DNA from: Fabrea salina
Taxonomy: Eukaryota > Ciliophora > Heterotrichea > Heterotrichida > Fabreidae
Assembly: GCA_022984795.1 (NCBI GenBank)
Contig: JALIHJ010000024.1
Location: forward strand, 62,001-126,000
Direction of reading: 5' to 3'
DNA length: 64,000 nt
Shown here: in pieces, positions 1 through 64,000 of the stretch
How the letters are laid out: each line of letters opens with the position of its first letter
Numbering within the stretch: position 1 is the stretch's first letter
The notes under the pieces: generated by a model
The model's input: the letters and a program-made list of their open reading frames with translations, nothing else
Database searches by the model: none
Told to the model about the DNA's origin: nothing
Position numbers and translations under genes: made by a program

Positions 1-1
1 A

Positions 2-2548
2 GAACAAGCAGACATCAACGAAACCCTTGCTGACGAAAACGAAATCCTAGTAGTCCAGCAGAAGAGTCTTTTAAAGCTTCTTATAACAAAGGACAAACAA
101 CTACAAAAAATTGCGGCTTATGGGTGTTCTATGAACACCACAACTTCTTGCACACAAGAAGCCATTAACTACCCAACTGTTTTTTCAGGACTTGAAAAGG
201 TCGAAAGGTTCTTTACAGGGAGACTCAGAACTTGCTTTAGGAAAATCGAAAAAACCAAGTGGGAAAGCATTTGCAAAAGAACCCAAACAACTTGGAGTCT
301 CAAAGTGATGTGTGGTGTTTTCAAGGACTTAGAGTTCAGAGTCTTGAAAAATGCTTTTTGGAATTTTAAAAACAACTTGAAAAGTGACTTTAACTTGCCT
401 AAGCTGATAGGAAGAATATTTAAAAGTCGAGTGCAAGCTGGTTTCAACAAACTTGGGTTTTATCACCTAAGCATGAAGCTAGACTCTTCAAGGAACAAAA
501 ACTTAGCAAGTAAACTTCCTTTTTTGATGCTAGCTTACGTGCAAAGAGTATGGGAACTAAGAGTTAACTTAACTAAGTGGAAGTCACAAACTAAAGCCAG
601 AAAAAGCGGAAGGATCCTGTCAAGGGTTTTAAGTGAGAAGTTTTTAAAGTTCCAAGGCGCTGGCTTTTTGCAGATCAAAAACTTCTTAATTGAAAAAAAC
701 AGAAAAAAACTAAAAGAAGACCATACCAAAGAACTCATGAGACTGTCTGCCTTTTCAAAGAAGTTTATTTGTGTAAACGCAGTTGTGTGTGCTTGCAAGA
801 AACTAGACACTATGCAGGTCCAAAAGTACTTTTGGAAGTGGAAAGGAAACAACAAACAGCTAGGAGTATTTATCCTTTCGAAGGTGCTCAGTAACTACTT
901 TGCAAGAGGAGTTAAGCCTTTTTTCCGCAACCAACCCACCAATACATTGCTGGCTTACTTACTTAGACAGAAGTCTCTGGACATTCTAAAGTTTTGCTTC
1001 TTTAAACTGCAGAACTCTCCTCAAGAAGCTCCACAAGAAATGAACCAGTTAGAAGACCAACTAATCACAATAAGTGAACAAAAGAAAGACTTAGAAACCT
1101 ACGTTTACAGCATTGAAAAAGAAAAAGGAGACTTAACTCAGCTACTGAACAAAAAGGAACAGGAGTGCAAACAGTTATCCGAAAAAATATCTAAACACTT
1201 AGACCAACTCGAAGTTTACCAAACCAAAACACAGGAAGAAAAAGACTCACTTAATACTGAAAACGGTTCACTTAAGTCTAAACTTGAGTACTCAGAAACT
1301 CAAATTGAGTCCCTAGACCAAGAAGTTAATTCTTTGCAAAGCAAAATTTCCCAACTTGAAGATGAAAAGCGCATGGCTGACCTTAAAATTTCCAAACTCG
1401 AAAGTTCCTTTAAAAAAGTCCAGGAGTCCTACGCACATGTTATGAACGAAAAAAGTAAAGTCCAAGCCAACGAGTTAGAGCACAAAAAACAACTGATATC
1501 CCTAACTAACACAATAGACTCCTTAGCTGAAGACAAAGACAACCTTATTGAAAAGCTCACTCAGGCCAGCAATGACCTTTCTGACCTAAGGGACCAACTC
1601 ACTTTCCAACAACAACAGAACAAAAAACTCTCTTCAGAACTAGAGTACTACTTCGAACGCGAAAAACAACTCCAACAAACTATACAGGAACTAGAAGAAA
1701 ACTTAGAAGAAGAAAGCGAACTCCAAAGGTCCAACTTGTTCCAAAAAGACAACGAAATAAAACAACTCAAAGAACAAAACCAGTCCTACAAAGAACAAGT
1801 TGACCAACTCAAAAAAGAAGTTGAAAAAAAGACTCAGAACTCAGACAAAGAAAGAGTCAAAAAACTCATGAGAGAAAACGCTCAGTTATCAGCTAAGCTC
1901 GAAGAGTTCCAAAAACAGGCTTTTCAAGGAAAGTCCACTAGTTCCCAACTAAGTTCCCAAGTACTTAAACTAAACAAAGAAATCGCTGACTTAAAAATTG
2001 AGGTTAAAAACTCCAAACACTACATTTCGCAAACCCAACACGAAAACTCCAACCTAAAGCAAGAACTTGAAAACGCCCAGCACAGCATTAAAAAGATCCA
2101 AACTGAAAGAGATAGACTCTTAGACAGTTTGCAAACTGTAAAAGAGCAAGGAGAGTCCAAAGCACAAACCAAAATCAACAACTTAAGAGACTACTGCACG
2201 CAGCTTGAAAACCAAATAACTTACCTAAAGTCTGAAGTCAGCAAAAAGAACAACCAGTACAACGAAACTGAAACTCTTAAACTTGAAAAGAAAGAACTAG
2301 AAAACCGCTTAAGTGAACTGCAAGAAGAAGTTGAGGCTTGCAGAGATGAAGCTTTTAAGTCAAGAGAGGAAGTAGCTAAGGTCTGCACTGAAATTGAAAA
2401 CTACGCTAACATTCTAGAAGCTATGGAAGAAAAGATCTTAGAAACTGAAGAAAGAGCTAAAAAGGCCGAACAAGCTAGAGAACAAGCTGAGTCTGAAATC
2501 AAAGCTGTAAGGCAGCGGTACATCAACTATATTGCAGAATCAGGTTAA
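2..2548 (+). CDS. Large coiled-coil protein, 5' end outside the window
   Basis: The frame is open from base 2 to the TAA at 2546-2548, and the ATG at 131 is only an internal methionine, so the gene starts left of the window. About 848 residues are visible. Residues ~45-340 are basic and built of loosely repeated aromatic units (for example AFWNFKNN, YFWKWKGN) separated by 30-60 residues, as in centrin-binding or ciliate cytoskeletal repeat proteins. From ~345 to the end it is almost continuous coiled coil rich in E, K, Q and L. A structural or centrosomal role is inferred. No enzymatic motif is seen and no family is certain. Confidence 0.85.
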   Translation, partial: EQADINETLADENEILVVQQKSLLKLLITKDKQLQKIAAYGCSMNTTTSCTQEAINYPTVFSGLEKVERFFTGRLRTCFRKIEKTKWESICKRTQTTWSLKVMCGVFKDLEFRVLKNAFWNFKNNLKSDFNLPKLIGRIFKSRVQAGFNKLGFYHLSMKLDSSRNKNLASKLPFLMLAYVQRVWELRVNLTKWKSQTKARKSGRILSRVLSEKFLKFQGAGFLQIKNFLIEKNRKKLKEDHTKELMRLSAFSKKFICVNAVVCACKKLDTMQVQKYFWKWKGNNKQLGVFILSKVLSNYFARGVKPFFRNQPTNTLLAYLLRQKSLDILKFCFFKLQNSPQEAPQEMNQLEDQLITISEQKKDLETYVYSIEKEKGDLTQLLNKKEQECKQLSEKISKHLDQLEVYQTKTQEEKDSLNTENGSLKSKLEYSETQIESLDQEVNSLQSKISQLEDEKRMADLKISKLESSFKKVQESYAHVMNEKSKVQANELEHKKQLISLTNTIDSLAEDKDNLIEKLTQASNDLSDLRDQLTFQQQQNKKLSSELEYYFEREKQLQQTIQELEENLEEESELQRSNLFQKDNEIKQLKEQNQSYKEQVDQLKKEVEKKTQNSDKERVKKLMRENAQLSAKLEEFQKQAFQGKSTSSQLSSQVLKLNKEIADLKIEVKNSKHYISQTQHENSNLKQELENAQHSIKKIQTERDRLLDSLQTVKEQGESKAQTKINNLRDYCTQLENQITYLKSEVSKKNNQYNETETLKLEKKELENRLSELQEEVEACRDEAFKSREEVAKVCTEIENYANILEAMEEKILETEERAKKAEQAREQAESEIKAVRQRYINYIAESG

Positions 2549-2581
2549 ATTTACTAAACTCTTAATAGTATTCATAATTAA

Positions 2582-3310
2582 ATGGCTGACTTGAACTGGA
2601 TAGTTGATTCACTTACCTGGGAAGACTTAAAGCAGAGGCTTCAGGACCCCCAAAATGTGGAGGAAGTTAAGAAGTTTCTAAGCGGAGAACCTTTTAACTA
2701 CATTGAAGGGATCCAATTCCAAATGCTGCCTTCTGAGTTAGCCAGTCAAGCCCTTGACTTGACAGCTGAAATCCATACTCAAAAAATCCCAATCAACAGG
2801 TTCCTGAATGTTACAAAAGAGCAGTTCCTTATGCAGCCCATTGACAAAACCGACTTTATGACTAAATCCTTTATAATAAAGGTTGGTGAAGAAATTATTG
2901 GAGCCTTCATAACTTGTGACAAAGAAACAATAGAACTTCCAAAACCACAAACTGAAGAAGAAACCCAGCTTTTCATGAAGGTAAAGCCTGTGTGGAAGTT
3001 CATCGAAACTTGCAAAGTAGAACTCAAAGGAAGAGTCCTTTATGGGTACTTTGACGCTGTGAAGGAAGAGTACTCCAGAAGAGGCTTAGGACGCATTGGA
3101 AATGGAATTAGAGTTGCACTAGGTTACTACTTGGGCTATGATTACATTGCTAGGCTTGCTAATAACTCTTCCTCTGCTAAGTGTGCATCTGCTTATATGG
3201 AAACTTACCCGCCAGTTCAGTTCTCAAGCTTTGAGATAAACGGACAAAAGCCCTTTGAAGAACTGGACGACACTGCTTGTTTCCAGGTGACAAACCTTAG
3301 ATCCGAGTAA
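2582..3310 (+). CDS. GNAT-like N-acetyltransferase family protein
   Basis: This is a 242-residue protein starting 33 nt after the previous stop, with the usual AATTAAATGG start context. Residues ~164-175 read YSRRGLGRIGNG. This fits the R/Q-x-x-G-x-G/A pyrophosphate-binding turn of GNAT motif A, and it is followed by a helix and then GYDYIARLANN, where GNATs have their next strand. The strands before it (FIIKVGEEIIGAFITC) also fit the fold. The substrate cannot be told. Distant GNAT membership is inferred from this motif only. Confidence 0.6.
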   Translation: MADLNWIVDSLTWEDLKQRLQDPQNVEEVKKFLSGEPFNYIEGIQFQMLPSELASQALDLTAEIHTQKIPINRFLNVTKEQFLMQPIDKTDFMTKSFIIKVGEEIIGAFITCDKETIELPKPQTEEETQLFMKVKPVWKFIETCKVELKGRVLYGYFDAVKEEYSRRGLGRIGNGIRVALGYYLGYDYIARLANNSSSAKCASAYMETYPPVQFSSFEINGQKPFEELDDTACFQVTNLRSE

Positions 3311-3324
3311 CTACTTAAGATTAG

Positions 3325-3981
3325 TTAAAAAGGCTTTGGCTCTCTTGAATCTAGGTACTCTTTTAAGGCTCCTGAAGAGTTGATAAAGTTTTGAACAAAC
3401 CTTTTCAAAGAAGGAACTTTGTCCAGATAACTCCCGAAGCTTGACTTTCTAGAGTCCACAACGTAAAAGTCGTGAAGAAACTGAAAAACTACTAAGTCTA
3501 CCATAGAAGTTTTGTTCCCCACAAAGTGATTTTCACTTTTGTTTTCTTTAAGACGCTTTTCAATGATCCTCAGAGCAGGGAGCAACTTTTCTTCGTAGTA
3601 GTTTTTGATTTCTTGGGTTTTGTTTTCGAAAATAAGGGGTCCTATAGGTTCGAAAAGATCAGAAATAAAGTCACAAAGAGACTCTACTTTCCATATTTGC
3701 ATTCTATCTTTGGGATAAAGGTTCTTCTTCATGCAGATGTACCTTAGTATGGCTCGTGTAGTGACTAGTTTCATGTTGTCTATTTCCAGACAAGGCACTT
3801 TGCCAAACTCATATGGAGTTTTATCATGAGCCGGCCATTGATCAAGACGAATTCTATCGTCGATGAAAGCAATTCCTGCATACTTAAGTGCCATTCGAAT
3901 CACCTCTCCCCTTGCGTACAGATCAAAGTAGTGAAGAGTCACATTCTTAGGTTGCTCAGCTTTGGAACCCCCACAGCCCAT
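3325..3981 (-). CDS. Glutathione S-transferase with N-terminal acylation motif
   Basis: A 218-residue cytosolic-type GST. The thioredoxin-like domain carries Tyr18 in LHYFDLYARGE, the expected catalytic Tyr of sigma/alpha/mu-type enzymes. The cis-proline motif KVPCLEI is at ~61-67 and TTRAILRYI replaces the usual QSRAI glutathione-binding turn. A helical C-terminal domain follows. The protein starts MGCGGSK, matching the MGxxxS N-myristoylation signal with a Cys at position 3 for palmitoylation, so it is probably tethered to a membrane rather than soluble. It is convergent with the GNAT-like gene (14 nt between stops) and divergent from the acid phosphatase. Confidence 0.9.
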   Translation of the reverse strand: MGCGGSKAEQPKNVTLHYFDLYARGEVIRMALKYAGIAFIDDRIRLDQWPAHDKTPYEFGKVPCLEIDNMKLVTTRAILRYICMKKNLYPKDRMQIWKVESLCDFISDLFEPIGPLIFENKTQEIKNYYEEKLLPALRIIEKRLKENKSENHFVGNKTSMVDLVVFQFLHDFYVVDSRKSSFGSYLDKVPSLKRFVQNFINSSGALKEYLDSREPKPF

Positions 3982-4019
3982 TTATTTATAAAGGCCATTA
4001 ATTTAAATATACTCTTGGA

Positions 4020-5087
4020 ATGAATTCACTGAAAATGGTGCTTTATGCTTTATTATGTTACATAGCCGCTTCTGAAGTAGTTTTTCTAGCCCAAATCAGC
4101 AGACATGGAGCAAGGTCTCCTAAACAAGTGTTTGAATTTAATAAATCGGTATGGCCAAAAGACTCTTTAAAGTCACTTACAGCTTTAGGACTCAAGCAGC
4201 ACTACGAACTAGGAAGCAAGCTGGCACACAAATACAACTTAACTCTTTCAGAGGTGTCAATTCTGTCTTCAAACACTTCCAGGACTTATGCAAGTGCCTG
4301 GGCGCAAGCACTGGGATTTGTGCTGGACTCTAATCCTTTTACCCACTTAAACAACACCTACACTGTCTCAGGAACCACCCAGAACTCCCTTAAAACAACT
4401 TTAGGACTAGAAGTGCCTCTCCTTCCAGTTTACTCTGAACCCAAGGGCAAAGAGTTTATTCTGCATAACTACAAGTCTGAAATGTGCGCCAAAATCTCCC
4501 AAATCAAACAACAAATACGGAGTTCGCAAGCATTCCTTTCTAAAGAAGCAGAACAAAAAGAGTTTCTTAAAAGAATTTCCTTGAAGACAGGGGAAAACCT
4601 AAGTTCTATCAGAAAAGCTTGCCAGTACCATGGGTCTTTGTACTCACACTTAGCCCACAACTTCAGCATTCCTCTGTCAACTTCTGATTACGATTCACTT
4701 GCAAGCCTCCACGCTTGGACTATGCACTACTTTCCTTTTTCGGATGAATTAGTTCTTAAGGTTTCTTGTGCTCACTTGTTCAGGGATATACTGAAGCACC
4801 TGGACTACTCTTTGTCTGGTGGAAGAATTAAGCTTAGAAGTTATGTAGGTCACGACAACACCTTGATTGCAATGTCAAAGTGTCTTAAGTCAGAAATAAC
4901 GGAACAACCCCCTTACTCTGCTAACTTTTTATTCGAAGTTTACAGAAACCACACATTGAAGGTTTACTACCAAAACAAAGAACTCAGACTCCCCTACTGC
5001 CACTGGCCATGTTTAGTTTCTGACATTAAAAGGCATTTTTCAAACTTTAAATATCAGCCTAGAATTTGCTCAGAAGCAGCAATTTGA
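4020..5087 (+). CDS. Secreted/lysosomal histidine acid phosphatase
   Basis: A 355-residue histidine phosphatase of clade 2. Residues 1-18 form a hydrophobic signal peptide. The catalytic motif SRHGARSP lies at 27-34 with nucleophile His29, and the proton donor pair GHDNTL has His278-Asp279. Several N-glycosylation sequons (NLT, NTS, NNT) support passage through the secretory route. The length matches prostatic/lysosomal acid phosphatases. The gene ends with TGA, one of three genes here that do. Expected to hydrolyse phosphomonoesters in food vacuoles, lysosomes or outside the cell. Confidence 0.93.
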   Translation: MNSLKMVLYALLCYIAASEVVFLAQISRHGARSPKQVFEFNKSVWPKDSLKSLTALGLKQHYELGSKLAHKYNLTLSEVSILSSNTSRTYASAWAQALGFVLDSNPFTHLNNTYTVSGTTQNSLKTTLGLEVPLLPVYSEPKGKEFILHNYKSEMCAKISQIKQQIRSSQAFLSKEAEQKEFLKRISLKTGENLSSIRKACQYHGSLYSHLAHNFSIPLSTSDYDSLASLHAWTMHYFPFSDELVLKVSCAHLFRDILKHLDYSLSGGRIKLRSYVGHDNTLIAMSKCLKSEITEQPPYSANFLFEVYRNHTLKVYYQNKELRLPYCHWPCLVSDIKRHFSNFKYQPRICSEAAI

Positions 5088-5130
5088 AGAAAGTCTAGAG
5101 ATAATACACCTAGTTAAATTAACTTGCTTC

Positions 5131-5631
5131 TTAGTGGAAGTCTGCCATTTCAGCTTTGTCAACCTTTTTGACTAACTGAATTCTGGGAAGCTCAAGTCTT
5201 ATTTCATTAGGAGTGCTTTTGGAGCTCAAGTCTTCGCTTTTTCTTTTAGGAGTGATTTTTTCGTACCTTTCAAGTTTAGGTGCTTTGTTCACTATAAGTG
5301 ACTTGTTAAGAGTTCTTAAGTTAGCAGATTGTTGGTTACCCAGTTTGATAGCACTTACAATTTTACATTTGGATCTGAAGTTTCTGATTTTTTCCAAGTT
5401 GGAAGGTTTGCATTCAGAAAGGTTCCTTTTTCTGGGGGAGCTTTTAATCAGCGGAAGTGCTTCTCTGGAGGAGTAATCTTCGGACTTGCGGTCAGTTCTA
5501 TGTATGCAGTGCTTGTTAAGTGCAGCTTCCAGTATGTCTTTTGGTTTCTTAGCTGAAAGTTTGTAGTTGGGGAAAAGAGAGTGCTTTGAAACTCTTCTGA
5601 GTTCCCACAGTCTATACTTAGTTGCCTTCAT
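5131..5631 (-). CDS. Unknown basic protein, 166 aa
   Basis: A basic, low-complexity protein of 166 residues rich in K, R and S, with no recognised domain, signal peptide or membrane segment. It lies 19 nt downstream of the next minus-strand gene and converges on the acid phosphatase. The frame is whole, with a start in AT-rich context, and it fills a space that would otherwise be empty in a genome with almost none. It is therefore probably a real gene, but no function can be proposed. Confidence 0.6.
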   Translation of the reverse strand: MKATKYRLWELRRVSKHSLFPNYKLSAKKPKDILEAALNKHCIHRTDRKSEDYSSREALPLIKSSPRKRNLSECKPSNLEKIRNFRSKCKIVSAIKLGNQQSANLRTLNKSLIVNKAPKLERYEKITPKRKSEDLSSKSTPNEIRLELPRIQLVKKVDKAEMADFH

Positions 5632-5650
5632 TTTCAGATTACCATATAAA

Positions 5651-6196
5651 CTAGTTAATTTGCTTAACGGGAGAAATACTTCTTGAATTTCCTATAGATA
5701 CAATCAAGGAATCCACAGACGAGTCGTCTTTAGGAGACTTCTGCAGGTGGTCTTTTCTGTCATCAAAACGACTTAAACTTATGGCTTCCTCAATAGAGAT
5801 TTCGGGTTTAGTAGTGACTTCGTCCTCAAGCCTCCTCAAGTTCAGCTTAGTGGACGCAATCTGGCTGATGCAGCGTTCTCTTGTTTGTAGTTGGATATTT
5901 TCTAACTGATTACTAAGAGTTCTGATGTGGAAAATTTTTGCGGAGTCTTGTGCAAAGGAGTCATAGCAAGTCATCTCGGTGTGGTTGGGCTCAGTTACTT
6001 GCACAGGCGAAGTTTTAGAAGAAGTAGGGGCCCTGAACTTGGCTTTCCTGCCTAAATCTACTGAAAGGTCTGGAGTTTGGTTTTTGTCGCTAGAGTCTAA
6101 GTCAGTAATGATTTCTGCAAGGGCTTCTTGTTCTGAGTTCAGTTTGGCTCCGCAGTCCATACACAGGAACTTTTCCTTAGTTAATTTCAGACCCAT
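5651..6196 (-). CDS. Unknown protein, 181 aa, possible N-myristoylation
   Basis: 181 residues starting MGLKLTKEK, which fits MGxxxT for N-myristoylation weakly. It is followed by one CMDCG pair at ~12-16 that alone is too little for a zinc finger. The rest is hydrophilic and probably disordered (SSKTSPVQVTEPN, SRSISPVKQ). It is tandem with the 166-residue gene. No family was recognised. Confidence 0.6.
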   Translation of the reverse strand: MGLKLTKEKFLCMDCGAKLNSEQEALAEIITDLDSSDKNQTPDLSVDLGRKAKFRAPTSSKTSPVQVTEPNHTEMTCYDSFAQDSAKIFHIRTLSNQLENIQLQTRERCISQIASTKLNLRRLEDEVTTKPEISIEEAISLSRFDDRKDHLQKSPKDDSSVDSLIVSIGNSRSISPVKQIN

Positions 6197-6234
6197 GATG
6201 AATAACTTTTAAATTTAAATTAGTATGAATTCTC

Positions 6235-7290
6235 TCAGATGTATTTTTTGGAGTTTCTAGATGCTTTTTGGAGTATTTTTTTAAGTTTGATTCTTTTCTT
6301 GCCCAAGTCAAGACTTGTAAGTGACAGTTGTCTTCTCACTAAACTATTGTTGAGTTTTTTGTTGGCAACTGGGCTTGCCATTGAATAACTTTTTGCGTTT
6401 AGCTTTGGCAAAGTTGCTGCACTGCAGTTAATTCTTTTCTTTTCCCGAGTTTTAAGCATTTCTTTCAGTAAGTCAACTGAACTGCTTTTTAGGAGCTTTT
6501 CGAAGAGTTGGTTTCTCATAGAAAACACTTTAAGTAATTTGGAAGTAACCACTAGAGTGTATTTACAAGGTTGGCTGTACAAGGCAGTCTCTTCACACAG
6601 AAGACTTCCTTTTTCTAGGTATGAAACAACTCTTTTCCCAAAAAGGTCTTCTTGAACCACTTTGCAGCTTCCTTCTGCTATTGCTAAAACGCTTTCTGAG
6701 AATTCGCCTTGCCTTGAAACTGTGTCACCTTTGTGGTAATACCTGAGTCTCAGAGAATAGGCAATTCTTTGCAAGTGGGTTTTTGAGTATATTGCTGCGT
6801 CAGGAATATAAACGCTTAAAAAATCCTGCTTTTCGCGCAGCACAGCTAGAAACTCTTCCATTATGTACTCTTTGAAAGTTCGAGAATCTAAAGAAAGCAC
6901 AAAAGCTTTTTTGATAACCTTACAGGATAGTATGTGGGGCTTATTTTTGTACACAGCACGTTCGCCTAGAACCCTTCCTTCCCCCATAAGGGCTTCGTAT
7001 GCTTGTTTGTCGTCACTATAAGAGTCGTAAAGACCTAAAGTTCCTGAAAGAACAATAAAAACATTACTGGCAGTCTCTCCTTTCCTAAACAGGAAATTTC
7101 CTCTTAAGATTTCTCGGAACTTCAGCCTTGAAGCTAAAAGTATTTTTTGGTTCCAAGTTAGTTTTTTCATGCTGTCTCTAAGATCGTCGAAGTGACTTAA
7201 GTACTTTAGAACATACTCAAGGTCGTTTGTGGACTTATGAGGCTTCTCGAACACACGAGACAGCATTTCTAATGGCTTGTTTTTGTTCAT
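6235..7290 (-). CDS. Protein with two cyclic-nucleotide-binding folds
   Basis: 351 residues with two tandem cNMP-binding (CAP/PKA-R) beta-barrel domains at ~56-170 and ~175-285. The first has FRKGETASNVFIVLSGTLGL and GEGRVLGERAVY; the second has YHKGDTVSRQGEFSESVLAIAEGS. The phosphate-binding cassette is degenerate: the first keeps GE but lacks the conserved Arg before the final A/T, and the second reads CEETALYSQPCKYTLV. Binding of cAMP or cGMP is therefore doubtful for both. No kinase, channel or PKA inhibitor sequence is present. Residues 285-351 are basic. It is divergent from eIF3a (66 nt). Confidence 0.85.
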   Translation of the reverse strand: MNKNKPLEMLSRVFEKPHKSTNDLEYVLKYLSHFDDLRDSMKKLTWNQKILLASRLKFREILRGNFLFRKGETASNVFIVLSGTLGLYDSYSDDKQAYEALMGEGRVLGERAVYKNKPHILSCKVIKKAFVLSLDSRTFKEYIMEEFLAVLREKQDFLSVYIPDAAIYSKTHLQRIAYSLRLRYYHKGDTVSRQGEFSESVLAIAEGSCKVVQEDLFGKRVVSYLEKGSLLCEETALYSQPCKYTLVVTSKLLKVFSMRNQLFEKLLKSSSVDLLKEMLKTREKKRINCSAATLPKLNAKSYSMASPVANKKLNNSLVRRQLSLTSLDLGKKRIKLKKILQKASRNSKKYI

Positions 7291-7356
7291 TTATAATGCT
7301 CCTAACAGACTGCAACGGGAACTAGCTTACGGGCAGCTTAGGGTCATAAATTAAAG
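7291..7356. promoter_or_regulatory. Divergent intergenic region, cNMP-fold gene / eIF3a
   Basis: 66 bp, among the longest gaps in the window. It holds the start regions of both genes, is not especially AT-rich in the middle (AACGGGAACTAGCTTACGGG), and ends ATAAATTAAAG before the eIF3a ATG. Specific elements cannot be identified. Confidence 0.3.
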
Positions 7357-10191
7357 ATGGCTCAGTCTTTGCTAGACACAACCTTAGTTCAAGGCGAAGA
7401 GTACCTTAAAAAAGGAGACAAGCAGAGTGCACTTTCCACTTTCCACGAAGGAATAATGAACCGTAAAAAAGGTTCAATTCCAACTACAGACAAAATCATG
7501 CACCAACATGTTGAGTTGTGCGTGGAACTCCACAACATCAAGTTCCTCAAAGAAGCTCTGCTTATTTTCAGAAACCTAACTCAAAACGTGGACCCTCAGT
7601 CCTTACAATTAGTCCTTGAAAAGCTCAGAAAGAGTTCCGAGGAGCAACTCAGAAACATAAGCACCCAGGAACTCCAAGTCCACGACTTAGAAGCCCAAGA
7701 AGAACCTGAAAGCCTTTTGCTTAGTTGTCTCAAGCCTCAAAAACAAGAAGAAACTTCAAACTCTTTTAAGTTCTTATGGGAAGTATACAAACTACTTCTT
7801 GACATTCTTAAAACCAACGGGAAGATGGTAAGTGCCTACAAGGACACTGCTCAAGCAGCCCTTGGGTTCTGCAGCACTCACAAAAGAAAGCAAGAATGCA
7901 AGCGTCTCTGTGAAACTTTAAGATCTCACTTGCAAACCCTAATCAAAACTTACAAAAGCGCAGGCACTCAGTTGGACTACTACATCAACTTAGAAGAAGA
8001 AGAAACCCTTGGCCACTTGATTGCTTTAAGGGAAAAACAAATCCAGGTTTGCATTGAGCTTGACTTGTGGCAAGAAGCCTTCAAAGCTACAGAGGACCTC
8101 CACCAGCTCATGCAGTACAGAAAAAACCCACCTGCTATGCAGGCCAGGTACTGGAACTACCTAAGCAAGATTCTTTGGAAAGGCGGGCACTATTTCCACC
8201 ATGCTTACTCGCTTTTCTTAAACTTAAACATCAACAAAAAGTCCAACAAGTCGTTTGCACAAGAACAAGAAAAAAAGTTATCTTCCCAAGTAGTGCTTGC
8301 TGTGATGGCTATACCTACCTTTGACTTAGCTGAGGACATTTACTCGACTTTAAGAATTTCTTCTGACCAAAAGAACTTTTACAACAAGCTGTCCACAATG
8401 ATTTCCACCACTGGAATTCTCAATAGGGAGCAACTCATTGAACAACTCCACCTTAAAAAAGTAATTGATGCTTGTGACGAAGAAGTCAGGCAACTTTTCC
8501 AACTGCTTGAAAACCGCTTTTTGCCACTGAGGTTGTCTGAAGAAACCCAGCCCTTGATAGAAAAACTAAAGAAAGACGAAGAGTACTCAGTTTACTTAGA
8601 AAACATCGAGTGTTTACTTGTAGGGAGAGTTCTAGGACAACTTAGCAAGTGTTACTCCTCTATTAAGTTTGAAGCTTTCCAAAAACTACTGGACTTCTTG
8701 CCCTTTTCAAAGTTGGAGTCCTACATAGTAGAAATCACCAACAACTCAAACCTGAAAATACAAATTGACTACAAAAACTCCGTTCTGAGGTTCAAGCCAC
8801 CCTCTGAAGAACTAAGTCTGACTCAGAAACTTTCTAAAGTCAAGAAGTGCCTTCAAGAGTGCTACAACAACATCCGCCAAAAAGAACTTAAAGAAAAACA
8901 AACAGCAGAAACACAAGCCTGGCTTAAAGAAAGCCTTAAAAAAGACAAAGAAGCCCTTCAGCAAGAATTTGAAAAGTCTTCAAAGGACAAAAAACAAGCT
9001 GAAGAAGAAAAACAACGCAAAGAAGAAGAAAAAAGGATGATTAGGGAACAAGAAGAAATTCAACTCACTCAAGAAAAGAAAAAGAAAAAGATTGAAGAAA
9101 TCAAAGACCGAGAAATCAGTTCGATTGAAAAACAAAAAAGAGCCATTATCCTAGAAGACATCATGAACATGATCAGCAAAATGCAGAACTTAGGCTTCTC
9201 TGAAAAAGAAATAAGCATTGACAAAAAGAAACTCTCCACCATGAACGACCAAGAACTCCTAGAACTAGGCCCCGAAAAAGTCCACGAACTCTACGTCAAA
9301 CTCATGGACAAAGCAAAGCGCGAAAGGGAAAAACTCCTTGAAGAAGAACAAAAAAAACTTGAGTACTGGGAAAGAGCCAAAAGAGAAACCTTAATACCTG
9401 TTCTCAAACAACAGTGGGAAGAAAACACTGAAGAAGAAATACGTCTTAAGAAACAAAAGTACCAAGAAAGGTTTGAAAAAGACCTTGCTCTCAAACAACA
9501 ACTCTCAAAAATAGTTCCCTTTAAAAACGAACTAGTTTTAAGAGAAGAAAACAAAGCCAAAGAAGTCTACGAAAAAGCTTATAACGACTGGAGAGAAAAC
9601 TTAAAAAGTGCTTACAAAGCAGAAATTGTGGAGTTTGCTAAGAAACAAAAAAAGATTGACAAAGAAAGAAAGGAAGAAGAAGAAAGAAGACGCAAAGAAG
9701 ATGAAGAAAGAAGAGCCAAAGCAGACAGAGAACAAGAAAATGCAAGGTTTGAAAGAAGGTCAACGGAAACAAGAACATGGCGCAAAGATGAAGCTCCTGG
9801 TTTTAGAAAAACTGAAGCTCCTGTTGGTATGATTAAAAGATCTGATGTTCCTGCTGCTCCTGTTGCTCCTGTTGCTTCTAGTGGTCCTCCTAGAAGGTTC
9901 CTTAACAGCAATAAAAAAGAATCTGAAGAAGCCAAACCCTTAATTCAAAAGCCTGAAGAAAGGAAGACTTCTGAGTCCTCTAGTTTCAACTTTAGGGCAA
10001 ATCCACCATCACAACTTCCCAAAACTGAACCTCAAAGACAAGGATTCCAGAGACCAGGAGTCCAAAGACCCCAAGAAAGCAAGTTTGGAGGATTTAGAAG
10101 AAAAGAAACAGAAGAGTCAAAGAAACCCAAAATAAAAGGCCAAAAAACTGTGGAAACAGAAGAAGGCTTTATGGAAGTAAGAAGAAATTAA
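7357..10191 (+). CDS. EIF3A: Translation initiation factor eIF3 subunit a
   Basis: 944 residues. The N-terminal helical repeats (ALSTFHEGIMNRKKGSIPT, LYHD-like ELCVELHNIKFLKEAL) and the PCI region at ~330-500 match eIF3a, the scaffold subunit of the eIF3 complex that organises the 43S pre-initiation complex. Residues ~510-790 are a highly charged helix (EEEKQRKEEEKRMI), the usual eIF3a spectrin-like region. The tail (~790-944) is rich in P, R and Q, with AAPVAPVASSG and a glycine-containing end. It is shorter than animal eIF3a (about 1380). The tail from ~756 to 925 has a close copy in the gene at 54147-55466. It converges with a cyclase gene, 10 nt between stops. Confidence 0.92.
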   Translation: MAQSLLDTTLVQGEEYLKKGDKQSALSTFHEGIMNRKKGSIPTTDKIMHQHVELCVELHNIKFLKEALLIFRNLTQNVDPQSLQLVLEKLRKSSEEQLRNISTQELQVHDLEAQEEPESLLLSCLKPQKQEETSNSFKFLWEVYKLLLDILKTNGKMVSAYKDTAQAALGFCSTHKRKQECKRLCETLRSHLQTLIKTYKSAGTQLDYYINLEEEETLGHLIALREKQIQVCIELDLWQEAFKATEDLHQLMQYRKNPPAMQARYWNYLSKILWKGGHYFHHAYSLFLNLNINKKSNKSFAQEQEKKLSSQVVLAVMAIPTFDLAEDIYSTLRISSDQKNFYNKLSTMISTTGILNREQLIEQLHLKKVIDACDEEVRQLFQLLENRFLPLRLSEETQPLIEKLKKDEEYSVYLENIECLLVGRVLGQLSKCYSSIKFEAFQKLLDFLPFSKLESYIVEITNNSNLKIQIDYKNSVLRFKPPSEELSLTQKLSKVKKCLQECYNNIRQKELKEKQTAETQAWLKESLKKDKEALQQEFEKSSKDKKQAEEEKQRKEEEKRMIREQEEIQLTQEKKKKKIEEIKDREISSIEKQKRAIILEDIMNMISKMQNLGFSEKEISIDKKKLSTMNDQELLELGPEKVHELYVKLMDKAKREREKLLEEEQKKLEYWERAKRETLIPVLKQQWEENTEEEIRLKKQKYQERFEKDLALKQQLSKIVPFKNELVLREENKAKEVYEKAYNDWRENLKSAYKAEIVEFAKKQKKIDKERKEEEERRRKEDEERRAKADREQENARFERRSTETRTWRKDEAPGFRKTEAPVGMIKRSDVPAAPVAPVASSGPPRRFLNSNKKESEEAKPLIQKPEERKTSESSSFNFRANPPSQLPKTEPQRQGFQRPGVQRPQESKFGGFRRKETEESKKPKIKGQKTVETEEGFMEVRRN
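9620..10120 (+). repeat. eIF3a tail segment duplicated at 54618-54970 (copy A)
   Basis: The probable donor copy inside the eIF3a gene. Shared stretches include GCAAGGTTTGAAAGAAG (9742) and a ~30-nt identity at ~10062-10092. The copy at 54618 is shorter because internal parts (the Ala/Pro-rich unit) are missing. Confidence 0.85.
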
Positions 10192-10201
10192 CTATCACTT
10201 A

Positions 10202-13200
10202 CTAAGACTTTACCAGGAAAGTCTGCACACTTGTTTTGAGTTCTTTGACATCTATTAGTTTGTGGGGTTCAAAAGAGTAGTGGGAAGTTCCTTCAAGTAT
10301 CTCTTTGGTAGACTCACTCACAGAGATTCCTCCTGGAACTCCTTCGCTTTCAATCTTGTTTGCAATCAAAACGTCGCCTCCGTATATGTCGTACCTCACT
10401 ATGTTGGTTCCAGAGATTCCGCCTATAACATCCCCAGTGTGGACTCCTATTCTCATATTAAGTTCGAATCTGTGGATTTCGTTGATTTCTTGGATGATTC
10501 TGATCATGTCCTTAGCGAACTCAATAACGTTGCAGCATTCCTGAGGGGGGTTCCTGCCTTCCCCAGTGTTTCCCAAAACAACATAGCAGTCTCCGATAGT
10601 GTGGACTTTGTAGACTTGGTGCTTCACACAGGCTTCGTCAAACTCCTTAAACATATGTGAAAGCATTCCCAGTACTTCTTCAGGAAGTTTGTCAGAAGAC
10701 CAAGAAGTAAACCCTACTATGTCTGCATACAACATGGTCATGTCTGAGAACTTGTCTGTGGTTACGTTTTCTTCTTTAAGGTTGTCGTAAACGTGAGCTG
10801 GCAGCATGCGTTTGAGAAGTGACTCTGTTTGGCTCAGTTGCTTAGTTAAGTTGGACTTAATGATGCTGAATATCCGGAACTGCTTTTCTCTGAAGTAAAC
10901 TGTAATCAGAATTATGATTAAGTAAAAGGTAGTCATTATCATGTTGAACAGGTTCAGTGGCTTTTTCGCTATTTCAAAAACAATGATTCCCAAGTAAGCA
11001 AAAAGAACTGTGCCTAAAACGTTTTTCAAGAAGAGAAAGCTATAGTGACTCAGAAGGAGTATGATGTATAAGAAAGATAAAATTCCGTTTTCAGGTGTGA
11101 AGTCGTCAATTGTAAACTTGATGATATAAACCATTAAAATCACCAGTATGAGGAGCTGAATAGTCCAAGCAAACCAAACTTTTTGCCAGTAGTTTTTCAT
11201 TATGCACAAAATACTCCCAAGAATTCCAAACCAAACCACTAACTGAACGGCTTCAACTATTTTAGCGGTTTCCATCATCAAAATATACTCAGTTAAGAGG
11301 CCAAGTATAGTAAGGACTCCTGACGAGAAAAAGATTAAGTTCCCTAGCTTGTACATAGTCAAAAAGTTTTTGATAGTTTCGACTCGGAATTCTTTTTCGG
11401 CTTGGTTGTCAACGCACTTTAAAGTGAAGAACTTCACAGTGTCAACTATTTCAGAGTTCATTCTCAAAAGCTCGTTTTCTTGTTCTATTTGCAATGTGTT
11501 GTAGAAAGAAGACCTAAACAGTCTTGCTCTGCCAAGTGAGGTGTTCATAGTTTCCAACTCGTTCTGCCCAGAATTCACTCCAGTTAAGTACTCGGGAGCT
11601 AGGTTGTTTATTCTGCTGGACCTGGACTCACAAACTGTAAAAGTTTTCATCTTGCCCTTTCCTTTAACTTCTATTTCTTTTACTTCAAACTCCAGACTTG
11701 AGTAGTCACCAAGGTCTTGATAGGTAGCATCTGAAATTTGAATGACGTTGTCATATTTCAAGGTAGAGGCCATTCTAGAAGAAGTGTTAACCGTGTCCCC
11801 GACTAAAGCAAACTGCGGTTTTTGGTAGCCTACTACACCTGCTGTGACACTGCCGGTGTTAATCCCTATTTTCAGCTTAAGAGGTTTGTTAAACATCCAA
11901 AAGATCCCTTCAGCTTCCTTCAGCATAGCTATTGCTAAGTTGACAGCACGTCTAGCCTGAGGAACCGACTTAAGTCCGATCTCAAGTTCTTTTTCGCTGT
12001 GAGTGATTCCTGAACAAGCCATGTAGGTGTACCCAACAGTCTCTATTTTAGAAACTCCATGTAGCTTGCAAAGCCTGTCGAACTTCCTGAACACCAAGTC
12101 TAAAAAAGCAGTTAGCTCTTGAGGAGAAAAGCTCTCTACTATTTCATGGAACTCACATATGTTGCAGAACACTATAGTAACTGAGCTTTGGTTTTCTGCT
12201 ATAAGTTCTTCATTTTTTAGTACCTGTGGAGCTATGAACTTAGGAAATAAGTAGTTAAGAACGTTCCTGGCTTTTTCTGTTTCTTTTTGAGTGATTTTTG
12301 TGAGTGCGTAGTTTTGTCTTCCGGAATAGTTTTGTTGGTAAGCAATGATGCCTGAACTTATGTTGATGGCTAAAAAAAGAATGTTGAAATAAAGTGTTCT
12401 AAAAACTAAGTTGTTCCCCTGGTACCCTTGCTGGCCGAAGTAAGCGTAAGAGTTAACAAACACTACTCCGAAACTTAGTATGTTAAGAGCAGTAGCCTGG
12501 TTCCAGGTTACATAAAGTGCTATGTAAAACAAAACAGGGTTCAGTGAAAATATAAGGGGAGAGATCTCTGGAATGTCCACTGCAATTCCTGTAAGCACTC
12601 CAAGAATGTATAGTCCGTAAGCATTCACTATCAAAAGAGTGTGCTTTTCTAGAATCGAACTAAAAGTGATGTATAGCAATATCACAAGCTTAGAGCCATT
12701 AATAGCTATCAGTAGTCCTATGCTTACTACAAGTTTTATGTAGGGATAAGCCCAGATTTGGAAACTTAAAGAAATTCCTAGAATCAAAAACATAGTTATT
12801 TTGTATTTCTTGAGGTTCTGGGAAAGTCTTTCGTTGGAGTAGTCTTTTTCAATTTTATCTGACTTGAACCTTAAGTTTTTGGTTTCAATCTTGAACTGGT
12901 CCTTTTGCTTTTGAATTGCTCTTTTCAAAGCAGGCTTGTAAACCTTAGAAACATCCCAAACGAACTTTTGGAGTCTACTGAAGTTAAGCTCAGCAGTTCT
13001 TAAGTACTGTTTTTGCTTTATAAGGCAAACTATCGAAGGAAATAAGCTAGTTACTAGGTACTTGGTGCTATAAGAAACCAAAAAGTTAAGACAGGACACC
13101 AGAATAGGGTAAAGAATAATTTTGGGCGAACTAAATGCAGTTTCCAAGACTCCTAGCATTTGGTAGCTATTTTGGTAAGCCCCAAAAGACCTTAAGCAAA

Positions 13201-16200
13201 GAGAAGCTATTAGCAACGCAAAGGAAACTACGTGGCCTACAATAGTTTGGAACCTAAAAGTTTCTGTTGACAGCAGAACCTTTATAGTAATTGCAAAGTA
13301 AACTCCACTTGCTAAGCAAAACCCTATCAAGTCGGAGTCTCCTGCAAAGCCTTCAGCGTTTATGACACTCTGCATTGATAGCTTTAAAACATAGAAAATG
13401 CACAAACTGTGAACAAGGGCTTCTAAGAATGCATAAGCTACTTCTTTAAACTCTAAGCGTAGAAGCCTTGAGTAGTTGTAAGCTGCAGGCCACTCTTTTA
13501 GTTGGTTTTTTGGTAAGCTTTCATCAAACAACCCAACCATCACAAGAGGGAAACAACTTGCTATGTAAATTACAGAGTCTAAAGCCCCCATTCCGTTGTT
13601 AGAGTTAAACTGCACTTCAAACCCGTAAAAGAACCCTACTGAACTCAGCAAAAAGCTCATATAAATAAACAGCACTACAGCTTTTCTAAAGTTAACTAGA
13701 TTTTTGAAGCCCTCGTGGAGAGTTATTTTTTCAATGCTACTGAAAGACTGCACACAAGCATCAGCTAAGTCAGCAAACTTAGAGTTATTTGTGTTTTCTA
13801 AAGCAACTGCTAAGTTGCACTCCTTTACCATTCCTAGCTCCCCTTCGCTCCTAAAAACACCTAAAGACACTGGCCTGAAGTCATAGTCTTTAAGTAGCCG
13901 TGCTACTTGCTTTTTCTGGTACAGTGACAAGTTGCAGAAAGTAACTGACTCAGCACAAAACAAAGCCACAGACAGGTAAACTTTAGTCTCAAAAGTTGAA
14001 AAACAAGCCTCAAGGGCTTCTCCTGTAAGTAATAAGTTGTAACTTCTGAGGCTAACTTTTCTTTTAAAGTCCACAAAGTCAATTTTGGGCTGATCTATCA
14101 CACTCGAAACTAAAGGGTGGTACTTTCTAACTAAAGTGCTTTTCTTGGAACGCTTTCTTGCAGGTTCAGGAGTTGGTTTGAGGAATTCGCTTTCACTAAT
14201 TCCACTTTCGTTAAGCGTTGTAGGTTTTTTCCTTCCAGGTCTAGTAATAGGAGTATGAACTGCTTCTTCTTCTTTATAAAACAAAAAGTTTTCTATTATG
14301 CTTTCTAACTGAAAAGTGCAATCTTGGGTAGTTTCTCCAGTTAATTCAAGTGTAGGCATTGAGTTTTCTATGATTCCTGAGGAAACTGCTGCAGACTGGC
14401 AAACTTCTTGTCTGTTTCCGCTTAAAAGCCAAATACTGACTCCAGCTTTTTTGAGGCTCTGAACTGATTTTTTGGTTTTTTCTGAAATGTTTTCTTTGAT
14501 TCCCACTGAGCCTAAGTAAACTAAGTCTTGTTCAAACAACTCAAAAACACTCTCAATACTGGCTTCTGGGTCTAATGGACTTAACTTGGCGTTTTTATAG
14601 AGCTTTAGAAACTCGTCTAAGCTTTCAGAGGACAAACTTGAGTACCCATACATAATAATTCTTTGAGTAAAAAATTCCCGAGCGTTTATTTCAATAGTGT
14701 TGTTGATAAGGGGATTGTTTTGGAAGATACTAGTCATTTCTTCCTGGGGTCCCCTTACATATAAGTAAAACATTCCACTAGACAAGTCCTCTACAACTAC
14801 TCTGACTTTATTTGAATTAGATTCGAAGCTTTGGTATGCAACTACCCTATAGAAAAACTTGTCAGGTCCAATTTGCAAGGTCACTTCTTTACGAGCTTTT
14901 AAGGAAATTGAAACTTCTAAGTGCCTTAGAAAGTCTTCCAAAAGTAGGTTTTCTTCTCTTGAGAAGTTAGGGCACTCCATTGAAACACTAGGACTGGAGA
15001 GAGCTACACACTGCACAAAAGAACTAAAGTTAGGGTCTTTTTGAACTTCTTCACTAAAGTCCAAAACCCCATCTTCCATAATCAAACTGTCTGACTCAGG
15101 CGAAATTCCTCTGTTGAGATAACTAAGTTCTTTTTTGTCGTAAAAGCTATTTATCTTGGGGTAAGTGTTTTCACCTATTGCACACATACCAATCCTTGAC
15201 AAGTACTCATCGCAAAGATTTGAGTTTTCAGTAAGTAAGTAGTCAACCCGTCCAAAGTTTTCGTTAAACTTAAGTGTGTTAAACTTGATTCTTGGCAAGA
15301 GTCCAGACAAGGAGTTAACTCTCAGGAGCTTAAGTAAATCCAATACCAAAAACAAAGGCAAAGGAACTAAATAGTTAAAGTTCAGTATTGAGTAGCACAG
15401 GTCTGACAAAAAGGAGTATGCCATGATGTTAGTTAACAGTCCTCTGATAAACAAAGAAAATGCAACTAGCAAAGCCAGTATTCCTAAAAATACTAGTGTG
15501 ATTTTCTTTAGCTGCTTTTCTAGCATTGAGGGTTTGGCTTCAGTGTGGATGTTTTTGTAGTATAGGTTGCACTCCATTCCTGTGTAAACTACAAACCCTA
15601 AGATCCACTCACACTTAACCTTAGAACCCCTAAGAAGTAGGTTTTCCTCGCTGAGTTTAGAGGCTTGCGGAAAGTTTTGAATTTTAAGCTTCCCGCCAAA
15701 CTTTGTGTAGTCTTCCACTGGCTCGTTCACCCTGACTGTAAATTTCAAGTTTGTTAATAATTGAGAAATTTCATGGACATCATTGGAGTCTAGATAAAAC
15801 TGAGTGTCTTTAACTGGCTTCTTAATAGAGTAGTCCATTCCTCCTAGGAGGTGAGACATATCTACTAAGCATTTCTGCTTGTTGGGCGCAAAACAGATTG
15901 CTATTAGGTCTGCAGGGACTTCCTCGTCTCTGTGGACAAGAACTAGATTCCCCACTCTTACTTCCTCGCAAGGCCTGGCTTCATAGGTACTTCCATTCCA
16001 AATCTGAGCAGGTGTGGAGTTAAGGTCTTTGTACTTCTGATGCTTTTTAAGGTCCTCGTAAGCGTCGATGCTTAGGTTCAGTAAAATAAGTAGTGTCAGG
16101 GGTAAAATAGTGCTGAAGCTGTAGGCTGACCATATCCCTATCACACTTGCCTGAAGTATAGTGACTAATAGTGTCCACAAATTAGCAGGCTGCTTCAGCT

Positions 16201-16417
16201 GATTTTTGATGGACTTGAAAACCAGGTTCTTAGCAGTGAATCTGGATATCTTAACTATATTCTTAGGGAAACTTGACTCCAAGTTAGGGGGAGTGCCTGA
16301 GAAATGTATTTCGCGCCAGGCAATCTCACTAAGGTTTTTGTCTGAAGAGCTTGGATTAAGTTTCATTATTATTGTAATCATAAAGTTTCTAGAGATTATA
16401 TACAAAAGTAACTGCAT
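10202..16417 (-). CDS. P4-ATPase-like / guanylyl cyclase fusion protein 1
   Basis: 2071 residues: a P4-ATPase-like half (~20-1130, about ten membrane segments), then a cyclase half with two sets of six membrane segments, each followed by a class III cyclase domain (~1405-1570 and ~1890-2060). This is the alveolate particulate guanylyl cyclase architecture. Domain C1 has FCNICEF and GYTYMAC, so it lacks both metal Asp residues, but it carries the guanine-type Glu (KIETVGY) and the catalytic Asn/Arg (DTVNTSSRM). Domain C2 has ADIVGF and TIGDCYVV with both metal Asp. One active site therefore forms across the pair, in inverted order relative to animal adenylyl cyclases. The flippase half lacks DKTGT (ENSNLCD at ~396-402). 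A second start at 16366 (MKLNPSS) is also possible and has a better context. Confidence 0.93.
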   Translation of the reverse strand: MQLLLYIISRNFMITIIMKLNPSSSDKNLSEIAWREIHFSGTPPNLESSFPKNIVKISRFTAKNLVFKSIKNQLKQPANLWTLLVTILQASVIGIWSAYSFSTILPLTLLILLNLSIDAYEDLKKHQKYKDLNSTPAQIWNGSTYEARPCEEVRVGNLVLVHRDEEVPADLIAICFAPNKQKCLVDMSHLLGGMDYSIKKPVKDTQFYLDSNDVHEISQLLTNLKFTVRVNEPVEDYTKFGGKLKIQNFPQASKLSEENLLLRGSKVKCEWILGFVVYTGMECNLYYKNIHTEAKPSMLEKQLKKITLVFLGILALLVAFSLFIRGLLTNIMAYSFLSDLCYSILNFNYLVPLPLFLVLDLLKLLRVNSLSGLLPRIKFNTLKFNENFGRVDYLLTENSNLCDEYLSRIGMCAIGENTYPKINSFYDKKELSYLNRGISPESDSLIMEDGVLDFSEEVQKDPNFSSFVQCVALSSPSVSMECPNFSREENLLLEDFLRHLEVSISLKARKEVTLQIGPDKFFYRVVAYQSFESNSNKVRVVVEDLSSGMFYLYVRGPQEEMTSIFQNNPLINNTIEINAREFFTQRIIMYGYSSLSSESLDEFLKLYKNAKLSPLDPEASIESVFELFEQDLVYLGSVGIKENISEKTKKSVQSLKKAGVSIWLLSGNRQEVCQSAAVSSGIIENSMPTLELTGETTQDCTFQLESIIENFLFYKEEEAVHTPITRPGRKKPTTLNESGISESEFLKPTPEPARKRSKKSTLVRKYHPLVSSVIDQPKIDFVDFKRKVSLRSYNLLLTGEALEACFSTFETKVYLSVALFCAESVTFCNLSLYQKKQVARLLKDYDFRPVSLGVFRSEGELGMVKECNLAVALENTNNSKFADLADACVQSFSSIEKITLHEGFKNLVNFRKAVVLFIYMSFLLSSVGFFYGFEVQFNSNNGMGALDSVIYIASCFPLVMVGLFDESLPKNQLKEWPAAYNYSRLLRLEFKEVAYAFLEALVHSLCIFYVLKLSMQSVINAEGFAGDSDLIGFCLASGVYFAITIKVLLSTETFRFQTIVGHVVSFALLIASLCLRSFGAYQNSYQMLGVLETAFSSPKIILYPILVSCLNFLVSYSTKYLVTSLFPSIVCLIKQKQYLRTAELNFSRLQKFVWDVSKVYKPALKRAIQKQKDQFKIETKNLRFKSDKIEKDYSNERLSQNLKKYKITMFLILGISLSFQIWAYPYIKLVVSIGLLIAINGSKLVILLYITFSSILEKHTLLIVNAYGLYILGVLTGIAVDIPEISPLIFSLNPVLFYIALYVTWNQATALNILSFGVVFVNSYAYFGQQGYQGNNLVFRTLYFNILFLAINISSGIIAYQQNYSGRQNYALTKITQKETEKARNVLNYLFPKFIAPQVLKNEELIAENQSSVTIVFCNICEFHEIVESFSPQELTAFLDLVFRKFDRLCKLHGVSKIETVGYTYMACSGITHSEKELEIGLKSVPQARRAVNLAIAMLKEAEGIFWMFNKPLKLKIGINTGSVTAGVVGYQKPQFALVGDTVNTSSRMASTLKYDNVIQISDATYQDLGDYSSLEFEVKEIEVKGKGKMKTFTVCESRSSRINNLAPEYLTGVNSGQNELETMNTSLGRARLFRSSFYNTLQIEQENELLRMNSEIVDTVKFFTLKCVDNQAEKEFRVETIKNFLTMYKLGNLIFFSSGVLTILGLLTEYILMMETAKIVEAVQLVVWFGILGSILCIMKNYWQKVWFAWTIQLLILVILMVYIIKFTIDDFTPENGILSFLYIILLLSHYSFLFLKNVLGTVLFAYLGIIVFEIAKKPLNLFNMIMTTFYLIIILITVYFREKQFRIFSIIKSNLTKQLSQTESLLKRMLPAHVYDNLKEENVTTDKFSDMTMLYADIVGFTSWSSDKLPEEVLGMLSHMFKEFDEACVKHQVYKVHTIGDCYVVLGNTGEGRNPPQECCNVIEFAKDMIRIIQEINEIHRFELNMRIGVHTGDVIGGISGTNIVRYDIYGGDVLIANKIESEGVPGGISVSESTKEILEGTSHYSFEPHKLIDVKELKTSVQTFLVKS

Positions 16418-16447
16418 AGTTAAACTAAGGATTTCAAACTCTTAAAA

Positions 16448-19033
16448 ATGAATTCATCAGCGGTTGCAGAAGCCCTAAGAAGGACTGAACAAGGCCCAAT
16501 TCGATCAAGGTCAATAGAAGGAATAGGAGGACCTGCCTCAGGTTCAGGAGTGCCTTCAAGGTCAGACTTAGCTACGCGAATTAGTACTTTGGAACAAAAA
16601 AACCAAGAACAAGAAAGATTCAACTCCTACTTGATGGAGCAACTAAACAAATTTGAGTCTAAGATCGGAAGAACCTACTCAAGAGGAGCTTCAAGAAGTA
16701 ATGTGGATTATGAACGTCTTGAAAACTTAGAAGCTGACTTAAGAAAACAAGAAAAGGACCACCAACAACTCCAACAAAGAATCAGGCAAGTTTTCAACGA
16801 CTACAAGTACGTAGACTCCACTATGAAAGGAATGCAGAGACAAGAAGACACTGAACTTTCCCAAATCCGGAACATGTTCCAAGACAAGTTTACCCAAGAC
16901 CAAAAACTCCACGACAAGCATAAAGAGAAAAGCAAAGTTCTTTTTGGAGAGCTTGTGAGGATCGGAGAACAACAAGACAAGTCCAAAGAGTTCCTGCAAA
17001 GTTTGTCAGTGTCACTTGAAAACAGACTAGCTACCCTTGAAAACCGACTGAACCAAGGCGAAAGACAAGTAGTTTCTTTGGACTCAAGAAGTGACAACGG
17101 ACTCCAAATGCTGATGAGTCTTGCTGAAAAAGTAGAAAAAAGAGTCCAAAGCATTGAAGAAGGCTTGTACAACCTTAACAACGAACACCAAAAAGGCCAA
17201 AAAAATGTTGAAAGGGTAGAAGTAGGAACTAACTACCTCAGAGAAGATATCCAGAACTTTTTAAAACAGCTCCAAGGCGACTTGCAGCACAGAGTAGAAC
17301 TTAAAACTTCTTCTATCTTAAACAAACTTTTACAAGAACAAGAAGAAAGACTCAGGAACCACGACGACCTAAAGTACACTTTTGAAACAAAGGACAAACT
17401 TATCAACGAAAAGATTGAATACGAAAAACAAGAACTCAAAGACAGAATTGCTACACTTGAAAGCTTCATTAAAACTGAACTCCAAAGAAACGAAGAACTA
17501 ATCAACAACCTTCAACACTTGCTAGATGGGCAATTAAGAGTGGTGTACGAAACCATCCGAGGAGAAGAGTCTACTAGAGTAAGCAGTGACTCAGACTTAA
17601 AAGAGGAAATCAACCAAGTCAGTGACAACACTCGCCAAGTGTTTGAGCAATTCAAAAGTTACCAGTCAGGAATCACTGACAAAATCAAAGAAATGATTCA
17701 AACCGAAATAGACGTTAGAAGTAAGGCAGAAAAAGACATGCGCTACTCAGTCAGCAGTAATATCAAGCACATTTTCAAAGAAATAGAAACCCTTAAAGAC
17801 TCCGTTGAGCACAACAAGTACAAAGCTGAGTACGACTTAAAGCAAGCACAAACCTCTTTTTCGGAAAAAGCAGACTTGCTAAGTAGGTACATTGAAGAAG
17901 AGGTTAAGCGGGTTTCTGAAATAGTTAGAAATCAGTACAACCAAACTAAAGAAATGATTACTACACTAACTGACTCCCTTAAACAAAACATAATCAACAA
18001 TGAAAAGTACAAGTCAGACTCCAACAAAAAGTTCATTAAAGTAGAACAAATTCTAACTAAGTTCAAACACGAATTCAGCAAAGGCGACACTAACACTGAA
18101 ACTAAAATATTCACAAAAATCAAACAACTCCAAGCCTACTTAGAGTCCCACTTAGCTTCTAACTCACAAGTTTTAGAAGAACGCATTGATTCCTTAGCTT
18201 CGACTCTAGAGAGTTCCTTGTCTTCTTTTGAAAAGTCACTTCAGTATAACCGCCAAACCTTTTCAGAAATCATCAACAAACTCAATGAAGAAATCGAAGA
18301 ACAGCACTTAAACACCTGCGAAGACTTACAAAAACTCCTAAAAGGAATAGAAAGAATCGAAGAAGAAATGGACTCTGTGCAGGACGAAGTCCAGGAAAAA
18401 GTTATGAACATTGGTAAACAAGTAGCCTTAGTTGAGTCCCAAGCTGCAGTCGACATAAACACAGAAAAGTTTATGCGAGAACACCTAATCAACAGGTTCA
18501 GCCAAGACTTTGAAGAACAACTCAAAGAAGTGGAAGAAAAAACCAAAGCTGTTGAAGAAAGACTAGACGAAGAAGAAAAAATCCAGCAAGGAAACGACGA
18601 TAGAAACCTAGAAAAGTTCGAAGAAATATCTGAAGAAATGGCAAGCGTCACTGATTCAATTAATGGACTTAGATTCGAACTAGAGGCTAACTCTGAGTCA
18701 AAAGAACACTTTGAGTGCCTAGTGCAATCTTACTTGTGCCTCCAAGATGTAGTTAGCCAAGTAGAAGCTAAACAAGTACTTGAAACTCTGAGTTTCACGC
18801 AGGAAAACCAAAAAACCAAGAACCAAGAAATCAAAGGGACACTCAACTTAGTTCAGCAGGAACTCGAGAACATGCAGAAGACCTACAAAGAAAGCCTTCA
18901 AGAAAACCAGTACAAAGTCATTGAAATCGTTGACCAAAAAATAACAGAGTGGAAAAAACTCGAAAAGGAGTCTCAAGAACCCACAATCCCTAGTGAACTT
19001 CCTGAACCCAACCGGAAAGGTCCTGCTTCTTAA
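16448..19033 (+). CDS. Long coiled-coil protein, 861 aa
   Basis: 861 residues. About 40 disordered residues rich in G, S and P are followed by near-continuous coiled coil to ~845, with heptads dominated by L, E, K and Q. Units such as RLATLENRLNQGER and RIDSLASTLESSLSS recur irregularly. There is no motor, kinase or metal motif. It starts 30 nt from the cyclase start on the other strand (81 nt if the later cyclase start is used). It resembles cortical or ciliary rootlet coiled-coil proteins in composition only. Confidence 0.82.
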   Translation: MNSSAVAEALRRTEQGPIRSRSIEGIGGPASGSGVPSRSDLATRISTLEQKNQEQERFNSYLMEQLNKFESKIGRTYSRGASRSNVDYERLENLEADLRKQEKDHQQLQQRIRQVFNDYKYVDSTMKGMQRQEDTELSQIRNMFQDKFTQDQKLHDKHKEKSKVLFGELVRIGEQQDKSKEFLQSLSVSLENRLATLENRLNQGERQVVSLDSRSDNGLQMLMSLAEKVEKRVQSIEEGLYNLNNEHQKGQKNVERVEVGTNYLREDIQNFLKQLQGDLQHRVELKTSSILNKLLQEQEERLRNHDDLKYTFETKDKLINEKIEYEKQELKDRIATLESFIKTELQRNEELINNLQHLLDGQLRVVYETIRGEESTRVSSDSDLKEEINQVSDNTRQVFEQFKSYQSGITDKIKEMIQTEIDVRSKAEKDMRYSVSSNIKHIFKEIETLKDSVEHNKYKAEYDLKQAQTSFSEKADLLSRYIEEEVKRVSEIVRNQYNQTKEMITTLTDSLKQNIINNEKYKSDSNKKFIKVEQILTKFKHEFSKGDTNTETKIFTKIKQLQAYLESHLASNSQVLEERIDSLASTLESSLSSFEKSLQYNRQTFSEIINKLNEEIEEQHLNTCEDLQKLLKGIERIEEEMDSVQDEVQEKVMNIGKQVALVESQAAVDINTEKFMREHLINRFSQDFEEQLKEVEEKTKAVEERLDEEEKIQQGNDDRNLEKFEEISEEMASVTDSINGLRFELEANSESKEHFECLVQSYLCLQDVVSQVEAKQVLETLSFTQENQKTKNQEIKGTLNLVQQELENMQKTYKESLQENQYKVIEIVDQKITEWKKLEKESQEPTIPSELPEPNRKGPAS

Positions 19034-19050
19034 CTGGTTTTACCGCAATA

Positions 19051-20595
19051 ATGCTAAATATGAGCCTCGAATTAAATATAAACTTAATGGCGGAATTACT
19101 TGAAAACTTTGAGCAAGAGTTACTAGCAAAGAAGACACCAGCCGAATTAACTCCTATAGAGCCAGGACAGTCAATTGAAAAGCAAGGTATGCAGGAAACT
19201 TTTACCTACTTCTCTCTAGAAATCAAGGACACTTCTCGCATGCTTACCATATGGTAAATCCCAAACAGCGCTGAACCCTGCAACGAGCAGTCTGACCCCG
19301 ACCTTTACGTGTCAAACCGGTTTCCTGAGGTTACCCAGGAAAACTACACGTGGAAGTCCACCAACATCGGCGCAGACAAGTTACAAATTCACCCAGACGA
19401 CCCCAAGTACGTGCCTGGCACCTATTACATCGGGGTGCTTGCCTACAAAACGGGACTTAACACATTCAAGGTTACTGTTGAACTTCAAAGTGCCCCTGAA
19501 AGCACAGACTTAGAAAAAAGCTGGGAAGGCGAAGTAGAGGAGTGCAAGTACTTCAAGTTCCCTGTTGAAGACGCAGGAGAAAGCAGAATCGAAGTTAGAG
19601 TGTCTCCTGGAAGAGGCATTTTAGCTCTGCTGTGCTCAAGCAGTCTTTACTACCCCAACGAAGAAGAACACACTTGGAGTGTAGGTCTTTACGAAAAAGA
19701 AAGCTTGGAGTCTGAGGAATTTCTTTCGGACCTAGACAGTTACGTGGACTTGGACCCTTTTGACAAGTACATGAAAAGGAACTTTACTAGAAGACCTACT
19801 CTTCGAGAAACTGACCGCATGTTGAAGATCACTCCTGAAAACATTGAAAACAGGGGGGAAGAACTTAGGTTTTGTATAGACACTGATGAGTGGAAGTACA
19901 GTAGTCAAATGTGCTACCTGGGAGTAAAGAACTTAACTGGGTCTCCTGTGCACTTTAAGATAACTAGAAGGGAAGTGCTTGAAGAAACTTTACTTTCGCC
20001 CCAGTTCATGGAAAAGTTCAACATGTTCAGAAGTGTGTTCACTAACTTAGAAGGGAGTTCTATTTCCCAAAGCGAACGCAAAAGACTCCAAATTACAGGC
20101 AACAGTGAGTTCACTTACGGAGAGATTGACTTCATACACATGGCACCAGTCATAGAACTATGTGAGCCCCAACCAGGGGAAGTCTTTTGGGACTTAGGAT
20201 GTGGGGCAGGGAAGTGCTTGATGACTGCGGCTTGTATGTTTCCAGACTTAGCAAAGGTAAAAGGAGTAGAGCTGTTGCCTGCTTTGCACGAAGCCTGTAA
20301 GGAAACACTAGAAGGTTTAGAAACTCCAATACCCTGTGCACCAATTGAAGTGTACCAAGGGGACATTTTAGATTTGGACTGGTCAGACGCAGACATAGTT
20401 TACTCTTCAAGTATTTGCTTTCCAAGTGAGATGATTGATGCAATTCTAGAAAAGTGCAAAGAACTCAAAAAAGGAGCTAGGTTTATAACTTTGAAGAGTT
20501 TCCCCTACAATGACATTTTTGAAACAAAGCACAACCTAAGGGTGAAAATGACTTGGGGCAAAACTGGAGTTTACATTCTAGAAAAAATAATCTAG
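19051..20595 (+). CDS. DOT1-like SAM methyltransferase with N-terminal PPC-like domains, one intron
   Basis: Two exons, 19051-19253 and 19269-20595, joined across a 15-nt intron (codon TG|C), give 509 residues. Joining restores a continuous PPC-like beta-sandwich (DPDLYVSNRFPEV, YYIGVLAYKTGLNTFKVTV), a fold usual in secreted proteases. A second, weaker unit occurs around SQMCYLGVKNLTGSPVHFKI. The C-terminal third is a class I methyltransferase: FTYGEIDF, motif I DLGCGAGK at ~376-383, and an acidic GVELLP after strand 2. The YGE-DLGCG spacing is like DOT1 histone H3K79 methyltransferases, but the substrate is not proven. Another possible start is the Met at residue 4. Confidence 0.85.
19254..19268 (+). 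other. 15-nt spliceosomal intron (methyltransferase gene)
   Basis: GTAAATCCCAAACAG. Without removal the frame meets TAA at 19255-19257. Removal joins TG to C (Cys) and gives a continuous PPC-like domain. A at position 10 fits the branch-point position shared by all introns here. Confidence 0.93.
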
Positions 20596-20596
20596 C

Positions 20597-21313
20597 TTAA
20601 GAAAGTTTAACACTTTTAACTAAGTCTTTGCGTATGCCAGTAGTTTCTCCTGAGTAAACTCCTGAAAAGTCTTTTTCTTTGTGTCCGTAAGTGGCTCTTC
20701 TCTTTTTGAGTTTTTTCAAAAACTTCATTTTGTTTTTAACTCGTACGTTTCTTTCGATCTTTTTGCGTTTCTTTTTGATGCCTTTGGTTTTCAAGACTTC
20801 TTCAGCTTTCCTCACTTCGTTTGTGTGGACTTGTTGGGGTTCTTCAGTGAGTTGAGGTACTTCTTTTGAGGTTTGTTGCTTTTTAAGTAGTTTCTTGATT
20901 TGTTTTATGCTTTGTAAAACAGGGTGACTGGCCATAGAGAGTCCTTTTGCTTTGGCCATGACATAGAAACTCAGGTGCATAAAGAGTAATTTGAGGAGTT
21001 TGCTTTTGGTAGTGAAGTAAGCTTTGCCTTCAGGGGTGAGTGTGTAGTTTTGAAGTGCTTTGAGGTTTTTGAAGTCTTGGAGGGCTTGTTTGTAAGTAGA
21101 AAGAGTGGGCAGAAGTTCGGGCGAGTGTCTTTGAATCAGTTCCAGTTGCTCGTCTTGAGTCAGTTCAGCAAAGTCAAGTTCCTGGTTCTCTAAGTCAGGC
21201 ATAAGGTCTTCTTCTTGTATTCCAGAAACTCTTTCTTGCAACTTCTTAATTGCTTCAGGTTCCTCTGCTTCGGACTCTGAGGATTGGTAATAATGCTCTT
21301 TTTTCCAGTCCAT
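20597..21313 (-). CDS. UTP3: Sas10/UTP3 SSU processome protein
   Basis: 238 residues. The acidic N-terminus and the central helical Sas10/Utp3/C1D domain (~50-135: YKQALQDFKNL, AYFTTKSKLLKLLFMHLSFY) are followed by the diagnostic basic C-terminus (~180-238: RNVRVKNKMKFLKKLKKRR and YSGETTGIRKDLVKSVKLS). Sas10/UTP3 acts in the nucleolar small-subunit processome during 18S rRNA maturation. It is shorter than the yeast protein (~610). It is convergent with the methyltransferase gene, with only one base between the two stop codons. Confidence 0.93.
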   Translation of the reverse strand: MDWKKEHYYQSSESEAEEPEAIKKLQERVSGIQEEDLMPDLENQELDFAELTQDEQLELIQRHSPELLPTLSTYKQALQDFKNLKALQNYTLTPEGKAYFTTKSKLLKLLFMHLSFYVMAKAKGLSMASHPVLQSIKQIKKLLKKQQTSKEVPQLTEEPQQVHTNEVRKAEEVLKTKGIKKKRKKIERNVRVKNKMKFLKKLKKRRATYGHKEKDFSGVYSGETTGIRKDLVKSVKLS

Positions 21314-21352
21314 TTAATATAAACTCTCTAAAAGTTTTTGATTAAGTAATAA

Positions 21353-24300
21353 ATGGAAGTAAGCTCTTCATCATCAAGTGCTTTTAGAAAATTCGACTTC
21401 CAAGGAAAAAAACTAAGCAAATCCTACCTTACAGGGAACGATTTCAAAATAGTGGATTCAACGCTTTACACTTTTGCGTCTGATTTCTTTTTGCTTCATT
21501 TTAGGAAGTATCCCTCAACTATTGTGCTTTTTTTAATCGTGCTTTGGCAGACAGCTTTTTCTAAAGAGAAGCCAGAAAGCTTTATTTACAGTCTACTGGT
21601 TCTTGGAGTGACTTTAGCGTACAGTGCTTTCAAAAGGCTGTGGTTCCTCAGAAACATTTCCAAAAAAGAACTTGAAATAAACAACCGAGAAGTGCTGGCG
21701 TGGGAAAATGACCAGTTTGTGCTCAAAAAAAGGGCCAGCCTTAAGTTGTGGGACATTGTTTTGCTTAAGGACGAACAAGAGTTCCCTGCAGACTTAGTTA
21801 TAATCGCAAACAACCCGCGCTACGAAAGTTGTCTTTTGGATGAGTACAAACTCACAGGAATAAGGGATCTTCAGCCCAAAAAGCCTGTGAAGCACATCCA
21901 AGAACTTCTTTCAAATGCTAACTTAGAAAACCTTGGAAGCTTGGTCGGTGAAGTCAGTGGAACCATTAAAGTTTCAAATCCAGACCCTGATCACGAGCAT
22001 TTCAGTGGGTTTTATAAAGCTCAAAAGTCGCCTACTTCCTTGAAACTGACTACTAAAAACTTTGGAGGTGAAGGAAGTGTGCTTAAAGAAGGTGAATGGC
22101 TGATTGGAATCATAGTTTATGCCGGGGCAGAAACTAAGTTAAGACTTAACACTCGTCAGCCTAAACTTGGAGTCTCCTGCATTGAAAGCTTCCTTAAAAA
22201 GTACTTGTTCTTCCTCATAGGATTTTTGGCCGTTTTAGTAACAGTAATGGCTGCAGTTGGCTCACCTTACAAGGATAATTTGCAGAGTGTGAACTTGTTA
22301 ATAGGGAATTCTATGCTATTAATTCCTTTTTCACTCCCTTTAGTTGTAATAGCAGTAAGGGACTTGTATGCCCTTAAAATAAACAAAACAAGCAAAGCTG
22401 TGCACGTTATAAACAGCGACTCTTTAGACTACTTGGGGAGGGCTGAGTACATCCACATTGAAAAACCTGGACTTTTAGAGTCCAGAAAGTTAATTCCAAA
22501 AGTTGCTTTTATAGAAGACAACCCAATACCTGTCCAAACTTTTGCCGATTCCCAGTTTGAAATAGAAATGATCAATATGGAACTCCAGCAGCTTGAGAAC
22601 TTCAGTACTAGCAACTTCATGCTTGCCTTAGCTATGTGTAATCAGCACACTTACAACCCTGCACTTAAAACCATCCAGAGCTCCACTATTTTGGACAAGG
22701 CCATACTTGAAACAGCTAGTAAGTTTCAAGTCCGTACACACTACCAGAACTCAGAAGTGTTTACATTTTGTTTCAACCAAGAAGAAACTGACTTTTATAT
22801 GGCAGCTCACCAAAGGTTTTCTTTAGACGACTGTAAGTTCAGAATAGCAGTTAAGAACTTAACCACAAAGCAAGTAACATTGTTTGTAAGGGGAGACCAA
22901 AAAAGCATAACTCCCCTGCTGAGTCCCCATTTCAAAGTTAAACTACAAGAAACCTTAAGAGGTTGTCAGTCAACTGGCCAAGAGCAAGTTGTTTTTGGGT
23001 TTAAAATTCTGAGTCACCAAGAGTACCAAAACTTTAAGTACATGTACAAAAGTGCCCAAAGAAGTCCTGTTAACAGAAGCGGCAGAATCAAAGGAGTCTT
23101 TGAAAAGTTCGAAAAAGACTTAAACTTGCTAGGGTTTTTAAGTTTCGAGGACAACGTTGAAGAAAAAGCCAACTCTGCTTTCCAAGCACTCACTGAAGCT
23201 GGTTTGAAGTTTTGGTTGTTCTCAAACGACAAAGAGCAAAAACTAAATGCCTCAAGAAACCAACTAGGACTGTTCAAGAACTATGAAAACCTTGTGTCAC
23301 TTAAAGAAATCAACAACAAATTTGAACTTTACAAAAAGCTAGAAAGAGCCATTGACAACCAGATTGTGTACTCAAAAGAAGAAGTGAGTGTACTCAGAAA
23401 CAACTTGCCAGGAAGTAGGTACTTAACAGAGATTGTAAGCCCAAAAATAAACCCACTGCCTAATGTAAGATACTCGGACTCCAATCTGAATGATACTCCA
23501 AGTTATATCTGCCCAAGACTTTATGACTTTTCTAACGAAGAGGTCCGACCTGAAGGCAGCAAAAACTACTCCAAATCCATAGTCCCTTTAATGATGAAAA
23601 TCAAAAACTTAAAGTCACAACTTTCCGACACCATTGGGAACGAGAATCTTAAAAATTACATTGGGGACTTTGGAATTAACCTTGAAAACAGCGTTGTCAA
23701 AATAGGGTGCAAAAGCAAAAAGTGCAGCAAAGTTCTTTACGAGTTCCTTATTTCTGGAAGCTTTGTGAACTTTTACGCCATTAAGCCTTTTTCAATAAAA
23801 CTTGTGTCTGAGATTTTCACAAGCAACCTTACAAGAAATCACATTACCTTGAGTGTGGGGAGTACTTACTCGTGGAACGGGCTGATGAAGAACTCTAATG
23901 TGTCCATCGAAATCACTGACCACTTAAGCGACACTCGAGTCTTCACTGACATCAAAGTCAAAAAGTACAGAGACCTTAAAAAGCTAGTGCTTTGCTACGG
24001 TCACTGGTTCTTGAACAACGTCTCAAAAATCATCTACCTTGACGCTTACAAAAACGCCTTGATTGTTACTGTTGTTATTTTTTTTCAGTTTTACTCTAAC
24101 TTTTCAGGTGCTTTTTTGTTTTCAAACTGGGACTTGTTTTTTTGCTGCCAGCTGTTTTTGGTTCCGGCTTTTGCAGTGGAAGGAGTGTTTGCTCAAGACT
24201 TAACGAAAGAAAAACTGTGTCAGTCCCCTAAGATTCATAAGTCTACTATTGACAAAAGCCCATTAAACATAACAAGTCTGCTTTACTACTTCTTTTTAGG

Positions 24301-27300
24301 AGTACTTCACGGGTGCATTTTGTGCTTGTTTGAACTTACTTTTGCTAGCACTATTATAAACTCAAGTGGACTTACTGAAAACCAAGAGTTGATAAAAGCT
24401 GAGTTACTTATTTCAGCAGTGCTGACTCTGCAAAGCACTTGCTTACTGCAGAGTTCCTCCATCAACATTTTAACAGTTCTTTCGCACGTTGTTTCCCTGG
24501 TAGCTTTTATTCTGGTTCTTACTCTTAAGAGCCAAGGAATACTGACTCAGGAAAAAGTAGGAGTGTTTGAGTTTATTGAAACTTCCACATTCTCAATAGT
24601 GCTGTGTCCTTGTGTTTGCTTTGTGCTGACTTACTTTTTAAAGATCATTTTGCTCCAAAAGTCCCTTGAGAACTTAAGCAGCCGAGTTTCTAAACTGAGG
24701 CAAAAGTACTACCCAAGAATAGAAACTTACAGCATGAAGTTTAGAAACAACTACGAAGTGCTTAAAAAGAAAAGCAAAAAGAACAAGTACGGAAAGTTCG
24801 ACTTCAACCAGTACACTTTGAGGTTTAGGTCGAAGCTCACAGAAAAAGACTTCAGGAAAGAAATATCCAGTTTGATGATAAAGAAGTACAGAATCATTCT
24901 TTTCTCAACTTTTGTGTTTACACTGGCTGTAAGCTTGTTAGGAACTATTGTTTTTCCTTTTTCTTTGGTAAGAGCACTAGGACTGAACTTCATTTGCCTT
25001 TTCTTCTTCTGCATGACTATTTTCAGCTTGACCAAAACTTTTTTAACTAACACTTCTAGAATAGGGGTGCTGATAAACTTAGTCTTGCAGGTGATACAGT
25101 TGTTGCTGGTTTTGTTTACGACCACTCAAAGAGTAGAAGTTCCAATGGTACTGTCTATTCTTTTTTACTTAGCTTTAGACATGGAGTGGTTGCCTATGTT
25201 TATCACTAACTTATCAAGGCTTTTAATACTTTTGGCTTACGTTTTAGAGTACTTCCAACAAACCTACGAGGGCGAAGACAAAACTCTGCAAACTGTTTTG
25301 TTCATAATCAAGCTGTTAGGAATCGAAGTTACTTCGGCCATTATGCACTACGACATTGATAAACAAAAGCGAAAAGACTTCCAGCTTAGACAAGAACTAG
25401 ACGAAGAAATTAAAAAAACCAACTCAGTGCTTACTTACATACTGCCTGAGTTTGTCAGGAAAAGAGTTAAGGAAGGAGTCAGGTACATTGCTGAAGACAG
25501 AGGAACTGTCAGTATTCTGTTCTGCAACATAAGCGAGTTCGACAGAATAGTAGCTACTTACTCTCCTCAAGAACTCACTAAGTTCCTTGACAAAACCTTC
25601 CGAAAGTTCGATGAACTCTGTGAAAAGGTAGGCATGACCAAAGTAGAAACTGTAGGCTACACCTACATGGCTTGTGCTGGCTTGATTGACAGCGAAAACG
25701 AACTTAACTCTAAACTAGCTAATGTTTCCCACGCACGGAGAGCTGTAGAAATGGCTATAGGCATTAAAAACGAGTGCCAAAGGATGTTTTTGATGGACGG
25801 AAGCGAGTTGGAAGTAAAAATAGGAATCCACTCAGGCGAAGTAGCAGCAGGAGTAGTGGGCAGTCACAAGCCCCAGTTTTCACTAGTAGGAGACACTGTG
25901 AACACAGCCAGCCGAATGGCTACAACTGCCATCAACTCAATTCAGATCTCCAAAGCTACTTACGACCTACTGGAAGACACCCAAGGACTCAACTTTAAGC
26001 CACTGATTGTGTTTGTGAAGGGCAAAGGCGACATGCAAACCTACGAACTAGAACTCAACACTCACCAAAGTACCTTAGTAGATCTTTCATCTAAGAAAAA
26101 AATCAACATTGCTAGTTTTGACTCAATTCAGCCTCTTGGGTCCGAAATCAACAGTTATACTTCCAAAAAAACAACTAGAGTTAGGGAACCAGAACCGAGG
26201 CTCAACACTGAAGCAGAAACCAGAAGCATTAGAATGTGTTCTTTGTCACTAAAAGAAACTCCTTACGAAAAACAGTTTAGATTACTAACCATTTTTAGAA
26301 AGAAAAAATCCATATACTTTGCACTAGTTATTTATTTAGTGTGCTGTTTTGGAGATCTGTTTGTGATGCTGTTGTGCATGACGATTAGAGGCCAAAACAT
26401 TGTTGGACTATTTTTGATCCAGATCTGCAAAATGTCCTTTGTAGTGGTGCTGTTATTACTTAAAAAGAAGTATTACGAAAAGTACTGGTTTGGCTGGGTG
26501 CTGCAAGGAGGTTACTTTTTGATTTACTTAATGATGCTTTTAGAGATTAGGCTTTCCACCTGGTACTCTATTGAAGTCTGGAACAGTTCGATATTCTACG
26601 ACTTGCTGATATTCTGCCAGTGCAGTCAGCTCTTTTTTAAACACGTGATTATGTCTGCTGTTTTGGCAGCTGTTCTGTACATAGGAGAATTGGCTTTAAT
26701 GGGTTTCTTTGAAACTCTAGCATTTTCAAGTGTGTTTCTGAGTATTTACTTGTCCGTAATTATAACTTCGCTTTACTACAGAGAAAAACTACTCCACGTC
26801 CACACCTTGAGGAACCAAGAAGTCCAAAGCGAAAAACAAAAAACTGAATGTCTACTCATGAAAATGATGCCTCCACATGCTTACGCCAACTTAAGAGAAG
26901 AAAACAACTTTGTAGACACTCTTTATGATGTTACTTTGATGTACGCTGACATAGTGGGCTTCACCCAGTGGTCATCCGGAAAAGAACCCATTCAAGTAGT
27001 AGAAATGCTTTCTAAGTTGTTTGATAGGTTTGACAAAGCTTGTGAAGAGTTTGGAGTGTACAAAGTCCACACTATTGGAGACTGCTACGTAGTGATGGGC
27101 AACCTTTCCAACCAAGACAGAAATCCTTCAGAAGAGTGCTTGAACATGGTGATGTTTGCTCAGAGAATAATTGAAAGCATAAAAGAAGTGAACGCTAACT
27201 ACGGAATGGAGCTAGGCATGAGGATAGGTATGAACACTGGAGAAGTAATAGGAGGAATAGCTGGAACTAACATTGTGAGGTATGACATCTATGGAGCTGA

Positions 27301-27481
27301 CGTGCTAGTTGCCAACAAAGTAGAAAGCAACGGAATTTCCGGGGCCATTTGCATATCTGAAAAGTCCAAGAACTACCTAGAGATGGCTTACCCCAGTCAA
27401 CTAAGTTTTGAGTTCCATAAAAAAGTCCCCATTCCTTCAATTTGTCAAGAAGTAAAAATCTACATTGCTAGGTTTAACTAG
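21353..27481 (+). CDS. P4-ATPase-like / guanylyl cyclase fusion protein 2
   Basis: 2042 residues, a paralogue of the fusion at 10202-16417 with the same order: P4-ATPase-like half, then two membrane-six-plus-cyclase units. C1 (~1380-1545) has FCNISEF and VGYTYMAC (no metal Asp) but keeps KVETVGY and DTVNTASRM. C2 (~1855-2020) has YADIVGF at ~1863 and TIGDCYVV at ~1907 with both metal-binding Asp. The expected P-type phosphorylation motif is replaced by EKPGLLE at ~370, and the DGET loop by LTGIRD. Probable role: membrane guanylyl cyclase with a non-catalytic flippase-like sensor or targeting module. The base before the guanine-site loop is Ser (FSLVGDTVN), where animal guanylyl cyclases have Cys. 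Confidence 0.93.
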   Translation: MEVSSSSSSAFRKFDFQGKKLSKSYLTGNDFKIVDSTLYTFASDFFLLHFRKYPSTIVLFLIVLWQTAFSKEKPESFIYSLLVLGVTLAYSAFKRLWFLRNISKKELEINNREVLAWENDQFVLKKRASLKLWDIVLLKDEQEFPADLVIIANNPRYESCLLDEYKLTGIRDLQPKKPVKHIQELLSNANLENLGSLVGEVSGTIKVSNPDPDHEHFSGFYKAQKSPTSLKLTTKNFGGEGSVLKEGEWLIGIIVYAGAETKLRLNTRQPKLGVSCIESFLKKYLFFLIGFLAVLVTVMAAVGSPYKDNLQSVNLLIGNSMLLIPFSLPLVVIAVRDLYALKINKTSKAVHVINSDSLDYLGRAEYIHIEKPGLLESRKLIPKVAFIEDNPIPVQTFADSQFEIEMINMELQQLENFSTSNFMLALAMCNQHTYNPALKTIQSSTILDKAILETASKFQVRTHYQNSEVFTFCFNQEETDFYMAAHQRFSLDDCKFRIAVKNLTTKQVTLFVRGDQKSITPLLSPHFKVKLQETLRGCQSTGQEQVVFGFKILSHQEYQNFKYMYKSAQRSPVNRSGRIKGVFEKFEKDLNLLGFLSFEDNVEEKANSAFQALTEAGLKFWLFSNDKEQKLNASRNQLGLFKNYENLVSLKEINNKFELYKKLERAIDNQIVYSKEEVSVLRNNLPGSRYLTEIVSPKINPLPNVRYSDSNLNDTPSYICPRLYDFSNEEVRPEGSKNYSKSIVPLMMKIKNLKSQLSDTIGNENLKNYIGDFGINLENSVVKIGCKSKKCSKVLYEFLISGSFVNFYAIKPFSIKLVSEIFTSNLTRNHITLSVGSTYSWNGLMKNSNVSIEITDHLSDTRVFTDIKVKKYRDLKKLVLCYGHWFLNNVSKIIYLDAYKNALIVTVVIFFQFYSNFSGAFLFSNWDLFFCCQLFLVPAFAVEGVFAQDLTKEKLCQSPKIHKSTIDKSPLNITSLLYYFFLGVLHGCILCLFELTFASTIINSSGLTENQELIKAELLISAVLTLQSTCLLQSSSINILTVLSHVVSLVAFILVLTLKSQGILTQEKVGVFEFIETSTFSIVLCPCVCFVLTYFLKIILLQKSLENLSSRVSKLRQKYYPRIETYSMKFRNNYEVLKKKSKKNKYGKFDFNQYTLRFRSKLTEKDFRKEISSLMIKKYRIILFSTFVFTLAVSLLGTIVFPFSLVRALGLNFICLFFFCMTIFSLTKTFLTNTSRIGVLINLVLQVIQLLLVLFTTTQRVEVPMVLSILFYLALDMEWLPMFITNLSRLLILLAYVLEYFQQTYEGEDKTLQTVLFIIKLLGIEVTSAIMHYDIDKQKRKDFQLRQELDEEIKKTNSVLTYILPEFVRKRVKEGVRYIAEDRGTVSILFCNISEFDRIVATYSPQELTKFLDKTFRKFDELCEKVGMTKVETVGYTYMACAGLIDSENELNSKLANVSHARRAVEMAIGIKNECQRMFLMDGSELEVKIGIHSGEVAAGVVGSHKPQFSLVGDTVNTASRMATTAINSIQISKATYDLLEDTQGLNFKPLIVFVKGKGDMQTYELELNTHQSTLVDLSSKKKINIASFDSIQPLGSEINSYTSKKTTRVREPEPRLNTEAETRSIRMCSLSLKETPYEKQFRLLTIFRKKKSIYFALVIYLVCCFGDLFVMLLCMTIRGQNIVGLFLIQICKMSFVVVLLLLKKKYYEKYWFGWVLQGGYFLIYLMMLLEIRLSTWYSIEVWNSSIFYDLLIFCQCSQLFFKHVIMSAVLAAVLYIGELALMGFFETLAFSSVFLSIYLSVIITSLYYREKLLHVHTLRNQEVQSEKQKTECLLMKMMPPHAYANLREENNFVDTLYDVTLMYADIVGFTQWSSGKEPIQVVEMLSKLFDRFDKACEEFGVYKVHTIGDCYVVMGNLSNQDRNPSEECLNMVMFAQRIIESIKEVNANYGMELGMRIGMNTGEVIGGIAGTNIVRYDIYGADVLVANKVESNGISGAICISEKSKNYLEMAYPSQLSFEFHKKVPIPSICQEVKIYIARFN

Positions 27482-27504
27482 TAGTAAATCTTAGAATTAA
27501 TTGC

Positions 27505-27744
27505 TTAAAAAATTTGGCAGCATTTGTTTTTAGTTCCTTGAATACACTTCTTAGAAGAATTGTATTTTAGCACTGTATGCAGAGGAAGAGACTTAGCAGT
27601 GTCGATAAAGGTTACTTTTAAGTTACCCTTTCTGCTGCCTGGAGTTGATTCACCTAAAGTAGACTCAGGCGACTTGGGTGGCTTCATTATAGATCTGGGG
27701 TAAGTGGAATAGACTGAGTTGTTTTCTAGGTTATTTTTTGACAT
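27505..27744 (-). CDS. Small CaaX-box protein with RVxF-like motif
   Basis: 79 residues. The C-terminus CCQIF gives a CaaX box (CQIF, where a final Phe favours geranylgeranylation) preceded by another Cys that could be palmitoylated. The middle has NLKVTFIDTAKSLPLHTVL. KVTF fits the RVxF docking motif for protein phosphatase 1, although many unrelated proteins match it. Probably a small membrane-anchored regulatory protein; this is inference. It converges with the cyclase gene (23 nt). Confidence 0.65.
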   Translation of the reverse strand: MSKNNLENNSVYSTYPRSIMKPPKSPESTLGESTPGSRKGNLKVTFIDTAKSLPLHTVLKYNSSKKCIQGTKNKCCQIF

Positions 27745-27747
27745 TTA

Positions 27748-27945
27748 TTAGGGCGAATTAAAGGTGTTATATGGAAGAGACCAACTAAAAGAAGTAGACC
27801 ACAAGTCTTGGGAGTTAGGTGCTTCCAAATACGGAAAATACTGCAAAGAGTACAACAAGTGGTGTCTCCAGGTAGGTTTTAGCTTGGGCCTTTTAATGGG
27901 CTTAGCGGGATGGATAGACCTTAGCGGAGTCCTGGTTACTTCCAT
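27748..27945 (-). CDS. Doubtful small ORF, 65 aa (open frame on the other strand too)
   Basis: This 209-base space between two clear genes has open frames on both strands. The minus ORF has a good start (TTTATAAATGG), ends TAATAA directly before the next minus gene, and encodes 65 basic residues with no known domain. On the plus strand, a frame open from 27752 (GELKVLYGRDQLKEVDHKSW...) has codon choice more like neighbouring genes (GAC, TAC and AAC frequent) and a hydrophobic stretch (GLLMGLAGWIDLSGVLV). It has no ATG and no stop before the next gene. I cannot decide which, if either, is expressed. Confidence 0.3.
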   Translation of the reverse strand: MEVTRTPLRSIHPAKPIKRPKLKPTWRHHLLYSLQYFPYLEAPNSQDLWSTSFSWSLPYNTFNSP

Positions 27946-27953
27946 TTATAAAC

Positions 27954-28961
27954 ATGGACCTTCAAGAATTTGCAGGAAGAGTCCTTGCCAAAACACAAAT
28001 AGGTCAAAGCATCAATGCTATCAAAGCTAAATTCCCCGAGGTTTCTTGGCAGAACGAAGAAAGCAAAGACGTTGTTTCTTTAAGGGAGTTGTTGTCCCTT
28101 TCGCTAGATTCTGTTGACAACCTTTATGAGTACTTGCCCCAAAAGAAGTTGTTCAGGCTCAACTACACTGACGGAGACTTCATAGCAAGGGCTTCTACTA
28201 AAGTTGAGGGGTCTGCTTCTTTCAAAGCTAGTTTTATACAACAAGATTTTGTTGAGCAAGCCATTAACTACATGGGAGTAATCAGAGTCCAGCACCAAGA
28301 AGCCTGTTTTGACATCAAGATGCCTGGAGAGTTAAGTTTTGATCCAGCAGGTGATGAACAAGGTTGCTGGGTAGACACTCACCAGTTCACTCGCCTTGTA
28401 GGGTTTGTTGTGGTGCTTGTCAAAGCAGCTTGCCTAGGAGCAGAAGTGAGTTTTTTAAAAAAAGTATACACAGTTACCAAACCTATTGTTCAATTTTACT
28501 ACAAAAAAGTAGTTTTATTTCACTGGATGTACAAACAAGTAAAAACAACTTGCTTCAAAAAACAAGACCCCCCTGACTACGGAGAAGTACTTGCTAAAGA
28601 GTCAGTGCTTTGCATGCTGACTAACAGACAAAACGCCCAAAGTTACTTAGAAAACTATAATGAAGTCAAAAGTGGTAGGGGCGAATTCAAACCTCCTGTG
28701 TTGTTTTATAACGCTATAAAGAACCACCCTAGTTTAGAAGACCAAACTAAACTAGCTCTCAACCAAATAGTTTCAGAGGAATCCAGAGCTGACGTGCCTT
28801 TTTTCTCAGAAATGCTTGAAGAGTCCCAAAAGATAACTCTTAGTTACTGCGAAGCCATGCAGTCTGTAGTCCAGAGAACTCAAAAACTAATAAAGGACCA
28901 AGAAACCCAAACTCAGTTCACCACTTCTAAACCTATGTCTAAACAGTGTCCTGTTTTTTAA
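27954..28961 (+). CDS. Unknown 335-aa protein ending in a CaaX box
   Basis: 335 residues starting MDLQEFAGRVLAKTQ. No family was recognised. There is a moderately hydrophobic stretch (LVGFVVVLVKAACLGA, ~145-160) and a mixed helical/strand composition. The C-terminus MSKQCPVF ends in CPVF, a CaaX-type prenylation signal, so membrane attachment is likely. The stop lies only 4 nt before the helicase ATG. The neighbouring minus gene at 27505 also ends in a CaaX box. Confidence 0.75.
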   Translation: MDLQEFAGRVLAKTQIGQSINAIKAKFPEVSWQNEESKDVVSLRELLSLSLDSVDNLYEYLPQKKLFRLNYTDGDFIARASTKVEGSASFKASFIQQDFVEQAINYMGVIRVQHQEACFDIKMPGELSFDPAGDEQGCWVDTHQFTRLVGFVVVLVKAACLGAEVSFLKKVYTVTKPIVQFYYKKVVLFHWMYKQVKTTCFKKQDPPDYGEVLAKESVLCMLTNRQNAQSYLENYNEVKSGRGEFKPPVLFYNAIKNHPSLEDQTKLALNQIVSEESRADVPFFSEMLEESQKITLSYCEAMQSVVQRTQKLIKDQETQTQFTTSKPMSKQCPVF

Positions 28962-28965
28962 TAAA

Positions 28966-30744
28966 ATGGCTAAAAGGCAACGAAACCCATTTCCGCAAGC
29001 AGACCGACTAAAAGAAAGACTAGTGCTTGAAACTCCTCCTTCTGGACTTAACACACACAACACACACAACTTAGAGTACCTTAAACTGAAGTTTTCAGAA
29101 CTGCCTATTTCACGCAAAACTCTTATTGGTCTTTCTAAAAACCAGTGGGTAAGCATGACTCCCATCCAAAGGTCCTCTATTCCACACGCCTTGGCAGGCA
29201 GAGACTTACTTGGAACAGCCCTTACAGGTTCAGGCAAGTCTTTGGCCTTCTTTGTGCCTATGCTTGAAAAGCTTTATAGAGAAAAGTGGACAAAGATGGA
29301 TGGGCTCGGAAGCATAGTGCTAGTTCCTACTCGGGAATTAGGCATTCAGCTCTTCGAAACTCTAAAAAAGGTTGGCGAAAGACACAGTTTCTCAGCGGGG
29401 CTAGTAATAGGGGGCAAGGACTTAAAGTCAGAAACAGAAAGAATAGGGGACATGAACGTACTCATAGCCACTCCAGGGAGGCTTTTGCAGCATATGCAAG
29501 AGTCGCCTGAATTCAACGCTGACAACTTGCAAATGCTAGTGATTGACGAAGCAGACAGGATTCTAGATATGGGGTTTGAGGAAACCCTAAACGAGATTTT
29601 AAGCTACCTTACTTCGAGTCGGCAAACTCTTTTGTTTTCAGCTACTCTTTCGAAGTCCATCCAGTCCCTTGCTAAACTTTCGCTGAAAAACCCAGAGTAC
29701 ATAAACGTAATGCCTAACAACGAAGAAATCGCAACCCAAAACAAGTTAACTCAGTACTACATGGTTGTAGACCTGCCCAACAAACTAAGCCTTTTGTTTT
29801 CCTTTTTGAAGTCACACTTAAAGTCCAAAATCATTGTGTTTCTATCTTCTTGCAAACAAGTTAGGTTCACCTACGAAGCCTTTAAAAAACTCCACCCAGG
29901 CATTCCGCTTCTTGAAATCCACGGAAAGCAAAAACAGTCCAAACGCACCAGTATTTACTTTGAGTTTTTGGAAAAAGAAAACTCTTGCTTGTTTGCAACC
30001 GACATTGCGGCAAGGGGACTTGACTTTCCAACAGTGCATTGGGTAGTCCAAGTAGACTGCCCAGAAGATGTGGAGAGTTATGTGCACAGGGTAGGAAGAA
30101 CTGCTCGTTACAAGTCAGGAGGCAACTCTCTTTTATTCTTAACTGAGTCTGAACTGGTTTTTCTGGACCTACTGACTCAAAAAGGCATTAACATGAAAAA
30201 GATCAACCCCAACCCCAAAAGAGCTTTTTCCATTGTAGAGAGGCTAAAATCCAGCGTAGCTGAAAGCGTAGAACTCAAACACTTAGCCCAGAGGTACTTT
30301 GTTTCTTATGTAAGAAGTATTTTTTTGATGCCTAACAAAGAAGTTTTTGACGTCAAGTCTCTTCCACTCAAAGAGTTCTCTGAGAGTTTAGGGCTGTACT
30401 CCCAGCCTTCTGTAAGTATCTCTGAAACCACTGGGGACTCTGTGAAGAAAACCAAACTCCAAAAGTTCAAAGAAAAAATCCAAGCTAAAAAACAAGCTAA
30501 AGCTGAGCTCCTGACCCTCAAAAGACAAAACCATCAAATCGACGCAGAACTCCAAGAAGACCCCACAAGCCAAACAGAGTTCACAAACAAAGGCACCGAA
30601 GACGTTTCTGGAAGACTCATAAACAAGGCAAAGTCTTCAGCAGAAACTGCTAAGGCTCAAGAAAAGGCTAGAATTCAAAGACTCAGAGTTAAAAAGAAGC
30701 AACGTCTAAGGACCTTAGCTGGAGAACTAAACCAGGAAGAATAA
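28966..30744 (+). CDS. DDX10: DEAD-box RNA helicase, Dbp4/DDX10 type
   Basis: 592 residues with the full DEAD-box set: Q motif (WVSMTPIQRSSIP), motif I TGSGK at ~87-91, Ia PTREL, Ib ATPGR, II DEAD at ~194-197, III SAT at ~225, IV-V IVFLSSCKQ and TDIAARGLDFP, and VI HRVGRTAR at ~373-380. The N-terminal and C-terminal extensions, including MKKINPNPKRAFSIVERL and a charged tail, match Dbp4/DDX10, which releases U14 snoRNA from pre-ribosomes. Motif I has Ser instead of the usual Thr after GK. Same pathway as Sas10 at 20.6 kb. Confidence 0.92.
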   Translation: MAKRQRNPFPQADRLKERLVLETPPSGLNTHNTHNLEYLKLKFSELPISRKTLIGLSKNQWVSMTPIQRSSIPHALAGRDLLGTALTGSGKSLAFFVPMLEKLYREKWTKMDGLGSIVLVPTRELGIQLFETLKKVGERHSFSAGLVIGGKDLKSETERIGDMNVLIATPGRLLQHMQESPEFNADNLQMLVIDEADRILDMGFEETLNEILSYLTSSRQTLLFSATLSKSIQSLAKLSLKNPEYINVMPNNEEIATQNKLTQYYMVVDLPNKLSLLFSFLKSHLKSKIIVFLSSCKQVRFTYEAFKKLHPGIPLLEIHGKQKQSKRTSIYFEFLEKENSCLFATDIAARGLDFPTVHWVVQVDCPEDVESYVHRVGRTARYKSGGNSLLFLTESELVFLDLLTQKGINMKKINPNPKRAFSIVERLKSSVAESVELKHLAQRYFVSYVRSIFLMPNKEVFDVKSLPLKEFSESLGLYSQPSVSISETTGDSVKKTKLQKFKEKIQAKKQAKAELLTLKRQNHQIDAELQEDPTSQTEFTNKGTEDVSGRLINKAKSSAETAKAQEKARIQRLRVKKKQRLRTLAGELNQEE

Positions 30745-30750
30745 TAATAA

Positions 30751-31317
30751 ATGGAAACTTGGGAACAAGAATACGAGAAGAAAAAGGCCAGAGCTGAAAG
30801 GTTTGGCCTAAAACTAGACTCTAAAAACCCAGTATAAGTAACACAGGAACAAATAGCTAAACAGAAAGAAAGGTTAAGGAGATTCGGAGTTCCTGAAGAA
30901 GTCAAAAGGTGGGAGTCTGAAAACAAACCTCAAGGAGAACTCCGCAACGACGCTCTTTATGTCTACGGAGTGGACTTCATCAGCACCCAAGACGTAATGA
31001 GCTACTTCAAAACTTTCAGTCCCAATTCAGTAGAATGGATCAACGATAGCTCCTGCAACGTGGTGTTTCCGAGCTCTGAATATGCCAACGCAGCACTTAC
31101 CACCTGTGCTGTCGAGGAAGTAGACGACCAAAACAAGCTTAAACTGGCAGTGGGATACGAAAGTCAGGGAAAAATCGTTCCTTTGTACCTGAGGTATTCC
31201 ACAGAGGGCGTAAGAGTTACCTAGGACAAAAAACCCGAAGCCAGCACTAAAAGTAAGTACTACGAATGGAAAAGAAACATCAGGAACAAGCCCATTTCTA
31301 GAAAGAAAAAGAATTAG
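30751..31317 (+). CDS. NCBP3: NCBP3-like cap-binding/RRM protein, two introns
   Basis: Three exons (30751-30831, 30847-31209, 31225-31317) give 178 residues. The N-terminus has two units KKKARAERFGL and KQKERLRRFGV, as in Tho1/MOS11-type proteins. Residues ~62-125 form an RRM-like domain with ALYVYGVDFISTQDVMSYF and VEWINDSSCNVVF, closely matching the NCBP3 signature (YGVD.MST, EW..D.SCNVV). NCBP3 binds capped mRNA in nuclear export with the exon-junction and TREX complexes. It is much shorter than the human protein (620). The stop codon overlaps that of the converging gene. Confidence 0.88.
30832..30846 (+). other. 15-nt intron 1 (NCBP3-like gene)
   Basis: GTATAAGTAACACAG, phase 0. In-frame TAA if retained. 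Exon 1 is exactly 27 codons. A at position 10. Confidence 0.93.
31210..31224 (+). other. 15-nt intron 2 (NCBP3-like gene)
   Basis: GTAAGAGTTACCTAG, phase 0. Retention ends the frame at the TAG formed by the splice acceptor. Removal adds a lysine-rich tail of 30 residues. A at position 10. Confidence 0.92.
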
Positions 31318-32366
31318 AATAGTATTAAGCTAAGAACCGGAAGAATTAGATAAGCCCAGTCTGTTTGGTCCGAGTGGTTGTTTGGGATTTTGGCGTATTC
31401 TTTTGCAGCAGTCCAGTAGTCTTGGTTGTAAATTAACTTAGCACAGTCACTGTTGTCCTGCACTAGTGGGTGGTCCATCATTGCTTTGTAAAAGAAGTAA
31501 AAACTAATGTAGTCCTCGTAGTTCCAGTAAGACTTAACGCAGTTGAAACTCAGCCTTGCTTCAGTGTTGCACTGAGTAACATTAGTTCCTCCCAGCCATT
31601 TAGCTGCATAACTTATGTAGGCTGCAAATGGTCCGTCTCCAGGTGCAAGGTCGCAAAAAGACAAGCCTTTCTGGGAGTACCCACACCTGCAAGTAGTGGT
31701 CCAGTTTAAGTCTAGTTGCTTGTCTTCTACTAAACAGTCATTTTGGCTTTCACAAGCAGCATATGGACCTTTTTTAAGTTTGGCAGCACTAGTGCACTTA
31801 TACTCTCCATTAGATAGTCTGCAACTACCAGTTTCGCATAAAAGGTTGATCCCGTTTTTACAGTTAGACACAACTTCTCCGGGCTTTAAACTAAAGTAGT
31901 CAACACAGTTGACTCCGTAGCACCCTAAGTTGTTGGCACACTCTGAATCTGCAGAGCACTGGTCTCCTTTTTGTTTTTGGGGTGTGCAACTTCCACTGCA
32001 GTATAGTCCTGGGTTGCATTCTTCGTTTGAATTACATGTTTTGTTCTCATGTTTGGCCTTGCAAATAAACTGGTCGCAGATTCCATACTTACAGTTATAG
32101 TCGAAGTCACAAGGCTCTCCAGGAAGCGAAGTTCCGTAATAGTAAGGCTGAGGGGGAACCTGGCAAGTAGAATTGGAACTGACTGTGGGGCAGTAAGTGT
32201 ACCTGGGGTGTTCACAGGGCTGAAGAGTAAAGTTGGCGACACGACTAGCTTTGTTTAGTTGGTAGTTGATGCACTGCAGAGGCTCAAAAGCTACGTAGGG
32301 GGCTTTACAAGGGTAGACGTCACAGTTCTCAGCCAAAGCACTGCCTAGCAAAAGCACAATCCACAT
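31314..32366 (-). CDS. Secreted cysteine-rich surface protein, probable GPI anchor
   Basis: 350 residues: signal peptide MWIVLLLGSALA, then about 30 cysteines in short EGF/Dickkopf-like spacing (GEPCDFDYNCKYGICDQF, CNSNEECNPGLYCSGSC, GDQCSADSECANNLGCYG), and several sequons (NFT, NST, NKT, NVT). The C-terminus is hydrophobic to the last residue (WAYLILPVLSLILF) without a cytoplasmic tail, which suggests a GPI-attachment signal. Such proteins are common on ciliate surfaces; the ligand is unknown. The stop overlaps the NCBP3-like gene stop. Confidence 0.85.
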   Translation of the reverse strand: MWIVLLLGSALAENCDVYPCKAPYVAFEPLQCINYQLNKASRVANFTLQPCEHPRYTYCPTVSSNSTCQVPPQPYYYGTSLPGEPCDFDYNCKYGICDQFICKAKHENKTCNSNEECNPGLYCSGSCTPQKQKGDQCSADSECANNLGCYGVNCVDYFSLKPGEVVSNCKNGINLLCETGSCRLSNGEYKCTSAAKLKKGPYAACESQNDCLVEDKQLDLNWTTTCRCGYSQKGLSFCDLAPGDGPFAAYISYAAKWLGGTNVTQCNTEARLSFNCVKSYWNYEDYISFYFFYKAMMDHPLVQDNSDCAKLIYNQDYWTAAKEYAKIPNNHSDQTDWAYLILPVLSLILF

Positions 32367-32440
32367 TTTATTGCAGGCGCTTAGAGGTGTTTAGTTGTAT
32401 TGAGTTTAAAGATACAAATTAATAAAGATTGATTCGAAAT
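32367..32440. promoter_or_regulatory. Divergent intergenic region, surface protein / small basic protein
   Basis: 74 bp between the starts, AT-rich towards the plus gene (TACAAATTAATAAAGATTG). Contains nothing else that I recognise. Confidence 0.3.
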
Positions 32441-32737
32441 ATGAGCGGGTCAGACTCTTCACCTAACTTCAAACCTCTGCACTTAATTCCAACACCTGCA
32501 ACTTCCAGATTCAAGATAATGGTAAGGTTTACTTAGAATCCTGAATTAAGAAAAAGACTAACACTCGCTGCTAAAAAGCGGAAAAGTCACACACCAATGC
32601 ATTCCAAAACAAAACGAGCAGTTAAGATCCCCCCTGCTCCTAGTGTCCGGAAACTTATGACTCCGAGTTTAGCTAAAGCTATGAGTAAGCCACCTACTGT
32701 CATACACTGCTCTCCTGAGTCATTGCTAAAAAAGTGA
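32441..32737 (+). CDS. Small basic protein, 93 aa, one intron
   Basis: Two exons, 32441-32521 and 32537-32737, ending TGA. 93 residues, strongly basic (RKRLTLAAKKRKSH, KTKRAVKIPPAPSVRKLM), possibly nuclear or nucleic-acid/microtubule binding. No domain was recognised. The gene is supported by a clean 15-nt intron of the same type as the others and by its position: 74 nt from the divergent surface-protein gene and 2 nt from the converging myosin stop. Confidence 0.78.
32522..32536 (+). other. 15-nt intron (small basic protein gene)
   Basis: GTAAGGTTTACTTAG, phase 0, in-frame TAG if retained, A at position 10. Removal keeps the frame open for 66 more codons. Confidence 0.88.
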
Positions 32738-32739
32738 AT

Positions 32740-35700
32740 TTAATTTAGACTTAAGTTTTGAATTTGGGTTTCAATTTCCTTCAAAAGGAGTTTTTCATGG
32801 TGCTTAATGGTTTCGATTTCTGAGTCTTCTCTGATGTTGAAGTAAAACTCTAGTTCCAAGTTCTTTCTTTTAATTAGTTCGAACAAATTTGAGTAGATTC
32901 CTTTGATTGACTCCAAAAAGTTCAAAAGTTTAGTGTTTGGTTGAGAGTCTTCTGTAGAGTTAAGTACAGTGTTCGATATAGACTCTAAGAATCCATCCAG
33001 CAAACTACTGAGTTCTATTTTCTTTTTCAAAAGATCTTTGTTGTCCATGTAAAGTTTTTCTAGCTCTTCTTCAAGTTCTCGTTCTTTACTGGACTTTTTT
33101 TGTCTTTTGAGTTTTTGGAGTTCTTTTTTTAAGGAGTTGTTTTGTTTCCTTTCTTTGGTTATTATTTTTATCAGGGACTTTTTGGTTTTCTTTTCAAGTT
33201 GTTTAAATTCGGTTTTGCCTTCGTCAGAGTTACTAGTGTTGGAGTTAAAGGAGTCCTCAAGGCCTAGCTTTTTCATTTCAGTTTGGATGAAGTTTGGACT
33301 AGGTTCTTGTTTGGAGTCTTCTTTAGGCAAGCTTTCAAGTTTTTTACAGAGTTCTTGGTTTTTGTTTCTTTCTTCAAGCAAAAGAGTAGTGAGTTCCTTA
33401 ATTTTTTGGTCTTTGTGGTCTTGAGTGGGTTCTTCTTCCAAAAGCATGTTAGGGTCTTGAACAAGTCCTTTCAAGAACTCAACTTGGTTTTGCAAATAAG
33501 TGCTTTCGCTGCACTCTTCTTCGTACTTAAAGTTCAGTTCGCGTATTTCTTTTTTGAGGCTTTTAATGTAGTCTTTTTCAGACATCACTTGGGATCTAGT
33601 ATGTACTAAACGCTTTTGAGTCCCTACAATTTCTGGAGTTTCTGGAATACTAGGGACTTCCTTTTTGAGTTGTTTAAGTTTAAGTCTGCAGCCCAAAACC
33701 TTTAAAAAGCTAAGTAGAGTCTTTTTAGACAAAATCCTTTTTTGGATCTTATTTTTCAAGAACCAAGTTTTGAGGTTCCTCTGAATAACTTTGACAGAGG
33801 ACTTAGCTTTAACGAACCACCTTCTTTCTAAAAAGCCTTTAACTGTTTTTTGGATCTTGACTGCGTAAGAGTGAGTGGCCTTTATGTAAGCCTGGTCAAT
33901 TGCAGTTCTAACTTCTTCTTTCATAAACACTTTAGTAGTTCCGAGTTGCCACATCTTGTTCTGTGGACTAAATAACTCTTTAAGGTAACTCAGCTTCATT
34001 AAGTTAGCAAACAGCTCTTGGCACCTTTTGAAGTTGCTGCCTTTGCTTTTAGGTGCTAGAATCCAGTACTTATACAAAAACTCACTTACAGAAACTCTAA
34101 TGGAGTAGCCTGCTTTTCTGATTCTGATACTTTCTAGCATTCCAGCACACCTAAGTTGTCTTTGGACGTCAAAAGAGTCGTGCTCATAAGGTTTCTTGAG
34201 TTTATTGGGTTTAATGCACCTAATGAACCAAGGCCTTGACACTGACAGGTTCTCTACTAACTCGTTAAGTTGCTTTTGGAACTGTCTAGCTAAAGAAGGC
34301 GTGGATAAAGTATTCGGAGTATTGGGATTCCTTTGCTCAGAAAAAACACTACTCAGTAAGTTTATAGAAGAGTTTCCTAAAGTAAGTTGAAGCAAAGGGT
34401 TTAAGGTGTTACTGTTTTTTTCAATGAACCCTAAAATGTTATAGTATACTGTTCCAGCGTAGTGATTAATTCCTAAGTGGGAAGTAGCAAGTGGTCCTGG
34501 ACTGCACAAGTAACTGTTGTGGTTGAGTTTGGAGTAAATAGTGTTTAAGTACTGTTTGTCAGACTTCCGAGACAGCCTGCTGTGTTCATCTAGGAGTAGT
34601 AAAATACTTAAAGGTCTTCCTTCTATTAGGTCGATGCAGCCTTGGTTGTCGTCAAAAGTAATGTGCTCCCAGTCTATTTTTTCTTCTGAGTACTCGTTTT
34701 GTTCTTGTTTAAAAATGTGATCGTTGAAGTACTGTTGCAGTTTTTCGTTGGCGTAGTTAATGCACAGTTGTTCAAAAGAGTTTTCTTCAAAGACTTCAAA
34801 ACCATATATGTCCAAAAGTCCGATAACTCTTGTTTCTTTTCCGTGAGCTACTGAAATAGAGTAGTTTACTCTGGTAATTAGCCAGTCGAAGAGCCTTGAG
34901 TATATTTCTTTAGCTGCAGCATCTCTGTTCGAGTACGCTTGTTCGCAGTTCTGGTCCATAACTATTTCTTTTTTGGTAGATGGGTCAGTAATAACTCTGT
35001 TTACTAAACTTTTTTCTAGGTCTTCAAGGGGTACTTCCAGCAACTCACAAGCAGTACTTAATGGTGAGTAGTCTTGGACTTGAGCTTTGTCTTCGCCTAC
35101 AAAGTTAACATTTCCTAGGTAAAGCACTCCCATGATGGTTTTGATCACGCTTTGCTGTTCTTCTTGTGTGAAGTTCAGAGTGTCCATGCATTGCCTTGTT
35201 GTGGAGTAGTTCTCCGCATCTTCGACTCCTTCAATGTAAAGACAGTTACCCCGGGTAAGGTAGTAATACTCACTGGGAGGCAGTATTTTAAAAGCAGCTT
35301 TTTCTTGGCCAGAAGCCCCTGCACACAACTGGTAGAAAAAGTGGTAGTTCCTTTCTCCTTGCAACTGAGTCACGATTCTAGACTTCTCTAGTAAGTAGTT
35401 TTCAATGCTAGCTGACTGGAGTTTCAGCCTTGCTTTATCAAAGTGGATCTGAATAAACTTTCCAAAGCGGGAAGAATTGTCGTTCCTAAGAGTTTTGGCA
35501 TTTCCAAATGCTTCCAGTATGGGGTTAGAGTCGATTACTTTAGAAGCGATAGAATTTAATTCCTTTTGAGTTCCTGCTAAGTAACTCAGAATTATTTTAG
35601 CTGCTTCTGTTTTGCCAGAGCCACTTTCGCCTGAAATTATGATTGACTGACTTGACTCCCTTAAGTTTTCGTAAGCTTTCTGTGCTATCAAAAACAAGTG

Positions 35701-36081
35701 GGGCTCAGTGTTAAGTTTGGCTCTGTAACTGCCAGCCATTTCCTCGTTGTAGATAGGCAAGTTTTGGTAAGGGTTCACAGAAATAAGAATTGGTTCACCA
35801 ACTGAGGTGTAAATCTTGTTTTGGAAGTAACGAGCACGCACATTGTTTAAAAGTGACCCTTCGTTGAACTCCTCCAAAGACAGCAAGTCAGGGACTCCTG
35901 AAATGCACGAAGCATACACTGGGAATGCACTTTGTTTAGGCACTTCGTAAAAGGGGTCTCTGGGGTTGTCAATAGCTTGTACAAAGTAAGAGTTCAAACT
36001 TACAGACTTAATTTCTCCAACTGCCCAAGACAGTTCTTTGTGGGGGTATATCCAGATAAAGTCTCCTACTCCAAATTCCAT
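32740..36081 (-). CDS. Unconventional myosin heavy chain
   Basis: 1113 residues. An SH3-like start (FIWIYPHKELSWAVGEI) leads into a complete motor with P-loop GESGSGKT at ~150-157, switch I NDNSSRFGKFIQI and switch II DIYGFEVFEENSFEQLC, followed by the actin-binding and converter regions (FIRCIKPNKLKKP, QLRCAGMLESIRIRKAGY). Two IQ-like units follow (VKIQKTVKGFLERRW, VKVIQRNLKTWF). The tail (~850-1113) is mostly coiled coil and has no MyTH4, FERM or cargo domain, unlike many ciliate myosins. Probably a dimeric actin motor for vesicle or cortical traffic. Confidence 0.95.
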   Translation of the reverse strand: MEFGVGDFIWIYPHKELSWAVGEIKSVSLNSYFVQAIDNPRDPFYEVPKQSAFPVYASCISGVPDLLSLEEFNEGSLLNNVRARYFQNKIYTSVGEPILISVNPYQNLPIYNEEMAGSYRAKLNTEPHLFLIAQKAYENLRESSQSIIISGESGSGKTEAAKIILSYLAGTQKELNSIASKVIDSNPILEAFGNAKTLRNDNSSRFGKFIQIHFDKARLKLQSASIENYLLEKSRIVTQLQGERNYHFFYQLCAGASGQEKAAFKILPPSEYYYLTRGNCLYIEGVEDAENYSTTRQCMDTLNFTQEEQQSVIKTIMGVLYLGNVNFVGEDKAQVQDYSPLSTACELLEVPLEDLEKSLVNRVITDPSTKKEIVMDQNCEQAYSNRDAAAKEIYSRLFDWLITRVNYSISVAHGKETRVIGLLDIYGFEVFEENSFEQLCINYANEKLQQYFNDHIFKQEQNEYSEEKIDWEHITFDDNQGCIDLIEGRPLSILLLLDEHSRLSRKSDKQYLNTIYSKLNHNSYLCSPGPLATSHLGINHYAGTVYYNILGFIEKNSNTLNPLLQLTLGNSSINLLSSVFSEQRNPNTPNTLSTPSLARQFQKQLNELVENLSVSRPWFIRCIKPNKLKKPYEHDSFDVQRQLRCAGMLESIRIRKAGYSIRVSVSEFLYKYWILAPKSKGSNFKRCQELFANLMKLSYLKELFSPQNKMWQLGTTKVFMKEEVRTAIDQAYIKATHSYAVKIQKTVKGFLERRWFVKAKSSVKVIQRNLKTWFLKNKIQKRILSKKTLLSFLKVLGCRLKLKQLKKEVPSIPETPEIVGTQKRLVHTRSQVMSEKDYIKSLKKEIRELNFKYEEECSESTYLQNQVEFLKGLVQDPNMLLEEEPTQDHKDQKIKELTTLLLEERNKNQELCKKLESLPKEDSKQEPSPNFIQTEMKKLGLEDSFNSNTSNSDEGKTEFKQLEKKTKKSLIKIITKERKQNNSLKKELQKLKRQKKSSKERELEEELEKLYMDNKDLLKKKIELSSLLDGFLESISNTVLNSTEDSQPNTKLLNFLESIKGIYSNLFELIKRKNLELEFYFNIREDSEIETIKHHEKLLLKEIETQIQNLSLN

Positions 36082-36091
36082 TATTTAACAA

Positions 36092-37477
36092 TTACGTATG
36101 CTTTTTTTCAAGTGTCTTTTTAAGCATTTGGTACACACGTCCTGTGTTTTTTGCCCCAAGTTTGTTGTCCCTAACAAATCTATGGGCTAAACTAAACAAG
36201 TCGTCGCCTTCTCGGACTTCACAACTTGCAGACTGACCCCCAGGGATCTCAAAGTCCATCTTCAGAAGAAGTGCCCTTTTGTCAGTGCTTTGTACTAGGT
36301 TTGTGATGTGGGTGAGTATTTCTTGGTACTGCTCTTCGTCTATAGTTCTTTCTTTGCAGAACTCTTTAGCTACTTCTTGGGGAAACTCTCCTTCGTAAAC
36401 AGGAATTAAATTTTCTTCTCCACTGATTTCTACTTTTACGTGCCCCAAAAGTTGTTTTCTGTGCTTAGCTCTGTACTCAGTTAGCAGTTTAGGAGGTTTC
36501 ATAGATGCCACTAGTTCTTTTTGGTGTTCTTCCTGGACTTTTTTAACACTTTGTTTGTATTTAGCTAGTTCAGTTGCTACAGTGTTCATGTACTCTGTGA
36601 CTTTGGTTTTTATTACTTCACTTAAGTTTTGCAGGGTGTTCACACTTACGTTGGGGTTTACTTGTTGCAAAACTCTTTTAGCAACTTCGTAAGAGTTGTC
36701 TCCATTTGAAATGTGTTCTTGGACGGATTGTCCGTCTACATAAACTTCAAGTGTCAAAATGGGTTTGTGCAGTTTGTTTTTGACTGTTCTGAGAGGGGAC
36801 ACCTTAACTCTAGGCTTGGGTTTGGGTTTATTAACTTGGAAGCCTTCTTTGGTATAGTTGGCTTTGACTACAGGGGCTTCTTTTTTGCCCTGTATTTTAA
36901 ACTGGTTTACTTTTTTTAGTTTAACAGGAGTTTTTAGGGCTTGGGGTTTTAGAAAGTTATCTGCAGGTGCAGTGTAAGTAATGAAGCCCTTTTCTTCAGG
37001 TGAAGAATCCAAATCTAGAGTGCATGCGAGCCTACTAAATTTACTTTCTGAACTTTCTTGGTTAAGAACTATTGAAATTAGTTTTTCGAGTTCACCTAAG
37101 TTAGTTTTTAGTTTGGTTGAAGTTCTTAAGTACTCACAAAAGTAGTTTTCTCTGATACAGTTGAGTTCTTGGTTGCTGACCTTTGAAGGCAGGTCACTTT
37201 TGTTTGCAAGCAGGATTAAATTTAAGTGAGGCATGTTGGGCAACCAACTAAGTAAACAATACTAGTTAAGTATTCTTTGGAAAGCTTGCTTTGAAGAAGA
37301 ATCAAATAAAAGCAAAACCAAATTGCACACTTCAAATTCTGCATCCTCTGAAACCTGGAGTTGAGCACCAAGCCTCTCTGACCAGCCCCTTTCAGAGTCC
37401 AGAACTTGTAGTAGTGTTTTCTTTCCTGAGTCTGAATCGCCTGCTACGATTACTAACTTAGCTCTGTCACTAAACAT
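36092..37477 (-). CDS. Rab-like GTPase fused to a repeat-containing tail, one intron
   Basis: Two exons on the minus strand (37477-37263 and 37247-36092) give 456 residues. The first ~115 form a small GTPase domain: P-loop GDSDSGKKT at 13-21, LLLFDSS, and ANKSDL as the guanine-specific NKxD motif. The domain is short and lacks an obvious switch II DxxG. The remaining ~250 residues hold three related units (LTLEVYVDGQSVQEHI..., VKVEISGEENLIPVYEGEF..., LKMDFEIPGGQSASCEVREG...), each a two-strand hairpin, then EVAKRF-like, then a helix. The combination is not one I can name. 19 nt from the divergent gene. Confidence 0.8.
37248..37262 (-). other. 15-nt intron (Rab-like GTPase gene)
   Basis: GTATTGTTTACTTAG on the minus strand. 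It interrupts codon TA|T (Tyr); if retained, TA+G makes a stop. Joining gives QRILNYWLPNMPHLNLILLANKSD-type GTPase continuity. A at position 10. Confidence 0.93.
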
Positions 37478-37496
37478 TAACCAAAAATATAATTAG

Positions 37497-38000
37497 ATGA
37501 AAAACAAAACAATCCCTGTAGTTCAGTTAGATCCTTTTCCGCAACCTAAAACTAGGTATTACTCACCTAGAAAGCCGCCATCAACTTCTAGGCAAACTAA
37601 GTACCCCAGTGCAAGAAGAAACTCTCATTCCTCAGGCAAATCCCAAACAAGAGCTCCTTCAGTAGCTAACGACACTTCCTTATTTTCTAACTCTCCCCAG
37701 TTAAGGCCTGAGTTCCCTCAGCTGCGAACTAAGAAAATAGAATTCAGAAAGTTCAGACTTACCACCCCTTCAAGTAAACCTGCCAGAACAAACTTTGACG
37801 AGAACGGAATTAAAATACTTACTTCCGTAGCACAGAAACTCCAGGAGAAAGAAACTACTGAAAACTTTAAACAGTTAGAACTAGACTACAGACCTTTTAC
37901 TCAAAGTGGCTTCAACGCCCACAGTTGGAGAGCTGAAAAACCCTGGTTCAACAAAAGGTTCCCTAAGAATGTTTTTTCGCAAAAAATTCATTATTTCTGA
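37497..38000 (+). CDS. Unknown basic, proline/serine-rich protein, 167 aa
   Basis: 167 residues, rich in P, S, K and R in the first 85 (KTRYYSPRKPPSTSRQTK), with a helix around IKILTSVAQKLQEKET and an aromatic-rich end (WRAEKPWFNKRFPKNVF). Such patterns occur in microtubule-associated ciliary proteins, but no family is clear. It ends with TGA. 19 nt from the divergent Rab-like gene. Confidence 0.65.
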   Translation: MKNKTIPVVQLDPFPQPKTRYYSPRKPPSTSRQTKYPSARRNSHSSGKSQTRAPSVANDTSLFSNSPQLRPEFPQLRTKKIEFRKFRLTTPSSKPARTNFDENGIKILTSVAQKLQEKETTENFKQLELDYRPFTQSGFNAHSWRAEKPWFNKRFPKNVFSQKIHYF

Positions 38001-38023
38001 GTGAGCAACTAACCAATAATTAA

Positions 38024-38626
38024 ATGGACCCAGTAGCTAACGAAGTGCTTAGTTTTTGGTTCAGAGGAATTCAGGACTTAAATAGCCTAGAAGAGTCAAG
38101 AGTTTATGTGTGGTTCAAGACTAACTCTAAGTTCGACCAGGAAATCAAAGCTAAGTTTGCAGATCAAATAGAAAAAGCTGCCAATGGCGAGTTTAACCAC
38201 TGGAAAGAAACTCCAAAAGGAACCCTAGCCTTAGTGCTCCTACTAGACCAGTTCCCTAGAAATGTGTACAGAGGAGAGCCTGAGTCTTTTAAGTATGACA
38301 CTGCTGCTTTAGAAGTCTGCTTAGAAGCTATTCAAAAAGGCATTGACCAAAGACTCTTCCCCATAGAAAGAATGTTTTTGTACTTACCACTTGAACACTC
38401 TGAAAGTCTTGAAATGCAAAACTTAATGATTGAAAAGTGCTTGGAGATCAAGGAAGTAGCTCCAACTACTATGATTAACGTGGCTGAAATGTGGCTGGAC
38501 TACGCTTACAGACACAAAGCAGTCATTGAGCGTTTTGGAAGGTTTCCAGCAAGGAATTCAGTTTTGAGTCGAGACACTTCCCAGGAAGAAAGGCAGTTTT
38601 TAAGTGAAAGTCCTTTAGGGTTTTAG
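38024..38626 (+). CDS. DUF924 family protein
   Basis: 200 residues covering a whole DUF924 domain: VLSFWFRGIQDL at the start, VWFKTNSKFDQEIKAKF, the core ALVLLLDQFPRNVYRGEPESF, then RMFLYLPLEHSESLEMQNLM and RFGRFPARNSVLSRDTSQEE at the end. DUF924 proteins have an all-helical TPR-like fold and no established reaction. The length equals bacterial and eukaryotic family members. Convergent with the next gene, 6 nt between stops. Confidence 0.9.
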   Translation: MDPVANEVLSFWFRGIQDLNSLEESRVYVWFKTNSKFDQEIKAKFADQIEKAANGEFNHWKETPKGTLALVLLLDQFPRNVYRGEPESFKYDTAALEVCLEAIQKGIDQRLFPIERMFLYLPLEHSESLEMQNLMIEKCLEIKEVAPTTMINVAEMWLDYAYRHKAVIERFGRFPARNSVLSRDTSQEERQFLSESPLGF

Positions 38627-38632
38627 TATACA

Positions 38633-39223
38633 TTAATAAGGAGGGTTGGGCACGTTTCGAGTTCTTCTGGGTTCTCCAGTGAGTATATTGTACCCAGAGT
38701 TCATTTTGGAGTCCAAGTTCTTCATACGCATGTCAGCGCGGTACTTAACATAGTCATCTTGTTGTTTGAGTTTGCTGCCTTGTTCAGTTGAGTCGTACTC
38801 TAAAGTGATGGGGTTGAAAGCAGCCGAAGGGTTGTTTTTCATGCCAGCTTGGAACTTGGCCTTTTTCTCTTCTATGCGTGCTTGTTCTCTGCGTTCTTGT
38901 TCTTCCATCATCTGCCAGCGTTGGACTTCTCGACTGATCATTTGTTCCCTTTTGTTAGCTAAAGCTTGTTGGCGGCGTTGTTGTTCCTGTTCGATGCGTC
39001 TTCTTTCTTCAGCAGCAAAGTCTCTGTCAAAGCGTTCTGCTTCAGGAAGGTAAATGTTCGAGCTGGGGTCTGGGCGAGTTACTCCTTTGAATTCTTCGTA
39101 CTGATGGTAGCCTCCACTTCTTTCTTTCAGTCGGAGTTTTTCAACGGCTTCACGGTCCCGCATTCCTTCTCGTTCAGTGCGAGTCCGAGGCTTGATGTTA
39201 TGGTACTGGGGAGCTCCTTCCAT
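38633..39223 (-). CDS. Charged helical protein with YNILTGE terminus, possibly axonemal
   Basis: 196 residues. The middle (~70-130) is a single charged helix rich in E, R and Q. The last 60 have NPITLEYDSTEQGSKLKQQD and YRADMRMKNLDSKMNSGYN followed by ILTGEPRR. The GYNILTGE end reminds me of short flagellar-associated proteins, but I cannot name the family. No membrane segment. Tandem with the next minus gene (10 nt). Confidence 0.7.
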   Translation of the reverse strand: MEGAPQYHNIKPRTRTEREGMRDREAVEKLRLKERSGGYHQYEEFKGVTRPDPSSNIYLPEAERFDRDFAAEERRRIEQEQQRRQQALANKREQMISREVQRWQMMEEQERREQARIEEKKAKFQAGMKNNPSAAFNPITLEYDSTEQGSKLKQQDDYVKYRADMRMKNLDSKMNSGYNILTGEPRRTRNVPNPPY

Positions 39224-39233
39224 GTTGAATAAT

Positions 39234-39857
39234 TTAATTAAAACCGTTTAAGTCTAGAAGTTCTTCTAACCTTTTGTTGTCGATAGTCAGCACTGGAGTT
39301 TGGCCTTTGCTAGAAACTAAGTCTTTCACACAGAACTCACTTAGGAGGTTCCACTTTTCCTCACACACTTTAGAGTGGTTGTCTGCTAAACAGCAGTTTA
39401 TTTGGAGTTTGTAGCATAAGGACTCGTAATCTGACCTAAAAAGCAAAAAGCACCCTATGAAGTAGCACTCTCTGAATGCTTCGTTTTGCAGTAACTTATT
39501 GAACCTTCTAACTACTGACAGCTTTTCATTGAAAAGGTGCTTAAAATTGTGTTGGGCAATTCTGTTTTTCAAAACTGCCATCAAAAACGAGTTAAAAAGG
39601 TTCTTTGTGTAGTCACTAAGAAGTGGAAAGTATGAAAACCTCATAATTTCCAAAACAGCTTCAAATAAAGCCCTTGAAAACCTTTTGAAACTAACTCCTC
39701 TAGAAAGTCCTTTCTTGGTTCTTCTGTGGAACTCACTTAGTACAGAGTACTTCAAAGGACTTGATTCAGGCTCACTCAAGTAAACTTCGTCAAACCCACT
39801 TAAAAGCGGAGACAGCGGGGACAGACTGTAGTTGGAATTTTGTCGCGTTTTCTCCAT
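39234..39857 (-). CDS. Unknown 207-aa helical protein
   Basis: 207 residues, with a disordered start (LSPLSPLLSGFDEVYLSEPE) and then predicted helices rich in F and L (FSRALFEAVLEIMRFSYFPLL, KLLQNEAFRECYFIGCFLLF) without a true membrane segment length or signal peptide. No family recognised. Divergent from the CFAP97-like gene by 33 nt. Confidence 0.6.
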   Translation of the reverse strand: MEKTRQNSNYSLSPLSPLLSGFDEVYLSEPESSPLKYSVLSEFHRRTKKGLSRGVSFKRFSRALFEAVLEIMRFSYFPLLSDYTKNLFNSFLMAVLKNRIAQHNFKHLFNEKLSVVRRFNKLLQNEAFRECYFIGCFLLFRSDYESLCYKLQINCCLADNHSKVCEEKWNLLSEFCVKDLVSSKGQTPVLTIDNKRLEELLDLNGFN

Positions 39858-39890
39858 ATTGAATTATAAGAATTCCAATATCGTTAAAAA

Positions 39891-40706
39891 ATGCACAGAG
39901 CGTCTCCAATCGTTAATAAGTACCTGCACAAAAAGTGGGTCCAAGAAGAAAAGCAAAAACACGCACGCAAACTCAGAACTTCCAAAGCTTCAGTTGACAA
40001 CAAACCACCTGGCTCCTTCAGTCACTTAAATTCCAACCCCAAAAAAATCCAGCTTTTAGAAGACAAATACACTGAAATCGAACGCGAAAACAGAATACTC
40101 TACGAAAAAATGCTTAAAATCAACAGCAAAGTCCAAGGCAGAGCCTCTAACTCTAACAGAAGGAGCTTAAACTCCCCAATTCGCAGAATGCAAACTGAAG
40201 AAATCGAAAAGCAAAACCAAAAAATACTCCAAAGAATCATGAGGTCCAAGTCAGTGTACTCTACAAGGAAATTCGAGTCCGAAAGGAAAACTACCGAAAA
40301 AAGACTCCGGGTAATGTGTGAGTACCCCTACATTTTAGGAACAAAAAACAAACCATCAAGAAACTACACTCCAGTCAAGTCCCGGAAACGGTCTTCCCGC
40401 ATGCCCCAAAAAAGCGAGCCTGACCAACTAGTAACTGTTTACAAAAAAGGCAAAAGCATAGAAGACAAGTTTTTCATTATTGAAATGAAAACAGACGGAG
40501 TCTCTTTTTTGATCTCAGCTTACGACTTAGAAAGCCCCTTGAAGTTCTGTTTGGTTATTACTTACAAAGAAGCTAAGCTTTACTTTGGACCAAACAGGGA
40601 ATACGTAAACATTGCTAATTCAATCCAAACCCAGGATAACCAATTAGTGCTTTTGGACCTAAAGCAAAGGGCCCAAAAACAATTTGCAATCTTAAGTATG
40701 AAATAA
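39891..40706 (+). CDS. CFAP97-like (hemingway) protein
   Basis: 271 residues. The first ~140 contain KIQLLEDKYTEIERENRIL followed by YEKMLKINSK, the conserved IxxEN-xxLxxK/R core of the CFAP97/KIAA1430 domain found in axoneme-associated proteins of animals and protists. The C-terminal half (~190-271) is beta-rich (FFIIEMKTDGVSFLISAYDL, LVITYKEAKLYFG), C2-like but unassigned. The stop TAA at 40704-40706 directly abuts the converging gene stop (TTA at 40707-40709), with no base between. Confidence 0.68.
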   Translation: MHRASPIVNKYLHKKWVQEEKQKHARKLRTSKASVDNKPPGSFSHLNSNPKKIQLLEDKYTEIERENRILYEKMLKINSKVQGRASNSNRRSLNSPIRRMQTEEIEKQNQKILQRIMRSKSVYSTRKFESERKTTEKRLRVMCEYPYILGTKNKPSRNYTPVKSRKRSSRMPQKSEPDQLVTVYKKGKSIEDKFFIIEMKTDGVSFLISAYDLESPLKFCLVITYKEAKLYFGPNREYVNIANSIQTQDNQLVLLDLKQRAQKQFAILSMK

Positions 40707-41390
40707 TTATAACATATGCTGGTACTTAAAAATAATCCAAAAAAAGTTCCAAGCAGTCATCTCCGGCCACAGCAAGTTCTTAAGCATCAGAAACTTAGTG
40801 CTTTGGTTCACTTGGTAAAGCAAAAAATTACTCAGTCTAGACTCACCTGTTCTCACAAGAAGGTCTACTTGGTGGGGAACTTGCAAGTGCTCTAGCAAGT
40901 CTCCAGAGGTAACTTTCGAAGCAGCTTGAACGTCCTCAAGTCCTCCATAACCCAAACACAAGTACAAAGTGCACCCAGTGTGTTTGGCTGTGGAGTCTTC
41001 TAAATCCTTTAAAGCTTCTTGTTGTTCTAAAGGGAACTTGTGGATGTCCCCTGCAACTTTGATTCTGACTCCTTTTTCCTGCACCACAGCAGTTTCTTGT
41101 TTGAGTCTAGAACAAGCTTTTAGCACTAAAGACATAAGTTCGTCTACTTCTTCTTTGGGCCTTTTAAAGTTGTCTATTGAAAAAGCAAAAACACTTATGA
41201 CCTGTACGCCTATTTCCAAACACCACTCTAGCACCTCTACTAACTTGTCCAGTCCATATCTGTGTCCTTCTGGCTTTTTTTTGCCCGACTTAACTGCCCA
41301 CCGCCGGTTTCCATCCATAATGAAAGCTAAGTGATAAGGTTTTTGGGCGTATTCAAGCAGCTTGAATAGTTTTTTGTGGTACCACTTCAT
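40707..41390 (-). CDS. cis-prenyltransferase (dehydrodolichyl diphosphate synthase type)
   Basis: I chose the ATG at 41390; the longer frame would overlap the next gene. 227 residues. FIMDGNRRWA at 23-32 holds the catalytic Asp26. Then come EGHRYGLDKLVEVLEWC, SVFAFSIDNFKRPKEEV and VAGDIHKFP, with LVRTGESRLSNFLLYQ, LLWPEM and a YQ end. The family makes long-chain polyprenyl diphosphates for dolichol at the ER. The RTGGE/RTSGE loop is one residue short (RTGE). The NgBR-type partner is not in this window. Confidence 0.93.
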   Translation of the reverse strand: MKWYHKKLFKLLEYAQKPYHLAFIMDGNRRWAVKSGKKKPEGHRYGLDKLVEVLEWCLEIGVQVISVFAFSIDNFKRPKEEVDELMSLVLKACSRLKQETAVVQEKGVRIKVAGDIHKFPLEQQEALKDLEDSTAKHTGCTLYLCLGYGGLEDVQAASKVTSGDLLEHLQVPHQVDLLVRTGESRLSNFLLYQVNQSTKFLMLKNLLWPEMTAWNFFWIIFKYQHML

Positions 41391-41431
41391 ATTATTAACT
41401 AAGAAGTAACTAAAGTGCTTAATGATTGGCT

Positions 41432-41797
41432 TTAATGAAGGTCTTCCAAGCCAGAAACAATTGAGCAAGCAGTGGCTACGTCGGTAATGATGGTTCTTTG
41501 GTCCATGATTTCAACTTTGAATTCCTTTTCAAGGGCTTCGTGGACTTGGATGCAAGTAGCAATGTCAACTTTGCCGTTGGGGCGGAGCCAGTGTGAGTTA
41601 TAAGTGATCTCTACTCCCCTCCACCTTTCAGGGTCATACTCAAGTAACCTTTCGCGGACGCACTTAACTACTCGCCTCACAAAGAGTTCTGTGTTTTCAG
41701 GGGTCACGTGGAAGGGGTGCGTGCTAGAAAACCTGAAAACTTCTGGGATCTCGTTTGCGAAACTTCGCTTAGCTAACCATATTCCTCTCCTGAACAT
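41432..41797 (-). CDS. Mitochondrial acyl-carrier-like protein lacking the DSL serine
   Basis: 121 residues. A basic mitochondrial-type start (MFRRGIWLAKRSFA) is followed by an ACP-like four-helix pattern: VVKCVRERLLEYD, then VDIATCIQVHEALEKEFKVEI and a final VATACSIVSG. The helix II start, where ACPs have DSLD with the phosphopantetheine Ser, reads NGKVDIAT, so no carrier Ser is present. It may be a structural ACP-like subunit of mitochondrial complex I or of an LYR-protein complex. It lies 3 nt after the AK9-like stop. Confidence 0.65.
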   Translation of the reverse strand: MFRRGIWLAKRSFANEIPEVFRFSSTHPFHVTPENTELFVRRVVKCVRERLLEYDPERWRGVEITYNSHWLRPNGKVDIATCIQVHEALEKEFKVEIMDQRTIITDVATACSIVSGLEDLH

Positions 41798-41800
41798 TTT

Positions 41801-44800
41801 TTAATTACGAACGAATCTTGATAAGTAAGAGTCAGTGTCTTTTTGGAGTTCAGCTATCAACTGAGAAAACGTTCTTCCGTTCTCGAAGTAAGCCCTTACA
41901 AGGTGACTTGGGAGTTCTCCTGCTTCGTATTTAAGTCCGTCGTTAAACACTTCTTGCAGAAGTCTGCAGTCTTGTTTGAACTGGTCGAGTTTTTTAGAGT
42001 ACTTTCGGCGCGAGTGGAAGGAAGCTGAGGGATTGTTTGCTTTTAAGTAAAGCGCAAGGTGCTTAAGGGCCGTTTCTTTGGGCGACAAAAGGGGGTAGAC
42101 TAGTTTTTGTGTTCCTGCTTCAAGCATTGCTTTTATAACTACTTCTCCTAAGACTTGTTCTAAGTAGCCCATCGAAGTTTCGAACTCGCCGAGGAGCTCA
42201 GGTTTGACTTCGTTTGGTTTGGGAGGAATCTTTTTAGGCAGTTGTGCGTTTTCGTATTTGTGGGGTTTCCTTAAGAACTTGCTTCTGGCTTCGTTGCTGG
42301 TGAAGGCAAATACTTTGTCTTTATAAGAAGCAAGCACTGTTTGTTTGCCTTTCTGTAAACTGTTGTTTTCAGTTAAGACAACAGGACAGTAGCCTTCTAG
42401 TTCTAGGTCCTCAGGGTCAATTTGTCCGCTTTCAGAAGTTTTTAGTTTGCGTGGCAGGTGTTCTGGAAGTTTGCCTTTTGTAAACTTTTCAGGAGCTTCT
42501 AAAAAGGTGTTTAGATTCTTTTGGTTTTCAAACACGTAAAACTTAAACCCTTTCTCAATTAAGTAGTCGTTGTGACTTACTTTAACTAACTCAGCTTTAA
42601 GTTTCCAGGTAATTGGGTCGTACCGTCCAAAGTCACTTAGTCTGGAGTTTATTTCTCTTCTTTCAATTTCTAAGTTCTTTACACTTACTGGTTTTCTAAG
42701 CAACTTAGCTAAAGCGTAGCTTCTCTTAGCTCCAAAAACGTCATTTATGTATTTGGTTGCTGAGTCTCTGACCCACCACTTGGAGTGGTCAGTGTTAAGG
42801 TACCTAACGTTGTCAAAGGTGTTTTGGTACCAGGATAAAATTTGGGCATTTTCAAAAGAAGTCCTTTTGAGGTAAGCTTCCACAGCAAAGGTTCCGTGCT
42901 TGAACTTAGAACCAGTTCTTTTTCGGGAGTTACTTACAGTGCAATCTAAATAGAACAAAGGATTCGGGACTATTCCTTTTTTAAGTAGTAAAACGCACTC
43001 TAGTTGCGTGCGTGGAAAGTCATCTAAAACTGCACCTCTTGCCCTTACTTCAGGTTGTTGTAGTTTCCAGTTGATAACTTCCACCGCTAACTCTTCGCTA
43101 AGGGCAGCACCTACTCCTAACTCTTGCTTAACTTTAGAAGCTAGCAAACTGTTTAGTTGTAAAACTTGTTCGATTGCTTCTCTAAGACTTACTTTCACTA
43201 TGCCTAACTCTTTTTCTAAGTCTCTGCAAAGGGTGCTTTTGCCCACACAACTTTTGCCCAGCACACTGCACAGAGGCAAAGCCCCTATGTCCCAAGCACC
43301 AGCTTCTTTGAAAGAGTACTTGAGAGGGAACTCTGTGAATTCTTTCCTTTCTTCTTCGTTTTTAGGGTAGTAAATTCTGTCCCTGTAAAGCAAAGGGTAC
43401 TCCATACAAAAAGGTAGTTCATAAGGAGTTACTGGACTGCTTTCTAAGTAAGCACTTTCAGTGAACTTGCCAGTTCTAACAAAGTAACTAGCTTTTTCTT
43501 GGGACAAAGGAACAGAAAGTTGCTTTTCAATTAAGTTGACTCTGTTTTGCAAGTAAGGTTTTAGTTCGTAGTCAACCATTTTGCAGATCTTTTCAAGCGG
43601 AAGGTCTAAAGGAAGTTCTATGACTCTTATCCCTCTGGACTCAAAGTTCTCTTTTAGCTCCTCTACTGCTGCTAAGTCAGATTCTCTCATTTCAACCAGT
43701 TCTTGTTTCTTTTCTTCCAACATAGTTTCGTAGTTGGGTGCGTCTGGATCGTCTTCTTCTTCTTCCTCTTCTTCGTTGCTGAGTTCTTCTCCAGCTTCTA
43801 GTTTTTCAAGTCGTCTTTGGTCCCTTTCAGCTTTTTTCTCAGCTAGTCGTTCGTCCATTAGTCTTTGGTACTCTGCTTTAATAGGTTCTTCGTCAAGCAG
43901 TCTAGACAGAATTTCTTTTTCGGAGGCTTTAAGTATAACTACTGCTTCTGGCAGTCTTCTGGCTTCGAAAAGCAAATCTACAAGCCCAGTAGTTACTTCT
44001 TCTTCGTCAACGTTAAACCAGTTAGCATTTATGAACCAAGGACTTCTTCCAGGCAGTGTCTTTTGAACTACTGTTTGTTCGTTGGTGCTTTTGTCGAAGT
44101 TTTCGTCTTCCTCTATGATGTCAGGGTCGTTTTCTAGGGGGTTGAATTCTTCTTCACCTTCTTCAGGAGGCTTGAAGCCTCGCAAAAGGAGTCTTTTTTT
44201 CCTTCTTTCGTATTTTTCTTTTTTGATTTCTTCAGTAACTGAGTTCTTAAGCGCCTTAACTGGAATTTGGTACTTTTCAGCTAAGAATTGAAGAAGTGAG
44301 TTAGTTCCTGCACCTCTTAGCCCCATAAACATCAAGTGTGGAGGAGGCACTTCAAGGGGTTCACTACTTAAGTAGGCGTCAGGAGACTTTTTAAAGGTTT
44401 CAAGTTCTTTTTCAGCTACAAAAGAATAGATTTTTCCAAAGGAGTGAGCTTCTAGTTCTTGAGAACCAAACATCACCCAAGAGTGGTCTTTGAGCACCAC
44501 AGGGTCAAACATTCCGTATTCTCCGTACTGCATTGGAGTTTGTTCTTCAGCTAAGTCTTCCCTTGTTAAACCCACTTCACTGTTGTCTAGCTTCACAAAG
44601 AAAGGGTCTAGTAACTTGCAAATGTTTTGGTGGACTTGCTCCTCAGTTGCAGTTATTTCTACTTCAATTACTTTTTCTTCCCCAAAAGCTTCTTTGCAAG
44701 CACTTACAGCGTTGTCAGATAGTTCAAGTTCTTTTTCAAGGTTGTCTTCAAGGCCTCTTTTTACAAGTTCAGCTCCGTCGGTAGGGTCGACTAGAACTAT

Positions 44801-47794
44801 TATTTTGTCAAAGTTTATATTGAAGTCTTTGAGGGTTTGGCATTCTTCTTCTGTAAAAGGAAACCCTATCATTACAAAGCCTTCAACTTTAGGTAAAGAA
44901 CCGTCTTCGTTTGGCTTCACCACTATTTCTCCCAAAGGAAGGTCTTCGTAAACTATGGGTTCTTGTTCTTGTGACTCGTCAATTAACTGTGAAGATTCGT
45001 TGTTTGGGCTGCCTTCTTCGCTTTCTTGGTCTTCCTGGTCTTCCTGGTCTTCTTGGTCTTCTTGGTCTTCCTGGTCTTCCTGGTCTTCTTGATCCTCTTT
45101 TTGTGGAGTTTCTTCTTGAGGGGGTTCTTCTTGTTGTTCTTCTTCAGACTTAGGTGTAGGAGGAGGCGGGGGCTTTTTGCGGAGTGGCAAACCTAGTTTA
45201 TGCATAACAATAGGCAGCATAGAAACTGAAGGAAGACCCTCTCCCTTAAGAATACTTTCCATTTCAGGAACGGAGGCCTGGACAGAGTTAGCTTCGGGGT
45301 TACTAACGGTGTCTTTTTGCTTTTTTTGAGACATAAAGCTTTGGTTAAGCATAGTGTCTACGTCTATAAGTCTCCACCCGTAGCGAGCACTCAAGTACTC
45401 AGCTTGGGTTCTTCTGCCTGATTTTTTAGGTCCTAGTATGCAAACTCTGAACTGGTCAGGAACTTTTGGTTGGCTTTCTAGGTACTTTTTGGGGTTGTCT
45501 AAAAACTTGTTTTGGCTTTCCTCTGAACTGAACACAAACACTTTAGACATGTACTCTGCAGAGTACTCAGGAGACCCCTCAGCAAGTAGTCCTTCGTTGA
45601 GTGCTACAGGGTCTATTTGCTTCCAAACACTCCAGCTCCTAGGTTCTTCGGTTTCTTGAGTAAGCAAACTTTTGGAGTCTGACTCAGATTCTAGTTTTTT
45701 GGCACTGAACGCAACAGGCTTTCCTCTTCCCAAAGCCCCTATGACTTGTTCAAGTCTGTTTTCTGTAGAGTTCCCTCCGCACTCTACTTGGATTTGGCTG
45801 ACTTCGTTAAGGTCCTTTACAATCTCCCTTAGTTTGGAACTAAATTCACTAGACCATTTGCTTACAGCATCTTCTAAGTTGTTGTCTTCACATCTCTGCA
45901 ACAGAACTCCAGTGTCAAAAACAGGTTCTTCTTCTTCTTGATCCTCTTCTTCGTCTTCAGGTTTAGGTTTAGGCTTTAAGAGTTCAGCTATGTCGTTTTT
46001 GGAGTAAACTTTGTTGGTGAAGGGATCATACTTAAGTTCGTCTGCTTGGGTTAAAAGGTCATGGTCTGTTATGTCTAAGTCAACCAGATAGTTGAATTCG
46101 TAGTTCTTGACTTGCTCTATTAAGTCTTCAGTAAAGTCCAGATCTAAAATGTACCCATTGCTTTGGGCTTTGCCTGAGTGTATTTCTTTGTCTAGGATTT
46201 CTCTGAGTTTTTCGGAAGACAAGCAGTTCCCTTCAAGCAGTTCGTCTAAAACAGACTGTTCAAACTCATCGTAAACTTGTGGAGGGTTTTCTTCTTCTTC
46301 AAAGTCTTCTTCTTGCGGAGGTTGTTTGAGGACCAAAGCTTCAAGGTAGTTTTGCACATTAATATGCTTAATGTTCAGTTTCTCAGACGCTAACTGTGCA
46401 AAAGTTGTTTTTCCCACTCTAGGTTTTCCCAACAGAAGTATTTTCAAACAGTCTGTTTTTCCAACTAAGTCCAGTTCGCTGCTCAGAGGGTCTTTGCGAG
46501 GCTCTGGCTCGGCAGTGATGAGTTTTTTCTCGGCTGGCAAAGGAGACTTAGGCTCTTGCTTAGGTTCTGAAGGCTTTTCAATGAGTCTTCCTTTTTTCTC
46601 AAGAGTTTTAACGTGCTTTTCTTCTCTTTTAGCAATAGGAAGGTACTTGCTGCTTGCTAAGGACTTCCGGACTTCTTCAATGGTTTGGTTCTTTTTGGAC
46701 TCAGCTGTTTTTTGAATGTTAATTTTTGCAGTTGACCTTAAGTCTACGGTTTGGTTTTTCAGTAAGCTTTCAGTTTTAAGTGACCCAAAATTAAAGTCAA
46801 ACAGGGTACTGTGAGGGTTTTCGCGTCGCTTAGCAGTTAAATTTTGTGACTCAAACTTGACAGTTGCCCTTTTCAACGCTAAGGGCTCTTCTCCAGAAAG
46901 CTGCTGTTTGAGTTCAGACTTGGTTTTTTCAGAAATCACAGTGAGGTTTTGGAAGGTTTGGGGTTGGTCTTCTTCAGGACTTACTTCTTGGAAGGATTGC
47001 TGAGTTTCTTCTTGCAACGAAGCTAAGTACTCCTGTGCTAGGTGTCCCAAAGGCACAATGTCTTCTAAGGAAGCTAACTCTAGGTGTCCTTCTGCTTCCC
47101 AGTCAGGGTTAACTACTTCGTCATACATTACTCCGACCTCCGGGACGGTCTCTGACTCCTTGAGGCGTTTCATGCGGTCTCCTTCGGGGGTTTGCATGTA
47201 CTCGTAGTCTGAGCTGTAGCTTTCATCGCTTTGAACGCCTTCCCAGTCTAGGTCGGTTTCTACTTTCTCAGGAAAAACTAACTTTATTTGGGGCAGTACG
47301 GTTTTTTTCTCGCCTGGAACTGTTTTTTTGGTGATGCGTCTGAATATTTTCATAAGGAACTCAGAGTAGTTTTTGGGGTTCAAGTCTTCAGTCCACAAGT
47401 CAGCAAGTTCGAAGATAGCGTTGTAGAACAAAGAGTAATCCAAGCTAGAAGAACCTTCGGAGTCATTTAGCCAGTCGTCTTCAATGACGTTAATAGTATC
47501 TTCTTTAGAAAAGTCAGGCAGCAAAAGTTTGCTGATCAAGAGACACAGCTCTACGTAGGGCTTCTTGCCTACACGGCCTTCAGAGTTCTTTTTGACTATT
47601 TGCCAGAATCGGTTGATGGCTTCTCTGACAGGTTTGGATTGTTTTATTTTTTCTCTTTGAGTGACCATTGCTTCTGACTCAAACTTTTTGTTGCCTTGCT
47701 TGTAGTAAGGGACGTCAGTTTCTTCTTGCTGCCAGTCAAAAATGGGTTTTTCCCTTTTAACGCTGCTGGTTTTCCTAAGGGTTTCTTCCGCCAT
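41801..47794 (-). CDS. AK9: AK9-like multidomain adenylate/nucleoside kinase
   Basis: 1997 residues, close in size to human AK9 (~1911). Four adenylate-kinase-like P-loops are visible: GKPRVGKTT (~455), GPKKSGRRT (~787), GLRGAGTNS (~1156) and GKSCVGKST (~1511). The first and fourth keep GK[ST]; the second and third do not, so they are probably inactive. Domain four also has DDFPRT at the NMP-binding site. Between the kinases are YHS-like units (YMSKVFVFSSEESQNKFLDNPKKY, EARSKFLRKPHKY). A linker carries an EDQ tandem repeat. AK9 maintains nucleotide supply in cilia. The largest single-exon gene here besides the cyclase fusions. Confidence 0.88.
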   Translation of the reverse strand: MAEETLRKTSSVKREKPIFDWQQEETDVPYYKQGNKKFESEAMVTQREKIKQSKPVREAINRFWQIVKKNSEGRVGKKPYVELCLLISKLLLPDFSKEDTINVIEDDWLNDSEGSSSLDYSLFYNAIFELADLWTEDLNPKNYSEFLMKIFRRITKKTVPGEKKTVLPQIKLVFPEKVETDLDWEGVQSDESYSSDYEYMQTPEGDRMKRLKESETVPEVGVMYDEVVNPDWEAEGHLELASLEDIVPLGHLAQEYLASLQEETQQSFQEVSPEEDQPQTFQNLTVISEKTKSELKQQLSGEEPLALKRATVKFESQNLTAKRRENPHSTLFDFNFGSLKTESLLKNQTVDLRSTAKINIQKTAESKKNQTIEEVRKSLASSKYLPIAKREEKHVKTLEKKGRLIEKPSEPKQEPKSPLPAEKKLITAEPEPRKDPLSSELDLVGKTDCLKILLLGKPRVGKTTFAQLASEKLNIKHINVQNYLEALVLKQPPQEEDFEEEENPPQVYDEFEQSVLDELLEGNCLSSEKLREILDKEIHSGKAQSNGYILDLDFTEDLIEQVKNYEFNYLVDLDITDHDLLTQADELKYDPFTNKVYSKNDIAELLKPKPKPEDEEEDQEEEEPVFDTGVLLQRCEDNNLEDAVSKWSSEFSSKLREIVKDLNEVSQIQVECGGNSTENRLEQVIGALGRGKPVAFSAKKLESESDSKSLLTQETEEPRSWSVWKQIDPVALNEGLLAEGSPEYSAEYMSKVFVFSSEESQNKFLDNPKKYLESQPKVPDQFRVCILGPKKSGRRTQAEYLSARYGWRLIDVDTMLNQSFMSQKKQKDTVSNPEANSVQASVPEMESILKGEGLPSVSMLPIVMHKLGLPLRKKPPPPPTPKSEEEQQEEPPQEETPQKEDQEDQEDQEDQEDQEDQEDQEDQESEEGSPNNESSQLIDESQEQEPIVYEDLPLGEIVVKPNEDGSLPKVEGFVMIGFPFTEEECQTLKDFNINFDKIIVLVDPTDGAELVKRGLEDNLEKELELSDNAVSACKEAFGEEKVIEVEITATEEQVHQNICKLLDPFFVKLDNSEVGLTREDLAEEQTPMQYGEYGMFDPVVLKDHSWVMFGSQELEAHSFGKIYSFVAEKELETFKKSPDAYLSSEPLEVPPPHLMFMGLRGAGTNSLLQFLAEKYQIPVKALKNSVTEEIKKEKYERRKKRLLLRGFKPPEEGEEEFNPLENDPDIIEEDENFDKSTNEQTVVQKTLPGRSPWFINANWFNVDEEEVTTGLVDLLFEARRLPEAVVILKASEKEILSRLLDEEPIKAEYQRLMDERLAEKKAERDQRRLEKLEAGEELSNEEEEEEEDDPDAPNYETMLEEKKQELVEMRESDLAAVEELKENFESRGIRVIELPLDLPLEKICKMVDYELKPYLQNRVNLIEKQLSVPLSQEKASYFVRTGKFTESAYLESSPVTPYELPFCMEYPLLYRDRIYYPKNEEERKEFTEFPLKYSFKEAGAWDIGALPLCSVLGKSCVGKSTLCRDLEKELGIVKVSLREAIEQVLQLNSLLASKVKQELGVGAALSEELAVEVINWKLQQPEVRARGAVLDDFPRTQLECVLLLKKGIVPNPLFYLDCTVSNSRKRTGSKFKHGTFAVEAYLKRTSFENAQILSWYQNTFDNVRYLNTDHSKWWVRDSATKYINDVFGAKRSYALAKLLRKPVSVKNLEIERREINSRLSDFGRYDPITWKLKAELVKVSHNDYLIEKGFKFYVFENQKNLNTFLEAPEKFTKGKLPEHLPRKLKTSESGQIDPEDLELEGYCPVVLTENNSLQKGKQTVLASYKDKVFAFTSNEARSKFLRKPHKYENAQLPKKIPPKPNEVKPELLGEFETSMGYLEQVLGEVVIKAMLEAGTQKLVYPLLSPKETALKHLALYLKANNPSASFHSRRKYSKKLDQFKQDCRLLQEVFNDGLKYEAGELPSHLVRAYFENGRTFSQLIAELQKDTDSYLSRFVRN
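45026..45097 (-). repeat. 9-bp tandem repeat coding (EDQ)n in AK9-like gene
   Basis: Eight consecutive 9-bp units on the minus strand encode Glu-Asp-Gln. The third base alternates T,C,C,T,T,C,C,T over the units, so the array reads as two 36-bp blocks (45026-45061, 45062-45097). This suggests block duplication by slippage or unequal exchange. Multiples of nine keep the frame. Confidence 0.95.
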
Positions 47795-47817
47795 TTCAAT
47801 TCTTATTTGAAAGCTTA

Positions 47818-49056
47818 TTAGTGAAACAATCTTAAGTTTTGGTTACTTTTGTTTAATTTAAACAACTTTCTAAACTTAAGGTCTATAGGCAAGTCTTCTG
47901 GGTTCTGGTCCTTGTGAATCAACTCACTGATTTTGATGTACTTGTTTTTGGTAAGGGCTGCTATTCGTGTGTTTTCTGTGAACTTTGTTTGTTTTTTGGA
48001 GCACTTGTAGTTGACTTCTTGCATAACGATGTCAATTAGTCTTCTGAAGCGGGACTCTGGGTTGAGTTTAGTTTTAATGACTGAAAGTATTTTTGACTCT
48101 TCTCGGAAGTAGTTTAGTTCATTACAGGTTTTGCAAATGGACAGCATCCAGAGTTCGTTCACAGATAAGTACTTTTCTTTAGCTACTTTCAGGATCTTGG
48201 CTCGGATGCTGAAAACTAAGTACTGGTACTTAGAAACAGCCTTACAACTCAGTTTACTGTTTTGAGAGATTTTTTGACTCAAAACTAACATAAAGTCCAT
48301 TGCAGAGTTTTCTGTGAAGGTGCAAAAGTCGTAAGACCGGGTTCTGCCAACTACTGAAAAGCAGTTATAGTCTTGGTCTACCTTTCCGTGGACTTTTTCT
48401 AGTTTAGGACGCTTTGTTTTGAAGGTAGAAGACTTGTTTCCTATAAGCAGTCCACACTGCTCTGTGAGTTTAATTTTTTTAGACTGCAGAAAGTCTTCAG
48501 TCCACTCTAGGTAGTCTCCTTTAAGTTTAAGGTAAACCACTACTCTTGCGCACTTGTAGTAGTCGTACATCCATACCCAGCACCCTGTGTAAGTGTTTTC
48601 TACCCTTTGGCCAAAACTAGAAGCTAGGTAACTGCTTCCCAAAGTACTTGCTTTGGGTTCTGAGTAATACTTTTTAACTAGTAGGCTCATAGAGGAGTAA
48701 GTGAGCAGTATTCTTTTGTAAGAAATGTCTTCAACTTCTTCTAGTTCAACACTTGACTTACTTAGAATTGTAAGGCTTTTTTCATTCAGAACTGGAAGTT
48801 TGAGTTCTTTTTTGTGGGAGTTATTTCTAATTTTTTTGCATCTCAGCTCTATTGTAGCTGAACTTCCAGAAAACCCTGAGACTTCGCTTCTTTGTTCTTG
48901 GTTTATTTCTCGAGTGCTTTCAAGTGCATTTTTTTGGTCTGCAAAAGCATTCTCCACAACCTCTAAGTTCTGGATTTGGGAGATCCTGGTGTAGTTCTCT
49001 TTCAAAGAAGGCTCACTTGGAATATACCAATCATCTTTCATTTTTACATTAATCAT
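47818..49056 (-). CDS. PH-like domain protein, 412 aa
   Basis: 412 residues; a start at 49041 (MKDDWYIP) is more likely because 49056 overlaps the previous stop by one base. The centre (~150-275) looks like a PH domain: TGCWVWMYDYYKCARVVVYL, KLTEQCGLLIGNKSS, CFSVVGRTRSYDFCTF then ENSAMDFMLVLSQKI. The final helix with a Trp-equivalent Phe fits, though it is weak. The last 130 residues are helical (RLIDIVMQEVNYK). A membrane lipid-binding role is inferred. Other residues are unremarkable. Confidence 0.65.
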   Translation of the reverse strand: MINVKMKDDWYIPSEPSLKENYTRISQIQNLEVVENAFADQKNALESTREINQEQRSEVSGFSGSSATIELRCKKIRNNSHKKELKLPVLNEKSLTILSKSSVELEEVEDISYKRILLTYSSMSLLVKKYYSEPKASTLGSSYLASSFGQRVENTYTGCWVWMYDYYKCARVVVYLKLKGDYLEWTEDFLQSKKIKLTEQCGLLIGNKSSTFKTKRPKLEKVHGKVDQDYNCFSVVGRTRSYDFCTFTENSAMDFMLVLSQKISQNSKLSCKAVSKYQYLVFSIRAKILKVAKEKYLSVNELWMLSICKTCNELNYFREESKILSVIKTKLNPESRFRRLIDIVMQEVNYKCSKKQTKFTENTRIAALTKNKYIKISELIHKDQNPEDLPIDLKFRKLFKLNKSNQNLRLFH

Positions 49057-52000
49057 TAAGTTTCTTTTATGTCTTTACAGTACACAATCCACCAATAAAT
49101 CTCAATTTCAATGTCTTCGTGCTTGCTTTTGGTAATTCCAGGGTTGCCCACAACCACTGCAGAGTGCATTCTGCCCGTAGACACTTTGTAAACAGGAGCG
49201 TTGTTTAAACTTTGAATTGGACGGGGCTCGTGGGAGTGCGAGCACTCACCCAAACCTAACTGGCCTTCACTGCAACGACCCCAAGCCCAAGTCATCCTTT
49301 CCTTTTCCCCAGACACTCCTAGTGCAAAGTTCTCTCCACAAGATATGTACTGAATCGGATAGCCACTGAAACACTCAAGTTGAGTAGGCACGGCTATGTC
49401 TGTATGGTTCTTTTTAGGGTTCACTATACCTACCTGGGAAAAGTCGTTTAAGCCACACCCCAAAACTTCGTTTTCCGAAGTCACAAACATCGAAAACAAA
49501 CCCCCTGCTGCAATATGTTTTATTCTGTAAGGTTTGAGTGGCTTTATTTTTTTAGGCAAAAACTGAATTGAAGACAGGTTCCCTACATCTTCAAAGTCGT
49601 CGTGTTTGATTCCGTTACCAAGTTGTCCGTTGCTGCCCCAACCCCAGGCGTAAACAGCTCCTTCTTGGTTCAGAGCTAATGTATGGGCTTCTCCACAAGC
49701 TATTTGGGTTGTTTTTTTGTTGCCTATTTTAACTAACTGTGGAGTGTGGACAAAGGGTTCGAAACTTTCAATCCCTAGACTTTGCATAACTTCAACCAAC
49801 TGGTTTTGTTCCAGACCTAACTGGCCTCCTTCTCCTCTGCCCCAAACGTAAACTTGGCCTTTCGAACTCAAAGCAACACTGTGGAAGGCTCCACTGTAGA
49901 GGCCTTGCACTTTAGTAGACTTAAGTGCTTGGATCATTTTGGGGTACATTATTAAGTGTGTGTTGCCGTGACCAAGCACTCCTCCTTCTCCTATTCCCAT
50001 ACTGAACACTGTGCCTTCTGAACTCAACAAAAGAGAGTGCTGGTACCCGCAAGCTGCTTTAGTCATGTTGTTCACAGTCCTGATGAGCATTGGGTAGCCT
50101 ACTATTTGGGGCATGTCTGGGCCTAGCCCCAACTGTGCTGAGTCGTTGTTTCCCCAAGCAAAACACTTTCCTTCAATGGTAATGGCAATGCAGTGTTCAG
50201 CTCCTAAAGCTATTTCTTTAATCACAAAGTCTTTTAAAGAAGTCATCATTCTAGGGTAAGGCAGCATAAGTCTTCCTAGTTTTTCGTCGTCGTCGCCCAA
50301 AGCAATTCCAAGTTGTCCTGCAGTGTCGCTTCCCCAAATGTGAACTACTCCTCTTAGCTGAGCTAGGTTTAAAGCCCCGTTTTCAGGAACTAGCACTTGG
50401 GTTAGCGAAGACTGCTTCAAGGCCCGTCTAGTTTCTTTGTTAGAAGCAGGTGTAGAGGTTCCTGAAGTAAACCCTATTGACTGGTGGGTAGAGAGTTGCT
50501 TAACTAGGGTGTTTTTGACAAGTACTTTGATGTAAAGACTGTTCCAAGCCTTTCCAGAACCATATGCAAACAAAGAGTTCGAAAGCATCCACACATAAAA
50601 GTTTTCGTCAGGCTGAAGAGAGTCTCTTTCGAGTTTGGGTTTGCTCCAGTGCCTAAAAGGGTGTTTAGGAAGTACTTGCTCTTGCCGACTTGAAGTGTAC
50701 CTAGCTTTAACTAGTCTTCCAATACGCTGTTGGAACTGCTTGGTGTTCATAAACACTGCGTCAAAGTGCTCGTCGGCAGCTTGTGCATCAAAAAGTCGTT
50801 TTTCTTCTCTTGCAATCATACTGATTTTCCAAGCTGCAAGCATCTGCCAAGGAACTCCTAAATTGCCCCTTCCCCTAGGGTCTCCTAAAAGCTTGGTCAT
50901 AAGCATCAAAGAAGTTATGTAGTTTTGTTCTGCCTCTGCTAAGTTAGTCTCCTCTGTAAGTATTGCACTCCACATGTAGTACGCTACAACTAGTTCACAA
51001 GGCACGTAAATGCTTTTGTTAATTTGGCTTCCTATTCGTGAAATGCACTCTGAACACCTTGCAGAGTCCATTTCCAAAAAGTACTTGTTTGTGATTATAT
51101 AAAGCAAAACTTCGATTATGACTGTTTCTTCTCCGTCAACAGTAATCATGTCTTTAAGCAAAGTTTCTACAATGTTAGCCCACTCCTCTATTAAGTGCAG
51201 AGTTGGAATTTCGTACTTCTCGAAAAACAAACTGCTGCTAGACAGTGAGTACAAGTCAGGTGGTATAAGCAGTTCTAAAGAGTTGTGTTCTTCGTCTTTG
51301 TTAATTAAGTCCACACTTGCTTCACTCACCCAGTCTGCAAAGGACTCGTTCATCATGTCTAAGGAGTTCCGACCACTAGCTTCGAAGAACTTCAAAAAAG
51401 TAATGTGGCAGTCTTCCTTCAAAGAAATTGGAGTTCTGATTTTCATCGTAAAAGCTTCAATGTCCTGCTGAACCAAAGGCAACTCTTTGTTTACGAAAAA
51501 GTAAGCGTCAGCTCTGGCTTTAGCTAGGGCTTCTTCCCCTATGCTTACTTTAAGGTGGAGTTCCAGAGCCTGCAAAAACAAAGCAGGGGCCCTTGCCGCA
51601 CTGCCCATTACTCTTTTTAGGATCTCGTCACTCAAAAAGTAGTCGTAAGTTCTGGTTTTGTTGCGCAGGGGTTCTATTATACGGCTGGCGCTTTCCTCTG
51701 CAGACCTTCTAATTAAACAAGCAGTTTCCAAAGCTTTGAGTCTTGAAAGGAAAAGCTGCAGGTACAAGTACAGGTTGTTGGGTGTTTTGTGTGAAGGAGG
51801 GTGAAGTAGAGGCCGCACTGTCTCTAACAAAACTTCTTTGAACTCTCTAAGACTCCAAATAGTGCCTTCTTCCATCCAAGAAAACACTAAGTTTTTAACT
51901 GCTCTAGCTAGTAAGTCTGTTTCTACTAAAACTCTTGCTTTTTCGGACCGGCACTTAGCACACAAAACCCAGGAGTCAGAAGCGTTCAGCCCTTTACGTT

Positions 52001-53519
52001 GCATAAGTGCTTTGAAAGCGTTGTGGTTAGAAATGTTTTCGTTAACTTCAAGAGCTCCTTGGCACTCGCGCAAACTGCGGCGTTTGTACTCCAAGAACTC
52101 CTTTTTCTTGACTTCTACTAAAGGAAACCTTCTGTAGAGCTTTTTGTTTAAGTGGACACTTACCACTGCTTCGCCGTAAACTTCTTCTTGGAGCAAACTA
52201 GCTATGGGGTTTCTTCTTTCGATTCTGGGGTTTTCGTCTGAGTAAATGTAGAAGTCCCACCCAAAACGGTGTATTTCTTCGCTTTGAATTCTTTTTTCGG
52301 GCACGTTCGTTTTGTCGGGGTATATCGTTTTAAGGATAACTGAACTAGGAACCTCTGACTCAAAAGTTGAGTCGTAAACGTGGATTTCAGGACCTGCACA
52401 ACTGAAAAGACAGACGTAGCCTTTGTGGTTTTCGAAAGGCACAAAACTTTGCAGGTTGTAAACTAAGTAACAGGGTTTTTCTTTGTCGAGTTCAGTGTCT
52501 AGTTTTAACTGGAATATGTTTTCTGAAGGAATTTCAAAAGACTTTACTCCAAATAAAGACATTTCGATTCCTTTGCAAGGCGCAAAGAACTCAGGTGAAT
52601 ACAAAGGCACTGCGTAAAGCAGTAAAGGCCCAATTTCTTGGAACACAAATAAAGGAGTGTTCACTATAGAGTTCACCTTAGAAGATATTTGCTCGTAACT
52701 CAAAGCAAACAACTTAATGGCTTTGGCTTCGGACTTAAGGACCTTGCCTTGTTCACTGCTTGAGTAAACCAACTTAAACCTTACGTTTTTGTACCTAAAC
52801 CCGTTGAACCAGTGCTTTATTCTTTTAGGAATTCCAAAACTCTCTCCAGGACTGTAGAGCTTGAAAAACTCACTTCCAACGTGCTTGGAGTTTCCCCCCA
52901 TAGAAACGTACAAGTAAGCCCCCAGTGCCCAAGTAAACCACTTAAGATGTTCTTGGATCTTCATTAATTGCCTTGTCATAGAAATTGAAGCCCTGTCACT
53001 TCCAGGTTTCCGTATTTTGTTGATCAGGTAAAACTGCTCCTTAGTCCAGTCTCTAGGGGGAAGTGCCAAAAGCTTTCCAGCCAAATCCACAAGCATAGAG
53101 CGGTCCCAACTTGTGTTAATAGCTTCATTCTTGCAGTTGCCTGAAGCCACAGCTGCGTACAAGTCAGCAAAACTAAAGTTGCAGTGTTGCTTCAGAATAG
53201 TTTGCCAGTCTCGCAAGTGAGACCTTTCGAACTCACCAGACTTGTGTTCGGAGTCAAAGTCATAAAAAAGAAGGTCAGGAAGAGGCCGGGGACCGCAGGG
53301 CAAAGTTCTAGTTTCAGGTTTGGACTCTGGACTTGGCGAGGACACAGGGGACTGTACGTTTGGAAAGAACACTGGTGGAGATACACAATCTTCTGAAGTT
53401 TCTGAGGGTCTTCCTGGAACATTAGGTGGCTTGTTGGCTGGCTCTTTGTTGTTGCTTTTTTGGGTGTAGGGTTTCTTTGAGTGTTCATTTGAGCGCTTTT
53501 TTGATGAAAAACATCCCAT
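49056..53519 (-). CDS. Acylated RCC1-repeat protein with a large unknown N-terminal region
   Basis: 1487 residues. MGCFSSKK at the start fits dual myristoylation/palmitoylation, so the protein is probably membrane-bound. Residues 30-95 are proline-rich and disordered. Residues ~100-1040 are a long unknown globular region, with one CAKC pair and helical TPR-like stretches (LFLQALELHLKVSIGEEAL). Residues ~1060-1480 form a seven-blade RCC1 beta-propeller (HIWGSDTAGQLG, FAWGNNDSAQLGLG, VFSMGIGEGGVLG, VYVWGRGEGGQLG, VYAWGWGSNGQLG, LGCGLNDFSQVG, WAWGRCSEGQLG). Membrane anchoring argues against nuclear Ran exchange; the role is unknown. Confidence 0.88.
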   Translation of the reverse strand: MGCFSSKKRSNEHSKKPYTQKSNNKEPANKPPNVPGRPSETSEDCVSPPVFFPNVQSPVSSPSPESKPETRTLPCGPRPLPDLLFYDFDSEHKSGEFERSHLRDWQTILKQHCNFSFADLYAAVASGNCKNEAINTSWDRSMLVDLAGKLLALPPRDWTKEQFYLINKIRKPGSDRASISMTRQLMKIQEHLKWFTWALGAYLYVSMGGNSKHVGSEFFKLYSPGESFGIPKRIKHWFNGFRYKNVRFKLVYSSSEQGKVLKSEAKAIKLFALSYEQISSKVNSIVNTPLFVFQEIGPLLLYAVPLYSPEFFAPCKGIEMSLFGVKSFEIPSENIFQLKLDTELDKEKPCYLVYNLQSFVPFENHKGYVCLFSCAGPEIHVYDSTFESEVPSSVILKTIYPDKTNVPEKRIQSEEIHRFGWDFYIYSDENPRIERRNPIASLLQEEVYGEAVVSVHLNKKLYRRFPLVEVKKKEFLEYKRRSLRECQGALEVNENISNHNAFKALMQRKGLNASDSWVLCAKCRSEKARVLVETDLLARAVKNLVFSWMEEGTIWSLREFKEVLLETVRPLLHPPSHKTPNNLYLYLQLFLSRLKALETACLIRRSAEESASRIIEPLRNKTRTYDYFLSDEILKRVMGSAARAPALFLQALELHLKVSIGEEALAKARADAYFFVNKELPLVQQDIEAFTMKIRTPISLKEDCHITFLKFFEASGRNSLDMMNESFADWVSEASVDLINKDEEHNSLELLIPPDLYSLSSSSLFFEKYEIPTLHLIEEWANIVETLLKDMITVDGEETVIIEVLLYIITNKYFLEMDSARCSECISRIGSQINKSIYVPCELVVAYYMWSAILTEETNLAEAEQNYITSLMLMTKLLGDPRGRGNLGVPWQMLAAWKISMIAREEKRLFDAQAADEHFDAVFMNTKQFQQRIGRLVKARYTSSRQEQVLPKHPFRHWSKPKLERDSLQPDENFYVWMLSNSLFAYGSGKAWNSLYIKVLVKNTLVKQLSTHQSIGFTSGTSTPASNKETRRALKQSSLTQVLVPENGALNLAQLRGVVHIWGSDTAGQLGIALGDDDEKLGRLMLPYPRMMTSLKDFVIKEIALGAEHCIAITIEGKCFAWGNNDSAQLGLGPDMPQIVGYPMLIRTVNNMTKAACGYQHSLLLSSEGTVFSMGIGEGGVLGHGNTHLIMYPKMIQALKSTKVQGLYSGAFHSVALSSKGQVYVWGRGEGGQLGLEQNQLVEVMQSLGIESFEPFVHTPQLVKIGNKKTTQIACGEAHTLALNQEGAVYAWGWGSNGQLGNGIKHDDFEDVGNLSSIQFLPKKIKPLKPYRIKHIAAGGLFSMFVTSENEVLGCGLNDFSQVGIVNPKKNHTDIAVPTQLECFSGYPIQYISCGENFALGVSGEKERMTWAWGRCSEGQLGLGECSHSHEPRPIQSLNNAPVYKVSTGRMHSAVVVGNPGITKSKHEDIEIEIYWWIVYCKDIKET

Positions 53520-53536
53520 TATTATTAGGTTTAAAG

Positions 53537-54124
53537 TTATTTTGTTTTGAGTTTGTTAAGTGTAGATCTGAGTTTGCAGACTTGGTTTCTTAAGGAATGA
53601 ACTTGTTTAAGTTTGTTTTTCCATAACTGTTTTAAGTGCTTTTCTTCTTGGTTAAATTCAAGTTGGGTTTGCTTTCTTTTGGAGTTTAGTTGTTTTTTGT
53701 TTTGTTCTAACTGAGCTACTAGGTGTTCTAGGCGTTTTTCTACTAAGTCTATGCCTTCTAGGTTGTATTTTAGTGATTCTAGGCCGTGTTTGTTTAGAAT
53801 CTCCAGATTCAGAGCTTTGATTTGGTAGTGTCCTAAACACACTTTGCTTTTCTCTAGGGTGTTCCAGTCTGAAATACTTTGGGGGACTTTGTAAGCTTCT
53901 AAGCCTTTAAGTGGTCCTCCAGTGGACCTTTTGTTTTCTAAGTTAGGTTCTGGCAAGTCTTCTAGGTAGTTTGGTTTCTCAAAGTTAGCTTTTTCTTGTT
54001 CAATAAGAGTTTCCACAGTTGCTTTTTCTTGGGAACTGCATTCTTCTACGTAAGGAAGGCACTGAACTAAGTGAGAATTGGGGTTCCTGTAAACTAAAGG
54101 CACGTTGTACTCTAAGCACTCCAT
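53537..54124 (-). CDS. BCAS2: Pre-mRNA splicing factor SPF27/BCAS2
   Basis: 195 residues. It begins with the family pattern LPYVEE...VETLIEQEKANF and then NYLEDLPEP, followed by the coiled-coil second half (KALNLEILNKHGLESLKYN, QLEQNKKQLNSKRKQTQLEF) with the expected NLE...LMSQHG-like turn. BCAS2/SPF27 is a core subunit of the Prp19 (NineTeen) complex of the spliceosome. Length matches (human 225). It is divergent from the chimeric RING gene by 22 nt. Confidence 0.92.
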   Translation of the reverse strand: MECLEYNVPLVYRNPNSHLVQCLPYVEECSSQEKATVETLIEQEKANFEKPNYLEDLPEPNLENKRSTGGPLKGLEAYKVPQSISDWNTLEKSKVCLGHYQIKALNLEILNKHGLESLKYNLEGIDLVEKRLEHLVAQLEQNKKQLNSKRKQTQLEFNQEEKHLKQLWKNKLKQVHSLRNQVCKLRSTLNKLKTK

Positions 54125-54146
54125 AGATGGCTTTATGTGAACTAAT

Positions 54147-55466
54147 ATGGATTGCTTAAGAAAGAAGTGTAAGACTGTTATTTACAAGTGCGAGTGTGAG
54201 TCAGTTTACCTCTGTAATGACCATATTGTAGAGCACTTGTCTGTTTCTAAGTCTCACAAAATCGTTCATATCGATGGACAGGAGCTGGTTGGCAGCTTTG
54301 AAGAAGTTTGCAAGCTAATATCTTCTCGGCAAACAGAACTGCTCAGCCAAGCTGATCTTTTGGTAGAGTACACGGTCAATATTTCTTTGAGCTTAGTTAA
54401 AGAACTCGAGGATGTGAAAAGAAAATACTTGGACGTAGTTAACCAATTGAAAGAAACTGGGTTTAAGCAGGAACACCTAGAGAGTCTTCGAAGGGGATAT
54501 AAAGAAGCCCAGAAACCTAATTCATTAAAGCAATATTTCAAAAGTGATCAAATTGCTTTTTTGTTTGACTCTGTGAAGACAGGAACCGCTGTGCCTTTGG
54601 ATTCTGAGTTGCAAGAAAAAGGAGTGATTAGGGAGTTTGCTGAGAGACAAAAGGAAGCAGACAAAGAAATAAGAGCCAAAGAACAAGAAATTGCAAGGTT
54701 TGAAAGAAGACCAATGGAAACAAGAGAATGGCGCAAAGATGAATCTGTTGGTATTTTTAGAAGATCTCGTAAAGAAGAATCCAAAGAAGTTAAATCCTTA
54801 ATTCAAAGATCTGAGAAAAGGAAGGTTTCTGAGTCCTCTAGTTTCAAATTTAGAAATCAAATTCCAGAACCCACCAAACCTGAACCCCAAATACCACGAT
54901 TCCAGAGATCAGGATCCCAAAGACCCCAAGAAAGCAAGTTTGGAGGACTTAGAAGAAAAGAACCAGAATTTGACCATGATTTCTTTGATCCCTTGGTTTC
55001 CCCAGACTCATTTGTTCTCTGTCTAGTGTGCGACTACTGCAATGAGCTCTGCACCACAACTTGCAACCTAGAGTGTACTCATAATTGCTGTCAAGACTGC
55101 TTCAGAAAGCGGAATCATCAATGTCCTTTTTGTTCCCTTGAAATCCTTTGTTTTGTGTGTAGTCGCCCTGCAGATGAGAAATTATCCGATTGTAGTCACT
55201 TTGTCTGTGAAGATTGCCATACCAACTCTAGACACTTGTCTAATAAAAAAAATTGCTTATGCTGCATGGAAAGCAAAGGAGGGCAGGTCAATAAAAACGT
55301 AAGTGACTGGGGCATAGAGAAGTTCAAGAAATGGAGAAAGACACTGAAGTTCCACAAAGGAACTTACTGCCCTTCATGCTTAGGCATTCAAATATTTGAG
55401 AAAACCAAAGGCAATTCTGTAAGATGCCAACTAGGATGCAACACATCCTTTTATCTAGACTCATAA
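54147..55466 (+). CDS. Chimeric B-box / eIF3a-tail / RING-RING-IBR-like protein
   Basis: 439 residues in three parts. Residues 1-~130: a B-box-like zinc finger (KCKTVIYKCECESVYLC, then H and HK) with a coiled coil. Residues ~157-274: a copy of the eIF3a tail (ARFERRPMETREWRKDES, then SLIQRSEKRKVSESSSFKFR and RPQESKFGGLRRKE), almost identical in nucleotides to eIF3a in places. Residues ~290-440: two RING-like fingers (CDYCNELCTTTCNLECTHNC...CPFC and CFVCSRPADEKLSDCSHFVC...CLCC), then an IBR-like CPSC...RCQLGC. Possibly an RBR-type E3 ubiquitin ligase. Codon use is AT-richer (more GAT, AAT, TGT) than in neighbouring genes. Confidence 0.85.
   Translation: MDCLRKKCKTVIYKCECESVYLCNDHIVEHLSVSKSHKIVHIDGQELVGSFEEVCKLISSRQTELLSQADLLVEYTVNISLSLVKELEDVKRKYLDVVNQLKETGFKQEHLESLRRGYKEAQKPNSLKQYFKSDQIAFLFDSVKTGTAVPLDSELQEKGVIREFAERQKEADKEIRAKEQEIARFERRPMETREWRKDESVGIFRRSRKEESKEVKSLIQRSEKRKVSESSSFKFRNQIPEPTKPEPQIPRFQRSGSQRPQESKFGGLRRKEPEFDHDFFDPLVSPDSFVLCLVCDYCNELCTTTCNLECTHNCCQDCFRKRNHQCPFCSLEILCFVCSRPADEKLSDCSHFVCEDCHTNSRHLSNKKNCLCCMESKGGQVNKNVSDWGIEKFKKWRKTLKFHKGTYCPSCLGIQIFEKTKGNSVRCQLGCNTSFYLDS
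54618..54970 (+). repeat. eIF3a tail segment inserted in the RING gene (copy B)
   Basis: Same orientation and same reading frame as in eIF3a. It starts near REFAERQKEADKE (eIF3a: VEFAKKQKKIDKE) and ends near FGGLRRKEPE. The nucleotide match is high enough to mean a fairly recent event. Confidence 0.85.
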
Positions 55467-55514
55467 ATGGTAATTCTTCAGTGTTGTCAGACTTTAAACT
55501 AAACACTTATCAAT

Positions 55515-57575
55515 ATGGCTTTGAAACTAAGGAGACTCTTTTCCACAATTAACAGATTTAGGTTTGACGAGAACGCCCACATAAACGAAAACGCAACCTT
55601 TGCAATAGTGAACTTTACTTAGAACCAAATAGTCAGCAAAGAAAAAAAGAATTACAAAGTCTTTGAAAAGAACATAGAACCCCAGTACCAAAGATTCATG
55701 AAAATGCTTAAAAGACGCAGTATAGAGTCTACCAGTTCAATCCCTGAAAAACTAGGTCCTTACCTCTACTACTCTTCCTACAACCCCGACTTTAAATGCT
55801 ACCGCAAAAGCCCCGAAGGCCAGGTAGAACTGGTTTTTGAATTAGACGACATTCCTGAACTGAAAAAACTCTCCCCCAAACACAAACAAGGCATAGACTC
55901 CCCTGTAATTAGAATCAGTGACGACCACACCAAAGTAATTTATATTGCTGACATCTACATGAACGACCGCCCTGTTTTAGGTGTCAAAGACCTTAAAACC
56001 GGCAAAGTAATAGTAAGTCCTACTTAGGACTCCATCAAAGAAGCTAGCAACGCTGAGTGGAGTATTGACTCAAACTACTTCTACTACACTGTTCCAGACC
56101 ACAACAACAGGCCTTGCAAAGTAAAGCTCCACAAACTGCTCTCTAGCGACAAAAAAGACACCACTGTTTTAGAAGAACCCAACGAAAGCTTTTACTTAGA
56201 CTTGTCAATGACTAAAGACAAAGCCTACACAGTTATTTCTTCGCAGTCCCGCACTTCTTCAGAACTCTTTGTGATCGACCGCAAAACTAAGAAACTCAGA
56301 CAAGTCGTTCCTAAGTCCCCCGACTCTAGGTACTTCATAGAGCACAACAGAGGCTACTTTTACCTAGTTACAAACAACCAAGCTCCTGACTTCAAAATGG
56401 TCAGAGTGCCTGAAGGAGGCAGTTTGCACCAACAAGAAGAATTCATTCCTTGCGAAGAAGGTTTGTGCATTGACGAAGTAGACATGTTCAGAGAGTACAT
56501 TGTAATATACTGCAGAGACCAAGGAGTCCCCTCAATCAGGGTCTATGACATCAAAAAGGGCTCTTTCCACAAAGTAGAACTTCCTGGAGAAGTGTTTTCA
56601 ATTGAACCTGGAATCAACATGGACTACTACTCCAAAGAAGTAAGGGTCATTTACTCTTCACCTTTAGTTTACGAAATGACTCTGGCCTACAACATGAACT
56701 CAAAAACCCTCCACAAAGTCAACGAAAGGAAACTCCAAGGAGCTCCTCTTTACCCTGAAAAGTTTGTTGTGAAACGAGTAAACGCAGTTACTCACGACGG
56801 GTTAGAACTCCCAATTACTCTTTTCCACAGAAGCGACTTAAAAAAAGACAGAAAAAACAAAATGCTACTTACTGGCTACGGAGCCTACGGAACCAGAGCA
56901 GACCACAAGTTCAGGTACTCCCAACTCACGGCTGTGGAAGACGGCTGGGTGGTGGCCACTCCTCACGTGCGGGGAGAAGGCGAAAAGGGCGTGGAGTGGC
57001 ACAAAGCAGCTACTAAGCACCTTAAGTACAACTCCTTTGCAGACTTCATAAGTGCAGCTTCTTTTCTGGTAAAAGAGGGGTACTCACAGCCTAAGTATAT
57101 AGGCGGATATGGAACCTCTGCAGGGGGATTGTTGCTAGCCCAAGCAGTTAACTTGAAACCCAACCTTTTCAGCGCAGTGGTGCTTGAGGTCCCCTTTGTA
57201 GACCCTCTTTCAGTGATGCAGGACGAAAACTCACCCTTAACCATTCCTGACCGGGACGAGTGGGGAGACCCGCTTGCAGACCAACAAATCTTCGACGAAA
57301 TGAGGGGTTACTCGCCCTACGAAAACTTGTCAATCAATAAGTACCCCAAAATGCTTATAACTGCAGCAACAAACGATCAAAGAGTTCCTTTGTGGAGTGT
57401 TTTGAAGTACGTGAAGAGGCTTAGAGAAAGGAAGTTGCCTGACGACTTTTGCATCTGCGAAAACAACGTAGCAGTTGACATCCAAGAAACAGGGCACTTT
57501 GGAGAAGGCAGCCTTGAGTCAGAAGCTGTTGTATGGGCTTTCCTCAACACCTTTATAAAAACTCCTGTTTTTTAA
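55515..57575 (+). CDS. Oligopeptidase B-like serine peptidase (S9A), mitochondrial, two introns
   Basis: Three exons (55515-55607, 55623-56012, 56028-57575) give 676 residues. The N-terminus MALKLRRLFSTINRFRF looks like a mitochondrial presequence. Residues ~60-410 form the propeller-type N-domain. The C-domain has the S9 hydrolase core: YGAYGTRADHKF, HVRGEGEKG, nucleophile Ser525 in GYGTSAGG, Asp611 in TNDQRVP, and His651 in ETGHFGEGS. Oligopeptidase B cuts peptides after Arg/Lys. Complete triad and normal length (~680). Convergent with CEP164 (3 nt between stops). Confidence 0.93.
55608..55622 (+). other. 15-nt intron 1 (oligopeptidase gene)
   Basis: GTGAACTTTACTTAG, phase 0 after codon 31. 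In-frame TAG if retained. It starts GTG rather than GTA, the only one of the seven to do so. A at position 10. Confidence 0.9.
56013..56027 (+). other. 15-nt intron 2 (oligopeptidase gene)
   Basis: GTAAGTCCTACTTAG, phase 0. In-frame TAG if retained. Joining keeps the propeller strand LKTGKVIDSIKEASNAEW continuous. A at position 10. Confidence 0.93.
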
Positions 57576-57578
57576 CAA

Positions 57579-59684
57579 CTAGTAATAGTAGTGGTTTCCA
57601 ATTGAAGAAGGCCTCATAGGGGTCCTTGAAGCTCTTGAAAGTTCATCCCTCATGTGGTTGAGCCAGGTTCCGTGTCTGCTCATCACGTCCTTTGCAAACT
57701 CCCTTTGTCTAGAAATCTTGGAAAGTTCTCTTTGGTATAAGTTGGAGTTGTGTTGCTCCCAAGGCTGCCTTACCCTCGAAGCCCATCTTGTGGGTTTTCT
57801 TTCTGGAGCTTCTAACTCAGGGTCTTTGTTTTTCATGTACTGTTCAGCTAGTTTGAGTTCCCTAACTCTTTCGTTGTGTTTTTGTATTTGTTTTTCTATG
57901 ATTTTTTTAACATAAGAAAGTTCTTTGCGTTTAGACTCGCTGGGGGAGTGCTTGTACATTTGGATTTCGTAGCGCCACTTAGCTCGGTCTCTTTCAAGGT
58001 TCTTTTGCATTTCTTTGAGTTCTTGTCTTTCTATCTGGATTGCACTGCGCCAGTCTTTTGAGTTGCCTTCTCTGAACACTATTTTCTTGAGTTGTCTTAG
58101 TTCAGCTTCAAGTTTGTCCAGTCGGGAGTCGCTTTCGAAGTCCCCAAGGTCTCTTTGGTTGTAGGCAGTTTGGTTTTTGAAGTCAGGAATATCTTTTTCT
58201 TGACTTTGTTCAGTGTAACTTACAGTTTCTCTTCTGAGTTGTTGGATTTCCCCAATGAGGTTTTGTTTTACTTCGTTTAAATACTTAAGTTCAGTTTGTT
58301 TTTCACTGAGTTCTTTTTGGATGATTTCAAGTTCTTTCGAAAAAAAGTTGGTTCTTTCTTCTTGGTGTTCTGAACTTTGACCAGCTTCAGTTCTTTCTCT
58401 AAGGGCTTGAATGAGTTTTTGGGTTTCAGACTCTTTGTGGTTTTTGTATTCTTGTATTTCAGTTTCTATTTTCTCACTTAGTTGTTTTTCCTGTGAAGCT
58501 ATGAAGTCTTTGAGTTCTTGGTGTTTTTGGTGTTTGAGTTGGTACTTTTTGCTTACGGACTCAGTTAAGTGTTGGTCTTTTTCAGTTTGGAGTTTGTTTT
58601 CCCAGTAGTTCTGCAGTCGTTGGATTTCTGAGTTTAGTTTTTCTTTAAGGAAAGATTCTTCTTTTTCGAGTTGGAGTCTTTCTTCTAGAGTGTGTTTGTC
58701 AGCTTGGCTGTTTTTAATTGACTCGACTGTGTTTAGGTGTTCTTGTTGGAGTTTCTTTTTTTCGATTTCGAGTTCGTTGGAAACTTCAGACTTGAGTCTG
58801 TTTAGTTTCTTTTGGAACCTTTCTTTGACTTCTTCAATGGCTGTTTCTTCTCTTTGGGTTTTTTGAAGTTCGTGTTGGTATTCGGACCTTGTGTACTCTA
58901 GTTCAGCTTCTAGTTTTTCTTTTTCAATTTTGATTTCTTCTTCGTGGCTTTTAGTTAGGTGTTTTAAGAGTTGGTCTTTTTGTTGGGCTTTTTTTTGGTC
59001 GAGTTGATTTTCTTTTTCTTCAAGCTTCAACTGGCATTCCTTTTCGATGTTTTTTAAGTTGTTTAGTGGTTGTTCTTGTTGAGGAACTTTCAGTTCTTTT
59101 TTTTGGTTGAATTCTTCTTTTAGTTTTTTTAGCTGTTTTTCGTGTTCAGTTTGTATTTGGTTTTTTTGGGTTTCTAGTTGGGAATCGAGTTCTTGTTTAG
59201 TTCTTAGTTTTTCTTCTTCGTAGTTTTGTTTGATTTGTAAACATTCTTCTTTAAAGTTATGTTCTAACTGGAACTTTCTGTTTTCAAACTCAGAACCTCC
59301 ACTTTCGAACTCTGCAATGCGGCTTAAAGGCCCTTTGAGCAAAGGCTTGTTTTTAAAGTCAGTTGGAGGTTTGGAAGACCCAGGTTTTTTCTTTTTGGCA
59401 GCTTTAGCTTGTGCAGCCTTTTTCATGTAGAAGATATCACAGGGGTGTTCCCACTGGGACTCGCCACTTTCAAAGTTGAAGTAGTAAATTTCGTCTTCTC
59501 TAGTTTTACAAGGCTTCCAAGACTTAGGCAAAGGTGCTTTGAGGCCTTCTCTAGCAATGTACAGTAAGTCTTCGTCTTCTGGCAAGTCTAGCCCCAGAAA
59601 CAATGCGTATTCCTGGATTTCTTCTTCAGTGGGTTCGTAGTTCTCGTCAATGCGCTCTTCAAGAATTACACTTTCTTCTTCCAT
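57579..59684 (-). CDS. CEP164: CEP164 homologue (centriolar distal appendage)
   Basis: 701 residues. The first ~95 match the CEP164 N-terminus closely: EIQEYALFLGLDLPEDEDLL, YIAREGLKAPLPKSW and a WW domain (WKPCKTREDEIYYFNFESG, then SQWEHPCD). The rest (~120-640) is coiled coil, ending with a basic tail (RWASRVRQPWEQHN). CEP164 recruits TTBK2 at the basal body to start ciliogenesis. It is about half the human length (1460). Start codon 11 nt from the WDR90 start on the other strand. Confidence 0.92.
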   Translation of the reverse strand: MEEESVILEERIDENYEPTEEEIQEYALFLGLDLPEDEDLLYIAREGLKAPLPKSWKPCKTREDEIYYFNFESGESQWEHPCDIFYMKKAAQAKAAKKKKPGSSKPPTDFKNKPLLKGPLSRIAEFESGGSEFENRKFQLEHNFKEECLQIKQNYEEEKLRTKQELDSQLETQKNQIQTEHEKQLKKLKEEFNQKKELKVPQQEQPLNNLKNIEKECQLKLEEKENQLDQKKAQQKDQLLKHLTKSHEEEIKIEKEKLEAELEYTRSEYQHELQKTQREETAIEEVKERFQKKLNRLKSEVSNELEIEKKKLQQEHLNTVESIKNSQADKHTLEERLQLEKEESFLKEKLNSEIQRLQNYWENKLQTEKDQHLTESVSKKYQLKHQKHQELKDFIASQEKQLSEKIETEIQEYKNHKESETQKLIQALRERTEAGQSSEHQEERTNFFSKELEIIQKELSEKQTELKYLNEVKQNLIGEIQQLRRETVSYTEQSQEKDIPDFKNQTAYNQRDLGDFESDSRLDKLEAELRQLKKIVFREGNSKDWRSAIQIERQELKEMQKNLERDRAKWRYEIQMYKHSPSESKRKELSYVKKIIEKQIQKHNERVRELKLAEQYMKNKDPELEAPERKPTRWASRVRQPWEQHNSNLYQRELSKISRQREFAKDVMSRHGTWLNHMRDELSRASRTPMRPSSIGNHYYY

Positions 59685-59695
59685 TTTAAATTAGT
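59685..59695. promoter_or_regulatory. 11-bp divergent intergenic region, CEP164/WDR90
   Basis: TTTAAATTAGT is all that separates the two start codons. Any core promoter must overlap coding sequence. The AT-rich TTTAAAT resembles the sequence before many other starts here (TTTATAAATG, AATTAAATGG). Confidence 0.4.
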
Positions 59696-62600
59696 ATGAA
59701 AAGAACAGAAGTTTGGCAGCACCCCTTTGTTGACGTTTTCAAACTAGTTAAGTTGTCTGAGTGGCGCTTAAGCCACAAAGAAGGCGACGTCACTGAACAA
59801 ATCGACAGAAGCATAGGCAAAAAGGTTTATAGACTCCAGGGTTCTGTGTCAGCTTCAAACTTTATCCAGGTTCCAAAACCGCGCTGTTCAATGAAGTCAC
59901 TGGGACTAACTGGGAAGTACATCTACATACAAACAAGAGTCCCAGCAGGCAAACTATTTTCTCTGCACCTTGACTTGCTTTTACTGAACCAAAAAACTTC
60001 TCAGGAAGAACCTTTTAAAGTGTCACTTTCTAACCTTTTCAAAGAAACCCGCACTGGGACTTGTTTGCAGTTAAGCCTGAAGTTAAGTCCTAAGTGGAGC
60101 GTAGTGTGCATTGACGTTCAAAAACTTCTTTTGGAGCTTTTTGACTGCAAAATGACTTTTAAAGAACTCAAAGGCTTAACTCTGTGCGCAAACATGACTA
60201 CCAGGGGAGTTTTTACTTCAGACATACTTTACAGTCCCAAAACTCTTCCTAAAGAGATGTCTTTTAAAGGCTGCAAAGTTGAAGAGTGGTTCGACAACTA
60301 CGACTGGGTTTACTTGCCTGAAGGCTGTGAAAAGGAAAACCAAACTCAGCCCGAACCACCTAAAAAACCACAAACTTTACCCAAAAAACCCCAAATTAAG
60401 AAACCAATTAAGCCAGCTAAAAAAGAAACCAAGCCAGTTAAAGAAGAAACCAAACAAGTTGACCTTGAACCCCAAGCCCTCAGTCCTCCAGAGCCAATAC
60501 AACAAACTGAAGTCATAGAAGTCTCTCATGAGTCTAACCTACTCACTCCCGACCCCATTCTCAAACTCTCCAAAGTACTTAATATCTCCTCCACTGCCTT
60601 TACTCTAGAGTCAGCTCCAGCTTCAGTGTTTTCATCTTACCCATCCGCCTTAACATCTAGCACTACCCATATACTTATTTACTCAGCAAACAACATTGTG
60701 GTTCTACTCAATCCTAAAACAGGCTACCAGCACCTTTTGTTTTCGCACACAGAACCCATAAGTTTCATTAAAACTTGCCAAAACTCCAAAACTCTAGTTA
60801 CTGCCCAAAAGCACCAAAGCTTAGTGCTGTTCTGGAACCTTAAGTCAAAAAAGCCACCTGTTCCTTTTTACGTAAAAAAAGTATCTGAACTCAAGTACTT
60901 AGACTTCACCTGCTCCAACAAGTTAGTAACTACAGGAAAAGACGAACACGGCAGAGACCTGCTGGTGGTTTACGATGTTTCTAAAGTGTTTTCCAAAAAA
61001 GAAGTTTCTCAAGTTTCCCAGCAACTGTCTGACTTCGACATCAAAGTAGCTAAGTGGGGAATTAAAGATGACTCTCGAGTAGTTACTTGTGGCAAAGGAA
61101 GCATTCGGTTCTGGAAGATAAAGGGCAGCCACTTGCCAGGAACTAACTGTATTTTGGGTAGCCATGCTAGTTCGGACTTTTTGGATCTGGAGTTTTTAAG
61201 TGAGTCTAAAAAAGTAATTGTTTGTGGAAGTGATGGAGTAGCTTTGCAAGTTAACTACTCAACTAGGGAACTAGAAGCAGCCTTCACTTTGCACTCAGGA
61301 CCCATCAACTGCATCAAAGTTACACAGAAAATCGTTATGACAGGGAGTTCTGACAACTACCTTAAAGTGTTTTCAGACTCACTAACTGAGAACTTCTTGG
61401 AAGCAGAACATAAAGGTTCCGTAACAACTATGACAGTTTACTCCAAGTACTTAGCTTGCATTACTTCCAACAATACTTTGGGGCTACTAGACATGGAAAC
61501 AGGAGATTACTTTACTTTAGTAAGGGGTTACGAGTACTTAAAAGGGTTTTACCTTTCACCTACTTACTTAGCAACTGTGCACGACTTAAGTCTTAAGGTT
61601 TGGGATGCCAGCAACCTTGAAGAACTTTATGAGTTCGAAACTCCAGAAGACTCAGCAACTTGCGTTGGAATAGGAGGAGAACTAGCTAGTGGCTTTAGTT
61701 CTGGGTTTGTAAGGGTTTTCGACTTGGAAAAAGTCAACTTGGTTTCCGAGGACAGAGTGCATGACTGTGGAGTTGAGCAAATTTTGCTTAGTCCTAAGTT
61801 GCTAGTTTGTTTAGGCGAGGATGGCAACTGTGTGCTTTGCGATGCCACAAAAGGATTTCAACCAGTTAAAAACCTAGAAATAGAAGTGCCAGGTCCAAAA
61901 GTCTGTGCGAGTTTAAACGAAAAGTACCTAGCACTTATAGGACCCTACGGAACGAGTATTAATGTTTGGGACTTGAGTACGATGGCTGTTAAGTTCAGAG
62001 TTAATTCAGGAAGGAACCTTGTGCACCATCTTGAGTTTGTGAGTGACAATGTTCACTTACTGGCACTTGCAAAGGGTGAAGAATGCACTAAAGTTTTTTA
62101 CTACACCCTAAAAGAAACCCAAGGGTCACTTGAAAAAGAAGTCCAGCTTCCTAACGACATTTTAAAAATCAGAGTGTCACCCAACTGCAGGTATATTGCA
62201 AGCTTTGCAAGTGACTTGATCATTAGAGTTTGGGACTTCTATATGACTCAAACGCCCCAAGCCTTTATTGGGCATACTAAAGAAATCATCGACTTGCACT
62301 GGTCTAGCGATTGCACAAAAGTTTTCAGCGGTTCAAGCGAAGAAGGAGTGTTTATATGGGAGTTTTTAGGTGACAAGTCAGTTTACACTCTGCCCTCTGT
62401 TCCTGAGTCAGAGCACATTCAAGAAATCCCCGAAATCCCCCAAATAACCCCTGAAGTGGACTTTGCTGCTGAAATAGAAGACTACCTCAAGCAAGTTGAA
62501 ATCATTCAGACACAAAACAAACCCACCCAAAAGCCTTTACTAGAGTACTTGATTGGACACACACCTTACCCAGAAAACTTGATTTGGAGTCCTGAAAAAG

Positions 62601-64000
62601 GAGTACTGGTTTACTCAGTTTCCAGCAACATAATAAAGACTCTGCTTGCAGGCCAAGCAACTCAGTCTTTACTCCACGGCCACTACTCAAACGTTTCAGT
62701 GCTTGCCTTAAGTCCTAACTTGAGTTTGCTAGCTTCAGCCGAAGGACTTAGTATGGAGGGCTACGCTAAGATTCTTATTTGGAGCATTGACTCAGAACAG
62801 GTGCTTAGAACCCTAGCTTTCCACGAAAAGTGTGTAAGGTGCGTGGAGTTCTCAGCATGCGGGGAGTTTTTAGTTTCAAGCGGAGGAATAGACGAAAACT
62901 TAGTGGTGGTGTGGGACGTAAAGACTGGAAAGGTGCTTGCTACAAGTGTTTTGGAAACTCCAGCACATCAAATTAAGTGCTTGCCAAGTATTTCTTCTTT
63001 TGAGTTTGTAACAGTGGGAAGAGCTGAACTTATTTTTTGGAGACTCAACCAGTTCAGGGAGTTGGAGTTCTTGCCAGCCTACTTGCCTGACTTGTATGAA
63101 CCTATGAACTGCGTGGAGTACACTAAGTATATTGAAAGGATCTCTGGACATCTTTTGTTAGTTGGAACTGAGACTGGGCATGTTCACATATTTAATGCAA
63201 GAAGCGGAACTTTGATAACTTCAAAGCAAATAATGGACAGCTCCATAAACTTAATTTCTTGCAAGGACGAAAGAATGGTTGTAGCAGGAAAGTCTCCTTA
63301 TGTTTACAGTTGGAAGTGGGAAAATGGACTTTTTTCGGGAGAAGCAGAGGCTTTGTTGCTGGACGGAGAAGCTGTTGGAATGAGCTTTGACAAGTCAGGG
63401 GACGAAGGCGTGGTTTCTACCAACCAAAGCACAATATGGTTCTTGAACTGGGAAGAAGGAGACACTATCAGGATACTGAGCAGTCACTCAGCAAGCATCA
63501 CAAGCATTGCTGGAAACTCAAGAATAGCTTCAGCGGGACTGGACAACACTATTAGGCTTTGGAACATTGAGTCTCGAGAACAAGAACTCCAGTTCAAGTG
63601 TGTAAACTCTGCTTGCATAAGTTTGACTCTGCACTCTTCACTGCCTTACTTGCTAGGAGGTTTTGATGATGGGTCGCTCAGAGCTTTTGAGTTAAGTGGC
63701 AAGTGCGTAGGAGTAGCCCAAGTAAGCAATGCAGTAGCAACAAGTGTGATGGTGTGTGACGAAGACAGCTTAGTAGTAGGAACGTCTACAGGAATGATGG
63801 TGTTGGTTATGGTGGAGAAGTGGAATCCTTTCACAGTGAAGTTGCTGGACTTTGGAAGAGCAGGGGCCTATGTAACCGCACTGGATAAAACTCAGAACAG
63901 GTACCTACTTGCTGCAACTACTGAGGGGAAAGTGAGTATTTGGCAAAAGAAACTTACAGGAGAGTCGCTTCTGCACTCCAAAATGTTTAAGGACTCAGAA
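59696..64000 (+). CDS. WDR90: WDR90/POC16 homologue, 3' end outside the window
   Basis: The frame is open from the ATG at 59696 to the right edge with no stop, 1435 codons. Residues 1-~190 are a CFAP20/DUF667 domain: WQHPFVDVFKLVKLSEWRLS, DRSIGKKVYRLQGSVSASNF, IQVPK and SLGLTGKYIYIQ. A Pro/Lys-rich linker (KPQTLPKKPQIKKP) follows at ~215-285. From ~295 on are many WD40 repeats (VKLWDA-like SLKVWDASN, IIRVWDFYM, NTIRLWNIE), enough for several propellers. WDR90/POC16 sits on the inner wall of centriole microtubules next to the inner scaffold. Confidence 0.93.
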   Translation, partial: MKRTEVWQHPFVDVFKLVKLSEWRLSHKEGDVTEQIDRSIGKKVYRLQGSVSASNFIQVPKPRCSMKSLGLTGKYIYIQTRVPAGKLFSLHLDLLLLNQKTSQEEPFKVSLSNLFKETRTGTCLQLSLKLSPKWSVVCIDVQKLLLELFDCKMTFKELKGLTLCANMTTRGVFTSDILYSPKTLPKEMSFKGCKVEEWFDNYDWVYLPEGCEKENQTQPEPPKKPQTLPKKPQIKKPIKPAKKETKPVKEETKQVDLEPQALSPPEPIQQTEVIEVSHESNLLTPDPILKLSKVLNISSTAFTLESAPASVFSSYPSALTSSTTHILIYSANNIVVLLNPKTGYQHLLFSHTEPISFIKTCQNSKTLVTAQKHQSLVLFWNLKSKKPPVPFYVKKVSELKYLDFTCSNKLVTTGKDEHGRDLLVVYDVSKVFSKKEVSQVSQQLSDFDIKVAKWGIKDDSRVVTCGKGSIRFWKIKGSHLPGTNCILGSHASSDFLDLEFLSESKKVIVCGSDGVALQVNYSTRELEAAFTLHSGPINCIKVTQKIVMTGSSDNYLKVFSDSLTENFLEAEHKGSVTTMTVYSKYLACITSNNTLGLLDMETGDYFTLVRGYEYLKGFYLSPTYLATVHDLSLKVWDASNLEELYEFETPEDSATCVGIGGELASGFSSGFVRVFDLEKVNLVSEDRVHDCGVEQILLSPKLLVCLGEDGNCVLCDATKGFQPVKNLEIEVPGPKVCASLNEKYLALIGPYGTSINVWDLSTMAVKFRVNSGRNLVHHLEFVSDNVHLLALAKGEECTKVFYYTLKETQGSLEKEVQLPNDILKIRVSPNCRYIASFASDLIIRVWDFYMTQTPQAFIGHTKEIIDLHWSSDCTKVFSGSSEEGVFIWEFLGDKSVYTLPSVPESEHIQEIPEIPQITPEVDFAAEIEDYLKQVEIIQTQNKPTQKPLLEYLIGHTPYPENLIWSPEKGVLVYSVSSNIIKTLLAGQATQSLLHGHYSNVSVLALSPNLSLLASAEGLSMEGYAKILIWSIDSEQVLRTLAFHEKCVRCVEFSACGEFLVSSGGIDENLVVVWDVKTGKVLATSVLETPAHQIKCLPSISSFEFVTVGRAELIFWRLNQFRELEFLPAYLPDLYEPMNCVEYTKYIERISGHLLLVGTETGHVHIFNARSGTLITSKQIMDSSINLISCKDERMVVAGKSPYVYSWKWENGLFSGEAEALLLDGEAVGMSFDKSGDEGVVSTNQSTIWFLNWEEGDTIRILSSHSASITSIAGNSRIASAGLDNTIRLWNIESREQELQFKCVNSACISLTLHSSLPYLLGGFDDGSLRAFELSGKCVGVAQVSNAVATSVMVCDEDSLVVGTSTGMMVLVMVEKWNPFTVKLLDFGRAGAYVTALDKTQNRYLLAATTEGKVSIWQKKLTGESLLHSKMFKDSE

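Follow-up and report, generated by a model that had tools for sequence, protein, structure and literature searches.

The chimeric reading frame and its zinc-finger parts

The window, by which we mean the whole 64-kb stretch of Fabrea salina DNA analysed here, contains a chimeric open reading frame (F in the following) that shares its central part with the 3′ part of an eIF3a gene (Table 1). Its product would successively comprise a Cys/His B-box-like N-terminus, a long predicted helix, the eIF3a-derived linker, two RING-type patterns and C-terminal Cys pairs. The limits of the shared block given in Table 1 come from a codon-blind alignment and agree with those of the original prediction, which had placed the edges in F at 54618 and 54970. 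The starts of F and of a divergent BCAS2-like gene (53537-54124, minus strand) are separated by 22 bp (54124-54147), a distance at which the two promoters must overlap, provided that both starts are correctly placed.

Table 1. Positions in the window of F, of the eIF3a gene and of their main features
Feature	Position	Strand	Description
eIF3a gene, presumed donor	7357-10191	+	944 aa
Donor segment in eIF3a	9616-10113	+	498 nt, residues 754-919, about 45 kb from the copy
Chimeric ORF F	54147-55466	+	439 aa, open reading frame spanning both block edges
Degenerate B-box-like Cys/His cluster	54153-54257	+	motif match (regular expression), found nowhere else in a six-frame translation of the window
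eIF3a-tail copy in F	54618-54968	+	351 nt, F residues 158-274, in frame
Longest exact run shared	54917-54947 (eIF3a 10062-10092)	+	31 nt, same frame
First RING-type C3HC4 pattern	55020 or 55029 to 55133	+	residues 292 or 295-329
Second RING-type C3HC4 pattern	55149-55265	+	residues 335-373
CxxC...CxxxC, zinc-ribbon-like	55368-55439	+	motif match

The N-terminal part of F had been described as a B-box, a term that now appears overstated. The Cys/His cluster is a motif match, and Pfam searches at E <= 10 with residues 1-68 and with residues 1-158 yielded no B-box model (at E-values above about 0.1, the majority of matches are removed by the HMMER filters). When the whole of F was compared with Pfam at E <= 1, a sub-threshold match to RICH was the only one obtained, and the NCBIfam search gave no matches. 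The sub-threshold Pfam matches of the N-terminal part (RICH, PDZ_6, Baculo_VP39 and DUF7713) were taken as chance. The helix, located at residues 51-103 in a low-confidence model, is compatible with a coiled coil, which is weak evidence. AlphaFold models produced from the single sequence were unusable, with a mean pLDDT of 37 for the full F protein and of 35 for its C-terminal 165 amino acids.

The proposed RING part has stood up better. Downstream of the block, F carries two complete C3HC4 ligand patterns, though their profile scores are under the curated cut-offs. The two patterns are separate, and all five overlapping hits to the C3HC4 spacing, in six-frame segments totalling 50,886 residues, fall in F. 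Residues 266-341, which hold the first pattern, match RING2 chains of the PDB (best E = 9.4e-5); the first RING searched alone in Pfam gives E = 2.3 and 8.5 bits. The second one matches the Pfam model zf-C3HC4_3 with E = 8.1e-4 and 19.6 bits, under the cut-off of 27, and a PDB search with the C-terminal 111 amino acids of F gave a best E of 0.011. The second RING was also considered as a relative of ZNF598, a ribosome-collision ligase, and this candidate was rejected, the match (E = 0.0094, below the cut-off) being weaker than that to the generic RING model (E = 0.0008).

Codon usage gives a less favourable picture of the C-terminal part of F, whose coding score in its own frame is -0.014 vs 0.076 and 0.074 in the other frames; F as a whole has the second lowest score among 30 ORFs. 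As the C-terminal part is Cys-rich, we gave more weight to the ligand patterns than to this poor score, which nevertheless still counts against it. We infer from the ligand patterns that the product of F is most likely a RING-type E3 ubiquitin ligase. TRIM proteins exhibit the order RING, B-box, coiled-coil. F is similar to these E3 ligases in combining a B-box-like cluster, a helix and RING patterns. It differs from them by a reversed order, in which the B-box-like cluster is followed by the helix, the linker and the two RING patterns, and by a B-box that lacks profile support.

Homology with the eIF3a tail and probable direction of copying

Given the abundance of Lys, Arg and Glu in the block, a similarity due to composition could reasonably be suspected, and a codon-shuffle control was performed. 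The best of 500 shuffles scored 39.2 bits against the masked window, vs 201 bits for the observed pair. Within the window, blastn aligned 54770-54968 with 9912-10113 (82.2% over 202 nt, E = 1.9e-53) and 54655-54762 with 9695-9808 (78.6% over 117 nt). It is thus confirmed that F contains part of the eIF3a tail, copied in frame and on the same strand, as first noticed from about 30 identical nucleotides and several shorter runs. Five exact runs of at least 14 nt (31, 21, 18, 16 and 14 nt) are shared, and each of them keeps the frame. When gap and mismatch costs were varied over 36 alignment settings, the 3′ edge of the block stayed at 54968 throughout, and the 5′ edge ranged from 54568 to 54655, mostly between 54616 and 54655. 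The alignment leaves 147 nt of the eIF3a segment without counterpart in F. Outside the block, the N-terminal and C-terminal parts of F gave a best E of 0.2 against eIF3a.

An assembly or annotation artefact could in principle create such an arrangement, and we regard this explanation as very improbable. Of the 342 aligned nucleotides, 59 are different between the copies (about 17% divergence), so that the block is not a misplaced piece of the eIF3a locus and a simple mis-assembly of eIF3a reads would be excluded. Moreover, both edges of the block are crossed by one ORF.

The identity of the eIF3a gene is supported by the Pfam family PF22591 for the TPR-like/PCI region of eIF3a (E = 4.1e-72) and by eIF3a chains in the PDB with E-values down to 2.7e-63; the PCI domain (PF01399) is detected with E = 5.1e-4 and 20.6 bits, just under the cut-off of 22. 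The alignment with the PDB chain 5a5t_A extends over residues 9-808, the last part of which (755-808) is of low complexity. Beyond residue 808, no significant match was observed in known eIF3a chains, and the 297 residues encoded by the 3′ end of the gene, searched alone, gave no match at E <= 10. From the reach of this alignment, the block would correspond to the end of the spectrin-like region followed by a basic tail that is unrecognisable in known eIF3a. It omits the last 25 residues of the protein. The block continues a recognisable eIF3a in one gene, and F resembles eIF3a in the block only, which favours eIF3a as the donor.

Base composition points in the same direction. The original prediction attributed to F codons richer in AT than those of its neighbours. 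The GC3 of F is indeed lower than expected from its amino acids (0.367 vs 0.416, z = -2.3), but a z below -2 was also obtained for two of the 29 other coding stretches tested, and the shift is mainly located in the block, where it is donor-like. The GC3 of the block in F is 0.230 vs 0.331 expected (z = -2.3), and z reaches -1.2 in F outside the block (-0.35 in the N-terminal part and -1.36 in the C-terminal part). In the eIF3a tail (165 codons), GC3 is 0.209 vs 0.344 expected (z = -3.8). For comparison, the lowest raw GC3 among 738 windows of 115 codons taken from the 29 other coding stretches is 0.230. In eIF3a, the low GC3 starts upstream of the block, the best suffix beginning at residue 661 and the best segment covering residues 706-846 (z of 4.65 vs a maximum of 4.18 in 60 permutations). 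The best low-GC3 segment in F corresponds to residues 170-369 and extends past the block. That the drop begins upstream of the block in eIF3a and recurs in F mainly within it again favours eIF3a as the donor. The copying would thus have proceeded from eIF3a to F.

One could also imagine that the block is a dispersed coding repeat, which eIF3a and F would each have received from a third source. Such an origin would agree with the unusually low GC3 of both copies for their amino acids and with the lack of significant matches to known eIF3a chains past residue 808. However, the drop in GC3 begins upstream of the block in eIF3a and looks like a property of the gene end rather than of an insert; for this reason, we do not favour taking it as a sign that a foreign block was inserted. 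Moreover, only two copies are present in the 64 kb of the window, a third one being found neither by blastn (E <= 1e-3) nor by tblastn (E <= 1). A dispersed repeat thus appears quite unlikely. Apart from the block, blastn matched only two stretches of eIF3a itself, 9001-9035 and 9676-9710, which form an internal repeat of 35 nt (E = 8e-5).

Searches of viral contigs with the F and eIF3a proteins detected no relative, and neither did searches of bacterial and archaeal contigs with eIF3a or with a 30-base pattern taken from the block; the first of these sets is virus-only, and neither is informative on the spread of the gene. Rfam and tRNA searches of the window gave no match. In the literature, the titles and abstract openings of the matches listed mention no gene combining an eIF3a tail and a RING.

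Age and frame of the block

Two alignments of the block were used to estimate its age, with 114 and 112 codons, amino acid identities of 68% and 65% and nucleotide identities of 83% and 84%, respectively. The NG86 dS is 0.23 (bootstrap 0.13-0.36) with the first alignment and 0.15 (0.06-0.27) with the second one. Other methods gave 0.14 (LWL85) and 0.30 (YN00) with the first alignment and 0.16 (YN00) with the second. These low values, 0.14-0.30 depending on the method, suggest that the copying event is fairly young. The description of this event as recent was thus roughly right, provided that recent designates a low dS and implies no clock.

The NG86 dN is 0.19 in both alignments, and the dN/dS ratio, 0.81 (0.48-1.53) with the first and about 1.3 (0.68-3.8) with the second, is indistinguishable from 1. 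The differences between the two copies are distributed over codon positions 1, 2 and 3 as 24, 19 and 16. The eight synonymous and 36 nonsynonymous codon changes agree with a neutral simulation with 65 substitutions, which gives 7.9-10.2 and 37.6-40.5. The chance of a stop-free block under neutrality, 0.04-0.08 if the 65 substitutions are all placed on the F branch and 0.15-0.25 with 32, is not decisive.

The length differences between the copies speak against pure decay. In the codon-blind alignment, the seven gaps (21, 12, 9, 9, 27, 66 and 3 nt) are all multiples of three, eIF3a being longer in each case. If one gap in three were in frame by chance, the probability of this result would be about 0.0005, and about 0.012 for the four recurrent gaps (9, 27, 66 and 3 nt). 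The gaps are exclusively multiples of three in 25 of the 36 settings, namely in all 18 with an opening cost of 9 or 12 and in seven of the 18 with a cost of 5 or 7; in the remaining 11 settings, which all have a low opening cost (5 or 7), some gaps have other lengths. The conservation of the frame through several length changes is therefore supported, in an alignment-dependent manner. Together with the near-neutral dN/dS, it suggests that the frame was maintained during an amino acid drift that affected one copy or both.

These data also bear on the possibility that F is a decaying chimera, either a young pseudogene or a non-functional fusion, that has so far escaped stop codons. The near-neutral dN/dS, the weak coding score of the C-terminal part and the shortening of F by 147 nt over the block would all fit with such a decay. 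It is more difficult to reconcile with 439 open codons that include complete RING ligand patterns, and with gaps that all keep the frame in most alignment settings. We consider that F is unlikely to be in decay.

Origin of the gene and possible role of its linker

The features by which a young chimeric gene can be recognised, i.e. an identified donor with low dS and an open, in-frame ORF, are found together in F. In our opinion, F is probably a young chimeric gene in which an eIF3a-derived linker is inserted in frame and whose product would be a RING E3. A segment of about 500 bp, belonging to the 3′ part of eIF3a, would have been duplicated, probably by ordinary ectopic repair or recombination at the DNA level, and the copy would have been inserted into another gene located 45 kb away, in phase with its reading frame and with unchanged orientation. 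There, it may have become a basic linker between the N-terminal Cys/His cluster and helix and the C-terminal pair of RING-type fingers. The eIF3a piece was originally thought to join two unrelated zinc-finger parts; a single insertion into the linker of one gene explains the zinc-finger flanks equally well.

The event had also been qualified as exon-shuffling-like, and our analysis does not support this view. Neither the eIF3a ORF nor F contains a frame-breaking intron, and no intron candidate is located at the 3′ edge of the block. A loose match to the 15-nt intron format at 9608-9622 in eIF3a straddles the 5′ edge; such matches are common (three in eIF3a), and as this one ends with GCAG, and not with the ACTTAG of the accepted introns, it was not taken as an intron. 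A partial-gene duplication is a simpler explanation than exon shuffling, which is conceivable but less likely.

Introns are present in the window. We observed 15-nt introns at 56013 (GTAAGTCCTACTTAG), at 37262 on the minus strand (GTATTGTTTACTTAG) and at 55608 (GTGAACTTTACTTAG), each with an A at position 10; the first two are among 25 intron candidates chosen by format. Their length is compatible with a heterotrich, and they match the description of Stentor introns (PMC9505925). The 15-nt format occurs 15 times in the window vs 6.3 expected, a number reached in none of 100 shuffles. Stop codons in 30 of the 32 ORFs (two omitted) are TAA (21), TAG (6) and TGA (3), the ORFs having been defined with TGA as a stop. 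In Blepharisma, UGA encodes Trp (PMC9942806); given that ORFs of up to 2071 codons are free of TGA, the standard code fits the window better than the Blepharisma code.

Young chimeric genes, including cases of ‘partial duplication with recruitment’, are documented in C. elegans, Drosophila and yeast (PMC3449122). As in the cases described in that source, part of a gene was duplicated into a new context and a new ORF formed with sequence absent from the parent. F differs from them in being located in a gene-dense window with 15-nt introns, none of which is evident at the block edges. In Tetrahymena, exon shuffling has been described for 90-bp LRR exons that are mostly separated by phase-2 introns (PMC6564038). 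In both instances, new ciliate genes are made from pieces of old ones, but the block of F, unlike the LRR exons of that description, has no evident exon boundary. Gene fusions were also documented in Tetrahymena with Gene deFuser (PMC3143110), and the abstract of that work names no fusion involving eIF3a, in contrast to what is seen in F. We view F as a tidy example of gene birth, a known kind of event that is ordinary more than indicative of a new mechanism. In F, a piece of eIF3a, which is a core translation factor, would have contributed to a new gene with low dS, and the recognised introns of the window are 15 nt long; this suggests that coding pieces can recombine without exon boundaries.

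What the borrowed linker could do is more speculative. In human eIF3a, F760 is an eIF3b contact in the spectrin domain (PMC4320536). This residue in 5a5t_A aligns with L726 of our eIF3a, and the block starts 28 residues later, at residue 754, so the equivalent of the eIF3b-contact residue has no copy in F. As the block begins downstream of this contact, it is improbable that the F protein binds eIF3b in the manner of eIF3a. The suggestion of the original prediction that F could compete for eIF3a partners is further weakened by the omission of the last 25 residues of eIF3a and by the near-neutral divergence. This divergence argues for a spacer role, and the linker may be a flexible, positively charged spacer that would be disordered. 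The predicted charge of the block is about +12 in both copies, and a charge kept in this way could perhaps allow some leftover affinity for RNA or ribosomes.

In an extension of this suggestion of partner competition, the block would serve as a functional decoy or as a targeting module, which would bring a RING ligase to eIF3 or to the 40S subunit and either compete with eIF3a or mark initiation complexes for ubiquitination. The strongly basic character of both copies, the 31 identical nucleotides kept at the 3′ end of the block, the presence of RING patterns and the weak, below-cut-off resemblance of the second finger to the ZNF598 RING model are all in line with this idea. It nevertheless seems improbable to us, considering that the block begins after the eIF3b contact and stops short of the eIF3a end, that dN/dS is near 1 and 147 nt of the eIF3a segment are missing from F, and that the generic RING model is a better match than ZNF598. 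A bolder version, in which a RING ligase would have gained the eIF3a piece as a targeting arm and would act at the translating or initiating 40S, as a lineage-specific regulator of translation born from a coding fragment moved without introns, is a doubtful proposition at this stage. If the linker of the probable chimeric gene still binds ribosomes or RNA, this could be a way for a ubiquitin ligase to acquire a target in translation.

Several minor observations can be added on the window. Both copies of the tail contain the sequence GTTTGGAGGA(T/C)TTAG (10083-10097 and 54938-54952). This sequence is in frame and, when read through, encodes part of KFGG(F/L)RR; it conforms to the format of the 15-nt introns (GT, A at position 10, TTAG). 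In a prolyl-oligopeptidase-like gene (55515-57575, plus strand), the frame is restored by removing the 15-nt introns at 55608 and 56013, each of which holds an in-frame TAG. The intron-like sequence GTAAGGTTTACTTAG at 32522-32536 (plus strand), between listed ORFs, hints at a short unlisted gene. Finally, the window harbours a pair of large paralogues in opposite orientation (10202-16417, minus strand, and 21353-27481, plus strand) in which a phospholipid flippase is joined to guanylate/adenylate cyclase domains; they exhibit 67% and 70% identity over 476 and 191 aligned nucleotides, respectively.
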